A stretch of 64,000 bases of DNA from Streptomyces sp. PR69. GTDB lineage: Bacteria > Actinomycetota > Actinomycetes > Streptomycetales > Streptomycetaceae. Positions 1 through 64,000 of the stretch are shown one piece after another (within the stretch, counting starts at the first letter, position 1; every line of letters begins with the position of its first letter). The notes under the pieces were generated by a model that did no database searches, was not told where the DNA came from, and saw only the letters and a program-made list of their open reading frames with translations. Location: the NCBI RefSeq assembly GCF_026420845.1, contig NZ_JAOWCB010000008.1, positions 62,001 through 126,000 on the forward strand, written 5' to 3'. The translations under genes and the position numbers were made by a program.

Positions 1-1319
1 CGGGCCGACACGGCGACCTGCACCGAGCCCTCGGCGGGAACGCCGTCCACGGGCGCCCTGCGGACGGCGTCCGCGTACCGCGGCGACGCACGGAACGCCG
101 GATCGCTGAGCGTCACGGCACGGGCCAGCACCGCGGACTTCCCGCTGGCGGCCGCGCCCGTGACGACGAGCACACCCGCCGGGCCCTCGACGAAGCGCGC
201 CAGCCGCCGGTTGAGCTCCCGGCGTCCGGAGAAGTACCAGCCGGGGTCGTCGGCGTCGGCGCGGCCGCTGGCCCGGTCCAGCCAGTACTCCAGCTCGTCG
301 TGCGTCGCGGCGACTTCCGCGCGGGCCGGGGTGACGGCGGCGCGCCGCGGCCGGTAGCCGGGGTTGGGCAGCGTCGGCGTGCGCACGCTCAGCCGGGACT
401 GCAGCACCGGACGGGGGCCCGGCAGCGACAGCGCCCGCTCCTCGTTGAGCCGGTCGGTGGCCCGCTCCAGGGCCTGGAGGAACTCGGACAGCGACAGATG
501 GCGACGGGTGATGCCCGCGGCGTCCTTCAGCCAGTCGTACGCCATCCGCAGGATCTGCGCGAACTCCCGGCCCATCACGGGGGTGCGCGCGGCCGTGGTC
601 GCCAGCACGTTCAGCGTGCCCCCGGCCGTACGCTCCCGGGCGAGATCGTGCACCAGCGCGGACAGTTCGGAGCTGATGCCGCCCGCCTCGCAGGCGTTCA
701 CGATCACCAGGACATGGCGGGCCGGGGAGTCGAGCGCGGCGACGACGACGTCGTTCGTGGGCATGCCGGTGGCCAGCAGCCGGTCCGGGTCGGTGCCGGG
801 CAGCAGCAGGAAGTGCCGGTTGGACGCGCCGATCGCGCCATGGGAGGTGACGTAGACGACGAGCGCCTCGTCCTCCCCGGTCTCCCGGATGCCCGACGTG
901 TGCAGAAACCGCTCCACGTCGTGGCGCTCCTCGGGCGATCTGAGGAGCGTCTGCACGAAGCCTTCGCCCGGCGTGGCGCCCGTCGCCCACCACTCCGTGA
1001 CGATGGCGAGCTGTTCGTCGACGGCCTTGGCGAACTCCGGCTCGCCGTCGTCGTCCACCGCGACGATGACCAGCGAACCGCTGCCCGCCGAGCCGTCTCC
1101 GCCGGGCTCAGCCGTCTCGCGCCCGGACGGCTCGGGCCCGGACGGCTCGGGCCCGGACGGCTCGGGCCCGGACGGCTCGCGCCCGGACGGCTCGCGCTCA
1201 GCCGTCTCGGGCAACCCCGCAGGCCGGACGACCGGCGGCCCCGGTCTCCCGGCTAACGCGGTCTCTCCACGGGCCCCGTGCCGCCCGCTGCCTCCATATC
1301 CCCCGCGTTCCCCGCGCAT
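1..1319 (-). CDS. Caspase-like (peptidase C14) / P-loop ATPase protein, C-terminus outside window
   Basis: The gene reads leftward off the window edge; about 439 residues are visible. The ATG at 1319 is the only in-frame ATG before the conserved domain and follows an AGGGAAC sequence. Order: a Gly/Arg-rich leader, a five-fold EPSG(P/R) linker (about residues 42-66), then a caspase-like fold beginning LVIVAVDDDGEPEFA. The presumed catalytic dyad is His160 (VTSHGAIG) and Cys210 (NACEAGG). After a linker comes a Walker A motif, GAAASGKS, with Lys394, so a NACHT/STAND-type ATPase probably follows. Such fusions are known as signal-transducing conflict or cell-death proteins; that role here is inference. 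Codon 22 is TTA, which implies dependence on the bldA tRNA if this start is right. It is divergent from the LCAT-like gene, with about 20 bp between starts. Confidence 0.8.
   Translation of the reverse strand, partial: MRGERGGYGGSGRHGARGETALAGRPGPPVVRPAGLPETAEREPSGREPSGPEPSGPEPSGPEPSGRETAEPGGDGSAGSGSLVIVAVDDDGEPEFAKAVDEQLAIVTEWWATGATPGEGFVQTLLRSPEERHDVERFLHTSGIRETGEDEALVVYVTSHGAIGASNRHFLLLPGTDPDRLLATGMPTNDVVVAALDSPARHVLVIVNACEAGGISSELSALVHDLARERTAGGTLNVLATTAARTPVMGREFAQILRMAYDWLKDAAGITRRHLSLSEFLQALERATDRLNEERALSLPGPRPVLQSRLSVRTPTLPNPGYRPRRAAVTPARAEVAATHDELEYWLDRASGRADADDPGWYFSGRRELNRRLARFVEGPAGVLVVTGAAASGKSAVLARAVTLSDPAFRASPRYADAVRRAPVDGVPAEGSVQVAVSA
1121..1195. repeat. 15-bp tandem repeat (5 copies) in caspase-like gene
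   Basis: Five consecutive copies of a 15-bp unit GCCCGGACGGCTCG(G/C) start at 1121, 1136, 1151, 1166 and 1181. Read on the minus strand they encode an EPSG(P/R) linker between the leader and the caspase-like domain. Copy number is likely to vary between strains by slippage. Confidence 0.85.
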
Positions 1320-1339
1320 GTTCCCTATTGTTCACAGCC

Positions 1340-2800
1340 ATGAATGAGCACAGGGCGGTTCTGACCGAAGACCGCACCCAGGACGCCGTCGTCATCGTGC
1401 CCGGCATCATGGGCAGCGAGCTGTACGACACGGTCGCCCAGCGGACCGTGTGGGGCTTATCCGGTGTGAGCTGGCTGATCCGGGCGTGGACCCGGCCCCA
1501 GGGGCTGGAACCGCTGCGGCTGACGCCCGCCGAACGGGTCGGCGCACTCGGCCGGATCAAGGCGGTCGGGCTGCTGCGGCACTCGTCCTGGACGCCGTAT
1601 CTGCAGGGGCTCGAACCGTACACAGAGCTGGCCGAGACGGTCCGTCAGTGCGTCGCGCACCCCGCGGCCGTGCTGGAATTCCCCTACGACTGGCGGCTGT
1701 CGGCGGCTTTCAACGGCAAGCTGCTCGCCGAGGCCGCGCGCCGCCATCTCAGCGCCTGGCGGGCGCACCCCGCGCATGACGAAGCCCGCCGCAACCGCGT
1801 CGACGAACGCCCGGCGCGGCTGGTCTTCGTCGCCCACTCCATGGGCGGTCTGGTCACCCGCGCGGCGCTCGACCCCGGCCATGACAGCGAGCTGGCCGCC
1901 GACACCCGCGCCGTCCTCACCCTCGGCACTCCGTTCCACGGCGCGGTGAAGGCGACGGCGATCCTCAACACCGGACGCGGCGCCCCCGTACCCCTGCCGC
2001 ACCGGCAGCTGCGGGACGTCACCGCCGGAATGCCGGGGCTGCACGATCTGCTGCCGCACTACGCCTGCCTCATCGACGGGGACACCGTCCGCACGCTTCA
2101 GCCGGGGGATGTCGCCTCCCTGGGAGGGGACGCGGAACTCGCCCGCGCCGCCGCCGAGTCCCACCAGAGGCATACGGGGATCGCCCTGCCCGGCCACCGC
2201 GCGGTGGCCGGCATCCAGCAGACGACCCTGCAGAGCCTTGCCCTCCGCGACGGCGTCGCCGAACTGCACTGTCACGGCGTACGCCAGCACAGCAGCGGCG
2301 ACTTCATCCGGGACCGGCGCGGCCGGCTGAGGTTCTTCGATGTGAAGGGCGACGGCACGGTCTACAAGGAGTCGGCGGCCGTCGGCCCCGCTGTCACTCC
2401 GCTGCCGCTTCAGCACGGAGCCGTCGCCTCCGACCGGATCGCGCTCAAGGCCGTCGCGGAGATGCTGCGCGACGACGAGCACCTCGGCCCGCCGCAGGGC
2501 GCGCCGGGGTGCGGTCTGGAGGTCCCCGACCTCGTGGAGGCGGGAGTCCCCTGGCCGGTCACGCTCAGCGGGGTCGACTCGCTGTCCGGGGTCCGCTGCA
2601 CCGTCGCCCCCGCGGACGCCCCGGCTGCCGGCGGCGCGGCCACCCGGCAGCTCAGGCTCGGCTGGGGCGACGGCCGGGTGCGCGCCACCGCCACCCTGCC
2701 CGCTCCCGGCCTGTACCGGATCGCCGTCCGCACTCTCGACGGCCATACGGTCACCCAGCTGGTCCTCGCCACCGGCCCCGACGGGGCGGCGGACTGCTGA
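1340..2800 (+). CDS. Lecithin:cholesterol acyltransferase-like alpha/beta hydrolase
   Basis: About 486 residues from ATG 1340; an in-frame TTG at 1328 would add four residues. Neither start has a convincing ribosome site, so a leaderless transcript is possible. The N-terminus VVIVPGIMGSELYD is the hallmark of LCAT/phospholipid:acyltransferase proteins (PF02450). The nucleophile elbow AHSMGG gives Ser167, followed by LTLGTPFHGAVKA. The last ~100 residues look like a separate beta-rich domain. There is no signal peptide or membrane segment, so it is probably cytoplasmic. Expected activity is ester hydrolysis or acyl transfer on a lipid; the substrate is unknown. Codon 40 is TTA. It is head-to-head with the caspase-like ATPase, which suggests a shared function or control (inference). 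Confidence 0.8.
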   Translation: MNEHRAVLTEDRTQDAVVIVPGIMGSELYDTVAQRTVWGLSGVSWLIRAWTRPQGLEPLRLTPAERVGALGRIKAVGLLRHSSWTPYLQGLEPYTELAETVRQCVAHPAAVLEFPYDWRLSAAFNGKLLAEAARRHLSAWRAHPAHDEARRNRVDERPARLVFVAHSMGGLVTRAALDPGHDSELAADTRAVLTLGTPFHGAVKATAILNTGRGAPVPLPHRQLRDVTAGMPGLHDLLPHYACLIDGDTVRTLQPGDVASLGGDAELARAAAESHQRHTGIALPGHRAVAGIQQTTLQSLALRDGVAELHCHGVRQHSSGDFIRDRRGRLRFFDVKGDGTVYKESAAVGPAVTPLPLQHGAVASDRIALKAVAEMLRDDEHLGPPQGAPGCGLEVPDLVEAGVPWPVTLSGVDSLSGVRCTVAPADAPAAGGAATRQLRLGWGDGRVRATATLPAPGLYRIAVRTLDGHTVTQLVLATGPDGAADC

Positions 2801-2908
2801 GGCGGCGGACTGCTCAGGCGTGACTGAGACGGCATCCGGCACCCGGCATCCGGCACTCGGGCATTCGGCACCCGGTCCACGGACCTCTACGGCTCGTGGA
2901 CCGGGTGG

Positions 2909-3295
2909 TCAGCGGGCGCCGACCAGACGGAGCTCGTCCAGCGCGGCGGTGTGCGCGTCCATCCGCTCGGCGGCGAGGATCGCGGCGGCGGTGTCGGCAC
3001 GGGACGCCGCGACCACCAGGGCGCGGCCCGCCAGCGTATGGGCGCGCCGGTGCAGGGCGGCGGGGTCTGTGCCGGACAGGGCGGCGTGGCGCGCGGGCGG
3101 TGCGCCCCGCAGCCGGGCCACCTGGGCGGCGATGCGGTCGCCCGCCTCCCGGAGCTCCAACTCGTCGGTGACGGCGAGCAGCGCGGCCAGATGACCGGCG
3201 AGCTGGATGTCCAGCTCCTCCTCGCGGCTGCGGTGCGGGAAGTCTGCCTCGCCGGCCATCGTGTGGACCGACTTGGTGCGGATCGGCTCGTACAT
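2909..3295 (-). CDS. Small helical protein of unknown function
   Basis: 128 residues, acidic and Ala-rich, predicted almost wholly helical, with no signal peptide or known motif. The start is well supported: AGGAGG lies just upstream of ATG 3295. The promoter at 3326-3355 holds a Fur/PerR-like palindrome between -35 and -10, so expression may respond to peroxide or metal. The gene follows the aminotransferase on the same strand with 89 bp between them, but it has its own promoter. The 108 bp downstream hold only short GGCA(T/C)CCGG-type direct repeats. I do not recognise the family. Confidence 0.75.
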   Translation of the reverse strand: MYEPIRTKSVHTMAGEADFPHRSREEELDIQLAGHLAALLAVTDELELREAGDRIAAQVARLRGAPPARHAALSGTDPAALHRRAHTLAGRALVVAASRADTAAAILAAERMDAHTAALDELRLVGAR

Positions 3296-3325
3296 GGGAT
3301 GGCCTCCTGCTCTTGGACAGAGACC

Positions 3326-3355
3326 ATCCTACATTAGATTCAGTCTAAAGTTGAC
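3326..3355 (-). promoter_or_regulatory. Promoter with Fur/PerR-type operator
   Basis: On the minus strand, GTCAAC (3355-3350, -35) and TAGGAT (3331-3326, -10) are 18 bp apart. The spacer holds TTAGATTCAGTCTAA (3334-3348), a 7-1-7 imperfect palindrome like the Fur/PerR/FurA box class. A repressor bound here would block RNA polymerase. The regulator is not identified. Confidence 0.5.
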
Positions 3356-3384
3356 CCTGATCGGCCCGCGGTCCGGGCGTCGCT

Positions 3385-4596
3385 TCAGTGCTGGCCGTAC
3401 CCCTCCAGGAAGTTCCCGATCCGGGTCACCGCGTCGGCCAGATCCTTGGCGTTGGGCAGGGTTACGATCCGGAAGTGATCGGGTTCATGCCAGTTGAACC
3501 CGGTGCCGTGCACGACCATGATCTTCTCGGTGCGCAGCAGATCGAGGACCATCTGCCGATCGTCCTTGATCTTGTAGACGGCAGGGTCGAGACGCGGGAA
3601 GAGATACAGCGCCCCCTTGGGCTTGACACAGGTCACGCCCGGGATCTGGGTCAGCAGCTCATATGCGGTGTCCCGCTGCTCCAGCAGCCGCCCGCCCGGC
3701 AGCACCAGATCCTCGATCGACTGCCTGCCCTGCAGCGCGGCGGCGACCGCGTGCTGCGCCGGCATATTGGCGCACAGCCGCATATTGGCCAGAATCGTCA
3801 GCCCCTCGATATACGAGGAGGCGTGCGCCTTGGGCCCGCACACGGCCAGCCAGCCGCTGCGGAAGCCCGCGACGCGGTAGTTCTTGCTCATCCCGTTGAA
3901 GGTGAGGACCAGCAGGTCGGGGGCGATCGCGGCGGTCGGGGTGTGGGTGACGCCGTCGTAGAGGATCTTGTCGTAGATCTCATCGGAGCAGACGGTCAGA
4001 TGGTGCCGCCGGGCGATCTCCGTCAGGCCGCGCAGCGTCTCGTCGTCGTATACAGCCCCGGTCGGGTTGTTCGGATTGATGATCACCAGCGCCTTGGTTC
4101 GGTCGGTGATCCTGCGCTCGATGTCGGCGAGGTCGGGCATCCAGTCGGCCTGCTCGTCGCACCGGTAGTGCACGGCGGTCCCGCCGGCCAGCGACACGGC
4201 GGCGGTCCACAGCGGATAGTCCGGCGCGGGCACCAGCACCTCGTCACCGTCGTCCAGCAGCGCCTGCATGGACATCTGGATCAGCTCGGAGACGCCGTTG
4301 CCGAGGTAGATGTCCTCGACGGAGAGCGGGATGCCCTTGGTCTCGTAGTGGCTCATCACCGCCCGGCGCGCGCTGAGCAGGCCCTTCGCGTCCCCGTACC
4401 CATGCGCGTCCCCGAGGTTGCGCAGCATGTCCTCAAGGATCGCCGGCGGGCACTCGAAGCCGAAGGCGGCGGGGTTGCCGGTGTTGAGCTTGAGGATGCG
4501 ATGACCGGCAGCCTCAAGCCGCATCGCCTCCTCGAGCACCGGCCCCCGGATCTCGTAACAGACGTTGGCGAGCTTCGTCGACTGGATCACCTGCAT
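3385..4596 (-). CDS. AlaA-type PLP-dependent alanine/aspartate aminotransferase
   Basis: Class I/II aminotransferase of 403 residues. It opens MQVIQSTKLANVCYEIRG, matching the start of E. coli AlaA, so I choose ATG 4596 over the in-frame GTG at 4647, which would add 17 residues with no ribosome site. Visible motifs: LNTGNPAAFGF substrate loop, YGDAKGL, NPNNPTG, the SDEIYD cofactor aspartate, and the PLP lysine Lys238 in NGMSKNYR. A full-length C-terminal domain ends FLEGYGQH. Expected reaction: glutamate-pyruvate (or oxaloacetate) transamination in the cytoplasm. No obvious operon partner. Confidence 0.9.
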   Translation of the reverse strand: MQVIQSTKLANVCYEIRGPVLEEAMRLEAAGHRILKLNTGNPAAFGFECPPAILEDMLRNLGDAHGYGDAKGLLSARRAVMSHYETKGIPLSVEDIYLGNGVSELIQMSMQALLDDGDEVLVPAPDYPLWTAAVSLAGGTAVHYRCDEQADWMPDLADIERRITDRTKALVIINPNNPTGAVYDDETLRGLTEIARRHHLTVCSDEIYDKILYDGVTHTPTAAIAPDLLVLTFNGMSKNYRVAGFRSGWLAVCGPKAHASSYIEGLTILANMRLCANMPAQHAVAAALQGRQSIEDLVLPGGRLLEQRDTAYELLTQIPGVTCVKPKGALYLFPRLDPAVYKIKDDRQMVLDLLRTEKIMVVHGTGFNWHEPDHFRIVTLPNAKDLADAVTRIGNFLEGYGQH

Positions 4597-4665
4597 GTCC
4601 GCGAGCTTACGGCGGCGTGACGCAGAGCGCTCCGTGTTTTCTGACACGTGGGGGAGACCCCCGGG

Positions 4666-4698
4666 CCTCCCGGGGCGGGCCGCACCCGCCCCGGGAGG
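4666..4698. terminator. Perfect 14-bp hairpin terminator
   Basis: CCTCCCGGGGCGGG (4666-4679), a 5-nt loop and its exact complement (4685-4698) sit between the DUF4360-like gene, which ends at 4717 on the minus strand, and the aminotransferase start. It most likely ends the DUF4360-like transcript. Confidence 0.8.
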
Positions 4699-4716
4699 AG
4701 AACCGAGCCAGTGAAA

Positions 4717-5373
4717 CTACGCCGGGCACTCCTTCCAGGCGAGGTGGTAGATCGTGTTCAGCTCGCCGTCGGTCGAGTCCATCGTCATAAAGCTGGTGGT
4801 CGTCGCGGGGTCGGAGCTCCCCGCGTAGACCCGCAGCTCGGTGTTGATGTTGAAGTTCCGCTGGGCCCCGCACGGCGCCCAGACGAGCTGCGCCCAGTCC
4901 GTCTCGTCGGTCGCCTGCCAGTTGTTGTCGTGCGGCCCATGGAAGGTGTGGTTCCGGGAGGCCGTGTTCGGCGAGCCCTGGAAGTAGTAGGAGGCCTTCT
5001 GGGTGCCGTACGCCCCGTCCTCCAGGCTGGCGTAGCCGCGGTAGTCCGCGCTGGCGATCGCGTAGGTGAAGCCCTGCGGCACATGCACGACCAGGCTGAG
5101 CTGGCAGTTCTTGCGGAAGTCGGTGGGCTTGGAGCCGAGCCCCACCATGGCGAGGTAGTCGCTGTAGGTGACGGTGAAGGCGGTGTTGTCCTCGGCCACG
5201 GCCACCGCCGCGGTGCCCTGGCGGCAGCCGGAGCCGTTCACCGTCGCGATCTCGATCGTCATCTTGTCCGGGTCGGCCGGGGGGCCGCTTGCCGCCGCGG
5301 AGGCCGGCTGGGCGCCGAGGAGCGAGGCGAGGAAGACCGCCGTCGCGCCGCCTGCTAACAGTGCGCGGGTCAT
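4717..5373 (-). CDS. Secreted DUF4360-like protein
   Basis: 218 residues from ATG 5373, preceded by GGGAG; a longer frame to 5469 lacks both signal peptide and ribosome site. The first ~28 residues form a Sec signal (MTRALLAGG...ASA). The mature part has four cysteines, likely paired, and the repeated beta-strand pattern typical of DUF4360 (GSGC, FTVTYSDYLA, RKNCQLSLVVHVPQGF). No catalytic motif is seen. Proteins like this are common among secreted proteins of streptomycetes and fungi, with unknown role. It stands at the head of the chaplin/rodlin island, so a surface location is plausible. Confidence 0.8.
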   Translation of the reverse strand: MTRALLAGGATAVFLASLLGAQPASAAASGPPADPDKMTIEIATVNGSGCRQGTAAVAVAEDNTAFTVTYSDYLAMVGLGSKPTDFRKNCQLSLVVHVPQGFTYAIASADYRGYASLEDGAYGTQKASYYFQGSPNTASRNHTFHGPHDNNWQATDETDWAQLVWAPCGAQRNFNINTELRVYAGSSDPATTTSFMTMDSTDGELNTIYHLAWKECPA

Positions 5374-5619
5374 GTTTTCTCCCGTCGGAGGGGTGTGAGG
5401 GGTTCCCGGGAACGAGACATTGCTGCGTCGTGCACATGTCAACTCTTCAATGAACTCCCGGACGCTCATGAAGGTCGGATGGCGTTTGGCATCGTAGTGC
5501 GGGGGCCATGGCTGCCAAGGGGTGTTCTCGGCCTACTCGGGCCGATACCGGGTGGGCGGGGTGGACCGGTGGGCGCGGGACCAATGACGACGGCCCTGGT
5601 GGGCGGGGGACCAAAGAGG
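5374..5619. other. Non-coding stretch upstream of DUF4360-like gene
   Basis: This probably holds the promoter of the DUF4360-like gene. A TTGACA (minus strand, near 5424) is present, but I cannot place a convincing -10. Toward 5619, short direct repeats of the form GGTGGGCGNGGGACCAA occur. No credible gene is seen in either strand. Confidence 0.5.
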
Positions 5620-5656
5620 GCGGCCCCGGAGAGCGGGATGTGCTCTCCGGGGCCGC
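5620..5656 (-). terminator. 15-bp hairpin terminator of chaplin gene
   Basis: GCGGCCCCGGAGAGC (5620-5634), a 7-nt loop and its exact complement (5642-5656) lie about 50 bp past the stop of the chaplin gene at 5708. Confidence 0.8.
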
Positions 5657-5707
5657 GGGGCACGGTGGACGTGCCCGGTTTCCGCGCCGACGCCGTACGC
5701 CGGCGCG

Positions 5708-5941
5708 TCAGTCGTTGATGCAGACGTTGCCGAAGGCCGGGTTCAGCAGCGCGATGACGTTCACGGTGTTGCCGCAGACGTTCACGGGAACGTGCACGGG
5801 AACCTGGATGAGATTGCCCGACAGCACACCCGGGGAGCCGACGGCGGCGCCCTTGGCGCCCGCGTCGGCCATGGCGGGGGCGGCGGTGCCCAGGGCCATG
5901 ATGACGCCTGCGGCGACGGCTACAACCTTCTTGTGCTTCAT
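5708..5941 (-). CDS. Short chaplin
   Basis: 77 residues: a Sec signal peptide (to about ADA, residue 27) and one chaplin domain with the GSPGVLSGNLIQVPVHVPVN core and two cysteines (NVCGNTVN, FGNVCIND) that form the family's disulfide. Chaplins are secreted amyloid-forming proteins that lower surface tension and coat aerial hyphae. There is no C-terminal sorting signal, so this is the short (ChpE-H) type. The start follows AAAGGATCGAA. No sigma-BldN-like promoter could be placed upstream, unlike its neighbours. Confidence 0.93.
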   Translation of the reverse strand: MKHKKVVAVAAGVIMALGTAAPAMADAGAKGAAVGSPGVLSGNLIQVPVHVPVNVCGNTVNVIALLNPAFGNVCIND

Positions 5942-6105
5942 TTCGATCCTTTCAGCATCGGTGTCATACGCCGGCGCGACCTTCGCGCTGCGCAGTCAGT
6001 TTCCTGGTGGTGAACACCGCTGCGGTATCTGTAACGATTGAATTCCCGGAAAGAAACCGGCACGTGACTGACGGTCCGGCAAGTCACTCTTTTGCTCTGC
6101 CATTT

Positions 6106-6148
6106 GGGTGCGCCCCGGGCTCTGGTGTGTGAGATCCGGGGCGCACCC
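6106..6148 (-). terminator. 13-bp hairpin terminator of first rodlin
   Basis: GGGTGCGCCCCGG (6106-6118) pairs exactly with 6136-6148 across a 17-nt loop, about 20 bp beyond the rodlin stop. Confidence 0.75.
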
Positions 6149-6169
6149 GCTTTCTGCGCCGGGCGCAGC

Positions 6170-6580
6170 TCAGCTGTTCGCGGCGCCGTTGCCCGAAAGA
6201 ATCGGGATGTTGCTGAGGATGTGCGACAGCGGCTCGTCGCCCTTGGCCTGGGTCGAGTTCTCGGTGCACTGCTGGTACTGCGGGGAGGACAGGACATTGA
6301 TGTCCTGGACGGTGACCGGCACAAAGCCGACGACCGAGCCGAGATTGGCCTTGGCCGGCAGTCCGATGCAGGGCTTGTTGAGCGAGCCCTGGATCAGACC
6401 GATCTGGGGGCTCATATGTCCGTGCGTGGCGAAGTTGCCGTAGTTCTGGTAGGCGCCGTTGCCGCTGAAGGACGTGGTGCCGCCGTCGTTTCCGATGGCC
6501 ATGGCCTGTGGCGCCATCGCCGCTGAGGTGCCCGCCACGGAAGCGGTGACGGCCGCCGTGGCCAGAATCTTCTTGATCAC
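6170..6580 (-). CDS. rdl: Rodlin
   Basis: 136 residues with an N-terminal signal (MIKKILATAAVTASVAG, cleavage near AMA). The mature part carries the rodlin signature: GNDGGTTSFSGNGAYQNYGN, a Gln/Asn-rich core with two cysteines (NKPCIGL, YQQCTEN), and PLSHILSNIPILSGNGA at the C-terminus. Rodlins organise chaplin fibrils into the rodlet layer of aerial hyphae and spores. It has the same length as, and is a close tandem copy of, the next rodlin. A sigma-BldN-like promoter lies 74 bp upstream. Confidence 0.95.
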   Translation of the reverse strand: MIKKILATAAVTASVAGTSAAMAPQAMAIGNDGGTTSFSGNGAYQNYGNFATHGHMSPQIGLIQGSLNKPCIGLPAKANLGSVVGFVPVTVQDINVLSSPQYQQCTENSTQAKGDEPLSHILSNIPILSGNGAANS

Positions 6581-6653
6581 TTTGTGTCCCTACTTGCTGT
6601 GAACGTTTGCTGTGAACGAACGACCGCGGAGACGAACGTGGAACGCAAACTGA

Positions 6654-6681
6654 TCAACCGAACTCACCACGTTTGGTTCCG
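6654..6681 (-). promoter_or_regulatory. Sigma-BldN-like promoter of first rodlin
   Basis: Minus strand: CGGAAC (6681-6676), 16 bp, GGTTGA (6659-6654). This fits the published sigma-BldN pattern CGTAAC-N16-CGTTGA at five of six positions in each box. Predicted leader about 65 nt. Confidence 0.7.
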
Positions 6682-6978
6682 CGCCTTCACCCAAATGCCA
6701 CGGCAGGCTGATGAGCTGTTTGTGCAGTCATCGGCGGAGGGGTGAACTCCCTCCGCCGATGGGCAGATCGCCGTGCCGAACGCGCCATGACCGCATGCGG
6801 CATGGTTGCCTCGCGGCGCACTGCGCCGCCGGCTGGAGGCGTGCATTCGGCAGTGGCTTCCCATGCACGGTCTGCATGAGCAATTCCAGCATGGGCGGCG
6901 GCCCGGCGGCTGCGTTCTTCACCCGTCTGCGGAATGAACTCTGCACTGAATGCGCGGGCTTTGCGGCTTCGCGGCATG
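6682..6978. other. Non-coding spacer between the two rodlins
   Basis: About 300 bp with no credible gene. It contains an 11-bp hairpin (6730-6740 with 6750-6760) upstream of the rodlin promoter that ends no visible gene. This may be a leftover terminator from a lost gene. Confidence 0.4.
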
Positions 6979-7017
6979 ACGAAGCCCCCGGGCACTGGCT
7001 TGTGCCGGGGGCTTCGT
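6979..7017 (-). terminator. Hairpin terminator of second rodlin
   Basis: CGAAGCCCCCGGGCAC pairs with GTGCCGGGGGCTTCG with one bulged base and a 6-nt loop, about 45 bp past the stop at 7063. Confidence 0.75.
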
Positions 7018-7062
7018 CGTGGTGCCCGCGGGAGGGCGGAGGCAGGTCTGCGTGCGTCGGTA

Positions 7063-7473
7063 TTAGCTGCCGACGGCGCCGTTGCCCGAGAGGACCGGGA
7101 TGTTGCTGAGGATGTGCGACAGCGGCTCGTCGCCCTTGGCCTGGGTCGAGTTCTCGGTGCACTGCTGGTGCTGCGGGGCAGACAGGACATTGATGTCCTG
7201 GACGGTGACGGGCACAAAGCCGACGACCGAGCCGACGTTGAGCTTGTTCGGCAGCCCGATGCAGGGCTTGTTCAGCGTGCCCTGGACAAGGCTCATCTGC
7301 GGGCTCATGTCGCCCTTGGTCTTCGCGTTGCCGTAGTTCTGGACCGCCCCGTTGCCGCTGAACGACGTCGGGCCGTTGTCATTGCCGATGGCCATGGCCT
7401 GCGGAGCCATGGTCGCGCCCGCTGCCGCCACGGAGACCGTGACCGTCGCCGTCGCCATAACCTTCTTGAGCAT
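7063..7473 (-). CDS. rdl: Rodlin (tandem paralogue)
   Basis: 136 residues from ATG 7473 (MLKKVMATATVTVSVAAAG); a frame extended to 7524 has no signal-like start. It has the same architecture as the neighbouring rodlin, with cysteines in NKPCIGL and HQQCTEN. The last ~160 bp of the gene are almost identical in DNA to the neighbour, including synonymous sites, while the signal and core differ more. This suggests recent duplication or gene conversion. It carries its own sigma-BldN-like promoter and terminator, so the two rodlins appear to be separate transcripts. Confidence 0.95.
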   Translation of the reverse strand: MLKKVMATATVTVSVAAAGATMAPQAMAIGNDNGPTSFSGNGAVQNYGNAKTKGDMSPQMSLVQGTLNKPCIGLPNKLNVGSVVGFVPVTVQDINVLSAPQHQQCTENSTQAKGDEPLSHILSNIPVLSGNGAVGS

Positions 7474-7520
7474 GTTCCGTCCTTCTGTTGCGTGGGATGC
7501 CCGCTGGTGGAGCTCCCTGG

Positions 7521-7548
7521 TCAACTGGCTGTAAATGGATTGGTTGCG
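7521..7548 (-). promoter_or_regulatory. Sigma-BldN-like promoter of second rodlin
   Basis: Minus strand: CGCAAC (7548-7543), 16 bp, AGTTGA (7526-7521). Five of six bases match the sigma-BldN pattern in each box. Predicted leader about 40 nt before ATG 7473. Confidence 0.75.
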
Positions 7549-7733
7549 TCACTTCACTCAATTGGCCCTCCGAGGGAAAAGCTCAAATATGCTCAGCAGA
7601 AACATGGCTGATAGGGCAACAGGGCTGAACGGGGGCAATGGGCCGTGGCGGCCGTGTCGGGGAGGGCGGTGATCTGTTGCCATCGGCGGGAGCCCCTCAG
7701 CGGGCAGAACATCGAGCAGAAGGTGCTATTTTC

Positions 7734-7973
7734 ATGAAGAATGTCAAGAAGGCTGCCGTGGTGCTGGCCACCGCGGGCTTCGCTGTCGGCGCACCCGCGG
7801 GCCAGGCGTTCGCAGACGCCGGCGCCCACGGTGTCGCCTCCCACTCGCCGGGCGTCGGCTCCGGCAATCTGGGTCAGGTTCCCGTGCATGTGCCGATCAA
7901 TGTCTGCGGCATTACCGCCCAGCTGGGCGGATTGCTGAACCCGGCCTTCGGCAACACCTGCGTGAACGACTGA
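7734..7973 (+). CDS. Short chaplin (divergent variant)
   Basis: 79 residues from ATG 7734 (MKNVKKAAVVLATAGFAVG), preceded by AAGGTG; a frame to 7638 lacks a start signal. Signal peptide to about AFADA, then a chaplin domain with both cysteines (NVCGITAQ, FGNTCVND). The core is unusual: GVGSGNLGQVPVHVPIN instead of GVLSGN, and ITAQLGG instead of NTVN, so it is the most diverged chaplin here. It is divergent from the rodlin. I could not place a sigma-BldN-like promoter upstream. Confidence 0.92.
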   Translation: MKNVKKAAVVLATAGFAVGAPAGQAFADAGAHGVASHSPGVGSGNLGQVPVHVPINVCGITAQLGGLLNPAFGNTCVND

Positions 7974-8022
7974 GCTGACCTTCCCGTCCCCGTGGGGGCG
8001 TGAACGTCAGGGGAAACACAGC

Positions 8023-8062
8023 GAGGGAGGGTGCAGCCGGTCGACCGGCTGCACCCTCCCTC
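8023..8062. terminator. 40-bp perfect palindrome, bidirectional terminator
   Basis: 20-bp arms read GAGGGAGGGTGCAGCCGGTC and its exact complement with no unpaired loop. It lies between convergent genes (chaplin ending 7973, small secreted protein ending 8102) and can end transcription from both sides. Confidence 0.8.
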
Positions 8063-8101
8063 AGCGTTGGCGGCCCTCGGCGTCGCGGGGGCGCGGGAGG
8101 C

Positions 8102-8407
8102 TCAGCCGCCCAGCTCGACGCCGCCCAGCAGCGGGGTCAGCTGGCCGGCCGTCTTCAGGACCTCGCCGGGGGCATTGCCCTTCACATTGTTCAGATCGGC
8201 GGCGGTGTCCACGACCTTCTTGACCGGCGAACCCTCCTGCGTCAGATCCAGCGCGGGCAGTGAGTTGAGGGCCCCCGCGGCCTGGGCCGCGCCGCCGTTC
8301 AGGCTTGTCGCGGGCATCGGAACCGATTCCGCGGCCACGGCGGGAGAAGCGGCGCCCAGCGCCGCGACAGAGCCTGCAACGATCGCGGCAACCCTCGTGT
8401 ACTTCAT
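8102..8407 (-). CDS. Small secreted protein of unknown function in chaplin island
   Basis: 101 residues from ATG 8407 (MKYTRVAAIVAGSVAALGA); the long frame to 8992 runs through the next gene and is spurious. A clear Sec signal ends near AVAAES. The mature ~75 residues are cysteine-free, with NSLPALDLTQEGSPVKKVVDTAADLNNVKGN and a Gly/Leu-rich end. It has neither chaplin nor rodlin motifs. Its position between chaplins and its similar size suggest a sheath-associated role, but nothing in the sequence shows this. Confidence 0.8.
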   Translation of the reverse strand: MKYTRVAAIVAGSVAALGAASPAVAAESVPMPATSLNGGAAQAAGALNSLPALDLTQEGSPVKKVVDTAADLNNVKGNAPGEVLKTAGQLTPLLGGVELGG

Positions 8408-8536
8408 CTTTTCCAATCCCTTTCTCCGGCGACGCTCGCCGCCGTCGCCATGGGTAACGAGACTGCGGCGCGCGGGAAACCCCTTGTCACGTGCTTTTCT
8501 GTCTGTCACAGCGAGTGCAGGGAACCCCTGAAATCG

Positions 8537-8574
8537 CCGGTGCCGGGCCGCTCGAACGAACGGCCCGGCACCGG
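8537..8574 (-). terminator. 14-bp hairpin terminator of chaplin gene
   Basis: CCGGTGCCGGGCCG (8537-8550), a 10-nt loop and its exact complement (8561-8574) lie 16 bp past the chaplin stop at 8590. Confidence 0.8.
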
Positions 8575-8589
8575 CAATTGCCAACGGAA

Positions 8590-8859
8590 TCAGCTGTTGA
8601 TGCAGGTGTTCCCGAAGGCGGGGTTCGCGATGCCGATGAGAATGTTGACGGTGTTGCCGCAGACGTTCACCGGTACATGCACGGGCACCTGGATCAGATT
8701 CCCGCTCAGCACGCCCGGCGAGCCCACGGCCACGCCCTTCGCGTGCGCGCCGCTGCCGTCGTCGTGTGCCGTCGCCGCGCCCGCGCCGCCCATCAGCAGG
8801 GCAGCCCCCGCCGTGACCGCCACGATGCCGGCCCTGACGTAACTCTTCATCGCTGTCAC
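8590..8859 (-). CDS. Short chaplin
   Basis: 89 residues if started at GTG 8859, which has AGGGAAAC at good spacing; the ATG at 8850 is the alternative. Signal peptide, a short charged spacer (HDDGSGAHAKG), then the chaplin core GSPGVLSGNLIQVPVHVPVN and cysteines in NVCGNTVN and FGNTCINS. It is nearly identical in its core to the chaplin at 5708. A sigma-BldN-like promoter lies at 8905-8932. Confidence 0.92.
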   Translation of the reverse strand: MTAMKSYVRAGIVAVTAGAALLMGGAGAATAHDDGSGAHAKGVAVGSPGVLSGNLIQVPVHVPVNVCGNTVNILIGIANPAFGNTCINS

Positions 8860-8904
8860 CGTTTCCCTTTCGCTTCGTGCCGCTTTGAGCCATGAAACAT
8901 CCGC

Positions 8905-8932
8905 TTAACGAGCGTTCCTGAGCGAGGTTGTG
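8905..8932 (-). promoter_or_regulatory. Sigma-BldN-like promoter of chaplin gene
   Basis: Minus strand: CACAAC (8932-8927), 16 bp, CGTTAA (8910-8905). It matches the sigma-BldN pattern at four of six and five of six positions, with correct spacing and a leader of about 40 nt. Confidence 0.6.
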
Positions 8933-9059
8933 GGCGATCACCCGTTGGGCTAATCCATATGGTGTAACAAGCGAGTCCGACGTGATTCCCAACTAGCTTT
9001 CTGAAAAAGTGCACTCCTGCTTTCGCATGTGATCGAGCCGGAGACATGGAGCGCCAGTC

Positions 9060-10193
9060 ATGCCGAAGTCGACGGGGGCGCCCGGGTCGGCGGGCCTCGC
9101 TGCCCGCGGCGCCCTGGGAGCACTGCTTCTCCTGGCGCTCTGCGCTGTCCGGGTGACGGCCGCGCCGGCGGACGCCGCCGGCGCCGCGGCCTCCGCCGAA
9201 CGGATTCCGTTCACCCAGCGCTACCACGCCGTGCACCACGGAGGCATCGTCAGGGCCGCCAACTCCGCCATCACCTGCACCTCCCCGGTGCGGCCGGCCG
9301 TCGGCAAGGCCGCCTCCTGCCAGGAGGTCAAGCGCGGCGCCGCCGGAGTCAACGGCGGCTTCGAAATGTTCTACAACGACCTCGACTCCGACCCCAACAC
9401 CTACAACTCGACGCGCGCCGAACTGGTGCTCCCCGAGGGCTCGACCGTCCGCTACGCCCGGCTGTACTGGGGCGGCAATCTGCGGGTCAGCGAGCAGAAG
9501 CCGCCCGAGGACAACGGCCGCGCCCTGATCGCCGAGCCCGGCGGCCGGTACAAGGAAGTCCTCGCCGACACCCGCGTCGCCCACCGCGACGCGGACGGCG
9601 CCGACGCCTACCACGCGTCCGCCGACATCACCCCGCTGGTACGGCAGAGCGGCGCCGGGCTCTACACGGTCGCCCAGGTCAATGTGGCCAAGGGCAACAC
9701 GGCCGTCGGCGCATGGGGCGGCTGGACCCTGGTCGTCGTCTACGAGAACGAACGCGAACCGCTGCGCCATCTGGCCCTGTGGGACGGCTTCGAGCGGCTC
9801 GACGCGGACCGCCCCGCCCAGACGGTGACGCTGCGCGGACTGCGCGTCCCGGCCAAGGCCGCAGGCCGGGCCGGCGTCATCGGCTACGACGGCGACCGCG
9901 GCGCACACGGCGACTCGATGACCGTACGGGCGGGCGGCGGAGCGCCCTACGCCGTCAAGGACGGCGTCAACCCCGCGGACGACATCATGAATTCCACCAT
10001 CGCCGACTCCGGCCGCGCCGCCGCATTCGAACGCAGGCCCGCCCAGCAGAACACCCTCGGCTACGACTCCGATGTGTTCGACATCAGACCCGCCCTCTCA
10101 CGGGGCGGCGCCGAGCTGGCATTCCGGTTCACCGCTGAGAGCAAGGGTTACTTTCTCGGCGCTCTCTTCGTTGAAACGGACTCCCGCCTCTGA
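9060..10193 (+). CDS. Exported DUF3344-like surface protein
   Basis: 377 residues: an N-terminal hydrophobic export segment (about residues 17-45) and one large beta-rich domain with NGGFEMFYNDLDSDPNTYNS, ARLYWGGNLR and AGWTLVVVYE-like strands. This is the module that precedes DUF11 repeats in actinobacterial wall proteins. Here it stands alone, with no DUF11 repeats and no LPXTG or Tat motif. No catalytic motif is seen. It begins the exopolysaccharide gene run, 43 bp before the first glycosyltransferase, so a role in polymer export or anchoring is plausible (inference). Confidence 0.75.
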   Translation: MPKSTGAPGSAGLAARGALGALLLLALCAVRVTAAPADAAGAAASAERIPFTQRYHAVHHGGIVRAANSAITCTSPVRPAVGKAASCQEVKRGAAGVNGGFEMFYNDLDSDPNTYNSTRAELVLPEGSTVRYARLYWGGNLRVSEQKPPEDNGRALIAEPGGRYKEVLADTRVAHRDADGADAYHASADITPLVRQSGAGLYTVAQVNVAKGNTAVGAWGGWTLVVVYENEREPLRHLALWDGFERLDADRPAQTVTLRGLRVPAKAAGRAGVIGYDGDRGAHGDSMTVRAGGGAPYAVKDGVNPADDIMNSTIADSGRAAAFERRPAQQNTLGYDSDVFDIRPALSRGGAELAFRFTAESKGYFLGALFVETDSRL

Positions 10194-10236
10194 ACATTTC
10201 TCCGGAACCACAGTCCATGGACGAAGAGAGCCGCGC

Positions 10237-11489
10237 GTGCTGCACAACAGTTGGACTGAGACACGCCAACTGACGGTCTTCCATCTGGTCCAGCCGGTGG
10301 ATGGGGGAGTCGCACGGGTCGTCGCCGACCTGGTGCGCGCCCAGACCGCCGAGGGCATCCGGACGGTCGTCGCCTGTCCGCCCGGCGGGCGGCTGGCGGC
10401 CGACGCGGCCGCCGCCGGCGCCCAGGTCCACCCCTGGCCAGCCGTACGCGCCCCCGGCCCCCAGCTCGCCCGCGAGGTGCTGACCGCCGCCCGGCTGATC
10501 CGCCGCACCGCGCCCCACCTGGTCCACGCCCACAGCGCCAAAGCGGGGCTCGCCGGGCGGCTCGCCGTACGCGGGCGGCTGCCCACCGTCTTCCAGCCGC
10601 ACGCCTGGTCCTTCGACGCCGTGGAGGGGCGCGCCGCGGAACTCGCCCTGCGGTGGGAGCGCTACGGCACCCGCTGGGCCACCCGCACCCTGTGCGTCAG
10701 CGAAAGCGAGCGGCGGGCGGGTGAACGCGCCGGACTCGCCGCCCGCTGGTGCGTCATCCGCAACGGCATCGACCTCGACCACTTCAGGCCCGGCGGCGGC
10801 GACGGCGGCGCGGATCTCGGCCCCGACGCCGCCGTCAAGGCGGCCCGCGCCGAACTGCCGCAGCTCGCGCCGTTCCCGCCCGACGCGCCCCTGGCGGTGT
10901 GCGTCGGGCGGCTGTGCCGCCAGAAGGGCCAGGACATCCTGCTGCGTGCCTGGCCGCAGCTGCTCAGCGCGGTGCCGGACGCCCGGCTGGCCCTCGTCGG
11001 CGACGGCCCCGACCGGGAACGGCTGATGCGGATGGCGCCGCCCGGTGTGCTGTTCGCGGGCGCGAGCCGGGACACCCGGTCATGGTTCCGCGCCGCCGAC
11101 GTCGTCGTCCTCCCGTCCCGGTGGGAGGGCATGGCGCTCGCCCCGCTGGAAGCGATGGCATGCGGCCGGCCCGTCGTCGTCAGCGACGTCAGCGGAGCCC
11201 GCGAGAGCCTGCCGCCCGGCGCCGTCGCCCACGCCCTGGTGCCGCCAGAGGATCCACGGGCCCTGGCGTCGGCGATCGGCAGGCTGCTGGCCGACCCCGT
11301 GCTCCGCGAGGAACAGGGCCGGGCCGCCCGCGACCACGCCCGCGCCGCCTGCGACGTACGGCAGACCGCCGCGGCCGTCTCGGGCCTCTACCGGGAGCTG
11401 CTGAGTCACGAACCGCCGAGGAGCCAGGGACCGCTGAGCCAGGAACCGCCGAGCCCCTCCCGCCCCCGGATGAGGAAGCGCACCACGCG

Positions 11490-11493
<4 letters not shown>
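10237..11493 (+). CDS. GT4-family glycosyltransferase
   Basis: 418 residues from GTG 10237; the open frame extends upstream into the previous gene, but this is the first start beyond that gene's stop. N-terminal Rossmann half begins QLTVFHLVQPVDGGVARVV. The C-terminal nucleotide-sugar half holds CVGRLCRQKGQDILLRAW, GDGPDRERL and the EX7E-like PSRWEGMALAPLEAMACG. It is a retaining GT-B enzyme, cytoplasmic face. It probably extends the lipid-linked repeat unit; the sugar is unknown. It overlaps the next gene by ATGA, implying coupled translation. Confidence 0.88.
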
Positions 11494-13025
<1,532 letters not shown>

Positions 13026-14357
13026 ATGGCCGTCGCCGCATGGACGGACGCCCCCGTATGGAAGGTTCCGCCGGTGCGGGCGCCCTGGCGGCTGCTGCCG
13101 CTCGCGGCCACCGTGCTGCTGACCGCCGTCCCGTACCGGGGGGACGGCGCGGGCCCCGCCGACCTCGCCTCCGGGCTGCTGGTGCTCACCTGCCTCGGAT
13201 ACGTGCTGCACCGCAGGGCCCGGCCGCTCAGCGCCGCGGCCGCCGTCGTGCTGGGCCTGCCCGCGCTGGGCGCCGCCGTCGCCACCGCGACCGCGGCCGA
13301 CCCGCTGGCCGCGCTGCCCGGCTATGTGCGCTATGTGCAGGTCTTCGTCCTCGTCCCGGCGGCCGTGGTGCTGCTGGTGCGGGACGCACGGGACTTCCGG
13401 TTCGTCCTCGGCGCGCTGGTCGCGCTCGCGCTGCTCGAAGGAGGCGTCGGCGTCCATCAGTACGCGACCGGCACCGGCGCGTCGTACATGGGCGAGGACA
13501 TCAGGGCGGTGGGCACCTTCGGGCCGACCGGTGTGATGGGCATGGCCACGGTCGTCTCCTACGGGCTGCTGGCGGCGGTCGCGCTCGCACTGGCCGCGCC
13601 CGCGAGCGCGCCCCGCCGGCTGCGGCCGGCCGCGCTCGCGGTCGCGGCCGTGCTCGTCGTGCCGCTCGCGCTCTCCTTCAGCAGAGGCGCGTGGATCGCC
13701 ACCGCGCTGGCCCTCGCCGCGATGCTGCTGCTGGCCGGAGCGCGCCTGGCGGTCCGGGTCTTCGCGGCGGCAGCCGCGGCCGCGGTGGTGCTCGTGGGCG
13801 GGCTCGGCCTCGGCTCCGCGATGGTCTCGGAGCGGCTGAGCAGCATCACCCAGGTCACGGACGCGCCCGACCGGTCGGTGAACGACCGGTACACCATGTG
13901 GGCGGCGGCCGCGTCCATGTGGCAGGAGCGGCCGGCGGCCGGCGTCGGCCTGAAGGGCTTCCCGGCGCACCGGGACGGCCATGCCTCCATCGCGCTGTCG
14001 TCGGGCAGCGACACGGCGGGCGCGGGGCAGGGCTTCCAGAAGCAGCCGCTGCTGTCGCCGCACAACATGTATCTGCTGGTGCTCAGCGAGCAGGGCCTCA
14101 TCGGCGCGACCGCCTTCATCGGCGGCTGGGCGGCGATCCTGGCCGCCGGACTGCGCCGGGCCGCCCGCGCCCGGCGCGGGCACGGCCGCGGCACGGCGGC
14201 CGACTGCGGCCTCGCCGCCGCCGGGCTGCTGCTCTGGCAGACCGCCGACTTCCTGTACGCCGACATCGGCGGCCCCTCCACGGTCCTCACGGGCGTGGTC
14301 CTCGGCCTCGCCGCGTGGTGGGCCTTCGCCCACCGCCGTGAGGCGGCCCGCCCATGA
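13026..14357 (+). CDS. O-antigen ligase/Wzy-like polymerase
   Basis: 443 residues, nearly all hydrophobic, with about 11 membrane helices. A large extracytoplasmic loop (about residues 270-355) carries the Wzy_C pattern: NDRYTMWAAAASMWQERPAAGVGLKGF and LLSPHNMYLLVLSEQGLIGA. Conserved Arg and His in such loops act in polymer or ligase transfer. With a flippase and a Wzz-like protein nearby, this is the probable polymerase of a Wzx/Wzy pathway. Start directly abuts the previous stop. Confidence 0.88.
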   Translation: MAVAAWTDAPVWKVPPVRAPWRLLPLAATVLLTAVPYRGDGAGPADLASGLLVLTCLGYVLHRRARPLSAAAAVVLGLPALGAAVATATAADPLAALPGYVRYVQVFVLVPAAVVLLVRDARDFRFVLGALVALALLEGGVGVHQYATGTGASYMGEDIRAVGTFGPTGVMGMATVVSYGLLAAVALALAAPASAPRRLRPAALAVAAVLVVPLALSFSRGAWIATALALAAMLLLAGARLAVRVFAAAAAAAVVLVGGLGLGSAMVSERLSSITQVTDAPDRSVNDRYTMWAAAASMWQERPAAGVGLKGFPAHRDGHASIALSSGSDTAGAGQGFQKQPLLSPHNMYLLVLSEQGLIGATAFIGGWAAILAAGLRRAARARRGHGRGTAADCGLAAAGLLLWQTADFLYADIGGPSTVLTGVVLGLAAWWAFAHRREAARP

Positions 14358-16405
14358 CGGGCCCGCGCCCCGAGCACCCCGGCCCCTCGGGCGGCCCAGC
14401 TGCCCCGCCCTCGGCGACCGCCGCCGCCTCCCGGCCGGGGGGCGGTGCCGGTGTGTCGTCGGATGTGGGGGTTTCGGCGGGCGGCGCGGGGGACGGCGCA
14501 GATTGTGGTGCCGCACCCGTCCTGCCCTCGGCGTCCGCCGCCGGCTCCCGGCCGGGGGGCGGTGCCGGTGTGTCGTCGGGTGTGGGGGTTTCGGCGGGCG
14601 GCGCGCCGTCCCCGGCGCGTCCGGTTCGCGCTTCGGGGGACGGCGGAGATTGTGGTGCCGCACCCGTCCTGCCCTCGGCGTCCGCCGCCGGCTCCCGGCC
14701 GGGGGGCGGTGCCGGTGTGCCGTCGGCCGTGGGGGCTCCGGCGGGCGGCGCGCCGCCACCCGTGCGCACCGATGCCGCTTCGGCGGACGGCGGCGGGCGG
14801 GGCATCGCGTGGGCCGCCGGGGTGACCGCGGGGCTGACCGTGGCCGGGGCCGTGCTCGGGCTCGGGCGGGATCAGGCCATCGCACACCTCTTCGGGGCCA
14901 GCGTCGACAGCGACGCGTTCCTCATCGCCTGGACCGTGCCCGAGATGGCCGCCACGCTGCTCATCGAGGACGCCATGGCCCTCGTCCTCGTCCCCGCCTT
15001 CAGCCATGCCATCGCCCGCCGCGCCGCCGCCTCCGGCTCGTACGACCCCGTGCGGAATCTGGTGGCCGCCACCTTCCCCCGGCTCTTCGCGCTGCTGGCG
15101 CTCGGCGCGGGGCTGCTCGCCCTGGGCGCGCCCGTCGTCGTCGGCGTGCTGGCCCCCGGCTTCAGCGATCCCGGGCTCGCCGTCGACTGCACCCGGCTGA
15201 CCGCCGCCACCGTCCTCACCTTCGGGATCGCCGGGTACTTCAGCGCCGTCCTGCGCGCCCACCGCTGCTACACCCCGCCCGCGGGCGTCTATGTCGCGTA
15301 CAACGTAGGCATCATCGGCTGCACGCTCACCCTGCACTCCCTGTGGGGGGTGCGCGCGGCCGCCGCCGGAGTGGCCCTCGGCGGGCTGCTGATGGTGCTG
15401 GTCCAACTGCCTTTCGTGGTGCGGAAGGCAGGACGGCCCCGGCTGCTGCGGGCCACCCGGCGGCGCTCCCGCCCGCCGCTCGGCCTCGCCCTGCTGGCCC
15501 CCGTCGTCCTGTTCGCGGTCAGCAGGCAGTCGCAGGTCCTGGCGGAGCGCTTCCTGGCCGCCTCCCTTCCGCCGGGCGCGATCTCGCACCTCAACTACGC
15601 GCAGAAGGTGGCGCAGCTCCCCATGGTGCTGTCGCTGATGATCGTCACGGTCACCTTCCCCGTCGTCGCCCGCGCACTCGCCGACGGCGAGCACGACAGG
15701 GCCCGCCGCCGCGTCGAGCGGGATCTCGCGCTCGCCGGTCTGGTGGTGCTCCTCGGCGCGGCCCTCGTCGTGGGGTACGCCCCGCAGATCATCGAAGTCC
15801 TCTTCCAGCGCGGCGCGTTCGACGCCGAGGACACCCGGGCCACCGCCACCGTGATGCGCGTCTACGCCGCCGGGCTGCTCGGCCACTGTCTCGTCGGGGC
15901 GCTCGGCCGGCCCTTCTTCGCGGGCGACCGGCCCATCTGGTATCCGGCCGCGGCCATGGCCGCGGGACTGGCCGTCACCGTCGCCGCCGGGGCGGTGGCC
16001 GTCGGCCCCTGGGGCGTCTACGGCATCGCGGCCGCCAACGCCCTCGGCATCAGCGTCACGGCCGTGCTGCTGCTGGGCGGCCTGGGCCGCCGCGTCGTCG
16101 CGATCCGCGTACCCGCCGTGCTGCGTTCCCTGGCCCGGCTCGCGCTCGCCGCCGCGGCCGCCGCCGCGGCCGGACTGCTGGCCGCGCCGCTTCTCCCGAA
16201 CCCGCTGCTCAGCCTCGCGGCCGGCGGAGTGCTCGCGCCCGCCGTGTTCCTGGCCGCCGCCCTCGCCGTACGCGCCCCCGAAGCACGCCAACTGCTGTCC
16301 CTCGCCCGCCGGAAGGCCACCCGGCCGCCGCGAAGCCCCCGCCCGCCCCGCCCGCCCCGACAGCCCCGCCCGCCCCGACAGAGGATGAACCGTCATGTCC
16401 GCTGA
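14354..16405 (+). CDS. MurJ/Wzx-like lipid-linked oligosaccharide flippase with repeat-rich N-terminal extension
   Basis: 683 residues. The first ~150 are a low-complexity Gly/Pro/Ser segment made by a three-copy DNA repeat. The MurJ/MviN core follows with about 14 helices: GLGRDQAIAHLFGASVDSDAFLIAWTVPE at the start, then AKVAQLP-type and FQRGAFDAEDT motifs. MurJ itself is usually about 550 residues or carries a C-terminal domain. The gene sits in a polysaccharide operon, so it more likely flips the exopolysaccharide repeat unit than lipid II. The C-terminus is Pro/Arg-rich. Overlaps both neighbours (4 bp and 11 bp). Confidence 0.88.
   Translation: MTGPRPEHPGPSGGPAAPPSATAAASRPGGGAGVSSDVGVSAGGAGDGADCGAAPVLPSASAAGSRPGGGAGVSSGVGVSAGGAPSPARPVRASGDGGDCGAAPVLPSASAAGSRPGGGAGVPSAVGAPAGGAPPPVRTDAASADGGGRGIAWAAGVTAGLTVAGAVLGLGRDQAIAHLFGASVDSDAFLIAWTVPEMAATLLIEDAMALVLVPAFSHAIARRAAASGSYDPVRNLVAATFPRLFALLALGAGLLALGAPVVVGVLAPGFSDPGLAVDCTRLTAATVLTFGIAGYFSAVLRAHRCYTPPAGVYVAYNVGIIGCTLTLHSLWGVRAAAAGVALGGLLMVLVQLPFVVRKAGRPRLLRATRRRSRPPLGLALLAPVVLFAVSRQSQVLAERFLAASLPPGAISHLNYAQKVAQLPMVLSLMIVTVTFPVVARALADGEHDRARRRVERDLALAGLVVLLGAALVVGYAPQIIEVLFQRGAFDAEDTRATATVMRVYAAGLLGHCLVGALGRPFFAGDRPIWYPAAAMAAGLAVTVAAGAVAVGPWGVYGIAAANALGISVTAVLLLGGLGRRVVAIRVPAVLRSLARLALAAAAAAAAGLLAAPLLPNPLLSLAAGGVLAPAVFLAAALAVRAPEARQLLSLARRKATRPPRSPRPPRPPRQPRPPRQRMNRHVR
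14428..14760. repeat. Three imperfect direct repeats in the flippase gene
   Basis: The block CTCCCGGCCGGGGGGCGGTG begins at 14428, 14545 and 14692. The second and third units share about 70 further bases, including GATTGTGGTGCCGCACCCGT at 14501 and 14648. Spacings of 117 and 147 bp are both multiples of 3, so the frame is kept. The repeats encode the disordered N-terminal extension. Confidence 0.85.
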
Positions 16406-17147
16406 GACGGCGCTTCGCACCGCCGCCCCCGGCAGCCGCGCACGCCCGCACCGCGCATGGATCTGGATGTACCACTCGGCCGCCGACCCGTCCGACGATC
16501 CGTACGGCATCACCGTCGCCCCCGAGCGGCTCGACCTCCAGCTGCGCGCCCTGCGCCGCCGGGGCCTGGCCGGCGTCGGCGTCTCCACGCTGCTGCGCGC
16601 CCGTGCGGCCGGCCGCGGCCGCGGGCTGGTAGGGCTCACCTTCGACGACGGCTACGCCGACTTCGTCGACAGCGCCCTGCCCGTGCTGCGCCGCCACGAC
16701 TGCACCGCGACCGTCTTCGTGCTGCCCGGCCGGCTCGGCGGCGTCAACGCATGGGACCCGGAGGGGCCCAGAAAGCCGCTGCTGACCGCCGACCAGATCA
16801 GGGCCGTGGCCGCGGCGGGCATGGAGGTCGGCTCGCACGGCCTGGTCCACCGGGACCTGACGGCAGCCGGCGACGACGTGCTGCGCGAGGAGACCCGCGG
16901 CAGCCGCGAGCTGATCCGGGAGCTCACCGGCCGTGCGCCGGACGGCTTCTGCTACCCGTACGGCTACCTCGACCGCCGGGCCGCCGACGCGGTGCGCGCC
17001 GCCGGTTACGCGTACGGCTGCGCCATCGATCCGGGCCCGCTGCTCGGCGACGTACACGCCCTGCCCCGCACCCACATCAGCCAGGCGGACCGAAGCGCAC
17101 GGCTGCTGGCCAAGCGGCTCCGCCATGAAGTCAGGACCCGCCGGTGA
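16395..17147 (+). CDS. Polysaccharide deacetylase-family protein
   Basis: 250 residues, NodB-like (CE4, PF01522). MYHSAADP opens the domain. LTFDDGYADF gives the catalytic Asp84 and metal Asp85, and GSHGLVHRDL supplies the metal histidines; CYPYGYLD follows. No signal peptide is evident, so the protein may act in the cytoplasm, or on lipid-linked intermediates, unlike secreted CE4 enzymes. Starts inside the flippase gene and overlaps the next gene by 4 bp. Probable role: removal of N- or O-acetyl groups from the polymer or precursor. Confidence 0.85.
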   Translation: MSAETALRTAAPGSRARPHRAWIWMYHSAADPSDDPYGITVAPERLDLQLRALRRRGLAGVGVSTLLRARAAGRGRGLVGLTFDDGYADFVDSALPVLRRHDCTATVFVLPGRLGGVNAWDPEGPRKPLLTADQIRAVAAAGMEVGSHGLVHRDLTAAGDDVLREETRGSRELIRELTGRAPDGFCYPYGYLDRRAADAVRAAGYAYGCAIDPGPLLGDVHALPRTHISQADRSARLLAKRLRHEVRTRR

Positions 17148-18328
17148 AGGCGCTGCACATCATCACCGGTCTGGGCGTCGGCGGCGCCGAGCAGCAGCTG
17201 CGGCTGCTGCTGCGGGAACTGCCGTTCACCTGCGATGTGGTGACGCTGACGAACCCGGGCTCGGTCGCCGACGGGCTGCGCGCCGACGGGGTTCGCGTCG
17301 CCGACCTCGGCATGCGCGGCAACCGCGATCTGGCGGCGCTGCCCCGGCTGGCCCGGCTGATCCGCCGCGGCGGCTACGACCTGGTGCACACGCATCTGTA
17401 CCGGGCGTGTGTCTACGGGCGCGTCGCCGCCCGGCTCGCCGGGGTGCGCACCGTCGTGGCCACCGAACACTCGCTCGGCGAGACGGAGATCGAGGGACGG
17501 CCGCTGACCCGCGGCGTCCGCGCCCTGTATCTGGCGACCGAGCGGCTGGGGTCGGCGACCGTCGCCGTGTCCGGGACCGTCGCCCGGCGGCTGCGCGGCT
17601 GGGGCGTCCCGGCCGATCGCATCCATGTCGTGACCAACGGCATCGACGCGGCCCGCTTCCGCTTCGACAAGGACGACCGGGCCGCCGTCCGCTCCCGCCT
17701 CGGCGTCCCCGACCACGCCTTCGTCGTCGGAGGCGTCGGCCGGCTGGCGCCGGGCAAGCGCTTCGATCTCCTCGTACGGGCCGTGGCCGCGCTGCCGGAC
17801 GCCGTGCTGCTGCTCGCGGGCGACGGGCCCGAGCGGCGGCGGCTGGGCACCCTCGCCGAGCGGCTGGGGGCGGCCGGACGCATCCGGCTGCTGGGCGAGT
17901 GGGACCAGCCGGACATCCCGGGGCTGCTGTCGGCCATGGACGTCTTCGTCTCCGCCTCCCGGGAGGAGGCCTTCGGGCTGGCCGTCGTGGAGGCGCTCGC
18001 CGCTGGGCTGCCGGTCCTCCACGGGGCGTGCCCGGCTGTCGACGACCTGCCCCCGGGGAGCGCGCCGGGGGCCCGGCGGCTGTTCGCGGACTCCCCGCAC
18101 GCCGCGGCCGGCGGAGACGACGAAGACGATGCACGGGACGCGGCGGAGCTGGCGGCCGCGCTGCGGGAGCTGTCCGCGGCGGCCGGACAGCGTCTGGACC
18201 CGCCCCCGGTCGTTCACCACTACGACATCGCACGCAGCGCAGAGCGTCTGACGGAGGTTTACGCGCACGCCCTCGCGGGCGCCGCTGCCGCCCCCACACC
18301 CCCTTCGACCAGGAGAGCACTCCCATGA
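17144..18328 (+). CDS. GT4-family glycosyltransferase
   Basis: 394 residues from GTG 17144 (VKALHIITGLGVGGAEQQL). GT-B fold with HTHLYRACVYGRVAARLAG in the acceptor half and GVGRLAPGKRFDLLVRAV, GDGPERRRL and SASREEAFGLAVVEALAAG in the donor half. Relative to homologues, the C-terminus has an acidic insert GDDEDDARDAAEL near residue 325. Second glycosyltransferase of the operon, so the repeat unit probably has at least three sugars counting the initiating one. The last codon region overlaps the next start. Confidence 0.88.
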   Translation: MKALHIITGLGVGGAEQQLRLLLRELPFTCDVVTLTNPGSVADGLRADGVRVADLGMRGNRDLAALPRLARLIRRGGYDLVHTHLYRACVYGRVAARLAGVRTVVATEHSLGETEIEGRPLTRGVRALYLATERLGSATVAVSGTVARRLRGWGVPADRIHVVTNGIDAARFRFDKDDRAAVRSRLGVPDHAFVVGGVGRLAPGKRFDLLVRAVAALPDAVLLLAGDGPERRRLGTLAERLGAAGRIRLLGEWDQPDIPGLLSAMDVFVSASREEAFGLAVVEALAAGLPVLHGACPAVDDLPPGSAPGARRLFADSPHAAAGGDDEDDARDAAELAAALRELSAAAGQRLDPPPVVHHYDIARSAERLTEVYAHALAGAAAAPTPPSTRRALP

Positions 18329-19482
18329 CCGAGTCGCCCCGGACCGCCGACCCCGACAGGCCGGAAGAGCCGGACGAGGCCAAAGAGCCCCGGCAGCCCG
18401 ACGCCGAAGCCGGCCGCCCCGGAGCGGCCGCCGAAGAGACACCCGCTCCGGCCCGCCGACGGCGGCTGTTCCCGCGCCTCAAGCGGAGCCGGACCGGCAC
18501 CCTCGAAGCGGCCGGCGCCGCCACGCCGTCCGCGGACCCGGACGCACAGGGCCCCGACGCACCGGGCCTCGACGAACCGGGCCCCGACGCACAGGCGGAG
18601 CCCGGCACCCAGGACCCCGGCACGCAGACGGGCCCCGGCACACGGAAAGCCCCCACTTCGCGGGCTGATGCCGACGGCGCTCGGGACGAGACGGCAGCGC
18701 AGCCGCCCGCCAGGGCCGGCAGCCGCCTCCGCAGGCCGCTGCGAGCCGTCGGCGTGGCCCTGAGCGGTGCCCTGAGCGGTGTCCTGAGCGCGGCCCTGAA
18801 TGGAGCGAGCCGGGCGCGGAACCGGCTCACCCCGCTGCCCCGCTGGTGGCCGCTCCCGCTGTGCGTGCTGCTCGGCACGGCGTGCGGAGTGGCGTACGGG
18901 GAGCTCAAGACGCCGGAGTACGCGGCCACCAGCTATGTCGTCGCCGTCCCCGGCGAGGACGGCGACCCCTCCGTGGCCCTCGGCTACGCCCAGGCGTACG
19001 GCCGGATCGCCACCAGCGACTCCACCATCCGCCACGCGCGCGTGGCCGCCGGGGTCCCGGCGAAGACGCTGCGCGCCCATGTGCGGACGGAGACCTCCCC
19101 CGACTCGCCGATGATCGCGATCACCGGCACCGCGGCCAAGCCCGCACAGGCCGCGGAGTTCGCCAACGCCGTCGCGGACGCCGTGTTCGTGAGCAGCAAT
19201 CAGGTCTCCAAGAACACAAACGTCAAGCTGATCCTGTTCTCCCAGGCGATCGCGCCGGGCAGCCCGGTCTCCCCGTCGACGCCGGTCAGCGCGGCCGTCG
19301 GCGGCTGCACCGGCGGGCTCCTCGGCGGTCTGGCGCTGCTCGTGCGGCCGCAGCACCGCGCCGGAGGCCGCCGGGACGCCGAGGCCGGAGCGCCGCCGTC
19401 GGGCGACGAGCCGTCCGCGGCCGCCGTCCCCGCACCCGCGCAGCCGGGCGCCGTGGCCGCCGACCAGCGGGAGCTGGTGTGA
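18325..19482 (+). CDS. Wzz/CapA-like polysaccharide chain-length regulator
   Basis: 385 residues. The first ~170 are disordered and acidic/Pro-rich. Then membrane helix 1 (about 174-195, WWPLPLCVLLGTACGVAYGE), an extracytoplasmic domain (YVVAVPGEDGDPSVALGYAQAYGRIATSDSTI...) and helix 2 (about 322-340). A ~45-residue cytoplasmic tail lacks a Walker-type BY-kinase domain. This is the topology of Gram-positive co-polymerases. The Pro-rich motif expected before helix 2 is partly visible (SPVSPSTPVSAAVGG). Its long disordered N-terminus is unusual. Confidence 0.78.
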   Translation: MTESPRTADPDRPEEPDEAKEPRQPDAEAGRPGAAAEETPAPARRRRLFPRLKRSRTGTLEAAGAATPSADPDAQGPDAPGLDEPGPDAQAEPGTQDPGTQTGPGTRKAPTSRADADGARDETAAQPPARAGSRLRRPLRAVGVALSGALSGVLSAALNGASRARNRLTPLPRWWPLPLCVLLGTACGVAYGELKTPEYAATSYVVAVPGEDGDPSVALGYAQAYGRIATSDSTIRHARVAAGVPAKTLRAHVRTETSPDSPMIAITGTAAKPAQAAEFANAVADAVFVSSNQVSKNTNVKLILFSQAIAPGSPVSPSTPVSAAVGGCTGGLLGGLALLVRPQHRAGGRRDAEAGAPPSGDEPSAAAVPAPAQPGAVAADQRELV

Positions 19483-20633
19483 GCGCGGAGCTGCGGCAGG
19501 GGCTCGCGGTCACACTCTGCCGCGATGCGGGCGACTTCGCGCGGCTGCGGGACGAGTGGAACGCGCTGCACCGGAGCTGCGCCGCGGCCACCCCGTTCCA
19601 GAACCACGCCTGGCTGCACTCGTGGTGGCTGTCGTACGGGGCGGAGGGGCGGCTGCGCGTGGTGCTGGCCCGCCGTGCCGGCCGGCTGATCGGCGCGGCC
19701 CCGCTGATGCTCGTCCACCGTCCCATGCCGCTGCTGACGCCCATGGGCGGGAGCATCTCCGACTTCTCCGACCTGGTCGTCGACGACGCGGAGGAGCCCG
19801 CCGCGCTGACGGCTCTGGAGCACGGGCTGCTCCGGGCCGCCCGGCACGCGGTGATCGATCTGCGGGAGGTGCGGCCGGGCGCGGTCGCCGAGCGGCTGTA
19901 CGAGCGGTGGAGCGGGGCCCGTGCCCGGCTGTCCGACTCGGTGACGATGGAGCTGCCGGCCCTTCCCATCGAGGAGGTGATCAAGACTCTGCCGCGCACC
20001 AAGGCGCAGCGGGCCCGCGCCAAACTGCGCAAGATCGACGTACAGAAGATCGAGGGCCATAGCGTCAGCGCGGCCGAGGCCGCGGCCGCCGTGGACCATA
20101 TGCTGCGGCTGCACGAGCTCCAGTGGCGGGGCCGCGGCATCAATGTGGAGCATCTTCAGCCGCGGTTCGCCAGCCATCTGGCGCGGGCGGCGGAGCGGAT
20201 GATCCCCGAAGGGGAGGCCGCCATCACCGAGTGGCGGCTGGACGGCGAGGTGGTCGCCGCCCATATGACGCTGCTGTCGAACGGGCTGACCGGCAGTTAT
20301 CTGTACGGCGCCCATCCCGATCTGCGCAAGAAGAAGGTCGATGTGGCGGCGATGCTGCTGCGCCGCGACGCGCTCCACTCCGCCGTGACGGGCCGCAGCG
20401 TGCTGAGCATGCTGCGCGGGGCGGAGTCGTACAAGAACGCCTGGGGGCCGCGGACGGTGGTCAACCAGCGGCTGCTGCTGGCCCGGCCGTCCCTGGAGCC
20501 GCTGCTGCGGCTGCGTCAGTCGCAGGCGCGCTGCCGGGAGCGCGCGGTCGAGGAGGTGCGCAGCCGCTTCCCGGAGGCGCGCGAGTGGCGGAACCGGCTG
20601 AACAGCTGGCGGGCGGACGGGGTGGGGCGCTGA
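19479..20633 (+). CDS. FemAB/CelD-like GNAT acyltransferase
   Basis: 384 residues from GTG 19479, overlapping the previous stop (GTGTGA arrangement). The family (Acetyltransf_6/BioF2-like) is recognised by WNALHRSCAAATPFQNHAWLHSWW near the N-terminus and by HMTLLSNGLTGSYLYGAHPDLRKKKVDVAAMLLRRDAL and SMLRGAESYKNAWGP in the second GNAT half. Relatives acetylate or aminoacylate polysaccharides and peptidoglycan. It is the last gene of the run that starts at 9060, so decoration of the exopolysaccharide is likely. Confidence 0.85.
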   Translation: MSAELRQGLAVTLCRDAGDFARLRDEWNALHRSCAAATPFQNHAWLHSWWLSYGAEGRLRVVLARRAGRLIGAAPLMLVHRPMPLLTPMGGSISDFSDLVVDDAEEPAALTALEHGLLRAARHAVIDLREVRPGAVAERLYERWSGARARLSDSVTMELPALPIEEVIKTLPRTKAQRARAKLRKIDVQKIEGHSVSAAEAAAAVDHMLRLHELQWRGRGINVEHLQPRFASHLARAAERMIPEGEAAITEWRLDGEVVAAHMTLLSNGLTGSYLYGAHPDLRKKKVDVAAMLLRRDALHSAVTGRSVLSMLRGAESYKNAWGPRTVVNQRLLLARPSLEPLLRLRQSQARCRERAVEEVRSRFPEAREWRNRLNSWRADGVGR

Positions 20634-20662
20634 GACGCCCGGACCCCGCCCGCCCGTCGGCG

Positions 20663-22036
20663 TCAGAACGGCCAGTTCTCGTCGTCGAGCCAGGACAGGT
20701 CGGGGAACTGAGGCACCTCGGGGATCTCGGGGATCTCAGGCACCCCGGGCGTCTGCGGAGTCTGCGGGTCCTGAGGATTCTGCGGCCAGGACGGGTCCCC
20801 GGGCATGCCGGGGATGTCCACGCAGACCTCGTCCTGCGGCACCCACTGGCTGAGCCAGTCGCCGAGGGAGAGCGGTACGCACCACTCGGTGGAGTTCACC
20901 GGAGGCTCGACCGGCGCAGGCTCCACGGGCTCCGGCTCGACCGGTACGGGGTCGACGGGCTCCGGCTCCACCGGCACGGGGTCGACGGGCTCCGGTTCCA
21001 CCGGGTCGACCGGCGCGGGCTCGACGGGACCCTGGAGGCCGAACAGCTTCTCGCGGAACACCGCCGCCGACCGCGGATTGGACTTGCACTGCCAGACGCC
21101 GTGCGGACAGTAGTCCGTGATGGTGTGGTACAGCGGCTTGTGCGTGTCGAACCACTCCAGCATCCGGCGCATGTACTCCGGATTGTCCCCGTTCCGGAAA
21201 AGACCCCACTCCGGATACGAGATCTCCTTGTTGTGCGCGCGGGCGAAGTCGACCTGAAACTGCAGCCCGTAGGGAGTATGCGCCTGTTCATCGAACGAAC
21301 GGCCGGGCGGCTGGTCGTACGAGTCCATTCCGATGATGTCGACGACACCGTCTCCGGGATAGCACTCAGTCCAGGGAATCGCGTCCGTTCCCCGGTTCGG
21401 CGCGAAATCGAAGCGGAACTGCTGGCCGGGCACCGAACGCATGGCTGTGACGATGCGGTTCCAGTACTGCTTCCACGCCCGGGGGTCCGGCGCGCAGCGG
21501 TGGGTGTACGTGGTGCCGTTCATCTCCCAGCCGAGCACGATCACTGTGTCCGGCGCGCCCTGCCCCACCAGCCGCTCGGCCAGGGTGCGGAAGTGGTGGT
21601 CGAACCGTCCGGACGCGCCCGCCCGCAGCATGCGCCGCACCTCCCAGTCGGAGAGGCGGGCCTCGTTGCGCTCCAGCATGGGCACATTGAGGACCAGCAT
21701 CCGGTCCTCGGCCCCGCGCCGCCACTGGGTCCACGGCTGAAGAAACTCCGGACGGCCCTCGATATTGACCCACCGGTCGCCCGGCAGATAGGTGTGACCG
21801 ACTTTCAGTTCGGCGCCGCCCAGCCAGTTCGACAGCTCTTGGATGCGCTGGACGCCCGGAGAGCCGTAGTGGAGATAGGCCCCCACGGCGGCCGCCGATG
21901 CGCTGCCGGGCCCCGGATTCCCTCCGTCGCCCGTGGCCGCGCTCGCCTTCTGCTCTCCGAACACTCCGACGGAGACGAGGAGACTGGCGGCCGCGGTGCC
22001 GATGCCGATGCCGGTGAGACGGCGCCGTCGAGGCAT
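20663..22036 (-). CDS. Secreted GH26-like glycoside hydrolase with Pro/Glu/Val repeat tail
   Basis: 457 residues; AAGGAGGAGCC precedes ATG 22036. N-terminal signal ends near ASAAT. The TIM-barrel domain has the GH26-type acid/base Glu171 (LGWEMNGTTY) and probable nucleophile Glu276 (ISYPEWGLF), with WVNIEGRPEFLQPW at the start. After about residue 345 comes a VEPEPVDPVP repeat (three copies) and a Pro-rich tail with cysteines. GH26 enzymes cut beta-mannans or related glucans. It is convergent with the polysaccharide operon, so it may trim or release that polymer. A direct repeat of CTGATGGGCTGT lies in the promoter region (22050-22085). Confidence 0.82.
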   Translation of the reverse strand: MPRRRRLTGIGIGTAAASLLVSVGVFGEQKASAATGDGGNPGPGSASAAAVGAYLHYGSPGVQRIQELSNWLGGAELKVGHTYLPGDRWVNIEGRPEFLQPWTQWRRGAEDRMLVLNVPMLERNEARLSDWEVRRMLRAGASGRFDHHFRTLAERLVGQGAPDTVIVLGWEMNGTTYTHRCAPDPRAWKQYWNRIVTAMRSVPGQQFRFDFAPNRGTDAIPWTECYPGDGVVDIIGMDSYDQPPGRSFDEQAHTPYGLQFQVDFARAHNKEISYPEWGLFRNGDNPEYMRRMLEWFDTHKPLYHTITDYCPHGVWQCKSNPRSAAVFREKLFGLQGPVEPAPVDPVEPEPVDPVPVEPEPVDPVPVEPEPVEPAPVEPPVNSTEWCVPLSLGDWLSQWVPQDEVCVDIPGMPGDPSWPQNPQDPQTPQTPGVPEIPEIPEVPQFPDLSWLDDENWPF

Positions 22037-22219
22037 GGCTCCTCCTTAAGGGCTGTTCTGATGGGCTGTTTCTGATGGGCTGTGGATTGCTCAGACACCT
22101 TCGACCGTATGCGGAAAGTCTTATTAATGGGCTGAGTGAATGCCCGTCAGTAGGCCATTAGCGATATGCCCCGGCGTGTCGGCACCCATCCAGGTGACGA
22201 AATATGGAATGAGGCGGTG

Positions 22220-23602
22220 ATGCGTATGCCGGCGTCCGACGGATCACCCCCCGCGCTGGTGCTCCGGCTCGACCGGAACCCCTTTCACCATGGAACTCTG
22301 GGCGCGGTCAGGTCCCTGGGCCGCGCGGGCGTCGAGGTGCACGCCCTGGTCGAGGCGGCCGACAGCCCGGTCGCGCGCTCCCGCCATCTGCGCCGGGCGC
22401 ATGTGCGGCCGCCCGGCGAGATGACGCCCGCGCTGTTCGTGGAGACGCTGCTGACGGTCTCCGACCGGATCGGCCGCCGGGCCGTGCTCATCGCCATGGA
22501 CGACTTCAGCGCCATCGAGGTCGCCGCCCAGTCGTCCCTGCTCGACTCCCGCTTTCTCTTTCCCCGGCAGCCGGACGGGCTGCCCGAGCGGCTCGCCGAC
22601 AAGTCGGGACTAGCGGAGCTGTGCGCGGCGGCCGGCATCGCCCACCCGGCGACCCTCGTCCCCGGCAGCGCGGCGGAGGCCGCCGCGGCCGCACGCTCGC
22701 TCGGCCTGCCGGCCGTGGCCAAATGGAGCCGCCCCTGGCTGCTCGCGCCGGGCGCGGCCGAACTGCGCAGCACCACCCTGGTGACCACGCCCGACGACGC
22801 CCGCAGGCTCTACGACCGCAGCGAGGCCGCGGGCAGCAGCCTGCTGCTCCAGCGCCTCGTACCCGGCGGGCCCGCGACGGACTGGTTCTTCCACGGCTGC
22901 TTCGCCACCCGCTCCCCGGGCCCGGCCGCCTGTCTGCTCGGCGGCACCGGCCGCAAGGAACTGTCGTGGCCGCCGCGTACGGGACTGACCGCCATGGGCC
23001 GGTGCGCTCCGAACCCGGCCGTGCGCGAGGCGGCCCTGCGGCTTGCCTCCCACACCGGCTACCGGGGCATCCTCGACCTCGACTTCCGCCGCGACGAGCC
23101 CTCGGGGACGTACTGCCTCCTCGATGTGAACCCCCGGCCGGGCGCACAGTTCCGCCTCTTCACCGACCCGGCCGGCCTCGACGTCGTACGCGCCCTCTAC
23201 CTCGACCTCACCGGGCGGGATGTGCCCGCGGGCGACCCCAAGGCCGGACGGGTCTTCATCGCCGAGAACTATGCGCTGATCTCCGCACTCGCCGCACGCT
23301 CCGCGCCGCTGCCCTCCCGCCGCCGCCCGCCTCGCACGGCGACGGCGCCGGCAGAACCCCCGGCAGGAGTGGAGACGGCCTGGTTCGCGGGCGACGACCC
23401 GCTGCCCTTCCTCGCCATGGCCAGGACCTGGCTGGGGCGCGGACTCGGCAAGGCCGTACGGCGGCTGCGCCGGGGGCCGCGCCGCGCCGCGCCCGCCGAC
23501 GCCCGCCCTGCCGTGCCCGGCCCCGCCGAGCACCCCACCCGTCTCACGGACCCGAACGAAGGAGCGAGACAGAACCATGCGCGATGCCAGCGGAACCCAT
23601 GA
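22220..23602 (+). CDS. ATP-grasp domain protein
   Basis: 460 residues from ATG 22220, with GAGG six bases upstream; a start at 22166 is less likely. Opens with a Rossmann-like preATP-grasp half (LVLRLDRNPFHHGTLGAVRSLGRAGVEVHAL). The ATP-grasp core shows GLPAVAKWSRPWLL, a long hydrophobic strand QRLVPGG, and metal residues in GILDLDFRRDE and LLDVNPRPGAQFRLF. Such enzymes join a carboxylate to an amine or other nucleophile using ATP, and near polysaccharide genes often make amide-linked decorations. The substrate is unknown. The next gene overlaps by 26 bp. Confidence 0.85.
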   Translation: MRMPASDGSPPALVLRLDRNPFHHGTLGAVRSLGRAGVEVHALVEAADSPVARSRHLRRAHVRPPGEMTPALFVETLLTVSDRIGRRAVLIAMDDFSAIEVAAQSSLLDSRFLFPRQPDGLPERLADKSGLAELCAAAGIAHPATLVPGSAAEAAAAARSLGLPAVAKWSRPWLLAPGAAELRSTTLVTTPDDARRLYDRSEAAGSSLLLQRLVPGGPATDWFFHGCFATRSPGPAACLLGGTGRKELSWPPRTGLTAMGRCAPNPAVREAALRLASHTGYRGILDLDFRRDEPSGTYCLLDVNPRPGAQFRLFTDPAGLDVVRALYLDLTGRDVPAGDPKAGRVFIAENYALISALAARSAPLPSRRRPPRTATAPAEPPAGVETAWFAGDDPLPFLAMARTWLGRGLGKAVRRLRRGPRRAAPADARPAVPGPAEHPTRLTDPNEGARQNHARCQRNP

Positions 23603-24887
23603 CGTGGCAGTGGTCGGGGCCGGGCCCTACGGCCTCTCGGTCGCCGCGCACGCCGCGGCCGCCGGACTGCGGGTGAAGGTCTTCGGCAGGACCATGGCGT
23701 CCTGGCGCGACCATATGCCCGAGGGCATGTTCCTCAAGTCGGAGCCCTGGTCGTCCCATCTCTCCGACCCGGCGGCCGCGCACACCCTCAGCCGCTATGC
23801 AGAACTGCGCGGCTTCGAGGCCCGGCACGGCCGTCCGCTGCCCATCGGGGTCTTCACCGAGTACGGCATGTGGTTCGCCGAACAGGCCGTCCCCGGGGTC
23901 GACGACCGGACCGTCACCCTGGTGAGCCCCGCCGACCACGGCGGGTTCCGGCTGCGGACCGAGGACGGGCAGACCCTGCATGCCCGGACCGTGGTGCTCG
24001 CCGTCGGCGTCATGCCGTTTTGTCATCTCCCCGAGCAGCTGAGGGGCCTGGGCGAAGACCGCTGCACCCACAGCACCGCCCACCGGGACCTCGACCGCTT
24101 CCGGGGCGCGGACGTCACCGTCGTCGGGGCGGGCCAGGCCGCGCTGGAGACCGCCACCCTGCTCGCCGAGGCGGGCGCACGGCCCCTGCTGGTGGCCCGC
24201 AGCGCCGGGCTGAACTGGAACAGCGTGCCCCAGCCGCTGCACCGGGGCCCGCTGCGCTCGCTGCGGGACCCGCACAGCGGCCTCGGCACCGGCTGGACGA
24301 GCTGGGTCTGGTCGGAGCTGCCCTGGGCGGTGCGCCGACTGCCGGCACGGACCCGGGAACACATCGCGGGCTCCGCGCTGGGCCCGGCCGGCGCCTGGTG
24401 GCTGAGGGAGCGTTACGAGGACCGGGTGCCCACGCTCCTCGGCCACGCCCTGCACACGGCCGAGGCCCGCGGCGACGGAGTGCGGCTCACCCTGCGCCGG
24501 CCCGACGGGACCGCACACACCCTGCGGACCGGGCATGTCATCGCCGCGACCGGGTTCACCCCCGACCTCGGCCGTCTGAAGCTGCTCGACGAAGCGCTCA
24601 GATCGTCCCTGGCCACCGTCGGCGCGAGCCGGACGCCCGCGCTCAGCGCCCACTTCGAATCCAGCCGCCCCGGACTCTTCTTCGCGGGCCTGCTGACCGC
24701 GCCGTCCTTCGGACCCGCTATGCGCTTCGTCCACGGCGCCTCCTTCACGGCGCGCAGGCTGACCACGGGCCTCAGACGGCGGCTGCCCGGCCGGACCGCC
24801 CCCGTCCGCCTGCCGCACCCCGCGCCCCCCGCATCACACAGAGCGGATTCCGCCGCGGGGGTGACGCAGACCGTCCACGATCGTTGA
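23577..24887 (+). CDS. FAD-dependent oxidoreductase (flavin-monooxygenase-like)
   Basis: 436 residues. FAD site VAVVGAGPYGLSVAAHAAAAG at the N-terminus; a second GxGxxA nucleotide site, VTVVGAGQAALETATLL, near residue 180; and ATGF-type motif AATGFTPDLGRLKLL. Layout is that of flavin monooxygenases such as lysine/ornithine N-hydroxylases or Baeyer-Villiger enzymes, but the exact class is not clear. It overlaps the ATP-grasp gene by 26 bp in another frame, so the two are translated together. Product and substrate unknown. Confidence 0.85.
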   Translation: MRDASGTHDVAVVGAGPYGLSVAAHAAAAGLRVKVFGRTMASWRDHMPEGMFLKSEPWSSHLSDPAAAHTLSRYAELRGFEARHGRPLPIGVFTEYGMWFAEQAVPGVDDRTVTLVSPADHGGFRLRTEDGQTLHARTVVLAVGVMPFCHLPEQLRGLGEDRCTHSTAHRDLDRFRGADVTVVGAGQAALETATLLAEAGARPLLVARSAGLNWNSVPQPLHRGPLRSLRDPHSGLGTGWTSWVWSELPWAVRRLPARTREHIAGSALGPAGAWWLRERYEDRVPTLLGHALHTAEARGDGVRLTLRRPDGTAHTLRTGHVIAATGFTPDLGRLKLLDEALRSSLATVGASRTPALSAHFESSRPGLFFAGLLTAPSFGPAMRFVHGASFTARRLTTGLRRRLPGRTAPVRLPHPAPPASHRADSAAGVTQTVHDR

Positions 24888-24892
24888 GCCCC

Positions 24893-25177
24893 TCAAGTCG
24901 GGTGCGGGTCGATCAGCCAGCCCTTGCGGGGAGACGGGGGACCCGTATGCACATCGGAGCCGGCGGGCGTGTGCGCGAACGGATAGCGGGCCAGCCGTGT
25001 CCACTCCGTATCCGGCCGTCCCGGCAGCGTCCGGCCCGCGGCCGCCCACTCCCGGGCGAGCTGCTCGTAGATGGGACTGGGCTTGCCGCCCCCCGCAGGT
25101 TCGCCGGGCGGCGGCTTGCTCGGGGACGGGACGGTGTGCACACGCTGCCATCGGGCGTGCGCGGAACTGCTTCCCAT
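24893..25177 (-). CDS. Small hypothetical protein
   Basis: 94 residues from ATG 25177, chosen because AGGAGGGAG lies at ideal spacing; longer frames to 25246 have no such site. Cytoplasmic, Trp- and Pro-rich (ARWQRVHTVPSPSKPPPGEPAG, ARYPFAHTPAGSDVH), no recognised motif. It is convergent with the FAD gene, with only 5 bp between stop codons. Confidence 0.65.
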   Translation of the reverse strand: MGSSSAHARWQRVHTVPSPSKPPPGEPAGGGKPSPIYEQLAREWAAAGRTLPGRPDTEWTRLARYPFAHTPAGSDVHTGPPSPRKGWLIDPHPT

Positions 25178-25386
25178 CAATCTCCCTCCTGGCGCTGTGG
25201 TAGCTTCTTGCCGCCCCGTACGGGGCCGGTTCGGGCTGGACCGCAACCCTCGGGTTGGAAGCTCCCCGCCGCGGGGCGCGGGAGCGGAGTCACAAGACCG
25301 CCAACGCGCGCGTGCCGGGGGAAGTCACGGCCGTCCCCCTCGCGCGCCCGCGCGGATAACCGCGCCGCGCGCAGTAGCCTCGCGCC

Positions 25387-25977
25387 ATGCGACCTGCCCT
25401 GGCGTCCGCCGCGTTGCTGCCCGCGCTCCTCATCGGCGTCACCGCCTGTCAGCGCATCCCCAGCGCCCCCGCCCAGGGGACGCCGTCCGCCGCGACCGCC
25501 GCCGAGCGGGCGGCCGTGCTGGCTGACGGCGACGCCAAGGGGCAGGCGGGGCTGTGGATCGGCCAGGCGGAGGACGTCGGCGGGCGGGGCGCCGGCGAGC
25601 GGCTCCGCATCGCCGTGCACGCCGTCGTCGACCCCGCGCTCAGCGCCCGGGATCTGGACGAGGACGCACCCGCCCCGAAGAAGACCTACGCCCCCCGCCC
25701 GGGCGCCCGCTGGATCGGCGTCGAGGTCTCCCTCGTCAACGTCGGCGGCAGACCATACGACGCCCCGATCACCAAGGCATGGGTGGTGGACGCCCACGGC
25801 AAACGCCACCCCGCCGTCACCACGGGCGAGCTGACCACCGGCCTGCCGCTGGACGCGGACGGCCTCGCGGCCGGCGACCGGGCCGAGGGCTGGCTGGCGT
25901 TCGAAGTGCCCGAAGACGCACGGATCGTACGGTTCCACTGCACCGTCGGCACCCACACCCGCGGCTGGCAGCTCTAG
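25387..25977 (+). CDS. Secreted lipoprotein (DUF4352-like)
   Basis: 196 residues. Signal peptide with lipobox IGVTAC gives lipidated Cys21. The mature domain is beta-rich: WIGVEVSLVNVGGRPYDAPITKAWVVDAHGKRH and GDRAEGWLAFEVPEDA are typical of DUF4352/immunoglobulin-like accessory domains. Function unknown. It stands alone, and its ~200-bp upstream region (25178-25386) shows no clear motif. Confidence 0.75.
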   Translation: MRPALASAALLPALLIGVTACQRIPSAPAQGTPSAATAAERAAVLADGDAKGQAGLWIGQAEDVGGRGAGERLRIAVHAVVDPALSARDLDEDAPAPKKTYAPRPGARWIGVEVSLVNVGGRPYDAPITKAWVVDAHGKRHPAVTTGELTTGLPLDADGLAAGDRAEGWLAFEVPEDARIVRFHCTVGTHTRGWQL

Positions 25978-26089
25978 GGAGCGTCGTCAAAGCAGCGTCG
26001 TCCGCCCGGCGGGACTTTGCCGGTCCCGTTCCCCCGTACAGGTGAACAGCCGCCTGCACGGCGGGTGCCAGCACCTAGGGTGCCGACCC

Positions 26090-26602
26090 ATGACCACAGC
26101 TCAGTCCGGCACACAGACCGAGAACAGCACCTTCCAGCGCGGCCACTTGGGCACCATGTCCCTGCTGGCCTGGACCGGCGACCCGGAGCAGGGCCATGAC
26201 ATGCCCTATCTGATCGCCTACCCCCTCGGCGACGGCCCCGAAGGCCCCGAAGCGACACACCAGGCACTGCTGACGGTGATCGCGGACGCGGGACTCGCGG
26301 TGGACGGGCAGCTCGCCGATGTCACCGGCAGCGCCGGCTCGCCCGTCAAGCTGCTCGTCGAAGCCGGCCAGGCCGTCCTGAGCATGCCGCATCTGAACGC
26401 CCAGTGCCCGGCCCCGCCGGAGTGGCTGACCGCGATCGAGCAGCGCGGCCACGCCCACTTCCTGTTCGCCACCCGCCCCTGGCCGGAGGCCGTGCCCGGC
26501 CGGCCCGTCACCGAGGAGATGCTGCAGAGCTACCTCGGGGACGAGACCACCCTCGCCACCGCGGCGCATGTGCTGCTCCCGGTCAGCAAGCTGCGCAGCT
26601 GA
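26090..26602 (+). CDS. Conserved hypothetical protein (possibly DUF5949)
   Basis: 170 residues from ATG 26090; an in-frame ATG at 26042 would add 16 unlikely residues. Soluble, no signal. It resembles the streptomycete DUF5949 family (GTMSLLAWTGDPEQGHDMPYLIAYPLGDG), though that assignment is from memory. No enzyme motif is seen. It converges on the P450 gene; the 49 bp between them hold a short AGCTC repeat. Confidence 0.65.
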   Translation: MTTAQSGTQTENSTFQRGHLGTMSLLAWTGDPEQGHDMPYLIAYPLGDGPEGPEATHQALLTVIADAGLAVDGQLADVTGSAGSPVKLLVEAGQAVLSMPHLNAQCPAPPEWLTAIEQRGHAHFLFATRPWPEAVPGRPVTEEMLQSYLGDETTLATAAHVLLPVSKLRS

Positions 26603-26651
26603 GCCCCTGCACGAACCCCCGCAGGAAACCCTGTACGAAGCTCAGCTCAGC

Positions 26652-27920
26652 TCAGCTCGGCTCGAAGGCGAACCGCAGCGCCCGGACCCGGTTGTCAAAG
26701 CTGGAGTCGACCAGCTCGGGCAGCCCCACCGCCCGCAGCTCCCGCGGCCGGGTCAGCAGCTCATGGAAGAGGGCCTTCATCTCCTGGCGCGCCAGATGCG
26801 CGCCCAGGCAGTAGTGCGGGCCCCCGCCTCCGTAGCCCAGGTGGGGATTCGGGCTGCGGGTGATGTCGAAGACGTCGGGGTCGGTGAACACGGACTCGTC
26901 GCGGTTGGCCGAGGCGTAGAAGAGCACGGCCTTGTCGCCGGGGCTGAAGGCCCGCCCGCCCAGCTCGCACGCGGCCGTCACCGTACGGCGGAACTGGATG
27001 ATCGGCGTCGAGTGGCGCACGATCTCGTCCACCGCGCCGTCCGCCCGCCGCTCGAAGTCGGACGCCAGCAGGTCCCGCTGATCGGGATGCCCGGTCAGCA
27101 GGGCCAGTCCGTGCGCGATCGCATTGCGGGTGGTCTCCACCCCGGCGACCAGCAGCAGCGAGAAGAACGCGCCGAGCTGACGCGATGTCAGGGCCTGCCC
27201 GTTCACATCCGCGCTGACCAGCGCCGAGATCAGATCCTCCGCGGGCCGGCGCCTGCGCTCCCTGGCGAGCCGCGCCATCATCAGCTGCATATGGGCCAGC
27301 GCGCGCAGCCCCCGGCCGGGCATCCGCAGCCTGTCCGCCAGCGGGCGCGAGACGCCGGCGTTCTGCGACGCCTGGTTCACCCGCTCGGCGATCCGTGGCC
27401 GGTACGCCGCGGGGATGCCCAGCAGATCGCAGATCACCTCGTACGGCATCCGGGACGCCACCGCGGACACAAAGTCCACCGGCCGCTCGACGAGCATCTC
27501 GTCCACGATCCGCCGCGCCGTCGCCCGCACATTCTCCTCCGCGGCGGCGAGCAGCCGGGGGCTGAAAGCACGCGAGACGATCCGGCGCAGCGCGGCATGC
27601 TCCTCCCCGTCCATGTTGACCATCGAGTTCCCGAACACCGCCTTGGCCCAGGCGGCGGGCTCCGGTGTGGTCACACCGGGTGCGCTGGCGAAGCGGTCGG
27701 GCCGCCGGCTGGCCTCCCGTACGTCGGCGTGCCTGACCACCGCGTAGAAGCCCTGCCCGGGTCCGCCGAAGTACGCGGGGGCCTCCAGCCGCCGCAGCAG
27801 CGCGAACGACGCCAGCCGGACCGGGCGCGGCAGCCGCCAGAAGCCCGGGTCCGCCAGATCGACGTCCTCAAGGCGCAGGGGGCGCGGGCGCGGCGCCGGT
27901 GACTGCGAGGGGATCTTCAT
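26652..27920 (-). CDS. Cytochrome P450
   Basis: 422 residues, full length. I-helix AGVETTRNAIAHG with the conserved acid/Thr pair, ExxR in DEIVRHSTP, PIIQFRRTV, and heme loop GGGGPHYCLGAHLAR with axial Cys371. The sequence resembles the actinobacterial CYP124/125/142-like group acting on lipids or steroids (inference from general pattern). No ferredoxin or reductase gene is adjacent. It is divergent from the small secreted protein at 28129; the 208 bp between them must hold both promoters, but I could not define either. Confidence 0.92.
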   Translation of the reverse strand: MKIPSQSPAPRPRPLRLEDVDLADPGFWRLPRPVRLASFALLRRLEAPAYFGGPGQGFYAVVRHADVREASRRPDRFASAPGVTTPEPAAWAKAVFGNSMVNMDGEEHAALRRIVSRAFSPRLLAAAEENVRATARRIVDEMLVERPVDFVSAVASRMPYEVICDLLGIPAAYRPRIAERVNQASQNAGVSRPLADRLRMPGRGLRALAHMQLMMARLARERRRRPAEDLISALVSADVNGQALTSRQLGAFFSLLLVAGVETTRNAIAHGLALLTGHPDQRDLLASDFERRADGAVDEIVRHSTPIIQFRRTVTAACELGGRAFSPGDKAVLFYASANRDESVFTDPDVFDITRSPNPHLGYGGGGPHYCLGAHLARQEMKALFHELLTRPRELRAVGLPELVDSSFDNRVRALRFAFEPS

Positions 27921-28128
27921 CGCTGCCTGCTTTCACGAACGGGGGCGGCCATGTTGGCCCATTCGGCGGTCTCCGGCGCAGCCGACACGGCTCCGATTGC
28001 TGCGGACAGGGGAACTTTGCATGGGTTGTGCCGACTGCCTCGTTGTAGCGGTCAAACCCGGTCTCTGTGTCCGGTGTCTTCACCCGGTGTCTGTGTCAGC
28101 AAGTGAGTCAGAGGGGACGTACCAGCCG

Positions 28129-28644
28129 ATGAAGGTGACTGCCCGAGGATCCGTCGCGGCACTGATGGCATGCATGGCCTCGGCGGCAGCGGCCGCGCCC
28201 GCCGCGGCCGACACATCCGCGGTGCCGGCGGTGCCCGTCACGCTGCCGACCGAGAGCATCGAGACGGCACTCCCGGTGCAGGTTCCCTCGCTGCGCACGG
28301 GGGTGCCGGTGCCGGTTCCCGGCGTGCCCGACGGGCCGCGCCATGTCACCGGGCGGCTGCTGCCCGCGCGTGCGCTGCCGGCCGTGCCGCTCGCCGGTCA
28401 GCTGCCCGAGACGCTGCTTGAACTGCCTGTCGAGAATCCGCTCGGAGAGGGCAACCTCGCGGTGGCCAGCGCCGCGACCGAGGCGTCCGAGACGAAACTG
28501 CGGGGCCCCGGCGCGGATCTGGACGCGCCGCTGTCCCCGCCCCGCCCCAGCATGCTCGGTCTGACCGCCCTCCAGCTGCCCGCCGCGGGGCTCGACGCGC
28601 CCGTGCTGCGCAGCAACCCCGTTGGGAACCTGCTGGTGCGCTGA
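28129..28644 (+). CDS. Secreted Pro/Leu/Val-rich protein of unknown function
   Basis: 171 residues from ATG 28129, after GAGGGGA; the frame continues upstream to 27997 without a better start. A signal peptide (ALMACMASAAAAAPAAA) is followed by a cysteine-free, low-complexity mature chain of short VPxLP-type units. No known domain. It lies upstream of the tyrosinase genes on the same strand but is separated by 99 bp that hold their probable promoter. Confidence 0.65.
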   Translation: MKVTARGSVAALMACMASAAAAAPAAADTSAVPAVPVTLPTESIETALPVQVPSLRTGVPVPVPGVPDGPRHVTGRLLPARALPAVPLAGQLPETLLELPVENPLGEGNLAVASAATEASETKLRGPGADLDAPLSPPRPSMLGLTALQLPAAGLDAPVLRSNPVGNLLVR

Positions 28645-28667
28645 GGCCTCCGGCGGACGTCCCCACA

Positions 28668-28695
28668 GAGAACTGTTTCGCCTCCGTCTCGTTGT
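28668..28695 (+). promoter_or_regulatory. Possible sigma-BldN-like promoter of melC1-melC2
   Basis: GAGAAC (28668-28673), 16 bp, CGTTGT (28690-28695). It matches the sigma-BldN pattern at four of six and five of six positions, about 48 bp before the melC1 start. Weaker than the rodlin sites, so tentative. Confidence 0.35.
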
Positions 28696-28743
28696 CAACT
28701 CCGAAGCACAGGCCACGAGACCACGAGACGGAGGGCGTCAGGC

Positions 28744-29241
28744 ATGCGCGGTCTCACCCGAACGACGGCCCGCCGCACACTGCTGCGGGCCGCCTTCACG
28801 GCCGGCGTGCTCGCGGGCACCGCGGGCGCGCTGGCCCCGGTGCTGCTGCGGCAGCACCGCCAGGGCGGCCGGGATGGCCAGGACGGCCGGGCCCGCGAGG
28901 GCCGGCAGAGCAGCGGGGAGCAGGGAGCCCGGCAGCCGGACCGGGCGATCGAGCAGTTCTCGCAGACGTACCGGGGCCGCCGTATCCAGGGCAGCGCGAC
29001 GGTGCTGACGCCCGCGGCCGGAGCCGCCCCGGCGCGGCAGGCGGCCGCGCGGAGGCCGGCCCCCACCGTCGAAGTCCGCATCGACGGGCGGCCGCTGCCC
29101 GTCATGAGGCGCGCCGACGGCAGCTATCTGAGCGCCGTCAACCACTATGAGTCCTTCCCCACGCTGCTCGCGCTGGCCCGCGCCGCGGTCGACGCCCTGG
29201 GCAGCGCCCAGCTCGCGCCCGGCATCGCACACAGCCACTGA
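28744..29241 (+). CDS. melC1: Tyrosinase copper chaperone MelC1
   Basis: 165 residues. Twin-arginine signal (TARRTLLRAAFTAGVLAG), a Gln/Gly/Arg-rich spacer, then the MelC1 domain: IEQFSQTYRGRRIQGSA, VEVRIDGRPLPVMRRADGSYLSAVNHYESFPTLLALARAAVDALG. The Tyr of the RADGSYLS loop is the known caddie residue that fills the tyrosinase active site. MelC1 delivers copper and carries MelC2 across the Tat system. It is 26 bp upstream of melC2. Confidence 0.95.
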   Translation: MRGLTRTTARRTLLRAAFTAGVLAGTAGALAPVLLRQHRQGGRDGQDGRAREGRQSSGEQGARQPDRAIEQFSQTYRGRRIQGSATVLTPAAGAAPARQAAARRPAPTVEVRIDGRPLPVMRRADGSYLSAVNHYESFPTLLALARAAVDALGSAQLAPGIAHSH

Positions 29242-29267
29242 CGGACCGGGACCGGGAGGGACGGCAT

Positions 29268-30125
29268 ATGTACACCCGCAAGAACCAGCGCGATCTGACG
29301 GCATCGGAGAAGCGGCGGCTCGTCAACGCCCTGCTGGCGCTCAAGCGCTCCGGCCGGTACGACGAATTCGTCACGATGCACGGCGCATACGTGGTGTCCG
29401 ACGCCGAGAACGAGCCGCGCGCCGCCCATATGACGCCGTCGTTCTTCCCCTGGCACCGGCGCTTTCTGCTGGAGTTCGAACAGGCCCTGCAAGAGGTCGA
29501 CCCGGCCGTGTCGATCCCGTACTGGGACTGGACGCGGGACCGCTCGCCCGCCTCCTCGCTGTGGGCGGACGACTTCCTCGGCGGCACCGGCAGGCTCGGC
29601 GACGACCAGGTCATGACCGGACCGTTCGCCTACTCGAACGGCAACTGGCCCATCCGGGCCGACATCACCGACGGCGCCTATCTCACCCGAGACCTCGGCC
29701 GCCGCAGCAGCCCCCTGGAGCTGCCGACCAAGGCGGACGTGGACGCGGCGCTGGCCGATCCCGTCTATGACGCCGCGCCGTGGGACTCCACCGTGGCCAC
29801 CGGTTTCCGCAACACCATCGAGGGCTGGAGCGTCGGCGCGGAGCGCTGGCGCAATCACAACCGGGTGCACCGCTGGGTTGGCGGGCTGATGCTGGGCGCG
29901 ACCTCGCCCAACGACCCGGTTTTCTGGCTGCACCACGCCTACTGCGACCTGCTCTGGGCCCGCTGGCAGCGCGCCCACCGGGGTGCCGGGTATCTTCCGG
30001 CGAAGCCGCTGCCTGTGTCCGATGCGCAGTATGGGCGGGTGTTCAGCCGGGATGAGGCGATGCCGCCGTGGGGGGTGCGGCCGTCGGAGCTGCTGGACCA
30101 CCGGCGCTGGTACCGCTACGCATAG
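29268..30125 (+). CDS. melC2: Tyrosinase MelC2
   Basis: 285 residues. CuA ligands His38 (TMHGAY), His54 (AAHMTPSFF) and His63 (PWHRRF); CuB ligands His197 and His201 (NHNRVHRW) and His223 (FWLHHAYCD). YWDWTRDRSP is conserved. No signal of its own; it is exported in complex with MelC1. It oxidises tyrosine and DOPA to quinones, giving melanin. About 12 residues longer than well-studied MelC2, mainly in the 90-190 region and tail. Confidence 0.96.
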   Translation: MYTRKNQRDLTASEKRRLVNALLALKRSGRYDEFVTMHGAYVVSDAENEPRAAHMTPSFFPWHRRFLLEFEQALQEVDPAVSIPYWDWTRDRSPASSLWADDFLGGTGRLGDDQVMTGPFAYSNGNWPIRADITDGAYLTRDLGRRSSPLELPTKADVDAALADPVYDAAPWDSTVATGFRNTIEGWSVGAERWRNHNRVHRWVGGLMLGATSPNDPVFWLHHAYCDLLWARWQRAHRGAGYLPAKPLPVSDAQYGRVFSRDEAMPPWGVRPSELLDHRRWYRYA

Positions 30126-30210
30126 GCGCCTGGGGCTCCGCCCCCGAACCCCCGGTCCTCAATCTCCCCCAGACTTCGTCCGGGAGGTGCCCCCAACGGG
30201 CTGGGTTTTC
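30126..30210. repeat. Dispersed streptomycete intergenic repeat
   Basis: GGGGCTCCGCCCCCGAACCCC and the downstream GGGCTGGGTTTT belong to the same family, in opposite orientation, as 35822-35895. These GC-rich palindromic blocks recur downstream of genes in Streptomyces and probably act as transcript ends. The rest of the gap up to 30297 shows nothing else. Confidence 0.65.
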
Positions 30211-30297
30211 CAGAGCACGCACTTCGGCCCCTCCCCGCATCACCAGACGGCGCGCGGGAAAGGGCCGAGGAGTGTGACCGCAGCAGACGCGTCAGGC

Positions 30298-30564
30298 TCA
30301 GTGCCCGTACGCCCCGTGGCCTCCGCCGTTGTTCACACAGGTGTTGCCGAAAGCCGGGTTGAGCAGCCCGACGAGGTTCACCGTGTTGCCGCAGACGTTG
30401 ACCGGGATGGCGACCGGCACCTGGATGGCGTTGCCCGAGAGGACGCCCGGGGAGTGGCTGGCGACGCCCTTGGCTCCGGCGTCGGCGGCGGCCATGCCCG
30501 CGCCACCGGCGAGGATGGCGCCCGTGCCGGCGACGACAGCGGCGGCCTTCGCGATACGCGACAT
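30298..30564 (-). CDS. Short chaplin with Gly/His tail
   Basis: 88 residues from ATG 30564, with AAGGAGAA upstream. Signal peptide to about AAADA, chaplin core SHSPGVLSGNAIQVPVAIPVN, cysteines in NVCGNTVN and FGNTCVNN, then an extra GGGHGAYGH tail absent from the other three. The HVPVN of its siblings is AIPVN here. It lies about 21 kb from the main island, next to the melanin genes. A very good sigma-BldN-like promoter precedes it. Confidence 0.93.
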   Translation of the reverse strand: MSRIAKAAAVVAGTGAILAGGAGMAAADAGAKGVASHSPGVLSGNAIQVPVAIPVNVCGNTVNLVGLLNPAFGNTCVNNGGGHGAYGH

Positions 30565-30624
30565 CAGTTCTCCTTGCAGATTGCAGATGAGGGGTGGCCG
30601 CATAGCTTGCGGCCTCACGCTCCT

Positions 30625-30652
30625 TCAACGCTCCAAACCAGGGGCGGTAACG
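30625..30652 (-). promoter_or_regulatory. Sigma-BldN-like promoter of chaplin gene
   Basis: Minus strand: CGTTAC (30652-30647), 16 bp, CGTTGA (30630-30625). It fits the published pattern at five of six and six of six positions. Leader about 53 nt. The best such site in the window. Confidence 0.8.
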
Positions 30653-30702
30653 GATCAGCGCCAAAAACGTCGCCACTTGTGTGACAGGCGGGATTCCGTA
30701 CC

Positions 30703-32310
30703 TCAGCTGGTGCGGCGTACGGAGCGGCCCGCGAGCACATCTGTGCGACGGCCGTCCCGGATGACGAATCGGCCGTCGATCAGTACATGGGGGATGCCCG
30801 CGGGCAGGACGCGCGGTTCGTCGAAGGTGGCCCGGTCCGCCACCGTGTCCGGGTCGAACAGCACCAGATCGGCGCGGTATCCCTCGCGGACGAGCCCCCG
30901 GTCGGGCAGCCGCAGCCGGGCAGCGGGTCGGGAGGTGAGATGGGCGACGGCCTCCTCCAGGGACAGGATGCCCAGCTCGCGGGCGTACCGGCCGAGATAG
31001 CGGGGGAAAGTGCCGTACGCCCGCGGATGCGGTTTGCCGCCCTGGAGGATGCCGTCGCTGCCGCCGGTGTGGACGCGGTGGCGCATGATCGCCCGGACGT
31101 TCTCCTCATGGCCCACGTGCTGGAGGACCGTGGCGCCGAGCCGGTCCTCGATCAGCAGTCCGCGGGCCGCCTCCCAGGGGTCCTCGCCGCGCCGCGCGGC
31201 CGTCTCGGCGACCGTGCGGCCCACCCAGGAGGAGAGCGCCGGATCGCCGACGCCGGAGATCTCGACGGTGTCCCAGTCGACGGGCACGCCATGGCAGCCG
31301 TCGGAACCCAGCTCCTGGAGGTGACGGCCGATGCGCGCGGCCGTCGCCTCGTCCTTGAGGCGGGCGAGGACGGCTTCGGGGCCGCCCTCGTGCGCCCAGC
31401 CGGGCAGCAGGGCGGCCAGTGTGGTGCAGCCGGGGGTGTACGGATAGGTGTCGAGGGTGATGTCCGCGCCCGCCGCCAGGGCGTCGTCGAGGAGGGAAAG
31501 CAGCTCGGGCGCCCGGCCCTTGTTCACGCCGAAGTTCATGGTGGCGTGGGCCAGGTGGAGGGCGCAGCCCGTGTCGCGGGCGAGGGCGGCCATCTCCTCG
31601 TACGCCTGGAGCGCGCCCGCGCCGTAGGAGCGGTGGTGGGGGCAGTAGTAGCCGCCGTGCCGGGCGACGACCCGGCACAGCTCGGCGAGTTCGGCCTGGT
31701 CCGCGTACATGCCGGGCGGGTACGTCAGCCCGGACGACATGCCGGCCGCGCCCTGCTGGAGGCCCTCGGCGACGAGCTGCCGCATCCGGGTCAGCTCGGC
31801 GTCGGTCGCGGGGCGGTCGTCCCAGCCGACGGCGAGCATGCGGACGCTGCCCTGGGGGACGAGATACGCCGCGTTGACGGCGATGCCGCGGTCGAGCCGG
31901 TCGAGATACTCGCCGACCGTGCGCCAGTCAAAGCTGACGCTGTCATCACCCGGCGCGCCGCCGTTCCAGCCGGCGATGGCGGAGCGGACCTCGGCGAGCG
32001 TGCGGTCGTCGACCGGCGCGTAGGACAGACCGTCCTGGCCGAGGACTTCGAGGGTGACGCCCTGGGCGGCCTTGGCCGAGTGGTCGGGGTCGCGCAGCAG
32101 CGCCAGGTCGCTGTGCGCGTGCATGTCGATGAACCCGGGGGAGAGGGCCAGACCATGGGCGTCGAGGACGCGGGCGGCCGACGGGCGCGGGCCGGATGCC
32201 GCCTCGGGGCGTATCGCGGCGATGCGCCCGCCGTCGAGCGCGACGTCGGCGCGGCAGGAGGGCCCGCCCGTGCCGTCGATGACCCGTGCGCCGCGGATGA
32301 CGAGCTCCAT
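30703..32310 (-). CDS. N-acyl-D-amino-acid deacylase (D-aminoacylase)
   Basis: 535 residues from ATG 32310 (MELVIRGARVIDGTGG). Amidohydrolase fold with metal ligands in GFIDMHAHSDLA (His64, His66), a conserved HHRSYG segment, HLAHA, and HTGGSDGILQGGKPHPRAYGTFPRYLG, which holds the catalytic Asp. It releases D-amino acids from N-acyl forms. First of a catabolic set with the aldolase-like gene, 52 bp away on the same strand. Confidence 0.9.
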   Translation of the reverse strand: MELVIRGARVIDGTGGPSCRADVALDGGRIAAIRPEAASGPRPSAARVLDAHGLALSPGFIDMHAHSDLALLRDPDHSAKAAQGVTLEVLGQDGLSYAPVDDRTLAEVRSAIAGWNGGAPGDDSVSFDWRTVGEYLDRLDRGIAVNAAYLVPQGSVRMLAVGWDDRPATDAELTRMRQLVAEGLQQGAAGMSSGLTYPPGMYADQAELAELCRVVARHGGYYCPHHRSYGAGALQAYEEMAALARDTGCALHLAHATMNFGVNKGRAPELLSLLDDALAAGADITLDTYPYTPGCTTLAALLPGWAHEGGPEAVLARLKDEATAARIGRHLQELGSDGCHGVPVDWDTVEISGVGDPALSSWVGRTVAETAARRGEDPWEAARGLLIEDRLGATVLQHVGHEENVRAIMRHRVHTGGSDGILQGGKPHPRAYGTFPRYLGRYARELGILSLEEAVAHLTSRPAARLRLPDRGLVREGYRADLVLFDPDTVADRATFDEPRVLPAGIPHVLIDGRFVIRDGRRTDVLAGRSVRRTS

Positions 32311-32362
32311 GGCCTGACCTGACCTCTCAGACGTCCCGGGATGAATCAGAAGACCGGAAGTG

Positions 32363-33691
32363 TCAGAAGAAGGTGCGGATGAAGTCGACGACCGTGCCGT
32401 CCGCCTCGACCAGCGGGATGAGCTGCCACTTGTCGAAACTCGTGCAGGGGTGGGACAGGCCGAGGCCCACCCAGTCGCCCACCTCCAGCTCGGCTCCGGG
32501 GCCGGTGTGCAGCCAGGCGTGCTGGTCGGACAGCTTGGTGACCTCGATGGCGTCGGCGGGGCGGAGCTCGCCGGTGCGGGCGTCGCGCACGACCTGCGCC
32601 TGCGGCAGATCGAGGTCATACGCCGCGTCCCGCTTGCCCGCGTTGACGAAGGCCTGCTCGGGGGTGGGGCGGGAGACGACCTGGGCCCACAGCCGGAAGG
32701 CGGGCTGGAGCGCGCCCTCCTGTGCGATGCGGTTGAAGGGCGTCAGCCGGCGGTAGTGGCCGTCGTCGTGCGAGACGTACGCGCCGGAGCGCAGCAGCTT
32801 CAGGACCGGCAGGGACAGCGGCGGCAGCTGGGCGAAGACGTCCGCCACCGTGTCGAACCAGGCGCTGCCGCCCGCGCTGACCACGATCTCCTCCAGGCCG
32901 GTCCCGGAGAAGCGGCCCGCCTTGTCGAAGTCGGCGGCGAGCGCGGTGAGGCGCTCCAGCCAGGCGCGCACCCGCTCCGGGTCGGCCCGGGGGACCTCCC
33001 CCTCGTATCCGGCGACTCCGACGAGGCGCAGCGTCTCGGTGCGGGCGACGGCGTCGGCGACCGCGGCGCAGTCGGCTTCGGTGCGGGCTCCGGTGCGCGC
33101 GCCGTCGCCCGCGCCCAGTTCGACGACGACGTCCAGCGCCCGGCCTGCGGGCAGCCGGTCACGCAGCGCCTCGTCCATCAGCTCGACTCCGCGGACCGAG
33201 TCGACGTAGCAGATCAGCTGGAACTCCGGGTCGGCGGCCAGCTCCTGGGCGAGCCAGCGCAGCGCGACCGGGTCGACGACCTCGTTGGCGAGGAAGATGC
33301 GCCGCACGCCGTAGGCGCGGTAGACGCGGACCTGGTGCGGGACGGCGGCGGTGATGCCCCACGCCCCGTACTCCAGCTGGCGCGCGAAGAGCTGCGGGGC
33401 CATCGACGTCTTGCCGTGCGGGGCGAACGCCAGGCCGTGGCGCTCGGAGTAGGTCTCCAGCAGCGCGAGGTTGTGCTCGACGGACTCGGCGGAGAGTGCG
33501 AGGACGGGGGTGGTGAAGCCGCCGGTGAAGAGGTTGCGCCGCTCGGCGGCGAGCTGCCCGACGGTCAGGCCCGCGGCTTCGGCGTCCGGCGGAAGGGACT
33601 TGAAGCGGCTGTCCGCGGGCTCGTCGCCCAGTGCGGAAAGTGCGGCGAGCGCCTCGCCGGGCAGGATGTGGTTCGGGGTTGCGGCGGCCAT
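32363..33691 (-). CDS. Amino-acid deaminase/aldolase, D-threonine-aldolase-like PLP enzyme
   Basis: 442 residues from ATG 33691 after GGAGG. Fold-type III (alanine-racemase N-terminal) domain with PLP Lys94 in FAPHGKTSMAPQ. The C-terminal beta domain holds the metal-binding pair around LSDQHAWLH and GLGLSHPCTSFDKW (His and Cys). Homologues cleave D-threonine or other D-3-hydroxy amino acids, or deaminate D-serine. Works after the deacylase. Its promoter region is shared with the divergent kinase gene (33692-33877). Confidence 0.88.
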   Translation of the reverse strand: MAAATPNHILPGEALAALSALGDEPADSRFKSLPPDAEAAGLTVGQLAAERRNLFTGGFTTPVLALSAESVEHNLALLETYSERHGLAFAPHGKTSMAPQLFARQLEYGAWGITAAVPHQVRVYRAYGVRRIFLANEVVDPVALRWLAQELAADPEFQLICYVDSVRGVELMDEALRDRLPAGRALDVVVELGAGDGARTGARTEADCAAVADAVARTETLRLVGVAGYEGEVPRADPERVRAWLERLTALAADFDKAGRFSGTGLEEIVVSAGGSAWFDTVADVFAQLPPLSLPVLKLLRSGAYVSHDDGHYRRLTPFNRIAQEGALQPAFRLWAQVVSRPTPEQAFVNAGKRDAAYDLDLPQAQVVRDARTGELRPADAIEVTKLSDQHAWLHTGPGAELEVGDWVGLGLSHPCTSFDKWQLIPLVEADGTVVDFIRTFF

Positions 33692-33877
33692 GGGGCCTCC
33701 TCTTCGGTCGTGCCTGAGGATGTGCGTACCGCGCATTCTGCCCGTTGCGTTATCTGCAACAGCCATTGCGTATAGCGCCGAACGCTGTCTAGCATCCCAG
33801 CCAATGCCGGGTCAATGGCGGCCAGCGGCCAGCGGCCGGCCGGTGAGCGAGCGAGTGAGCGAGGAGCCCGGGACATC

Positions 33878-34939
33878 GTGAGCGTTGACGTCGTCTGCCT
33901 CGGCGAGTCCATGGTCACGTTTCTGCCCTCGACGCCCGGACGTCTCGCCGATGTGCCGTCCTTCCACCGCGGCATCGGCGGCGCCGAGTCCAATGTGGCC
34001 TGCGCGCTCGCCGCGGCCGGCCATACGGCGCGCTGGGTGAGCCGGGTCGGCGCGGACGGCTTCGGCGACCATCTGGTCGACGCCGTCGCCGCGTACGGAG
34101 TCGACACCTCGGCGGTCCAGCGCGATCCGCACCGCCCCACGGGCGTCTACTTCCGTACGGCGGGGGAGCGCGCCGCCGCGCCCGGCGACGGCGACGCCGC
34201 CGAAGTCGTGTACTACCGGACGGGATCGGCCGCCTCCGCGATGTCGCTCGCGAACCTGTCCCGCCGGGCCGTGTGGGGCGGGCGCATCCTCCATCTGTCC
34301 GGGATCACCGCGGCGCTCTCCGCGACCTGCCGGGGTCTGATGCGGGGGCTCACCGCGCGCACTCCGGGGCGTCCGCCGGTGTCGTTCGACGTCAACCACC
34401 GTATGCACCTGTGGCAGGGCGACGCGCGCGGTCCGCGCCTGCTCCTGGACCTCGCACGCGGCGCGGACCTGGTCTTGGTCGGCGAGGACGAGGCGGAGGC
34501 GGTCTGGGGGATCTCCGGCGCCGCGGCCGTCCGCGAGGCGCTGCCCGAGCCCGGCGTCCTCGTCGTCAAACAGGGCGCGAAGGGCGCGACGGCCTTCGCG
34601 GGCGACCGCGCCAGCTTTGAGCCCGCCCCCGCCGTGGACGTCGTCGCCCATGTGGGAGCCGGGGACGCCTTCGCCGCCGGATTCCTCTCCGCCACCCTGC
34701 GCGGGCTGCCCGCACGGGCCCGGCTGCGCCACGGCCACCTCATGGCGGCCGCCGCCCTCACGGTCCCCGGAGACATCGCCGTACCGCCCGCCCGGGCGCA
34801 CGCCGACCGGCTGGCCGCACTCGACGGCCGCGCCTGGGGCACACTGCGACTCGGCCCCGGCTGGACCGGACACGGCACGGGGGCCGGCGCCCGGCCGCAG
34901 GGCCCGGCAGGCCACCAGGTGGAGGTACGTAGGCAATGA
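33878..34939 (+). CDS. PfkB-family sugar kinase (2-keto-3-deoxygluconate kinase-like)
   Basis: 353 residues from GTG 33878, with GAGGAG 11 bp upstream; an ATG at 33815 would add 21 poor residues. CLGESMVTFLP and GIGGAESNVACALAAAGHTARW at the start; catalytic Asp263 in VGAGDAFAAGF. Closest in pattern to KDG kinases. In this setting it probably phosphorylates a keto acid or sugar acid arising from the D-amino-acid pathway (inference). Overlaps the IclR gene by 4 bp. Confidence 0.87.
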   Translation: MSVDVVCLGESMVTFLPSTPGRLADVPSFHRGIGGAESNVACALAAAGHTARWVSRVGADGFGDHLVDAVAAYGVDTSAVQRDPHRPTGVYFRTAGERAAAPGDGDAAEVVYYRTGSAASAMSLANLSRRAVWGGRILHLSGITAALSATCRGLMRGLTARTPGRPPVSFDVNHRMHLWQGDARGPRLLLDLARGADLVLVGEDEAEAVWGISGAAAVREALPEPGVLVVKQGAKGATAFAGDRASFEPAPAVDVVAHVGAGDAFAAGFLSATLRGLPARARLRHGHLMAAAALTVPGDIAVPPARAHADRLAALDGRAWGTLRLGPGWTGHGTGAGARPQGPAGHQVEVRRQ

Positions 34940-35697
34940 GCCAGACCGTCGACCGCGCGCTGAGCATCCTTCCGCTCCTCGCGCAGGGCCCCGCGGACCT
35001 CGGGCAGGTCGCCGAACGCCTCGGCGTGCACAAGTCCACCGCCCTGCGGCTGCTGCGCACCCTGCACGAGCACGGCCTCGTCTACCGCCAGCAGGACCAG
35101 CGCTACCGGCTCGGCGCACGGCTGTTCGCCCTGGCGCAGGAGGCTGTGGAGAACCTCGACGTGCGCGAGATCGCCCACCCGCACCTCGTCCGGCTCAACG
35201 AGGAGACCGGGCACACCGTGCATCTCGCCGTGTACGAGGAGGACGAGGTGCTTTACATCGACAAGGTGGAGAGCCGCTATCCGGTGCGGATGTACTCGCG
35301 CATCGGCAAACCCGTCGCCATCACCGTCGCGGCCGTCGCCAAGCTGCTGCTCGCCGATCTGCCGGAGCCGGAGCGGCGCGCGCTCGCCGAGCGGCTCGAC
35401 TACCCCCGGTACACCTCCCGTTCGACCCCGGACGCCGCGGCCTTCCTCAAGGAGCTGGCGGCCGTACGGGCCCAGGGATGGGCCGCCGACCTCGGCGGCC
35501 ACGAGGAGTCTGTCAACTGCGTCGCGGCTCCCGTGCGCGGGGCGGACGGCCGGGTCGTCGCCGCCATGTCGGTCTCCGCGCCGAACGTCGTCGTGACGGC
35601 CGAGGAACTCCTCACCCTCCTGCCGCTGGTGCGCCGCACCGCCGACGCCATCGGCCGGGAGTACTCAGGCATGACACCGCAGAAGGGCACGCCATGA
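34936..35697 (+). CDS. IclR-family transcriptional regulator
   Basis: 253 residues. N-terminal winged helix (VDRALSILPLLAQGPADLGQVAERLGVHKSTALRLLRTLHEHGLV) and C-terminal effector domain (GHTVHLAVYEEDEVLYIDKVESRYPVRMYSRIGK, NCVAAPVRGADGRVVAAMSVSAP). Likely controls the divergent deacylase/aldolase operon and its own kinase operon. Overlaps the kinase stop and the RidA remnant start by ATGA. Confidence 0.92.
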   Translation: MSQTVDRALSILPLLAQGPADLGQVAERLGVHKSTALRLLRTLHEHGLVYRQQDQRYRLGARLFALAQEAVENLDVREIAHPHLVRLNEETGHTVHLAVYEEDEVLYIDKVESRYPVRMYSRIGKPVAITVAAVAKLLLADLPEPERRALAERLDYPRYTSRSTPDAAAFLKELAAVRAQGWAADLGGHEESVNCVAAPVRGADGRVVAAMSVSAPNVVVTAEELLTLLPLVRRTADAIGREYSGMTPQKGTP

Positions 35698-35804
35698 ACG
35701 CCATGACCGAGAAGACCGCGATCACCCCGGCCGGACACACCGCCCCGCCCGCGAAGTTCTCGCACGGAGTGAAGCAGGGCTGGATTCTCCAGCCCGTCGC
35801 TTGA
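35694..35804 (+). pseudogene. RidA (YjgF) gene truncated after ~36 codons
   Basis: The reading frame overlaps the IclR stop (ATGA) and encodes MTEKTAITPAGHTAPPAKFS followed by HGVKQGWILQPVA and a stop. That is the start of the RidA enamine/imine deaminase that, as I recall, ends this operon in other streptomycetes. There the sequence continues with about 100 more residues including the Arg-containing active site. Here homology is lost just after the ILQ codons, where an intergenic repeat begins. The remnant lacks every catalytic residue, so RidA activity from this locus is gone. Confidence 0.7.
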
Positions 35805-35895
35805 GGCGCGGGTGCCCACAACCCAGCCCCGCCGGCGTTTGAGGCGCGGGGGTCTGGGGGCGGAGCCCCCAGGTTCGGGGAGGGGCTGGGTAGGG
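35805..35895. repeat. Intergenic repeat and likely bidirectional terminator at ridA breakpoint
   Basis: GGCGTTTGAGGCGCGGGGGT, then CTGGGGGC-GGA-GCCCCCAG (35854-35872), flanked by CCCAGCCCC (35822-35830) and GGGGCTGGG (35882-35890). Nested inverted repeats allow a large hairpin. A partial copy of the element's start (CAGCCCGTCGCTTGAGGCGC) is fused to the broken ridA frame. It sits between convergent genes. Confidence 0.75.
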
Positions 35896-35915
35896 GGAAG
35901 ACCCGCCTCAGATCG

Positions 35916-37331
35916 CTAGCCCGCGCAGTACTGCTGCTCCTTGCCGATCGAGCGGTACATGCAGTCGGAGTTCTCCAACAACTCCAGCACCGCCCCCCTG
36001 TTCCGGCTCGTCTCCCTCTCGATCACCTCGTCCGGCGGATAGAAGCCCCCGCCCCACGCCGACCGGGGATACATCTCGAAGGTGTAGCCGAAGATCCGCT
36101 GATCACCCCAGAGCCAGTCGTCGATCGAGCCGTCGGTGATGTAGAGGTCGCTCGACTGCTCGGGCGTATAGCCGTTGCTCGCCGCCATTTTGCGGCCCAC
36201 CGCGGCGAAGGCGTCCCGGTCGTCCTGGGTCATGCCCGGCGCGGTGTCGGAGTAGGTGTAGCCGAAGGGCCAGAGGATCAGCTCGCTGTAGGTGTGGAAG
36301 TCGATCGCGGTCGTGATCTGCTGCTCGCCGCCGACGACCCGGCTGCGTACAAAGTCGGCGACGACCTTCACCTCGGGTGCGGACTCCGGGGAGGAGCCGC
36401 GGTAGGTGGCGGAGCCGGGTGAGCCGGAGGAGCCCCCGCAGCAGCCCCACTTGTAGTCCCAGTTGCGGTTGAGGTCCGTGCCGACGTACGAGGAGCCGGG
36501 GTTGGGCTGACGGTTCTTGCGCCAGCTGCGGTACCGGCCGGTGGCGATGTCGTACTCGCCGCCGTCGGGGTTGAGGTCGGGGATGATCCAGATCTCGCGG
36601 CTGTTCACGGCGTCGGTGATCCCGGGGTCGCTGCCGTAGTCCTCGCCGAACTCCCGCAGCAGATACAGGGCCATCTCGACCGTCAGATGCTCCCGTGCGT
36701 GCTGGTGGTGGGTGAAGAGGACCTCCGGCTCGTCCTCGTCCGCCGCCACATTGTCACTGATCTTGATGGCGACGATCTCCCGGCCCTGATGGCTGCGGCC
36801 GATGACCCGCTTGCTCATGATGGACGGGTACTGGGCGATCCGCTGGTCGATCTCGGCGCTCATCTCCGCGTAGTTGTGGTAACGGGAGTCGGCGGGCGGG
36901 AAGTCGAACGGCTCGGCGGCGCGGCCGCCCGACCGGTCCGGGGGCGCGGGCAGCGGCTGAAGGCGGTGGCCGAGCGTGCGCAGCCGCTCCGCCTGGGCGG
37001 CGTTCGCGCTGACGACGACCGAGTGGTCGTCCGCCTCGTCGATCGAGACGCCGACGGCGGCGACGGCGGCCCGGGCGGCGGGCGTGGCCGGGCCGTGGAT
37101 CTCGTACTGCCTGATCTCCTCCGGTATCTCCGGCATCTCCGGCCGCGGTTGGGCCGCGGGGGCGTCGGCGGAGGGGGACGCGCTGGCGGTGAGGGGTGCG
37201 GCCAGGGCGAGGGCCAGCAGCGCGGCGAGGGCGGCGGTCCTGGATCCGCCGCGGCCGCCTGCGCCGCGGCGACCGTGTGTGCCGCTGCCGCTGCCGCTGC
37301 CGCTGCCGCTGCCGCGAATGCGAAGTCGCAT
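35916..37331 (-). CDS. Secreted M14 zinc carboxypeptidase
   Basis: 471 residues from ATG 37331 after AGGAG; the frame stays open to 38453 but that part is shadow. The N-terminal signal includes a (GS)n stretch, then a pro-region, and the carboxypeptidase domain. Zinc ligands His211 and Glu214 ([12 protein letters not shown]) and a later His ([17 protein letters not shown]); catalytic Glu in GYTFEMYPR; substrate Arg in [12 protein letters not shown]. Homologous to the Streptomyces griseus carboxypeptidase (SGT). Disulfide cysteines (WGCCGG, DCMYRS...QQYCAG). Digests peptides outside the cell. Confidence 0.92.
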
Positions 37332-37526
37332 GGTGTCTCCTGCGGTGTGGGGGGTGGTGCGACGCGCGTGGTGCGGAGGTTCGCCCATATCGTCGATGCA
37401 TGACATGCTCCGGTCAATGCAATCTTCAGTCATACACGCCCTCTTGCGCGGGCCCCGCCCGCCGCTTAAACGTGACTCCAGTTGCCCAAGGGGACGAGGC
37501 GCATACGGGGAAGGCGGCGGCGCACC

Positions 37527-38846
37527 ATGGCAGAGACGGCACACGACGCGGCGGGCGAGTCCACAGTCCGGCCGCGGAAGTCGAGCTGGAAGTACATCGG
37601 ACCGGGCATCGTCGTCGCCGCGACCGGCGTCGGCGCGGGCGATCTGGTCGCCACCCTCATCGCGGGCAGCCGCTTCGGCTACACCCTGCTGTGGGCCGCG
37701 GTCATCGGCTGCCTCGTCAAGATCTCCCTTGCCGAGGCGGCGGGCCGCTGGCATCTGGCCACCGGCCGCACCCTGTTCGAGGGCTGGCGCACCCTCGGCC
37801 GCTGGACCACGGTCTATTTCGCGATCTACGTCGTCGTCTGGGGATTCGTCTACGGCGCGACCGCCATGTCCTCCAGCGCCCTGCCGATCGTGGCGCTCTT
37901 CCCGGACGGCCCCGGACTCAAGACCTGGGCGGTCATCACCGGTCTGACCGGACTGGTCTTCGTCTGGTTCAACCGCTACGCCGTCTTCGAGAAGGTCATG
38001 ACCGTACTCGTCGGCGTGATGTTCCTGGTGGTCGTGTATCTCGCGATCCGGGTGTCGCCGGACCTCGGCGCGACGCTGGCGGGCCTGGCGCCCGCACTCC
38101 CGGACGGCTCGCTGCTCTACACCCTCGGGCTGATCGGCGGCGTCGGCGGCACCATCACCATGGCCGCGTACGGCTACTGGGTGAACGCCAAGGGCTGGCG
38201 CGACGCGGGCTGGATGAAGGTGATGCGGCTCGACAACCGCGTCGCCTATCTGACCACCGGGATCTTCGTCATCGCCATGCTGGTCGTCGGCGCGGAGCTG
38301 CTGCACGCCTCGCAGCTCGCCCTCACCAAGGGCGACCGGGGGCTGATCGACCTCGGCGCGGTGCTGGAGGACCGGTTCGGCGGGGCGACCGCGAAGCTCT
38401 TTCTGATCGGCTTCTTCGCGGCCTCCTTCTCCTCGCTGATCGGCGTATGGCACGGGGTGAGCCTGCTGTTCGCCGACTTCGTGCGGCGGCTTCGGGCCGC
38501 CCGCGGGGAAGGCGGAGGCGGGGAGGGCGGAGGCGGGGAGGGCGAAGGCGGCACGGCGGCTGTCGCGGCGGAGCGCTCGCTGCCCTTCCGCGCGTATCTG
38601 CTGTGGCTGACCTTCCCGCCGATCGCGCTGCTCTTCCTGGACAAGCCGTTCGGTCTGGTCGTGGCGTACGGGGTGCTGGGCGCGGCCTTTATGCCGTTTC
38701 TGGCGCTCACCCTGGTCTGGCTGCTCAACTCCTCCCGTACACCCGCCGAGTGGCGCAATGGCGTGCTCAGCAATGTGATGCTGTCGGCGGCCGGACTGCT
38801 GTTCGTGGTGCTGTGCGTGCAGCAGGTGCGCGAGCTGCCCTGGTGA
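37527..38846 (+). CDS. Nramp-family transporter with altered metal-site motifs
   Basis: 439 residues from ATG 37527; an upstream TTG at 37482 is possible. About 11 membrane helices. The fold is Nramp-like ([38 protein letters not shown]), but the classical DPGN of helix 1 is GAGD, and the helix 6 MPH is replaced by [10 protein letters not shown]. Both motifs bind metal in true Nramp proteins, so the substrate may not be Mn2+/Fe2+. A Gly/Glu-rich loop ([16 protein letters not shown]) sits between helices 8 and 9. No metal-responsive operator was noticed. Confidence 0.82.
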
Positions 38847-38902
38847 CGGGCCTGGTGACGAGGTCCCGGTGACGAGGTCCCGGTGACGAGGTACTGGTGA
38901 CC
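38839..38902. repeat. Short tandem repeat at end of transporter gene
   Basis: About four imperfect copies of a 13-14 bp unit (CGGTGACGAGGTCC) lie at and just beyond the stop codon. Confidence 0.6.
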
Positions 38903-38917
38903 CCGAGGCCGGGAAGC

Positions 38918-38955
38918 GGCAGCGCCGCCGAGGAGGGGAGGACGGCGGCGCTGCC
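38918..38955. terminator. Bidirectional hairpin terminator
   Basis: GGCAGCGCCGCC (38918-38929) pairs exactly with 38944-38955 across a 14-nt loop, between convergent transporter and chitinase genes. Confidence 0.75.
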
Positions 38956-38978
38956 GGGCTCAGCGGCCCCGGTAGGAC

Positions 38979-40691
38979 TCACGGCAGGTTGTGCACATGC
39001 GGTCCGACCGCGTTGGACCAGGCGTGTGAGGCCGTCGCGTCCCAGTTCACAGACCAGGTCATCGCGCCGCGCAGCGACGGATAGGTCCTGGACGGCTTGA
39101 ACGAGCCGCAGCCGGTCCCGCGGGTCAGACAGTCCAGCGCGTTCTTCACGATGGACGGGTCGACATAGCCGCTGCCCGCACCGCGCGGCGAGGCGGGCAC
39201 GCCCAGGCCGACCTGCGACGGGTCGAGGCCGTTCTCCAGCTGGATGCAGGCGAGCGCGGTGAGGAAGTCCACCGAGCCCTGCGAGTAGACCTTGCCGTCG
39301 CAGCCGAGCATCGAACCGCTGTTGTAGTACTGCATATTGACCACGGTGAGGATGTCCTTCACCGCGAGCGCGGTCTTGAAGTACTCGGTGCCGGTGTTCT
39401 GCATGTCGATGGTCTGCGGGGCCATCGTGAGCACCAGCGAGGAGCCGGCCTTCTGCGACAGCTGACGCAGCGCCTTGGTCAGATAGGCGGAGTTGATGCC
39501 GTGCTCAAGGTCGATGTCGACGCCGTTGAAGCCGTACTCCTGCATCAGCGCGTAGGCGCTGTCGGCGAAGGCGGTCGCGGAGGCGTCGCTGTTGATGGTG
39601 ACATTGCCCTTCTCGCCGCCCACCGAGAGGATCACGTTCTTGCCGTCGGCCTGCTTGGCGGCGATGTCCTGCTTGAACTCCGCCGTCGAGCCGTAGCCGA
39701 CGGCCGGGTCGAGATTGAAGGTGATCTCGCCGGGTGTGGCGGTCGAGTCGGCGAACGACACGGCGATGATGTCGTACTGCGCCGAGACGTCCCGGATCTT
39801 CTGCACGGTCGCGCCGTTGTCGAAGTTCTGCCAGTAGCCGGTCACCGCGTGCCGGGGCACGGACGGGCCGGGGCCCGGGTCGCCGCCCCCTGCGGTGGTG
39901 CCGGTCACGGCCGCGGACTTCGCCGACTCGCCGGCGGAGTTGGCCGCGCTGACCTGGAAGGAGTACGAGGTGCTCGCGGCCAGCCCGGTCACGGTCGCCG
40001 AGGTCCCGGTCGCCGACTGGACCCTGGTCCCGTCGCGGTAGACGTGATATCCGGTGGCGCCGGGGACGGCGTTCCAGCTCAGCGACACCGACGAGGAGGT
40101 CGTCGAGGAGACGGCGAGCCCCGCGGGCGTCGCCGGGACCTCCGGCTCCGGGTCTGTGCCGCCGCCCCCGTCAGGCCCGAACGCGGACACATCGTCGACG
40201 AGATAGGGGGCCTGCCCGTACCAGCCGTGGGTGTAGACGGTGACCTGCGTGGTGTTCGCGCCGGTGGTGAACGTGGTGGACAGCCGCTTCCAGCTGCCGC
40301 TGTCGGGCGTCCAGGCCGAGACGTCGCTGACGCCCGTGCCGCTCACCCCGAGATAGGTGTAGCCGCCCTGCACCCAGGCGCTGAGGGTGTACGCCGAGCC
40401 GGGCTTGACCGCCACGGTCTGGGTGCACTTGGCGTTGTCCTGCCCGGACGGCGTCGCCCTGAGCGCGCCCGAGCCCGCGTGCACCGGGGAGGAGACGGCC
40501 GTGCCGCTGCCGGCGGAGCAGCTCCAGTTCGCCAGTCCGTTTTCGAAGCCCGCGTTCTTGACGTTGTTCACATCGGCGGCCTGTGCGGTCCCCGCCGTAC
40601 CCATGAGGCCGGCTCCGGCCCCGAGCGCGAGCGCGGCCAAGACGCCGAGCCATCTCCGTGCGACGCCCCGCGAGCGTGTCCTGCGGTCCAC
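38979..40691 (-). CDS. Secreted GH18 chitinase with carbohydrate-binding and FN3 domains
   Basis: 570 residues from GTG 40691. Signal peptide (to about AQAAD), a CBM4/9-like or similar beta-sandwich (about 40-175, NAGFENGLANWSCSAGSG), a fibronectin type III domain (about 190-275) and a GH18 barrel. The chitinase motif FNGVDIDLEHG gives catalytic Glu396; AVTGYWQNFDNG and MTWSVNWDA mark the barrel ends. Domain order matches streptomycete ChiC/ChiD-like enzymes. A DasR-type operator lies 70 bp upstream, so N-acetylglucosamine signalling probably controls it. Confidence 0.93.
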   Translation of the reverse strand: MDRRTRSRGVARRWLGVLAALALGAGAGLMGTAGTAQAADVNNVKNAGFENGLANWSCSAGSGTAVSSPVHAGSGALRATPSGQDNAKCTQTVAVKPGSAYTLSAWVQGGYTYLGVSGTGVSDVSAWTPDSGSWKRLSTTFTTGANTTQVTVYTHGWYGQAPYLVDDVSAFGPDGGGGTDPEPEVPATPAGLAVSSTTSSSVSLSWNAVPGATGYHVYRDGTRVQSATGTSATVTGLAASTSYSFQVSAANSAGESAKSAAVTGTTAGGGDPGPGPSVPRHAVTGYWQNFDNGATVQKIRDVSAQYDIIAVSFADSTATPGEITFNLDPAVGYGSTAEFKQDIAAKQADGKNVILSVGGEKGNVTINSDASATAFADSAYALMQEYGFNGVDIDLEHGINSAYLTKALRQLSQKAGSSLVLTMAPQTIDMQNTGTEYFKTALAVKDILTVVNMQYYNSGSMLGCDGKVYSQGSVDFLTALACIQLENGLDPSQVGLGVPASPRGAGSGYVDPSIVKNALDCLTRGTGCGSFKPSRTYPSLRGAMTWSVNWDATASHAWSNAVGPHVHNLP

Positions 40692-40760
40692 TTGCTGCCT
40701 CCAGTGGGGGAGTTATGGGGTGGAGGTGATGAGGAACGGCGGCCACCGCTGGCCGTACAA

Positions 40761-40776
40761 GCTGGTCCAGACCAAT
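40761..40776 (-). promoter_or_regulatory. DasR operator (dre) of chitinase gene
   Basis: GCTGGTCCAGACCAAT fits the dre pattern ACTGGTCTAGACCACT (13 of 16), and resembles the old chitinase direct-repeat element. A TTGACA (minus strand, 40787-40782) lies directly upstream, so a bound repressor would cover the promoter. The remaining gap to 41043 shows no gene or other motif. Confidence 0.8.
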
Positions 40777-41043
40777 AGGGTTGTCAAGACCTCTGGCGGC
40801 GATTCGCATACAGCCGTCGGTCCCCGTCCTGCTCGGCCGCGCCGCCCCGCGCTGCTGTTCACCGCGGTGAAACGGGAGTTAACTCCTGACGGGTTCGGCC
40901 GGATTTCGGAGATGCACAGCGTGCGCGGGTTGGCGCTCTCGGTTCTGAAAGGTGTTCTCTGGCCTCCGCCTCGTGGATAAAGTGCTGGTGCAGGAGCACG
41001 GGGACGCCGGGTCTCCGGCGGCCGGAGCGAACGGGGAACCAGC

Positions 41044-41916
41044 GTGCCGACCGCGATAGCCGTCACCAGCGCCGATCTGGTGCTGCCGCCGAACGACCGC
41101 CAGACGCCCCCCGCGGCGCTGCTGCGGGCCCCTGAGGACCAGTCCCTGGACGACGCCCTCGCGGAGATGACCGTCCTGCTCGAACAGCACGGCTATGTGG
41201 TCGCGCTCTGCCCCTCCGCGCTGCCGCCCGCCCACCAGATGCGGCTGCATACGATCCGGACCGTCCTGGAGAGCAATCGCATCGCGCTGCTCAGGACGGA
41301 TCTGCCGCCGCTCGGCCTCGCGGTGCTGGTCCGCCAGCTGCGGCAGCTGTCGGTCTGCGACTTCGGCCCCGGCGTGATCGCCTCCGCGGCCAGGCTGCTG
41401 GCCCACTATGTGTACGCGGGCGCCCTGCTCGGCACCGTCGCCCGGCTCGACCGGGTGCCCGTGAGCCTGAAATCCCACGCCAAGTCCTGGGTGCCCGGTG
41501 CCCAGTTCGCCGTGCTGGCCAACCCGCGGCCCCAGCTGCTGCGGATCGGCACCGGCGACGGGCGCGTCCAGGGCCCGGAGTTCGTCACCCAGCTCGCCGT
41601 GGCGAACGGCCAGCTCCACTCGGAGTGGGTGACCGGCGCGCTGGCCCACCAATGGCAGGTGCGCGGGGTGCAGGAGACCCTGCTGCCCGCGGACTCACCC
41701 GGCTGGTGGGGCACCCCCAAGCTGATCGAGTTCGCGGCCTTCCTCCCGGACATCTCCGTCCTCTACCAGCTGGTCGCGTCCGTACGGCGAGAGGTGTGCA
41801 CCTGGTGCGGCATCCAACTGATCGGCGACCGCTGCGGCTTCTGCTCGGCGACGCTCGCCAGGCACGCCGTCCGGGAGCCCGCGGCCGCCCTGCCCGCGGG
41901 CCGGCACAGCACATGA
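41044..41916 (+). CDS. Tad-locus hypothetical protein with C-terminal zinc ribbon
   Basis: 290 residues from GTG 41044. No signal peptide. N-terminal half is helical (LDDALAEMTVLLEQHGYVVALCPSALPPAHQMRLHTIRT). The C-terminus has a CxxC...CxxC ribbon, CTWCGIQLIGDRCGFC, likely binding zinc. It lies 181 bp upstream of cpaB in the same direction. I do not recognise a function. Confidence 0.7.
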   Translation: MPTAIAVTSADLVLPPNDRQTPPAALLRAPEDQSLDDALAEMTVLLEQHGYVVALCPSALPPAHQMRLHTIRTVLESNRIALLRTDLPPLGLAVLVRQLRQLSVCDFGPGVIASAARLLAHYVYAGALLGTVARLDRVPVSLKSHAKSWVPGAQFAVLANPRPQLLRIGTGDGRVQGPEFVTQLAVANGQLHSEWVTGALAHQWQVRGVQETLLPADSPGWWGTPKLIEFAAFLPDISVLYQLVASVRREVCTWCGIQLIGDRCGFCSATLARHAVREPAAALPAGRHST

Positions 41917-42097
41917 GCCCGCCCGCGCCGCACCGCGCACCCGTGCGCACCCGGCTGTGCGCGCTCCCGCGCCGGGTACGCGGCTGCGTGTCCGCGGTGC
42001 CCCCGGCGTCCGTGGTGCCCGCAGTAGCCGCGGTGTCCGCGGCAACCGCGGCATCCGCACCGTCCGTCCCCCGCCCCCGAACGAGGTCGTCCCGTCC

Positions 42098-42811
42098 ATG
42101 AATTCACGGCAGCGCCGCGGCATCGTCCTTCTGCTCCTCTCGGCCCTGTGCGCCCTCGGCGCGTTCGCCGGCGTGATCTCGGTGATCAGCGATGTGAATT
42201 CCAAGGTCGGGCCGGAGACCGCCGCCTATCGCGTCAAGGCCGACATCGCCCCGTACACGCCGCTCAGAGCCGCCCAGTTCGAGAAGATCACCATGCCTGA
42301 GCGCTGGCTCTCGCCCAGCGCCGTCACCGACCTGGACGCCGTCGACGGCAAGATCGCCGTCACCACGCTCCGCAAGGGATCGCTCCTCCAGACCGACATG
42401 GTGGTCGCACGGCCCCGGCTGGAGGAAGGAGAGCAGGAGATCGCCATCATGATCGACGCATCGACCGGCGTGGCCGGCAAGATCCGCCCGGGCAATCTCG
42501 TCAATATCTTCGCCACCTTCGCCGCCCAGAACGACGGCGAGGTCGACCAGTCCCGGCTCATCGTGCCCAACGCCAGGGTCATCGACGTCGGCCAGCTCAC
42601 CGCCCTGGAGCCCAGGAAGGGCGACCGCTCCAGCGGTCTGGCCGAGGCGGTGCCCATCACCTTCGCCCTGACCACCGAGGACGCCCAGCGCGTGGCCTAC
42701 GCCGAGTCCTTCGCCGAACATGTGCGGCTCGCCCTCCTCCCCGGCGACGGCCCCGCCGCCGTGCGGCCTGGCGAGGGCCGCTACGACCTGTCAGAAGACA
42801 AGAACAGGTGA
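42098..42811 (+). CDS. cpaB: Flp pilus assembly protein CpaB/RcpC
   Basis: 237 residues from ATG 42098. One N-terminal membrane helix, then SAF-domain strands (VKADIAPYTPLRAAQFEKITMPERWLSPSAV, GKIAVTTLRKGSLLQTDMV) and the RcpC-like region (IMIDASTGVAGKIRPGNLVNIFATF). In Gram-negatives CpaB helps the secretin; here there is no outer membrane, so its role in the wall is less clear. First of the tightly linked tad operon. Confidence 0.88.
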   Translation: MNSRQRRGIVLLLLSALCALGAFAGVISVISDVNSKVGPETAAYRVKADIAPYTPLRAAQFEKITMPERWLSPSAVTDLDAVDGKIAVTTLRKGSLLQTDMVVARPRLEEGEQEIAIMIDASTGVAGKIRPGNLVNIFATFAAQNDGEVDQSRLIVPNARVIDVGQLTALEPRKGDRSSGLAEAVPITFALTTEDAQRVAYAESFAEHVRLALLPGDGPAAVRPGEGRYDLSEDKNR

Positions 42812-42818
42812 GGGCCGG

Positions 42819-44096
42819 ATGACCACTCGCATCCTCCCGGCCGTCGGCGACCCCGACGCCGCCCGCTCCATCACCGGCCTGCTCAGCCAGCTGCCGGACG
42901 CCGAGCCCGGCTCCGCCGTCGGCGACTCGACCTCGCTGCTCGACCTGCTGTCCCGGCTCGCCGGGGAATCCCTCGACGAACTGCCCGAAGTGGTCCTCGT
43001 CCATGAGCGGATAGGGCCCGTCCCCGCGCTGGAACTCATCCGCGAGGTGGCGCTGCGCTTCCCCGCCGTCGGCGTCGTGCTCGTCACCTCCGACGCCAGC
43101 CCCGGACTGTACTCCGCCGCCATGGACTCCGGGGCCCGCGGCCTGGTCGGGCTGCCGCTGTCGTACGAGGAACTCGCCCAGCGCGTCCAGGCGGCGGCCG
43201 GCTGGTCCGCCGGCGTGCGCCGCCACCTCGGCCACGGCCCCGACACGCTCTCCGGGCCGGGCGGCACCGTCGTCACCGTCACCGGCGCGAAGGGCGGCGT
43301 CGGCGCCACCGTCACGGCCGTACAGCTCGCGCTCGCCGCCTGCGCCTCCGGCCACCGCACCGCCCTCGTCGACCTCGACCTGCAGAGTGGAGACATCGCC
43401 TCCTATCTGGATGTGCAGTTCCGCCGCTCGATTGTCGACCTCGCCGCCATCCAGGACATCACGCCCCGCATCCTCCAGGACGCCCTGTTCAGCCATGAGT
43501 CGGGCCTTGCGCTGCTGCTCGCACCCGCCGAAGGGGAGCGCGGCGAGGACGTGGACGACCGGGTGGTGCGCATGGTCGTCGGCGCGCTGCGCAGGCGGTA
43601 CGAGATCGTCGTCGTCGACTGCGGCACCCAGATGACCACGGCCAACGCCGCCGCCATCGAGACCGCGGACAGCACGCTGCTGGTGACCACGCCCGATGTG
43701 GTGACGGTGCGGGCGGCGAAACGGATGGTCAGGCTCTGGGACCGGCTCCAGATCCGCAAGGCGGAGGAGACGGTGACCGTCGTCAACCGCCATACGCGCA
43801 GCACGGAGATCCAGCCCTCGCTGATCGAGAAGATCACCGCCACGCGGATGGCGAAGGTGTCCGTGCCCGCCAACTTCAAGGAGCTGCAGCCGGTCGTCGA
43901 CGCGGGCCGGATGCACGACCTGGAGGCCAGGTCGGCGGTGAAGCAGGCCCTGTGGGGGCTGGCGGGGGAGCTGGGGCTGGTCAAGGACGCGGCGGCGGGG
44001 AAGCGCAGGGCGGAGGGCAGGCACGGCCGGTTCCGGCAGGACAGGGGGTCGTTCGGCATGGGCGTGATCGGCCTGCGGGCGGGGCGGGGCCGATGA
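42819..44096 (+). CDS. cpaE: Flp pilus assembly ATPase CpaE/TadZ
   Basis: 425 residues from ATG 42819. N-terminal receiver-like domain (about 1-130) without an evident phosphoacceptor. MinD/ParA-type ATPase domain with TVTGAKGGVGATVTAV (deviant Walker A), LVDLDLQSGDIASYLD and VVVDCGTQMTT. TadZ proteins mark the pole or site of pilus assembly. The tail has a basic region (KRRAEGRHGRFRQDRG). 7 bp after cpaB. Confidence 0.9.
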   Translation: MTTRILPAVGDPDAARSITGLLSQLPDAEPGSAVGDSTSLLDLLSRLAGESLDELPEVVLVHERIGPVPALELIREVALRFPAVGVVLVTSDASPGLYSAAMDSGARGLVGLPLSYEELAQRVQAAAGWSAGVRRHLGHGPDTLSGPGGTVVTVTGAKGGVGATVTAVQLALAACASGHRTALVDLDLQSGDIASYLDVQFRRSIVDLAAIQDITPRILQDALFSHESGLALLLAPAEGERGEDVDDRVVRMVVGALRRRYEIVVVDCGTQMTTANAAAIETADSTLLVTTPDVVTVRAAKRMVRLWDRLQIRKAEETVTVVNRHTRSTEIQPSLIEKITATRMAKVSVPANFKELQPVVDAGRMHDLEARSAVKQALWGLAGELGLVKDAAAGKRRAEGRHGRFRQDRGSFGMGVIGLRAGRGR

Positions 44097-44635
44097 CGGC
44101 GAGGACGGCGCCGACGGGGCCGGTGACGGCGGGGCCGGTGACGGCGGGGCCGAGCATGCGGGGGTCCTGCGCGGGACGGTTCCGGGCCGGGCGGTTCCGG
44201 ACCGGGCTCTGCGGGGCCGGGCGGTTCCGGGCCGGGCGGGGCCGGTGTGAGCCGCCGCGCGGTCTCGCGCGGGACGACCGGGGCCAGGCGGTCATCGAGT
44301 TCACCGGCATGGTCCCGATCATCCTCGTCACGCTCGCCGTGCTGTGGCAGTCGGCACTCGTCGGCTATACGCTCGTCCTCGCCGGAAACGCCGCGGACCA
44401 GGCCGTCAGGGCCGGGACCGTCGCCGAAGGCAGTCCGCAGGCCGCCTGCGAGCGGGCCGGCGGGGAGCACATACCGGGGGCGTGGTCGTACGACATCGAC
44501 TGCGGGCGGCAGGGGGACGTCTTCGCCGCCCGCGCCGATCTGCGCGTCCCGCTGCTGTTCCCGGGGGCGTTCAACCTCCCGGTCACCGTGCCGGGCAGGG
44601 CGGCCGCCGCCACGGAAAGGAGGGACCGGCCGTGA
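44093..44635 (+). CDS. TadE-like pseudopilin
   Basis: 180 residues from ATG 44093, overlapping the cpaE stop (ATGA). A long ~65-residue basic leader with GRFRAGRFR repeats precedes the prepilin-type motif [24 protein letters not shown] and a single helix, then a small extracytoplasmic domain with two cysteines (ACERAGG, DIDCGRQ). TadE pseudopilins are processed by a TadV-type peptidase. No such peptidase is visible in this window. Overlaps the next gene by 4 bp. Confidence 0.8.
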
Positions 44636-45645
44636 CACGCGCGCCCGCGCCCGTAGCCGTGCCGGTGCCCGCGCCCGTGTCCGTGCCGGTGTCTGTGCCC
44701 GTAGCCGCGCCCGTGTCCGTGTCCGCGCCCGTGTCCGCGCCCGTGTCCGCGCCCGTGCCCGCGCCCGTGTCCGTGCCGGTGTCTGTGCCCGTAGCCGCGC
44801 CCGTGTCCGTGTCCGCGCCCGTGCCTGTGCCCGTAGCCGTGCCGGTGCCCGCGCCGGTGTCCGTGTCCGTGCCGGTGTCCGCGCCCGTGTCCGTAGCCGT
44901 GTCCGCGCCCGTGCCCGTGCCTGCGCCCGTGTCCGTGCCCGTAGCCGTGCCCGCGCCAGTGCCCGCGCCCGTGCCCGGTCCGGAAGCCCGGCCCGGCGCC
45001 GCGTCCGCCGCGGAGCCCGGCGGGGGAGCCGCACCCGCCTGCGCGTCCGTACCCGGGGCGGATCTCCGACCCGCGTCCGCACGCCGCCCGGCCGGGAACC
45101 CTGCCCGGGACCGGGCAGGGGACCACGACCGGGGCTCGGCGTTGGGCCGCCAGCGTGACCGGGATCGCGACCGTGACCGGGATCGCGAACGCCTCCGGGG
45201 CGGACACGGCGACCGGGACCGGGGTACGGGCCGCGGCACCCAGCGGCCCGGCCGGCTGCCGGGCCAGAGACCGGGCCCGGACCCGCACCGGGCCCGCGGC
45301 CGACCCCGCGGCGACCGCGGCCAGGCCGTCATCGAGTACGGCGGCTGGCTGGTGCTCCTGCTGCTCGTCGCCATGGCCGCCGTCCAGGTCGGCCTCGCCG
45401 TGTACGCGGCCCAGCAGGCGGGCACCGCGGCCCGCGCCGCCGCCCGCGTCGCCTCCCAGAACGAGGCGGACACCGGCTATGAGACGGCCGGCCGGGCGGC
45501 CGTGAGCTCCTGGCTGGACGCCGGGTTCGCGCTGTCCGGCGGCGCCGACGAGGTCACGGTCCGGGCGACCGTCACCGTCCCCTCCGTCGTACCGGGCTTC
45601 TCCGGCTTCCGGACCAGCAAGAGCGCCACCATGCCGCGCGACTGA
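44632..45645 (+). CDS. TadE/TadF-like protein with very long Val-Pro repeat leader
   Basis: 337 residues if started at GTG 44632 (AAGGAGGGACCGGCC upstream). The first ~120 are an almost pure (V-P/V-S/A-P) repeat, followed by an Arg/Asp/Gly-rich stretch ([14 protein letters not shown]) to residue ~225. Then comes the usual prepilin-like motif [21 protein letters not shown] (Gln at about 231) and one helix with the heptad [17 protein letters not shown]. The valines are mostly GTG, so true initiation could be at several points. The leader is exceptional for the family. Confidence 0.7.
44641..44990. repeat. GTG/GCC hexanucleotide-based repeat block
   Basis: Variants of CCCGTGTCC/GCGCCCGTG fill the block. 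A stretch over 60 bp that begins GCGCCCGTGTCCGTGCCGGT occurs exactly at 44671 and 44761 (90-bp period). All six frames are open here, which makes it a poor guide to coding. Confidence 0.85.
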
Positions 45646-45676
45646 CGCCATGACGCAACAACGCAATGGCGCGACA

Positions 45677-45708
45677 ACGCCACGACGCCACGACGCCACG
45701 ACGCCACG
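45677..45708. repeat. 8-bp tandem repeat before cpaF
   Basis: Four copies of ACGCCACG, with related ACGCAACA variants from 45650, fill the gap between the TadE-like gene and cpaF. This leaves only GAAGGAGGGGAGCC as the ribosome site. Confidence 0.7.
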
Positions 45709-45740
45709 ACGGAACCGAAGCGAAGGAGGGGAGCCGCACC

Positions 45741-47081
45741 ATGAGCCTGCGGGCGCGCATCAACAACCCCGAGCCGGTCAAGGGCCTCAGCGAGGAGAGC
45801 CGGCTCGTCGGCGTCTACCGCGCCAAACTGCTGGAGGAGATCGACCTCGCCGAGATGTCGGCCCTCGCCGCCGCCGAGCGGCGCGTCCGGCTGGAGCGCG
45901 TCCTCAGCCACATCATCAGCCGCGAAGGCCCCGTGCTGTCCACCGTGGAGCGCTCACAGCTCATCCGCAGGGTCGTCGACGAGGCGCTCGGCCTCGGCAT
46001 CCTGGAGCCGCTCCTCGAAGACGCCTCCATCAGCGAAATCATGGTGAACGGACCCGAGCAGGTCTTCGTCGAGCGCGGCGGACGCCTGGAACTGCTGCCG
46101 ATGCGCTTCTCCTCCGCCGAGCAGCTGATGCAGACCATCGAGCGGATCGTCTCCACGGTCAACCGCCGTGTGGACGAGGCCAATCCGATGGTCGACGCCC
46201 GACTCCCAAGCGGCGAGCGCGTCAACGTCATCATCCCGCCGCTCTCCCTCTCCGGCCCCATCCTCACCATCCGCCGCTTCCCCCGCGCCTTCACCCTCCA
46301 GGAGATGATCGGCCTCGGCTCCCTCGACGAACACATCCTGATGCTGCTCGCCGGACTGGTCCGCGCCCGCTTCAATGTGATCGTCTCCGGCGCCACCGGC
46401 ACCGGAAAAACCACCCTCCTCAACGCCCTCTCCGGCCTCATCCCAGACAACGAACGCATCGTCACCATCGAGGACTCGGCGGAGCTCCAGCTCCAGCAGT
46501 CCCATGTCATCACTCTGGAGAGCCGCCCCGCCAACGTCGAGGGCAAGGGCCGGATCACCATCCGCGACCTCGTACGCAACTCCCTGCGCATGCGCCCCGA
46601 CCGCATCATCGTCGGCGAGGTGCGCGGCGGGGAGACGCTCGACATGCTCCAGGCGATGTCCACCGGCCACGACGGCTCCCTGGCCACCGTCCACGCCAAC
46701 AGCGCCGAGGACGCGCTGATGCGGCTGCAGACCCTCAGCTCGATGTCCGAGGTCGAGATCCCGTTCGCGGCGATCCACGACCAGATCAACAGCGCCGTCG
46801 ACGTCATCGTGCAGCTGTCCCGCCATATCGACGGCAGCCGCAAGATCACCGAGATCGCGGTCGTCGACTCGTACGGACGCCAGGACTACCGGATCGTGAC
46901 CGTCTGCCGTTTCGAGGCCGAGCCGCTGACGGGAGACGGGGCCGTGCGCGGACGGTTCGCGTACTTCCCGCTGCCCCGGCGGCTCGCCCAGCGCCTGTAT
47001 ATGGCGGGCGAGGCGCTCCCTCCGGCGTTCGGCGTGGCGCACACGGAGGAGCAGCTCGCGATACGCACGACGACCGCCTGA
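45741..47081 (+). CDS. cpaF: Flp pilus assembly/secretion ATPase CpaF/TadA
   Basis: 446 residues from ATG 45741 after AAGGAGGGG; an upstream ATG at 45666 lies in repeats. N-terminal region, then the secretion ATPase core: VNGPEQVFVERGG, Walker A GATGTGKTT (Lys223), ARLPSGERVNVIIPP, ESRPANVEGKG, DRIIVGEVRGGE and TGHDGSLATVHANS (the His box). Cytoplasmic hexamer driving pilus extension, and possibly retraction, in Tad systems. Confidence 0.95.
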   Translation: MSLRARINNPEPVKGLSEESRLVGVYRAKLLEEIDLAEMSALAAAERRVRLERVLSHIISREGPVLSTVERSQLIRRVVDEALGLGILEPLLEDASISEIMVNGPEQVFVERGGRLELLPMRFSSAEQLMQTIERIVSTVNRRVDEANPMVDARLPSGERVNVIIPPLSLSGPILTIRRFPRAFTLQEMIGLGSLDEHILMLLAGLVRARFNVIVSGATGTGKTTLLNALSGLIPDNERIVTIEDSAELQLQQSHVITLESRPANVEGKGRITIRDLVRNSLRMRPDRIIVGEVRGGETLDMLQAMSTGHDGSLATVHANSAEDALMRLQTLSSMSEVEIPFAAIHDQINSAVDVIVQLSRHIDGSRKITEIAVVDSYGRQDYRIVTVCRFEAEPLTGDGAVRGRFAYFPLPRRLAQRLYMAGEALPPAFGVAHTEEQLAIRTTTA

Positions 47082-47152
47082 CGCCGGCGTCCCTCGTCCC
47101 TCGTCCCTCGCCCTTCGCCCTTCGCCCCGACCACCTTGGAGAACCGCCCGCC

Positions 47153-48094
47153 ATGACCAGCCTCCCCCTGCTGACCACCGGCGTCACCCTGCTCTCCGGC
47201 GCGCTCGCCATCGCCGGAGTACAGCTCTACGCCAAGGGCCACTCCCAGAAGCAGGACCTGATGGAGCGGATGGCCCAGTCGGGACCTCTCGCGATCGACA
47301 GCGGACGCCGCCGCCGCTTCAGCGGCCTGGACCGCCGGCTGCGGCGGACAAGACTCGGCAAACGCATCGAACGACAGCTCTCGGCGACCGGACTCGACCT
47401 CACCCCCGGCGAATACGCCGTGTACGCCGTCGGCGCGCTGCTCACGCTCTACCTGCTCGTCGCCTCCGTCTTCGCGCCCTTCTTCGGACTGCTCGCCGCC
47501 GCCATCGGCCTGTGGGGCGCCCACGGCTTCCTCAACTGGCAGCGCCTCAAACGCACGGAGGCGTTCATCAACCAACTCCCCGAACTCACCCGCGTATTGG
47601 CCAACGCCACCCAGGCCGGACTCGCCCTGCGCACGGCCATCGGCCTCGCCGTGGAGGAACTGGACGACCCGGCGCGCGAAGAGCTGCGCCGCGTCGCCGA
47701 CCAGCTCGCCCTCGGCCGCTCCCTCGACGACGCGCTGGGCGACCTCGCCGAACGGCTCCCGTCACGCGAACTCAATGTGCTCGTCTCCACGCTCATCCTG
47801 TCCAACCGGGCGGGCGGCGCGATCGTCACCTCGCTGCGCAACCTCACCGAGACGCTGGAGGAGCGCAAGGAGACCCGGCGCGAGGTCGCCACCCTGCTCT
47901 CCCAGGTCAAGGTGACCGCCGTCGCCGTGCCCGTCCTGGGCCTCGGCTTCCTGCTGATGATCAACAGCATGCGGGACGGCGCCCTCGACGACATGACCGG
48001 CTCGGTCGGCGGCAGGGTGGCGGTGCTGGCCGCAGCCGGGCTCTACGCCGCCGGATTCATCCTGATCAACCGCCTTACGCGCGTCCGCATCTGA
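47153..48094 (+). CDS. tadB: Tad platform protein TadB
   Basis: 313 residues from ATG 47153. Membrane helix at the start, two or three in the middle (YAVYAVGALLTLYLLVASVFAPFFGLLAAAIGLWG) and two at the end. The T2SSF domain holds LPELTRVLANATQAGLALRTAIGLAVEEL and GGAIVTSLRNLTETLEER. Platform protein of the pilus machine with TadC. 71 bp separates it from cpaF. Confidence 0.92.
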   Translation: MTSLPLLTTGVTLLSGALAIAGVQLYAKGHSQKQDLMERMAQSGPLAIDSGRRRRFSGLDRRLRRTRLGKRIERQLSATGLDLTPGEYAVYAVGALLTLYLLVASVFAPFFGLLAAAIGLWGAHGFLNWQRLKRTEAFINQLPELTRVLANATQAGLALRTAIGLAVEELDDPAREELRRVADQLALGRSLDDALGDLAERLPSRELNVLVSTLILSNRAGGAIVTSLRNLTETLEERKETRREVATLLSQVKVTAVAVPVLGLGFLLMINSMRDGALDDMTGSVGGRVAVLAAAGLYAAGFILINRLTRVRI

Positions 48095-48254
48095 CCGCCG
48101 TCGCCGCCCCGTACCCCCCCCCGCCCCCGTACCCCGCCCCCGTCCCTGCCCGTACCGAACGCCCTGTACCCCGCCCCCGCCCCGCACCTGTCCCGTCCCC
48201 CGCCCCGTCGTCGTCATCGTCGTCGTCATCGCCATCCCGAAGGGAGGCCGCCCG

Positions 48255-49142
48255 ATGGCCCTGCTCCTCGCGGCCGTCATGGGACTCGCCGTCTACGGCA
48301 TGTTCCACGGCATCCGCATGTACCGCGCGGAGGCCCGCCTCCCCGGAGACCTCGCCGTCGCCCTGGAGGTCGGCGCCACCCGCACCACCGCCACCGGCTC
48401 CGCCATCGACCGCCTCGGCATGCGCTGCGCCCCGCACGTACTGCGCCTCATGGGCCCCAGACGCGTCGAGGCCGTACGCCGGAAACTGGATATGGCGGGC
48501 AACCCGGGCGGCCTCACCGTCGACCGCTACGCCGCCCGCCGCGCCGTCTACGGCGTCCTCGGCGGACTGGTCTCTCTCGGCATGCTGCTCAACGGCCATC
48601 TGCTCTTCTCGGTCCTCTTCCTCCTCTACGGCCTGCTCTGGACCGACGTCCTGCTCCGCGCCGCCATCAGCCGCCGCAGGGACGACATCGAACGTACCCT
48701 CCCCGACTTCCTCGACGTCCTCGCCGTGGTCGTCTCCGCCGGACTGGGCTTCCGCCAGGCCCTGGAACGGGTCGCCGAGAAGTACGAAGGCCCCTGGGCC
48801 GACGAACTGAGCATCACCCTGCGCCAGATGGACATGGGCATGGGACGCCGCGAAGCCTTCGAGCAACTGCGCAAACGCAATGAGTCCGACCAGGTGTCGA
48901 TGTTCGTCTCCGCACTGCAGCAGGGCGAGGAACTCGGCGCGCCGATCGTCGACACGCTGATACAGATCGCCAACGACATGCGCAGGACGGACGCCCAGAA
49001 CGCCCGCCGCAAGGCCGCCAAGGCGGTGCCCAAAGCGACGCTCATCGTCACCGGCTTTATGCTGCCGGGGACGATGATCCTCATCGTGGCGGGCTTCTAC
49101 TACGCGTCGCAGGTCGACCTCAGCGATATCTTCGGAGGCTGA
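48255..49142 (+). CDS. tadC: Tad platform protein TadC
   Basis: 295 residues from ATG 48255 with AAGGGAGG upstream. Helices at the start, near 95-120, and at the C-terminus. T2SSF motif LPDFLDVLAVVVSAGLGFRQALERVAEKYEGP, then GEELGAPIVDTLIQIANDMR. Partner of TadB. The 160 bp before it is a C-run/CGTCGTCAT-rich spacer with no gene. The histidine kinase begins 2 bp after its stop. Confidence 0.92.
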   Translation: MALLLAAVMGLAVYGMFHGIRMYRAEARLPGDLAVALEVGATRTTATGSAIDRLGMRCAPHVLRLMGPRRVEAVRRKLDMAGNPGGLTVDRYAARRAVYGVLGGLVSLGMLLNGHLLFSVLFLLYGLLWTDVLLRAAISRRRDDIERTLPDFLDVLAVVVSAGLGFRQALERVAEKYEGPWADELSITLRQMDMGMGRREAFEQLRKRNESDQVSMFVSALQQGEELGAPIVDTLIQIANDMRRTDAQNARRKAAKAVPKATLIVTGFMLPGTMILIVAGFYYASQVDLSDIFGG

Positions 49143-49143
49143 C

Positions 49144-50556
49144 GTGAAGCCTGTGACGGCCATGCCCTACGCGTACCCGCCCTCCGCCTCCCCGTCCTCA
49201 CCCTCACCCCCACGCCTGTCCCCGCCCCCCGTCCCCATCCAGGTCAACGCGCTCCAGGCGATGTGCCGCCAGCTCTTCGCCTTCCGCCTCGCCATGACCG
49301 CGCTCGCCGCCCCCTTCGCGCTGTCCGGCGTCGGCCTCGGCATAGGGGCCTGGCTGGTCGGCGCGGCGGTGCTGGTCACGGTCATGGGCTCGTACGTCCT
49401 GCTGCGCGACTGGGAGCGCTTTGGCCCGATACTGCTCCGCCACCCCTCGCTGCTCGCCGCCGACATGCTGTTCGGCGCGCTGCTGCTCTTCTCCGCCTCA
49501 CCCGGCTCCACGCTCACCTACGTCACCCTGTGCACCCCGCTGCTCGCGGGCCTCGTCTACGGCTGGCGTGGCGCGGCGATCTTCGCCCCGCTGCAGACCC
49601 TGCTGCTCACCGCCGCGTACGCGGTCGACCTGGACACCGAGGCGGATGCCGCCGCCCTGCTCATGGCGGGGCTGTGCGTCCTCGCCGGGGCGGTCGGCAG
49701 CTCCCTGCGCGGCCTGCTGCTGCGCTTCGGCGCGGCCTCGCAGGCGCTCAGCGAGGCACGTGCACGCCTCGCCGTACGGGACGCGGTGGAGGAGGAACGG
49801 GCCCGCCTCGCCCGCGAGATGCACGACTCCGTCGCCAAGACCCTGCACGGGCTGTCCCTCGCCGCGGAAAGCCTGGCGCACGGCGCCGACCGGCTGGACC
49901 CGGCCGCCGTTCGGCGCCGTGCGGAGGCCGTCGCGCACGCGGCCCGCCGGGCGGCGGCGGAGTCCCGCAACCTGCTGACAGACCTGCGCGCCACCCCTGC
50001 CGCCGCCCCTGCCGCCGCCCCTGCCACCGCCCCCGGGAACCTGTTCACCCAACTCGCGGCCAGGGCGGAGCACTGCGAACGGGCCCATGGCGTGCGCACC
50101 GTCTTCCACGGCCCGCCCGGCCCGGACCCGGAAGTCGCCTTGCGCATCCCGCCCGCGACGTCCCGGCAGGTCCTCGCCATCGTCGAGGAGGCGCTGGAGA
50201 ACGCCTGCCGCCACGCCCGCCCCACGGCGGTGGAGCTGACGGCCGAGGTGACGGCCGAGGTGACGGTCGAGGTGACGGTCGAGGCCGCCGGAGACGTCCT
50301 GCGGATCAGCGTGTACGACGACGGCCCCGGCCTGCCGCCGGGCACCTGCCTGGAAACCCTCCGGAGGAACGGCCACTTCGGCATGCTGGGCATGGTGGAG
50401 CGGGCGGCCTCCATCGGCGCGCGTATCCGCATCGGCAGGGGCCGGAAGCAACGGGGCACGGAGGTACGGCTGGAGCTGCCGGCGCCCGCGGCCCCGATAC
50501 GCGTGCCGCCGGAACCGGACGCGCCGAGAGCCCGCTCCATCCCCACCCTTCTCTAA
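49144..50556 (+). CDS. NarL-type sensor histidine kinase in tad locus
   Basis: 470 residues from GTG 49144. About five to six N-terminal helices form a membrane sensor with no large outside domain. HisKA_3 dimerisation box EERARLAREMHDSVAKTLHGLSL has the phospho-His227. HATPase with EEALENACRHARP (N box), DDGPGLPPG and HFGMLGMVERA. A short repeat (TAEVTAEVTVEVTVE) lies within the ATPase domain. Transcribed right after tadC and followed by its response regulator. Confidence 0.9.
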   Translation: MKPVTAMPYAYPPSASPSSPSPPRLSPPPVPIQVNALQAMCRQLFAFRLAMTALAAPFALSGVGLGIGAWLVGAAVLVTVMGSYVLLRDWERFGPILLRHPSLLAADMLFGALLLFSASPGSTLTYVTLCTPLLAGLVYGWRGAAIFAPLQTLLLTAAYAVDLDTEADAAALLMAGLCVLAGAVGSSLRGLLLRFGAASQALSEARARLAVRDAVEEERARLAREMHDSVAKTLHGLSLAAESLAHGADRLDPAAVRRRAEAVAHAARRAAAESRNLLTDLRATPAAAPAAAPATAPGNLFTQLAARAEHCERAHGVRTVFHGPPGPDPEVALRIPPATSRQVLAIVEEALENACRHARPTAVELTAEVTAEVTVEVTVEAAGDVLRISVYDDGPGLPPGTCLETLRRNGHFGMLGMVERAASIGARIRIGRGRKQRGTEVRLELPAPAAPIRVPPEPDAPRARSIPTLL

Positions 50557-50589
50557 CCGTTCCCCAACAGTGTCAAGGAGGCGGCACCC

Positions 50590-51435
50590 ATGCACGACGG
50601 GACCCCGCTGCGGATCGTGGTCGCCGACGACAACCCGGTCGTACGGGCCGGACTCATGGCGCTGCTCCACGGCCGCGACGGCTTCCGCATCGTCGCCGAA
50701 GCCGTGGACGGCCGCCAGGCCCACGCCGCCGCGCTCCGGCTCCGCCCCGACGTCATCCTGCTGGACGTCCGCATGCCCGGCGTGGACGGCATGGCGGCCC
50801 TGCCCTATCTGACCCGTGTGGCGCCGGTGCTGATGCTCACGTACAGCAGGGAACGGAAGGCCGTACAGGAGGCCATACGGCGCGGGGCGAGCGGCTATCT
50901 CGTCTACGGGGAGTTCACCGCGGACGACCTCGCCTCGGCGGTACGGGACATCAGCGCGGGCCGCCCCCGCTTCACCCCCTCCGCAGCCGACGCCCTGCCA
51001 CCTGCAAAACCCGCAGGAAGGACATCTGCAACCGCATACGGTGCGAATCCCGCGAGACCGTCACATGCTCGTGATCTGCCCAGCAACCCAACGGGCAAGC
51101 CGTATCCAAGGGTTCACTCCGCAATTCGACACGACCAATCCGCGCAACCGGCTTCGCTTGCTCAAGCGAATGTGGCACATTCTTCTCGGGGGCCCGGCGT
51201 GGTCGGGAGACTGCGCGGCGTGAGGACCGCGCTGAGCCGCCGGGAGGTGGAGGTCATGGAACTGATCGCAGCGGGCATGACCAACCAGCAGATCGCCGCC
51301 TCCTGCTTCATCAGCCAGAAGACCGTGAAGAACCACATCAACCGGATTTTCGCCAAGCTCGGCGCGGGCAGCCGCGGCGAGGCGATCGCGATCTGGCACG
51401 GCGCACGGAGAGGGGGCCCCGCACAGCATGGCTGA
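50590..51435 (+). CDS. NarL-family response regulator with long linker
   Basis: 281 residues. Receiver domain with VVADDNPVVRAG and Asp59 (LLDVRMPGVDG). LuxR-type helix-turn-helix LSRREVEVMELIAAGMTNQQIAASCFISQKTVKNHINRIFAKLG. Between them is a ~75-residue linker (about 138-212) with unusual DNA: lower GC than both flanks and no clear third-position bias. NarL regulators are usually ~215 residues. The likely partner is the kinase 33 bp upstream; likely targets are the pilus genes. Confidence 0.9.
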   Translation: MHDGTPLRIVVADDNPVVRAGLMALLHGRDGFRIVAEAVDGRQAHAAALRLRPDVILLDVRMPGVDGMAALPYLTRVAPVLMLTYSRERKAVQEAIRRGASGYLVYGEFTADDLASAVRDISAGRPRFTPSAADALPPAKPAGRTSATAYGANPARPSHARDLPSNPTGKPYPRVHSAIRHDQSAQPASLAQANVAHSSRGPGVVGRLRGVRTALSRREVEVMELIAAGMTNQQIAASCFISQKTVKNHINRIFAKLGAGSRGEAIAIWHGARRGGPAQHG

Positions 51436-51569
51436 CCGACGCATATTCGGCCGCATCCGCAGTCGTGGCGGGGCGCGCTCGCGGAGTTGGGCCCGCAGAC
51501 CCATGTCGGGGACGGCGACGACGGCGTACGTTGCCGGTGTCGAAGCCACAGGGGTCGGAGGGGAAGTCC

Positions 51570-51842
51570 ATGACGGACATCGGGACGGGTGCCGGGACGG
51601 ACACCGGACTGAGGGCCGTGACCGCCGCCAGGGTCCATATGTCGCGCTGGCGGGACGCGGTCCTGGAGGGCGTCGGCCGACGCCGGGAGGCGGGGCAGGG
51701 GGCGATCGAGTATGTGGGGATCACGATTCTGGTGGTGGCGATCGTGATCCTGCTGCTCAACACCAACATCGGCTCCGAGATCGCCAACACCTTCACGGCG
51801 AAGATCCGCTCCGTCCTGAACAGCGGCGGCGGAGGCGGCTGA
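51570..51842 (+). CDS. Flp-type pilin
   Basis: 90 residues from ATG 51570 (GGAGGGGAAGTCC upstream). Basic leader, then GQGAIEYVGITILVVAIVILLL: prepilin cleavage probably follows the Gly, with the Glu at +5. It ends in a hydrophilic tail with a Gly run. Likely the major pilus subunit of the tad locus. The stop overlaps the start proposed for the next gene. Confidence 0.82.
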   Translation: MTDIGTGAGTDTGLRAVTAARVHMSRWRDAVLEGVGRRREAGQGAIEYVGITILVVAIVILLLNTNIGSEIANTFTAKIRSVLNSGGGGG

Positions 51843-52516
51843 GCCCCCGGCAGCCCTGCGGCACACACCGCGACAGAGGGCAGGCCACACCGCTGTATAT
51901 GGCAGCGGTCGTCGGCCTGCTTTTTGTCGCGCTCGTGTATCTCGCCCTGGGCCAGGCGGACATCAAGCGGAACGGGACGCAGACGGCGGCCGACGCCGCT
52001 GCCCTGGCGGCGGCCCAGGAGTCCAGGGACGAGCTGGATCTCGCCGACTTCCTCGACGATTTGGAAGCCCTCTTCGACGGACAGCTGAGCGGAGCCGCCA
52101 ACGGATGCGCCGCGGCTGAACTCTTCGCCGCCAAGAACGATGCCACAGCGACCTGCGCACGACTGACGGACGGCCGCTGGGGATTCACCGTCACTGCCAC
52201 TTCCCGTGAACCGATGGGCGACAGCATCGTCAGCGGCACGGCGAGCGAGCGTGCCAGAGCCACCGCTACCGCGGTCGTCGAACCCCGCTGCACGTTCACG
52301 CCCGCGGAGCCGGAGACGCCTCCGGAGGATGCGGAAGATCCACCCGAAGGCGAAGGCGAAGGCGAAGACGAAGGCTCGACAGAGGAAGAGGCGGAGGAAC
52401 CACCGTCTCCGGGCACGCTCACCTGTGAAGACGGGGACTGGACCGTCGATCCGCAAGATCTCGATCTGTTTCCGGACATGGCAGAGCTCTTCACCGTACG
52501 GCTGGCCGAGGACTGA
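51839..52516 (+). CDS. TadG-like pilus assembly protein, possible CTG start
   Basis: If started at CTG 51839, 225 residues. The CTG overlaps the pilin stop (CTGA) and has GGAGG just upstream, and it keeps the typical RGQATPLYMAAVVGLLFVAL prepilin-like motif. The first ATG in frame (51899) would cut off that motif and has no ribosome site. The mature part has the Tad N-terminal region (GTQTAADAAALAAAQ), two cysteine pairs and an acidic E/D/P-rich segment (about 162-188). Confidence 0.75.
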   Translation: MSPRQPCGTHRDRGQATPLYMAAVVGLLFVALVYLALGQADIKRNGTQTAADAAALAAAQESRDELDLADFLDDLEALFDGQLSGAANGCAAAELFAAKNDATATCARLTDGRWGFTVTATSREPMGDSIVSGTASERARATATAVVEPRCTFTPAEPETPPEDAEDPPEGEGEGEDEGSTEEEAEEPPSPGTLTCEDGDWTVDPQDLDLFPDMAELFTVRLAED

Positions 52517-52545
52517 ACTCCATTGAGCGCAAAGGAACGGGACTG

Positions 52546-53157
52546 ATGAGCAAGCGGCACATGAGGACCATGCGCCGGGCAGGGGCGGTGACGGCGCTGT
52601 CGGCCGTCCTGGCACTCACCCTGACGGCCTGCGGAGGCGATGGGGACGGCGACGGCGGCAAGGACGACCGCAAGCAGCCGGTCGCCGCCTCGCCCGCGCA
52701 GGGTGGCAAGGACGACTCCAAGGGGGCGGTCGCCGAAGCCACGTCCCCCACGAGCGGTGACCCCATCGCCAACGTCAAGGGCGATGGCGGCCTCGAACTG
52801 CTCATCCACTCGGCCAAGCGGGACGACGGCGGCTTTCTCACGGTGGACGGCCAGTTCAAGAACACCGGCTCAGAGGGGTTCTCGGTACCCGTCAGCTGGA
52901 ACGGCCTGGAGCAGGCGGTCGCCGCGACGGGGCACTCCTTCGCCGGCATGACGCTGGTGGACTCCAAGGGGAAGAAGCGGTACTACGTCCTGCGCGACAC
53001 CGAGAACCGCCCCCTGACCACGTACGGCTACAACGGCTACATCCAGCCGGGCAAAACCCTGACTTTCTTTGCCCAGTTCCCCGCGCCGCCACCCTCCACG
53101 ACGAACGTCGACCTCCAGTTCCCCGGCTTCCCCAGCACGACGATCGAGATCTCCTGA
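52546..53157 (+). CDS. Tad-linked lipoprotein
   Basis: 203 residues. Signal with lipobox LTLTAC (Cys29), a Gly/Asp/Lys-rich spacer, then a DUF4352-like beta domain (LTVDGQFKNTGSEGFSVPVSWNGLEQAV, MTLVDSKGKKRYYVLRDTE). AAAGGAACGG precedes ATG 52546. Stop and the next start share one base (TGATG), so it is coupled with the OmpA-family gene. Confidence 0.82.
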   Translation: MSKRHMRTMRRAGAVTALSAVLALTLTACGGDGDGDGGKDDRKQPVAASPAQGGKDDSKGAVAEATSPTSGDPIANVKGDGGLELLIHSAKRDDGGFLTVDGQFKNTGSEGFSVPVSWNGLEQAVAATGHSFAGMTLVDSKGKKRYYVLRDTENRPLTTYGYNGYIQPGKTLTFFAQFPAPPPSTTNVDLQFPGFPSTTIEIS

Positions 53158-53813
53158 TGAACGCCGCCGCGACCGCCACCGGCACCCGCATCAGCACCCG
53201 CAATGGCCTTCGCGCAGCAGCGACCCTGCTCGCCGGAGCGGCCATCTCGCTGGGGCTCGGAGGGGCGGGGGAAGCCCAAGCCGACGAGAACCCCTACCCC
53301 GCACCCTCGGCATCGGCCCCGGTCCAGATCAACCCGTCCGACCCCGACCTGAAGCTCCCCGAAGGAGCCACCCTCGCCCCGCCCAAGGTCCTCGACATCA
53401 AGTCAGTTATAGAGGATCTCGGCGGCGAGGAGCGCCGCGAGGAGACCAACGCGGACATCACGCTCGCCCTCCAGTCGGAGGTCCTCTTCGGCAAGGACAG
53501 CGCGAAGCTCTCGCCCGAGGCCACCGCCCGCATCTCCACCATCGCCGCCGAGGTCAAGAAGCACAACGCGACCAAGGTCCGCATCTTCGGCTTCACCGAC
53601 GACCTCGGCTCCGCCGAACACGGGGACCAGCTCTCCAAGAAGCGCGCGGACGCCGTCCACAGCGTGCTGTCACAGCAGCTGAGCGGCCAGGGCATCACCT
53701 ACGAGATCCGGGGTTACGGCGAGGACTACCCGATCGCGGACAACTCGACCGAGGAGGGCCGCAAGAAGAACCGCCGCGTGGAGGTGTCCTTCCCTTCGGG
53801 CGGAGGGAGCTGA
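53157..53813 (+). CDS. Secreted OmpA-family protein
   Basis: 218 residues. Signal ends near AQADENP. A ~70-residue spacer leads to an OmpA_C peptidoglycan-binding domain (about 95-213): LQSEVLFGKDSAKLSPEATARI, KVRIFGFTDDLGSAEHGDQLSKKRADAVHSVLS, EEGRKKNRRVEVSF. It probably ties the Tad apparatus or the lipoprotein to peptidoglycan. Last gene of the tad run. Confidence 0.88.
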   Translation: MNAAATATGTRISTRNGLRAAATLLAGAAISLGLGGAGEAQADENPYPAPSASAPVQINPSDPDLKLPEGATLAPPKVLDIKSVIEDLGGEERREETNADITLALQSEVLFGKDSAKLSPEATARISTIAAEVKKHNATKVRIFGFTDDLGSAEHGDQLSKKRADAVHSVLSQQLSGQGITYEIRGYGEDYPIADNSTEEGRKKNRRVEVSFPSGGGS

Positions 53814-53923
53814 GCGTCCCCGGTGTTACCGGCTGGCAGGAGTGGCTTGCTGTCGATCTCCCCGTCGGTGCCGCTCGCTAGAGTGTTCTGTGATGTCGCG
53901 CGGTACCACGGGGAGATGGGGTC

Positions 53924-55477
53924 ATGGTTAACGCAGCTGCCGGTGGCGGTGGTGGGGGCGGCGGTACGTCGTTCGAGGGCATGTCGCATGAGCAGATGTT
54001 GGCGTGGGTGGATGAGGCGTCGAGTTTTCATGTGCGGGATGCGGGGGATCGGCTGGCGAAGGCTGCGGGGGAGATTCGGCAGATTGCGTTGCAGTTGAAG
54101 TTTCGTCCTGAGCGGGTGGAGTGGCAGGGCGAGGGTTTTGAGGCGTTTGTGGAGTGGGCTGCGAGTCTGTCGTCGGCGACGTTTCGGCTGGCGGATTACA
54201 GCGATGAGGCGTCGAAGTGGTTGAGGGAGGCTGCGGTGTCGATTTCGGCGGCGCAGTCGGGGATTCCTCGGTATACGTCGGAGGAGTCGGCGCAGGCGAA
54301 TCTGGATGCGGCGCGGGCGCATCGGAATGATCCGGATGCGCGGGTGGTGGCGGAGAAGGCTGAGGCGGCTTTGGCGGTGTCGCGGGAGCAGCAGCGGCTT
54401 GAGGCGGCTGCGGAGATGCGGAAGTTGTCGCAGTCGTATGAGCAGTCGTCGTCGCAGATGGCGAGGCAGGAGGTGCCGACGTTCCAGCCGCCGCCGAGCC
54501 AGTTCGTACCGTCTGATGGCGGACGACGGGGCGACCAACACCAGGACCTGTCAGATGGTGCCAGCGGTGCAGGCGGTTCCGGTCGCGGCGCGCATATGCA
54601 GGCAACGATTGGAGGCAGCCCTCCAGCGTCAGTGTCCTCACATCACGGGGATGTGACGGAGCCCCCTGTGGCCCGCGCGCGGCCTGAGGTGTCCACTGTC
54701 GCGTCGTCGCCGGTGTCGATGGGGATCGACAGTGCTGTGCCGACGCAGACGGCTCCGTCTGCGCCCACCGTGACGCCGGTCACCCCGAGCATGGGTCGTG
54801 CTGATGTGGCTGTGCCACCGGTGACGGGTGCGCCGCCGGTGGTGGGTGGCGGCACGGGCAAGGTGCAGGGTGGCGGGGCTGGTGGTTCGCGTCCTGGTGG
54901 TGGCGGTGGTCGTGGTCCGGTGTCGCCGGTGACTGGGCAGCAGGTGGGCGGCAGTGGGTCGGCTGGTCCTGCGGGCCGGGTGGCGCGTGAGGGTGTGGTC
55001 GGTGGTCGTCCGGTGCCGCCTGCGCAGTCTGGTCGTGCGGCGACGGGGTTGCCGCGGGGGATGGTGGTCGGCGCGGAGTCGGGTGTGCACGGCCGTCCTC
55101 CGATGGCGCACGGCGTGGGTGGTGCGGTCGGCGGCGGTGTGGGCGCGGGTCAGAGTGGTGTGGTCGGCGGTCGTCGTCTTGCTGGTGAGTCCGGCGGGGT
55201 GGTCGGGGGGCGTCCGGCGCAGCCGGGTGTGGCGGCTGGGCGTCCGTTCACGCCGGGTGGTTCGGGTCTGGTGCGCGGCAGTGGACCTGGTGGTGCGTCG
55301 GGTGGCGGGGTGGGTCAGTCGGCGGGGATGCGTGGTGGCATGATGCCTCCGGCTTCGTCGCCGCGGTCGGGTTCGCGGCGTGAGGACGCCAACGGGCGGC
55401 GGCCGGACTATCTGACTGAGGATGAGGAGACCTGGCAGCAGGGCCAGCGCCGGGTCGCGCCCCCTGTCATCGACTGA
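53924..55477 (+). CDS. WXG/PPE-like secreted protein with Gly/Pro/Val-rich tail
   Basis: 517 residues. The N-terminal ~185 residues are helical with a WxG motif (VEWQGEGFEAF) and YSDEASKWLREAAVSISAAQSG, as in the helical hairpins of type VII substrates. The remaining ~330 are a low-complexity chain with repeated VVGGRP/GVVGGRxL units and a conserved acidic end (RRPDYLTEDEETWQQGQRRV). Third codon positions are rich in G and T with few C, unlike all neighbours. Start ATG 53924 has GGGGAGATGGGG. Upstream of the mycosin gene by 26 bp. Confidence 0.75.
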   Translation: MVNAAAGGGGGGGGTSFEGMSHEQMLAWVDEASSFHVRDAGDRLAKAAGEIRQIALQLKFRPERVEWQGEGFEAFVEWAASLSSATFRLADYSDEASKWLREAAVSISAAQSGIPRYTSEESAQANLDAARAHRNDPDARVVAEKAEAALAVSREQQRLEAAAEMRKLSQSYEQSSSQMARQEVPTFQPPPSQFVPSDGGRRGDQHQDLSDGASGAGGSGRGAHMQATIGGSPPASVSSHHGDVTEPPVARARPEVSTVASSPVSMGIDSAVPTQTAPSAPTVTPVTPSMGRADVAVPPVTGAPPVVGGGTGKVQGGGAGGSRPGGGGGRGPVSPVTGQQVGGSGSAGPAGRVAREGVVGGRPVPPAQSGRAATGLPRGMVVGAESGVHGRPPMAHGVGGAVGGGVGAGQSGVVGGRRLAGESGGVVGGRPAQPGVAAGRPFTPGGSGLVRGSGPGGASGGGVGQSAGMRGGMMPPASSPRSGSRREDANGRRPDYLTEDEETWQQGQRRVAPPVID

Positions 55478-55503
55478 GCCCCCGAGAGACGCGAGCGAAG
55501 AGG

Positions 55504-56808
55504 ATGCGTATGCCTGTCAGCACTCAGCGGGCCCGTGGTCGGGCCGTGGTCTCGGCGGTCCTGGGGCTGCTGCTGGCAGGCATCGCCGCCACCCCCGCAC
55601 ACGCGGAGTCGATCCGCTCCCGACAGTGGCACCTGGATGCCATGGGTGCGGAGGAGATCTGGAAGATCAGCACCGGCAAGGGCGTGACCGTCGCCGTCAT
55701 CGACAGCGGGGTCGACCCTACAAACCCTGATCTTCAGGGCCAGGTTCTCAAGGGAAAGGACCTGGCCCCCGAGTCGCCTGGCGACGAACACACCGACTAC
55801 AACGGCCATGGCACGAGCATGGCCGGGTTGATCGCTGGCACCGGAGCGCGTAATGGCGGAAACGGCGCGTTTGGCCTTGCTCCCGGAGTGAAGATCCTTC
55901 CCATTCGGAAGCCTGACGCTGGCTGGGATGCCAATCGCGAGCCGTACATCGAGAAGTTCAATAGGTCAATTCCAGAGGCAATTCGATACGCTGCCGATGA
56001 GGATGCCAAGGTCATCAACATCTCGCTGGGTTCGCTGAGAGGCTCGCAGCAACTGACCGACGCTGTGAGGTACGCACTCGACAAGGGGTCTCTCATCTTC
56101 TCCGCCGCTGGCAACGATGGTGACAACAGCATTACCTACCCAGCGGCCACTCCGGGCGTCGTTGGTGTCGGGGCTCTTGACCAGAACCTCAACAAGACCA
56201 AAGAGTCGCAGTACGGCCCCCAGGTCGACCTATCCGCCCCCGGCTGGGACATGGTTCACGCCTGCGGCGGTAAGACAGGCCTCTGCAAGTCGAGCGGCAC
56301 CAGCGACGCCACCGCCATCGCCTCCGCCGCCGCCGCCCTCATCTGGTCCAAGCACCCCGAGTGGACCAACAACCAAGTCCTACGCGTCATGCTCAACACC
56401 GTGAGCGGGCCCACCAGCGGCAGCAAGCGCAACGACCACATCGGCTACGGGGCCGTCCGCCCCCTCCGGGCCCTCCAGGAGCCCGGCGACCCCGGGCCCG
56501 CCGATGAGTACCCGCTGCCCGACCTCGCCGCAGCCCAGTCGCCGTCACCGGCTCCGGACGCCTCCAAGCCGGCCGCCGGTGCACAGCCTGATGGCAGCAA
56601 GTCCGAGGCCGCAGCCCCGACCGCTGGCGGCGGCGATGACTCCAGCACAGGGCTGTGGCTCGGACTCGGCATCGGCGCGGCCGCCCTCATCGGGGCCGCT
56701 ATAGGCTTCTCCGCCATCCGCTCCCGCCGCCGCGCCCAGACGGTCCCTGCCGTGGCGCACAACCCGTACCAGCGGCAGTACCCGACGCATGGCCAGTCCG
56801 GTCAGTAG
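55504..56808 (+). CDS. mycP: Mycosin (type VII secretion-associated subtilase)
   Basis: 434 residues. Signal peptide (to about AHAES), S8 catalytic triad Asp67 (VAVIDSGVD), His102 (YNGHGTSMAG) and Ser267 (SSGTSDATAIASAAAALIW), Pro/Ala-rich linker, and C-terminal membrane anchor (LWLGLGIGAAALIGAAIGF) with a basic cytoplasmic tail. This is the layout of mycosins, which cleave or stabilise ESX systems. No EccB-E genes are in the window. Confidence 0.92.
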   Translation: MRMPVSTQRARGRAVVSAVLGLLLAGIAATPAHAESIRSRQWHLDAMGAEEIWKISTGKGVTVAVIDSGVDPTNPDLQGQVLKGKDLAPESPGDEHTDYNGHGTSMAGLIAGTGARNGGNGAFGLAPGVKILPIRKPDAGWDANREPYIEKFNRSIPEAIRYAADEDAKVINISLGSLRGSQQLTDAVRYALDKGSLIFSAAGNDGDNSITYPAATPGVVGVGALDQNLNKTKESQYGPQVDLSAPGWDMVHACGGKTGLCKSSGTSDATAIASAAAALIWSKHPEWTNNQVLRVMLNTVSGPTSGSKRNDHIGYGAVRPLRALQEPGDPGPADEYPLPDLAAAQSPSPAPDASKPAAGAQPDGSKSEAAAPTAGGGDDSSTGLWLGLGIGAAALIGAAIGFSAIRSRRRAQTVPAVAHNPYQRQYPTHGQSGQ

Positions 56809-56821
56809 ACCAGGGGGAACG

Positions 56822-57235
56822 ATGTCCTTCGACCAAGAATGGGCGGAGGCGCGCGCCGCAGCGGCTGCGAGCTCCGGGACGCGTCTCAACAGCGCCGCCA
56901 GTGGTGCGGCCGGCGCTGACCTGAGCGTGAGCCAGGACAAGCTTGGGAAGATCGGCTCCGCCGCCTATCAGCTTCACTCCCGCCTGCAGACCGATGGCAG
57001 CCATGCCCGTACGAGCAGTTCAGAGGCGGCGACCATGATGGCGGTCAACGGGTTTCGGACAGGCTCTGCGCTTCGCACGGTCTGCGAGACATGGGACTCG
57101 CAGCATAAGACGCTCCTTGCCGCCTGTGCGCAGATCTCCAATCACCTGGACTACAGCGCGGCTTCGCATGCGAAGGAGGAGGCGGATATCGAGGCGTCGT
57201 TCTCCGTCTCCAAGCTGAACGAATACTTGAAATAG
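56822..57235 (+). CDS. Small WXG100/EspC-like type VII substrate
   Basis: 137 residues from ATG 56822 after AGGGGGAACG. Alpha-helical, no signal peptide. Layout: MSFDQEWAEARAAAAAS at the start and a central ETWDSQHKTLLAACAQISNHLDYS helix in place of WXG. The protein ends SVSKLNEYLK. Fits small helical partners found beside mycosin genes. 14 bp before the large gene, so probably its export partner or chaperone. Confidence 0.7.
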   Translation: MSFDQEWAEARAAAAASSGTRLNSAASGAAGADLSVSQDKLGKIGSAAYQLHSRLQTDGSHARTSSSEAATMMAVNGFRTGSALRTVCETWDSQHKTLLAACAQISNHLDYSAASHAKEEADIEASFSVSKLNEYLK

Positions 57236-57249
57236 CAACGGGGGTCGCA

Positions 57250-59589
57250 GTGCTGAGCTTCGACGATGTGTACCACGCGCCTCTGGGCAAGTTGAAGGCA
57301 TCAGCCGACGACTGGTCGGAGATGACCGCCAAGCTGGAGAAACTCGCCGAAGACGCCCGTACGACCATGGCTGCGAAGGCCAAGGACGAATACTGGCGGG
57401 GCGTGAACGCCGAGGTCACAAAGCCGTTCGTGGCCAAGACGGCCAAGGAGTTCGACGACGCGGCGAAGGCGGCCAAGGGGATCAAGCAGATCCTTGAGGA
57501 AGGCTACAAGGCCTTCAAGAAGGCGCAGGACGAACTCAAGAGGATCGTCGAGACGGACGCGCCAGCGCAGGGGCTGGTGGTCCGCTCGCACGGCAAGGTC
57601 GAAGCCCGGCACTCGATGGCGCACGATCAGAGTGCGCAGCGCGATCCGGACTACACCCGAGCGCTGCACAAGCAGCAGGCCCAGATCGAGGCGATGCAGA
57701 AGCGGATCGACGTGATCGTCGAGATCTGCGACGACGCGGATCTCGCGACCTCGCACGCGCTCAAGGCCAACATCACCGCCGACAAGCACAATTTCAGCGC
57801 GCCCAAGTACCGGAGCCTGGACACGTCGGAGGCCGGAATGGCGGTGGACCTGGCGAAGAAGGGCCGGGATCTGACCCATGCCGAGCTCGAACAGCTCAAT
57901 GAGCTATTGAGCGACAACCACTCTTCCCGGGAGTTCGCACGTGCCTTCTACGACGGCCTGGGACCCAGGGGCGCACTTGAGTTCTTCGGCAAGCTCTCGA
58001 CGGACACCTACGACTACTCGGAGCTCGACAAGGAACGCCTCGCTGACGTTCAGGCACTTCAGCGTAATCTCGGCCTCAACCTGGCCACCGCCACGAGTCA
58101 GGCCGGTGCGACCGACGCATGGACCCAGAAGTGGTCCGACGAAATGCGCAAGCTCGGCACCGAACGTATCCCGCTGACCAAGTACGACTACAATGCCCCG
58201 TTTGGCTACCAGCTGCTCGGCGGCATCATGCGGTACGGGAACTACGACCCCAAGTTCCTCAACCCCATCGCCGAACACGTGGTCCAGCTACACGCTGAGA
58301 ACCCCTACAGGTTCTCCGAGAACAAGCCGATCGGCGGCTGGGAGAAAAACGCGTTCAACCCTTCCGGGGTCAACGGCGCCGGCTACGACCCTGTCCTCAG
58401 CATGCTGGAAGCGCTGGGCCACAGCCCGGAGGCCGCCAAGCAGTTCTTCTCTGCCGATCCGACCGCCTACAACGAAGACGGCACCGTCAAGGGCGGCATT
58501 CCCGAGTATGGGGGCGGCGACGAGAAGAAGAGGCTGGAAAGCTATCTCGACTACTTCGCCAATGAGGACTACGAGTCCTTTCCGGACGCTGCCGGTCTTG
58601 CTCCCGACAAAGCCGAGGCAGCCGCGGGTCACATGCCTGACGCACTGGGGCACGCCCTTGAGGCAGCGACACTCGGGCATGCCTGGGACGACCCCAACCC
58701 GAAGTTGCACCGGGACGCGCAGTCTGCGGACGTCATGGAGCAGGTGGTCGAGACCTACGGTGGCGATGCGAAGCTCCTCAAGCAGCATGAGCAACTCGCG
58801 GACAGCGTTGGTCGAATGAGCGCGGGGTATATCGACGACATCAACTGGGCGATCAGGCAGAACGATCCAGACAGTGTATATGCGCCGGAGAATACCGAAG
58901 GTCATGCCAGGTTCGGCAGAACCGGTGTACGCCAGTTGCTGAGCGCTCTTGGTCAGCATCCAGATGCCTATGCCACGGTCTCCACCGCGGAGCGTGTCTA
59001 TGCAACGAGCATGCTGGAGCAGCAGTTTGACGTCGGAAGCTCAATCAATCAAGGTGCCGCTCATGTTATTGCGAAGACTGGCGGGGAGATCCAGGGAATT
59101 ATCGATCAATCTCGAGCGGACCAAATTGAAGCTGAAGGGGTGAAGAAGTACGGGGAGTATCAGGAGGCTCACGAAAGGCGCTCTGCGTGGATCGAGTTTG
59201 GTGTCGCGACGGGCATTGCGGCGGGAGTTGCCTTCCTGCCAGCCACGGCGGTTGGCGCAGGTGTAGCCGCCGTCGTCGTCCCAATTGCTCTGGATTCTGG
59301 CAGCGGTGCAGTCGAGCAGCTTGCTGGTCAGGTGATTGGCGACTGGGCGGATGAGGAGGTGAAGAAGAACACGGATGAGATTGTGAGCGAGGGTAAAGAA
59401 GTGACCCAAAAAATGTTCATAGAGGGCGAGTTTTGCGCTGAAGCTCCCATGGACAGAGTTCTGAAGCAGCATGGGATCGATCGGGAGGATGAGTTTGGGC
59501 AGTATCTTGAATCGGCTGTGAGTGAGGGGTATTCGAAGGGGAACGACAGGGCTAGGCAGCAAGGTCATTCTCCGGAGGTTGGTGATTAG
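57250..59589 (+). CDS. Large type VII-linked protein with C-terminal hydrophobic hairpin (DUF6571-like)
   Basis: 779 residues from GTG 57250. N-terminal ~130 residues are helical with DEYWRGVNAEVTKPFVAKT (WxG-like, LXG-type). The middle resembles DUF6571-type proteins (FYDGLGPRGALEFFGKLS, GGWEKNAFNPSGVNGAGYDPVLSMLEALGHSPEAAKQFF). Residues ~646-698 form a hydrophobic hairpin (WIEFGVATGIAAGVAF... VAAVVVPIALDSG), then a hydrophilic end. The last ~500 bp drop clearly in GC. This design, with variable end and adjacent lipoprotein, fits a secreted toxin and immunity pair, but no known toxin domain is recognised. Confidence 0.7.
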   Translation: MLSFDDVYHAPLGKLKASADDWSEMTAKLEKLAEDARTTMAAKAKDEYWRGVNAEVTKPFVAKTAKEFDDAAKAAKGIKQILEEGYKAFKKAQDELKRIVETDAPAQGLVVRSHGKVEARHSMAHDQSAQRDPDYTRALHKQQAQIEAMQKRIDVIVEICDDADLATSHALKANITADKHNFSAPKYRSLDTSEAGMAVDLAKKGRDLTHAELEQLNELLSDNHSSREFARAFYDGLGPRGALEFFGKLSTDTYDYSELDKERLADVQALQRNLGLNLATATSQAGATDAWTQKWSDEMRKLGTERIPLTKYDYNAPFGYQLLGGIMRYGNYDPKFLNPIAEHVVQLHAENPYRFSENKPIGGWEKNAFNPSGVNGAGYDPVLSMLEALGHSPEAAKQFFSADPTAYNEDGTVKGGIPEYGGGDEKKRLESYLDYFANEDYESFPDAAGLAPDKAEAAAGHMPDALGHALEAATLGHAWDDPNPKLHRDAQSADVMEQVVETYGGDAKLLKQHEQLADSVGRMSAGYIDDINWAIRQNDPDSVYAPENTEGHARFGRTGVRQLLSALGQHPDAYATVSTAERVYATSMLEQQFDVGSSINQGAAHVIAKTGGEIQGIIDQSRADQIEAEGVKKYGEYQEAHERRSAWIEFGVATGIAAGVAFLPATAVGAGVAAVVVPIALDSGSGAVEQLAGQVIGDWADEEVKKNTDEIVSEGKEVTQKMFIEGEFCAEAPMDRVLKQHGIDREDEFGQYLESAVSEGYSKGNDRARQQGHSPEVGD

Positions 59590-59601
59590 AGAGGTCAGTC
59601 A

Positions 59602-60276
59602 ATGATTCGCAAACGTATTATCGGCCTATGGCTCGCAGTTTGTGCTCCCCTGGTTTCGTCTGCATGTGTCAATAATGGGGGCGAGGGTGAAGGGGGGAAG
59701 CCGAGTATTGTAACCGTGGATGAAGTGTGTGGTGGCGTCTTCTCCGGGCCTGGGGAGCAGCTGCTGCGGGCCCTTGGTGTTGAGGGAGATTTCTATCAAG
59801 ATGAGCGAAAAAGAAAGGAGGCAGTCGCTGAATCTCTCTTGCGTTCCAGGGAGGCTGGTCGCGATGGGGTCAGCAGCGAGGTGACCTTGTGCTCCATTGC
59901 CCCCCAAATTGATGGCCTTCTGGGGCATGTGAGAATTCGATTCATGCTTGCGGATAGGGGTGTGCTGCCTAGTGGGGAGCATGCGAAGTCGCTTCATCCT
60001 TATGAACTCGGGGAGTGGTCTCTCGCTGGCGTTAAGCGATCATATCTGTACTTCAAATGTGTAAGCCCGAGAATCACCGGATCAACGACCAACCCGCTTC
60101 TCGTCTCCGGGGAACTATTTGATCGGTATCCTCCCGAAGAAGACACCCCGCAACTGCGCGAAGCGAATCTGGCCGCGTTGAATCATGCCGCCCTAGCCGT
60201 GGCCAGGGAGCTCAAGTGTGAGAACGATGCGGGCCTTGTCGAGAAGCCGAAGCTCACGCCCGTATCAAGCTCATAG
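59602..60276 (+). CDS. Lipoprotein downstream of type VII effector; possible immunity protein
   Basis: 224 residues. Signal peptide with lipobox LVSSAC (Cys22). The mature chain has three further cysteines (VCGGVF, TLCSI, YFKCVSP) and no recognised domain. Base composition is markedly AT-richer than the genome, with no third-position GC bias, so recent transfer is likely. 12 bp after the large gene, same transcript. The immunity role is inference from position. Confidence 0.7.
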   Translation: MIRKRIIGLWLAVCAPLVSSACVNNGGEGEGGKPSIVTVDEVCGGVFSGPGEQLLRALGVEGDFYQDERKRKEAVAESLLRSREAGRDGVSSEVTLCSIAPQIDGLLGHVRIRFMLADRGVLPSGEHAKSLHPYELGEWSLAGVKRSYLYFKCVSPRITGSTTNPLLVSGELFDRYPPEEDTPQLREANLAALNHAALAVARELKCENDAGLVEKPKLTPVSSS

Positions 60277-60344
60277 CACGATCAGGCGTGCGCTCGTTTC
60301 GGGCGGCGCCAGCAGAGTCGTGGACACCGCCCTTTCCCTGCGCA

Positions 60345-62124
<1,780 letters not shown>

Positions 62125-62336
62125 CGCCGTATGCGAGGCCTCGGATCGTCGGCGCTCTTGAGCGTAAAGAGAGCGAGAAGCAGCGCAACAATCGGTCGCA
62201 AATTCGATATTGAGTTGTTCGGTTTCGGGTCGTTGGCAAAATTCGCACGGCAGTTGCGCCGAAGGCGCAGCCCTCGGAAGGATGGAAAATCCGGCAGCGA
62301 CAGGAGCCGCCGCCGGGCGTATCAGGGGGGTCTGGG

Positions 62337-64000
62337 GTGGGGGCATTCGAGCCGTTGGGGGCAACTGATCCGCGGCAGCTGGGCCGGTACCGGATCGTGG
62401 CGCGCCTGGGCGCGGGCGGTATGGGGTGGGTGTATCTCGGCCGGTCACCCGGTGGACGTTCCGTTGCGGTGAAAGTGATCCGCCCAGAACTGGCGGTGGA
62501 CCGCGAGTTCCGGCGTCGGTTCGCCCAGGAAGTCAGCGCCGCGCGCCGGGTGAACGGGATCTTCACGGCCGGAGTTGTGGACGCCGACCCGGAGGGCTCT
62601 CCGGCCTGGCTGGCGACCGTGTACGTACCGGGAATGTCGTTGGGCAGCGTGGTCGCCGCCCACGGGCCGTGGCCGCAGCAGTCGGCGCTTGCACTGGGCG
62701 CCGGGCTTGCTGAGGCGCTGGAGGCGATCCACGCCGAGGGGCTGGTGCACCGGGATCTGAAGCCGTCCAATGTGCTGTTGGCGATGGACGGGCCGCGTTT
62801 GATCGACTTCGGGATCTCGATGGCGGTCGAGGCCACGGCGCTGACTCAGACCGGTGTGGTTGTGGGCACCCCGGGGTTCATGTCCCCGGAGCAGGTCACC
62901 GGCAGGCTGGTGGGGCCGCCGAGTGACGTGTTCTCGCTGGGGGTGCTGCTGGCGTTCACCGCCACCGGAATCGGGCCCTTCGGGGAGGGCGCGGCGCACA
63001 CCATGAACTTCCGCGTGGTGTACGAGGAACCGGAGCTGGGGCAGTTGCCCGACGCCCTGCGGGACGTGGTCCGCCGGTGCCTGGCCAAGGACCCCGAGCA
63101 GCGGCCCACCGTACCCGCCCTGCTGACCCGCCTGGCCGAAGCCGCCGGTGACAGCGGGCATACCGCTGTCGCGGAGAGCCTTGCCGGGTCCGACTGGCTG
63201 CCCGTTCCGGTCGCCCGAGCCCTGCGCACCCGCAGCGCCGCACCACAGCCCGCGACCCCGCCTGGGACGCCGGCCGTGGACGGGGGGCCGCCGGGGCCGT
63301 CGTCCAGCCAGGCCGGCTCGTCCAGCCAGGCCGGCTCGTCCAGCCAGGCCGGCTCGTCCAGCCAGGCCGGCTCGTCCAGCCAGGCCGGCTCGTCCAGCCA
63401 GGCCGGCCCGTCCGGCTCGCCCGGTCCCTCCGGCTCGTCCAGCCAGGCCGGTCCCTCCGGCTCGTCCGGTCCCTCCGGCTCGTCCGGCTCCGTTCCGGCG
63501 CCTACCGAGGCGCCCGGTGCACCGCCGCCGGGCGCCCCGCCTGTCGCGTTCCATCAGCAGCCCACCCGGACCGCCGTACAGCCCAGCACCACGCCGGACC
63601 CAGACCCGGCTTCAGACCCGGCCGGGCTGTCCCGGCGCCGCACCGTGCTCGGCCTGGCGGGGATCACCGCTGCCGTCGCCGGGTTGAGCTTCGCTGGCTG
63701 GAAGCTCAGCGACGCCACAGGCGAGGAGTCCCCCAGCCGCTCCGCCCGCTCCGGCCGCTCCGGCCAGCGATCGCCCTCCTCGCCCGCCCCCACCCCATCC
63801 CGGAACGTGCGTCTCTCCCAGAGCGGCGAGGAGCGCTGGCAGTTCACCACGGAAGGGCCGGTGTGGTCGTCGCCCGCGGTGTACCGGGGAGTGGTGTACG
63901 TCGGCAGCGACGACAAGCGGGTGTATGCCGTCGACGCCGCTACCGGCAGGCAGCGGTGGCGCTACCGGACCAGCGGCACGATCCGTTCCTCCCCGACCGT
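62337..64000 (+). CDS. Ser/Thr protein kinase with PQQ-propeller C-terminus, partial at window end
   Basis: 554 residues visible from GTG 62337 with AGGGGGG upstream. Kinase domain: GAGGMGWVYLGR loop, Lys46 (VAVKVI), catalytic Asp140 (VHRDLKPSN), DFGISMAV, GTPGFMSPEQ. Then a Pro/Ser-rich linker with SSSQAG repeats, a membrane helix (about 432-455, RRRTVLGLAGITAAVAGLSF) and outside the start of a PQQ-like beta-propeller (ERWQFTTEGPVWSSPAVY, VYVGSDDKRVYAVDAATG, RWRYRTSG). The typical streptomycete sensor kinase with an external ligand-binding propeller; its end is off the window. Confidence 0.92.
   Translation, partial: MGAFEPLGATDPRQLGRYRIVARLGAGGMGWVYLGRSPGGRSVAVKVIRPELAVDREFRRRFAQEVSAARRVNGIFTAGVVDADPEGSPAWLATVYVPGMSLGSVVAAHGPWPQQSALALGAGLAEALEAIHAEGLVHRDLKPSNVLLAMDGPRLIDFGISMAVEATALTQTGVVVGTPGFMSPEQVTGRLVGPPSDVFSLGVLLAFTATGIGPFGEGAAHTMNFRVVYEEPELGQLPDALRDVVRRCLAKDPEQRPTVPALLTRLAEAAGDSGHTAVAESLAGSDWLPVPVARALRTRSAAPQPATPPGTPAVDGGPPGPSSSQAGSSSQAGSSSQAGSSSQAGSSSQAGSSSQAGPSGSPGPSGSSSQAGPSGSSGPSGSSGSVPAPTEAPGAPPPGAPPVAFHQQPTRTAVQPSTTPDPDPASDPAGLSRRRTVLGLAGITAAVAGLSFAGWKLSDATGEESPSRSARSGRSGQRSPSSPAPTPSRNVRLSQSGEERWQFTTEGPVWSSPAVYRGVVYVGSDDKRVYAVDAATGRQRWRYRTSGTIRSSPT
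63300..63407. repeat. 18-bp tandem repeat (6 copies) in kinase linker
   Basis: Six exact or near-exact copies of TCGTCCAGCCAGGCCGGC, plus one more about 30 bp downstream, encode SSSQAG units. In-frame slippage would change only the juxtamembrane linker length. Confidence 0.9.

What the first reader, a model, noticed from the sequence alone, without database searches (positions are those of the whole stretch)
9060..20633. Wzx/Wzy-type exopolysaccharide operon beside the hydrophobic-sheath genes
Eight overlapping genes give a full initiation, extension, flipping, polymerisation, chain-length and decoration set, led by a DUF3344-like exported protein. Placed directly after the chaplin/rodlin island, it may make a polymer that anchors the sheath. 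I know no described streptomycete polymer that fits this set.
Basis: inference. Interest (0 to 1): 0.6.

Follow-up and report, generated by a model that had tools for sequence, protein, structure and literature searches.

The report
Chaplin-linked Streptomyces exopolysaccharide operon
The stretch is a real, intact set of genes for building and exporting a surface sugar polymer, found in most sampled Streptomyces species and usually beside genes for the water-repellent spore coat, but its closest constant partner is a sugar-cutting enzyme and not the coat proteins, and no paper found here describes the polymer.

Summary
Observation confirmed: eight tightly packed genes (10237-20633) encode a Wzx/Wzy-type exopolysaccharide pathway (phosphoglycosyl transferase, two GT4s, MurJ-type flippase, Wzy, Wzz-like protein, CE4 de-N-acetylase, FemX-like tandem-GNAT), preceded by a DUF3344-like exported protein. 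Wzy occurs in 87 of 121 Streptomyces genomes; all eight genes keep their order in 68 of 74 loci. A chaplin lies in the same 20 kb in 57 of 72 loci, in two contexts, so the predicted synteny exists. The sheath-anchoring idea is weakened: the operon lacks the BldN-type promoter of rodlins and chaplins, is independent of rodlin presence (p=0.81), is absent beside intact chaplin/rodlin islands, and in another family has no chaplin beside it. Its constant partner is a secreted GH26 (83 of 87 versus 5 of 34 genomes; within 10.3 kb in 69 of 74 loci). A conserved 60-bp element precedes the operon in 65 of 147 distinct loci and the window. Best reading: a matrix polysaccharide whose amino sugars are deacetylated and re-acylated before flipping, as proposed for holdfast HfsH/HfsK, and trimmed by its own GH26. 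It is a widespread, apparently uncharacterised member of a known kind.

The parts
8961..9023 (+). Conserved ~60-bp cis element upstream of the operon head (putative promoter/operator)
   Evidence: profile finds it in 71 of 154 loci (65 of 147 distinct) plus the window, in 70 of the 71 ahead of DUF3344 or of the first GT4; alignment; only place in own genome with fewer than 3 mismatches; no Rfam match
9060..10193 (+). DUF3344-like exported protein, head gene; signal peptide then beta-rich domains
   Evidence: (25.9 bits, cut-off 27.2), alignment, model; match in 35 of 72 loci
10237..11493 (+). GT4 glycosyltransferase (GT4a)
   Evidence: E297 and E305 invariant
11490..13025 (+). Polyprenyl-phosphate sugar-1-phosphate transferase (initiating enzyme, TIGR03025)
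   Evidence: motifs conserved
13026..14357 (+). Wzy-type O-antigen polymerase/ligase-like protein
   Evidence: 87 of 121 Streptomyces genomes
14354..16405 (+). MurJ-family flippase (Wzx role)
   Evidence: two other MurJ-family matches in the genome
16395..17147 (+). CE4 polysaccharide de-N-acetylase with no visible signal peptide or TM segment (taken as cytoplasmic)
   Evidence: D85, H148 and H152 invariant in 146 of 146 aligned rows
17144..18328 (+). GT4 glycosyltransferase (GT4b)
18325..19482 (+). Wzz/PCP-like chain-length protein, no kinase domain found
   Evidence: weak matches only
19479..20633 (+). FemX/HfsK-like tandem-GNAT acyltransferase (Acetyltransf_6)
   Evidence: model pLDDT 83.8; Foldseek FemX and MprF
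20663..22036 (-). Secreted GH26 glycoside hydrolase, convergent, Pro-rich C-terminus
   Evidence: two candidate catalytic Glu invariant in 118 of 118 rows; within 10.3 kb of Wzy in 69 of 74 loci
22166..23602 (+). ATP-grasp protein (CarB-like, weak match), accessory neighbour
   Evidence: within 3 kb of a GH26 in 47 of 48 other genomes with a match of 50% identity or more; also in another family
23583..24887 (+). FAD/NAD(P)-binding oxidoreductase, accessory neighbour
   Evidence: next to the ATP-grasp gene in four loci of another family
8590..8850 (-). Short chaplin divergent from the operon
5708..7973 (.). Rest of the chaplin/rodlin island: chaplins 5708-5941(-) and 7734-7973(+), rodlins 6170-6580(-) and 7063-7473(-)

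Best explanation
The operon makes a Wzx/Wzy-type extracellular polysaccharide. The transferase at 11490 loads a sugar-1-phosphate on undecaprenyl phosphate; two GT4 enzymes extend it, giving a repeat of about three sugars if each adds one. While the unit is still on the cytoplasmic face, the de-N-acetylase frees an amine on an N-acetylhexosamine and the FemX-like tandem-GNAT puts an acyl or aminoacyl group on it, as proposed for HfsH and HfsK of the Caulobacter holdfast. The MurJ-type flippase turns the unit outward, Wzy polymerises it, the Wzz-like protein sets its length, and a dedicated secreted GH26 trims or releases it. The likely role is a cohesive or adhesive matrix on the hyphae, made under its own promoter element and not with the sigma-BldN sheath regulon. 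Shown here: gene content, order, conservation, partner genes, promoter differences. Inferred: reaction order, sugar identity, acyl donor, adhesive role.
For: Domains, packed genes and gene order in 68 of 74 loci. Invariant motif residues in the deacetylase, GNAT and GH26. Deacetylase without visible signal peptide or TM segment. GNAT model resembles FemX, FemA and MprF; the holdfast paper says that HfsK's closest solved homologue is FemX, with two GNAT domains in tandem, and suggests that it acylates amines exposed by HfsH (PMC5362036, passages). GH26: 83 of 87 Wzy-positive versus 5 of 34 Wzy-negative genomes, Fisher p=1e-18, linked in 69 of 74 loci, also linked in another family. Own cis element. 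No BldN-type promoter at DUF3344 (0 of 71 distinct loci), at the first GT4 of second-type loci (0 of 28) and hardly any at GH26 (2 of 106), against 50 of 54 rodlin and 133 of 244 chaplin upstream regions (same picture with duplicates). Two other MurJ-family proteins serve the genome.
Against: The Wzz assignment is weak. Wzy_C proteins can be O-antigen or protein-glycan ligases. The GNAT has no match in 3 of the 72 unnamed-genome loci that reach its place and in 3 of 4 fully covered loci of another family, so re-acylation is not essential to the polymer; in Hirschia hfsK was dispensable for holdfast (PMC8449245). Acyl-CoA versus aminoacyl-tRNA donor is undecided. No nucleotide-sugar genes point to the sugars. 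No expression or chemical data.
Confidence: 0.6

Rival explanations
1. Sheath-anchoring polymer: the polysaccharide is made with the chaplin/rodlin layer and holds it on the hypha.
For: Chaplin in the same 20 kb in 57 of 72 loci, in two contexts; divergent arrangement with chaplin 8590-8850. [quoted passage not shown]
Against: Independent of rodlins (66 of 87 versus 27 of 34, p=0.81); no BldN-type promoter; chaplin/rodlin islands without operon genes in the stretches fetched from nine Wzy-negative genomes, and with a lone GT4a-like match in a tenth; cluster without adjacent chaplins in another family; 6 of 20 genomes have the cluster with no chaplin near.
Confidence: 0.15
2. Wall-linked glycopolymer: the polymer is joined to peptidoglycan by LCP proteins encoded elsewhere.
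For: Gram-positive glycopolymers are often wall-linked (general knowledge; PMC7831098 seen in listing and abstract start only).
Against: No LCP protein among the cluster proteins scanned; a secreted GH26 is its constant partner, though that would fit either reading.
Confidence: 0.2
3. Protein O-glycosylation system: the Wzy_C protein is an oligosaccharyltransferase that glycosylates surface proteins, perhaps DUF3344 or chaplins.
For: Wzy_C family overlap with ligases (TIGR03097 at 44.9 bits against cut-off 188, TfpM at 15.2 against 600); DUF3344 heads the operon in 35 of 72 loci.
Against: A Wzz-like protein is present; DUF3344 has no match in about half of the loci; the ligase-family scores are far below cut-off.
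Confidence: 0.1

Closest known systems
Caulobacter holdfast (hfs) pathway, HfsE/HfsH/HfsK
   Same: Lipid-linked oligomer built by GTs, flipped and polymerised, with a de-N-acetylase and a FemX-like tandem-GNAT that modify it (PMC5362036 and PMC8449245 passages; HfsE and HfsH models match below cut-off).
   Different: No outer-membrane export or Hfa anchors; flippase is MurJ-family; both modifiers sit in one operon, whereas hfsK lies outside the hfs locus; GH26 partner; no c-di-GMP evidence.
Actinoplanes missouriensis wps-1/2/3 and imp clusters (sporangium matrix)
   Same: Actinobacterial Wzx/Wzy-type EPS loci expressed in development; wps-3 has a polysaccharide deacetylase and a BioF2-like acetyltransferase; two GH5 hydrolases, GimA and GimB, cut the imp-dependent matrix (PMC13390465 and PMC12691653, abstract and passages).
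   Different: Different gene sets (sulfotransferases in wps-1; GH5, not GH26); homology was not tested because the sequences were not fetched.
Ebosin ste cluster (Streptomyces sp. 139)
   Same: Streptomyces EPS cluster with priming transferase, GTs, polymerisation and export genes (PMC11078827 passages).
   Different: ste1 to ste27 plus two orfs in the figure legend, with sugar-precursor synthesis and regulation genes; not this compact set.
MatAB poly-GlcNAc and CslA/GlxA glucan
   Same: Streptomyces surface glycans (PMC5972031 and PMC11022532, listings and abstract starts only).
   Different: Made by matAB and cslA/glxA; no synthase of that kind among the operon's domain matches.
XrtA/PEP-CTERM-associated EPS loci
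   Same: The best NCBIfam matches of both GT4s and the second-best of Wzy are from that system.
   Different: All scores far below cut-off; no exosortase or PEP-CTERM match among the proteins scanned.

Membership tests
Wzx/Wzy-dependent polysaccharide pathway | Polyprenyl-phosphate phosphoglycosyl transferase | tested here: met
   PF02397 203 bits, TIGR03025 322 bits
Wzx/Wzy-dependent polysaccharide pathway | MOP-superfamily flippase | tested here: met
   MurJ family 217 bits; Polysacc_synt only 18.6 bits, under cut-off
Wzx/Wzy-dependent polysaccharide pathway | Wzy polymerase | tested here: met
   PF04932 64 bits, cut-off 31.7; polymerase versus ligase activity not separable by sequence
Wzx/Wzy-dependent polysaccharide pathway | Wzz/PCP co-polymerase | tested here: inconclusive
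   17.9 bits (cut-off 25.5) and 26.3 bits (cut-off 296)
Wzx/Wzy-dependent polysaccharide pathway | Polymer produced | not testable with these tools
   no bench data
Holdfast (hfs) system | CE4 deacetylase paired with FemX-like tandem GNAT | tested here: met
   GNAT without match in some relatives
Holdfast (hfs) system | HfsE and HfsH equivalog models above cut-off | tested here: not met
   142 of 750 and 37.5 of 400 bits; it may work like holdfast but is not filed as a member
Sheath (sigma-BldN) regulon | BldN-type promoter upstream | tested here: not met
   0 of 71 DUF3344 and 0 of 28 second-type GT4a heads; consensus recalled, recovered in rodlin upstream regions
Sheath (sigma-BldN) regulon | Gene neighbourhood with chaplins | tested here: met
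   57 of 72 loci
Ebosin ste cluster | Nucleotide-sugar synthesis and regulator genes in the cluster | tested here: not met
   none among the proteins of 9060-24887
Known RNA regulator upstream | Rfam family match | tested here: not met
   none in the window at gathering score or in 8840-9160 at E up to 1

The most novel reading that the evidence does not exclude
The operon makes a previously undescribed holdfast-like glue of Streptomyces: a polysaccharide whose amino sugars are deacetylated and then aminoacylated from tRNA by the FemX-like enzyme, so that the charged polymer binds chaplin amyloid and fixes hyphae to surfaces, with the GH26 as its release enzyme.
Probability: 0.1. Interest if true: 0.8.

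Novelty: new member of a known kind. Interest (0 to 1): 0.5.

Why it matters
In the sample, 87 of 121 Streptomyces genomes carry the Wzy of this locus, yet only passing mentions of single genes that probably belong to it were found in print. It names a concrete, compact target for the question of which glycans build the streptomycete matrix, and gives a ready substrate test through its GH26 and a regulatory lead through the 60-bp element.

Tried and rejected
DUF3344 function by fold: the model is weak (pLDDT 66) and the Foldseek TM-scores to the query of the 50 rows shown are 0.26 or lower; VIA-align Z up to 8.3 over about 115 residues of one beta-sandwich (furin P-domain, GH86 and BcsB modules) is within the tool's stated background. 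No function is claimed.

RNA regulator: no Rfam match. A recalled sigma-BldN consensus over the whole window is no more frequent than chance (31 found, 30.9 expected); only the comparison of promoter regions was informative. In one search the GT4a row (302) included cross-hits to the other GT4, so, one best hit per locus, replace it.

Duplicates: the 74 unnamed-genome loci and the 80 named loci share 7 identical loci, so 154 loci are 147 distinct. Counts contain those duplicates; the deduplicated figures are. The 80 named loci are the best matches to the window's Wzy and so over-represent its relatives: the element is in 24 of the 74 unnamed loci.

Identification with S. coelicolor/S. lividans: SLIV_24125/SLIV_24130 (MurJ and O-antigen ligase) and Q9KYG0 (MPA1 protein beside a GT and a deacetylase) fit by product and neighbourhood (PMC10768272 and PMC3924187, passages); orthology was not tested. 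That the region corresponds to about SCO2706-SCO2715 is recalled; text searches for tags SCO2703-SCO2704 and SCO2706-SCO2715 gave two papers, with one mention each of SCO2704 and SCO2713, neither about an EPS operon. PMC8092295 (MglA) was read in passages: not this cluster.

Rows dropped: 12 of the 86 non-own Wzy-positive genomes were left out of the 20-kb fetch because they lie on short contigs or near contig ends; two fetched loci (L093, L099) lack the 3' half and are not in the 72. Five second-type loci were left out of the element's training set. In one search four GNAT sequences (L132, L161, L173, L179) were left out after one search failed on L132.
Full report
What is there. Eight genes from 10237 to 20633 follow each other with junctions from an 11-base overlap to zero spacing, and a DUF3344-like exported protein lies 43 bases ahead. 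Pfam and NCBIfam give a phosphoglycosyl transferase, two GT4 enzymes, a Wzy_C protein, a MurJ-family flippase, a CE4 polysaccharide deacetylase, a weak Wzz-like protein and an Acetyltransf_6 protein. The genome has 4 phosphoglycosyl transferase-family matches and 3 MurJ-family matches in all, so this flippase need not be the lipid II flippase, and other EPS loci may exist.

How widespread. The Wzy protein has a match in 87 of 121 Streptomyces genomes at E up to 0.001. I fetched 20 kb around Wzy in 74 of the 86 non-own genomes. All eight genes are in the same order in 68 of the 74; three have no GNAT match, one no match to the priming transferase, and two are cut by contig ends. Among the 80 named loci, several of them cut short, it is 69. 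Motif residues are invariant: D85, H148 and H152 of the deacetylase in 146 of 146 rows, E171 and E276 of the GH26 query in 118 of 118, K319 of the GNAT in 137 of 137 (rows include a few duplicates; that these are the catalytic residues is from general knowledge of the families). At class level, 27 of 246 genomes match at E up to 1e-20: 22 Streptomyces and 5 from four genera of one other, unnamed family.

Two contexts and the chaplin link. In core-type loci the operon follows chaplins, often rodlins, and in 35 of 72 loci DUF3344. In a second type, among named strains found in S. globisporus, S. anulatus, S. microflavus and others, it has no DUF3344 match and a chaplin follows the last gene. A chaplin lies in the 20 kb in 57 of 72 loci: within 4 kb upstream of the first GT4 in 44, within 3 kb downstream of the GNAT in 14. 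A random position would have one in roughly 2% of cases by my own estimate. Loci are related, so this is two contexts and not 57 independent events.

Evidence against a sheath function. (1) A BldN-type promoter, from a recalled consensus that rodlin upstream regions recovered, scores 9.5 or more of 12 in 50 of 54 rodlin and 133 of 244 chaplin upstream regions of distinct loci, about 2% in shuffles, but in 0 of 71 DUF3344, 0 of 28 second-type first-GT4 and 2 of 106 GH26 upstream regions (also 0 of 36 for the first GT4 in core loci). Start codons were projected, so single cases may be off. (2) Wzy presence is independent of rodlin presence: 66 of 87 versus 27 of 34, p=0.81. (3) I fetched 15 stretches from 14 Wzy-negative genomes, chosen by their rodlin or GH26 matches. 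In nine genomes the stretch (12 to 20 kb) shows rodlins and chaplins without any operon gene; in a tenth (L195) there is only a lone GT4a-like match; G009 and G087 hold part of the operon; G045 and G110 end at contig edges. Whether these islands sit at the same chromosomal site was not tested. (4) In the other family, four of five loci show transferase, Wzy, MurJ, deacetylase, GT4b, Wzz, GT4a, convergent GH26, ATP-grasp protein and FAD oxidoreductase, with the GNAT in one and no chaplin match in the 20 kb; the fifth is cut by a contig end. The chaplin-domain matches of these five genomes lie elsewhere.

The constant partner. GH26 occurs in 83 of 87 Wzy-positive and 5 of 34 Wzy-negative genomes (Fisher p=1e-18); of those five, G009 and G087 keep part of the operon, G045 keeps it up to a contig end, G110 is a short contig, and G029 is a 33%-identical match. 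It lies within 10.3 kb of Wzy in 69 of 74 loci, 55 convergent and 14 in the same direction (one of the 14, G011, is a 38-residue remnant); in two of the rest it is on another contig and in three it has no match. The ATP-grasp gene at 22166 has a long match of 50% identity or more in 49 genomes, the window's own included; in 47 of the 48 others it lies within 3 kb of a GH26. It has no match in the second-type genomes named in the listed part (G004, G018, G028, G050, G051, G054).

Own control element. A profile built from 26 second-type loci and the window finds a 60-bp element in 71 of 154 loci and in the window; 27 of these 72 are the training sequences. In distinct loci it is 65 of 147, and in the unnamed sample 24 of 74. 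In 70 of the 71 loci it lies in the same direction ahead of DUF3344 or of the first GT4; in L046 it lies between the two. There is one hit per locus and none elsewhere. Its core includes GCGAGTC, TCTG and AAAGT-CACT. In the window's genome only this place matches with fewer than 3 mismatches. The remaining 83 loci have no match at E up to 1, and their upstream regions show other or little conservation.

Mechanism. The deacetylase shows no signal peptide or TM segment, so it is taken to act inside. The GNAT model (pLDDT 83.8, pTM 0.81) resembles FemX, FemA, MprF and other tandem-GNAT enzymes, with TM-scores to the query of about 0.45 to 0.57 for the FemX and MprF rows. In Caulobacter, HfsK is a tandem-GNAT protein with FemX as nearest solved homologue, and the authors propose that it might acylate amines exposed by HfsH (PMC5362036, passages); in Hirschia, hfsH but not hfsK was needed (PMC8449245, passages). 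I take this as the working model. It is an analogy: the Hfs models score far below cut-off.

Literature. Eight full-text searches aimed at the operon or its surroundings found no description of it; two more were on DUF3344 and on the holdfast. Most subscription papers, and preprints, are not held. Two passing mentions probably concern its orthologues. Ebosin, MatAB and CslA/GlxA are different loci (listings).

Verdict. This is a widespread, apparently unstudied EPS locus of a known pathway kind.

Noticed in passing
window 8102-8401 (-): Small peptide gene inside the chaplin/rodlin island, matched at 40-53% identity in several relatives, with no Pfam match.
   Followed up: partly
window 4717-5373 (-): Secreted DUF4360 protein beside the chaplin/rodlin island, found at 76% identity beside it in L044.
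   Followed up: no
window 28807-30652: Tyrosinase-like gene (29268-30125, by eye) next to a further chaplin (30298-30495, -) with a BldN-type promoter one mismatch from the recalled consensus at 30625-30652.
   Followed up: no
window 42098-51842: Run of genes that looks like a Flp/Tad pilus locus (by eye from the translations).
   Followed up: no
window 56065-59589: Protease-like and ESX-like genes (by eye) with a local G+C drop to 0.59.
   Followed up: no
L199 (G087) and L194/L212 (G009): Partial copies of the operon: several biosynthetic genes have no match or are short while GH26 and others remain.
   Followed up: partly
G030, G044, G092, G100: Wzy match split into two or three pieces, which may be frameshifts or assembly errors.
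   Followed up: no
several genomes, e.g. G074:C53:10249, G003:C2:3921880: Second GH26 copies with a stop inside, some within about 20 kb of the operon.
   Followed up: no
L168: Record titled Microtetraspora glauca carries the same locus as G074, placed by the genome tool in the window's genus: probably a misnamed Streptomyces.
   Followed up: partly
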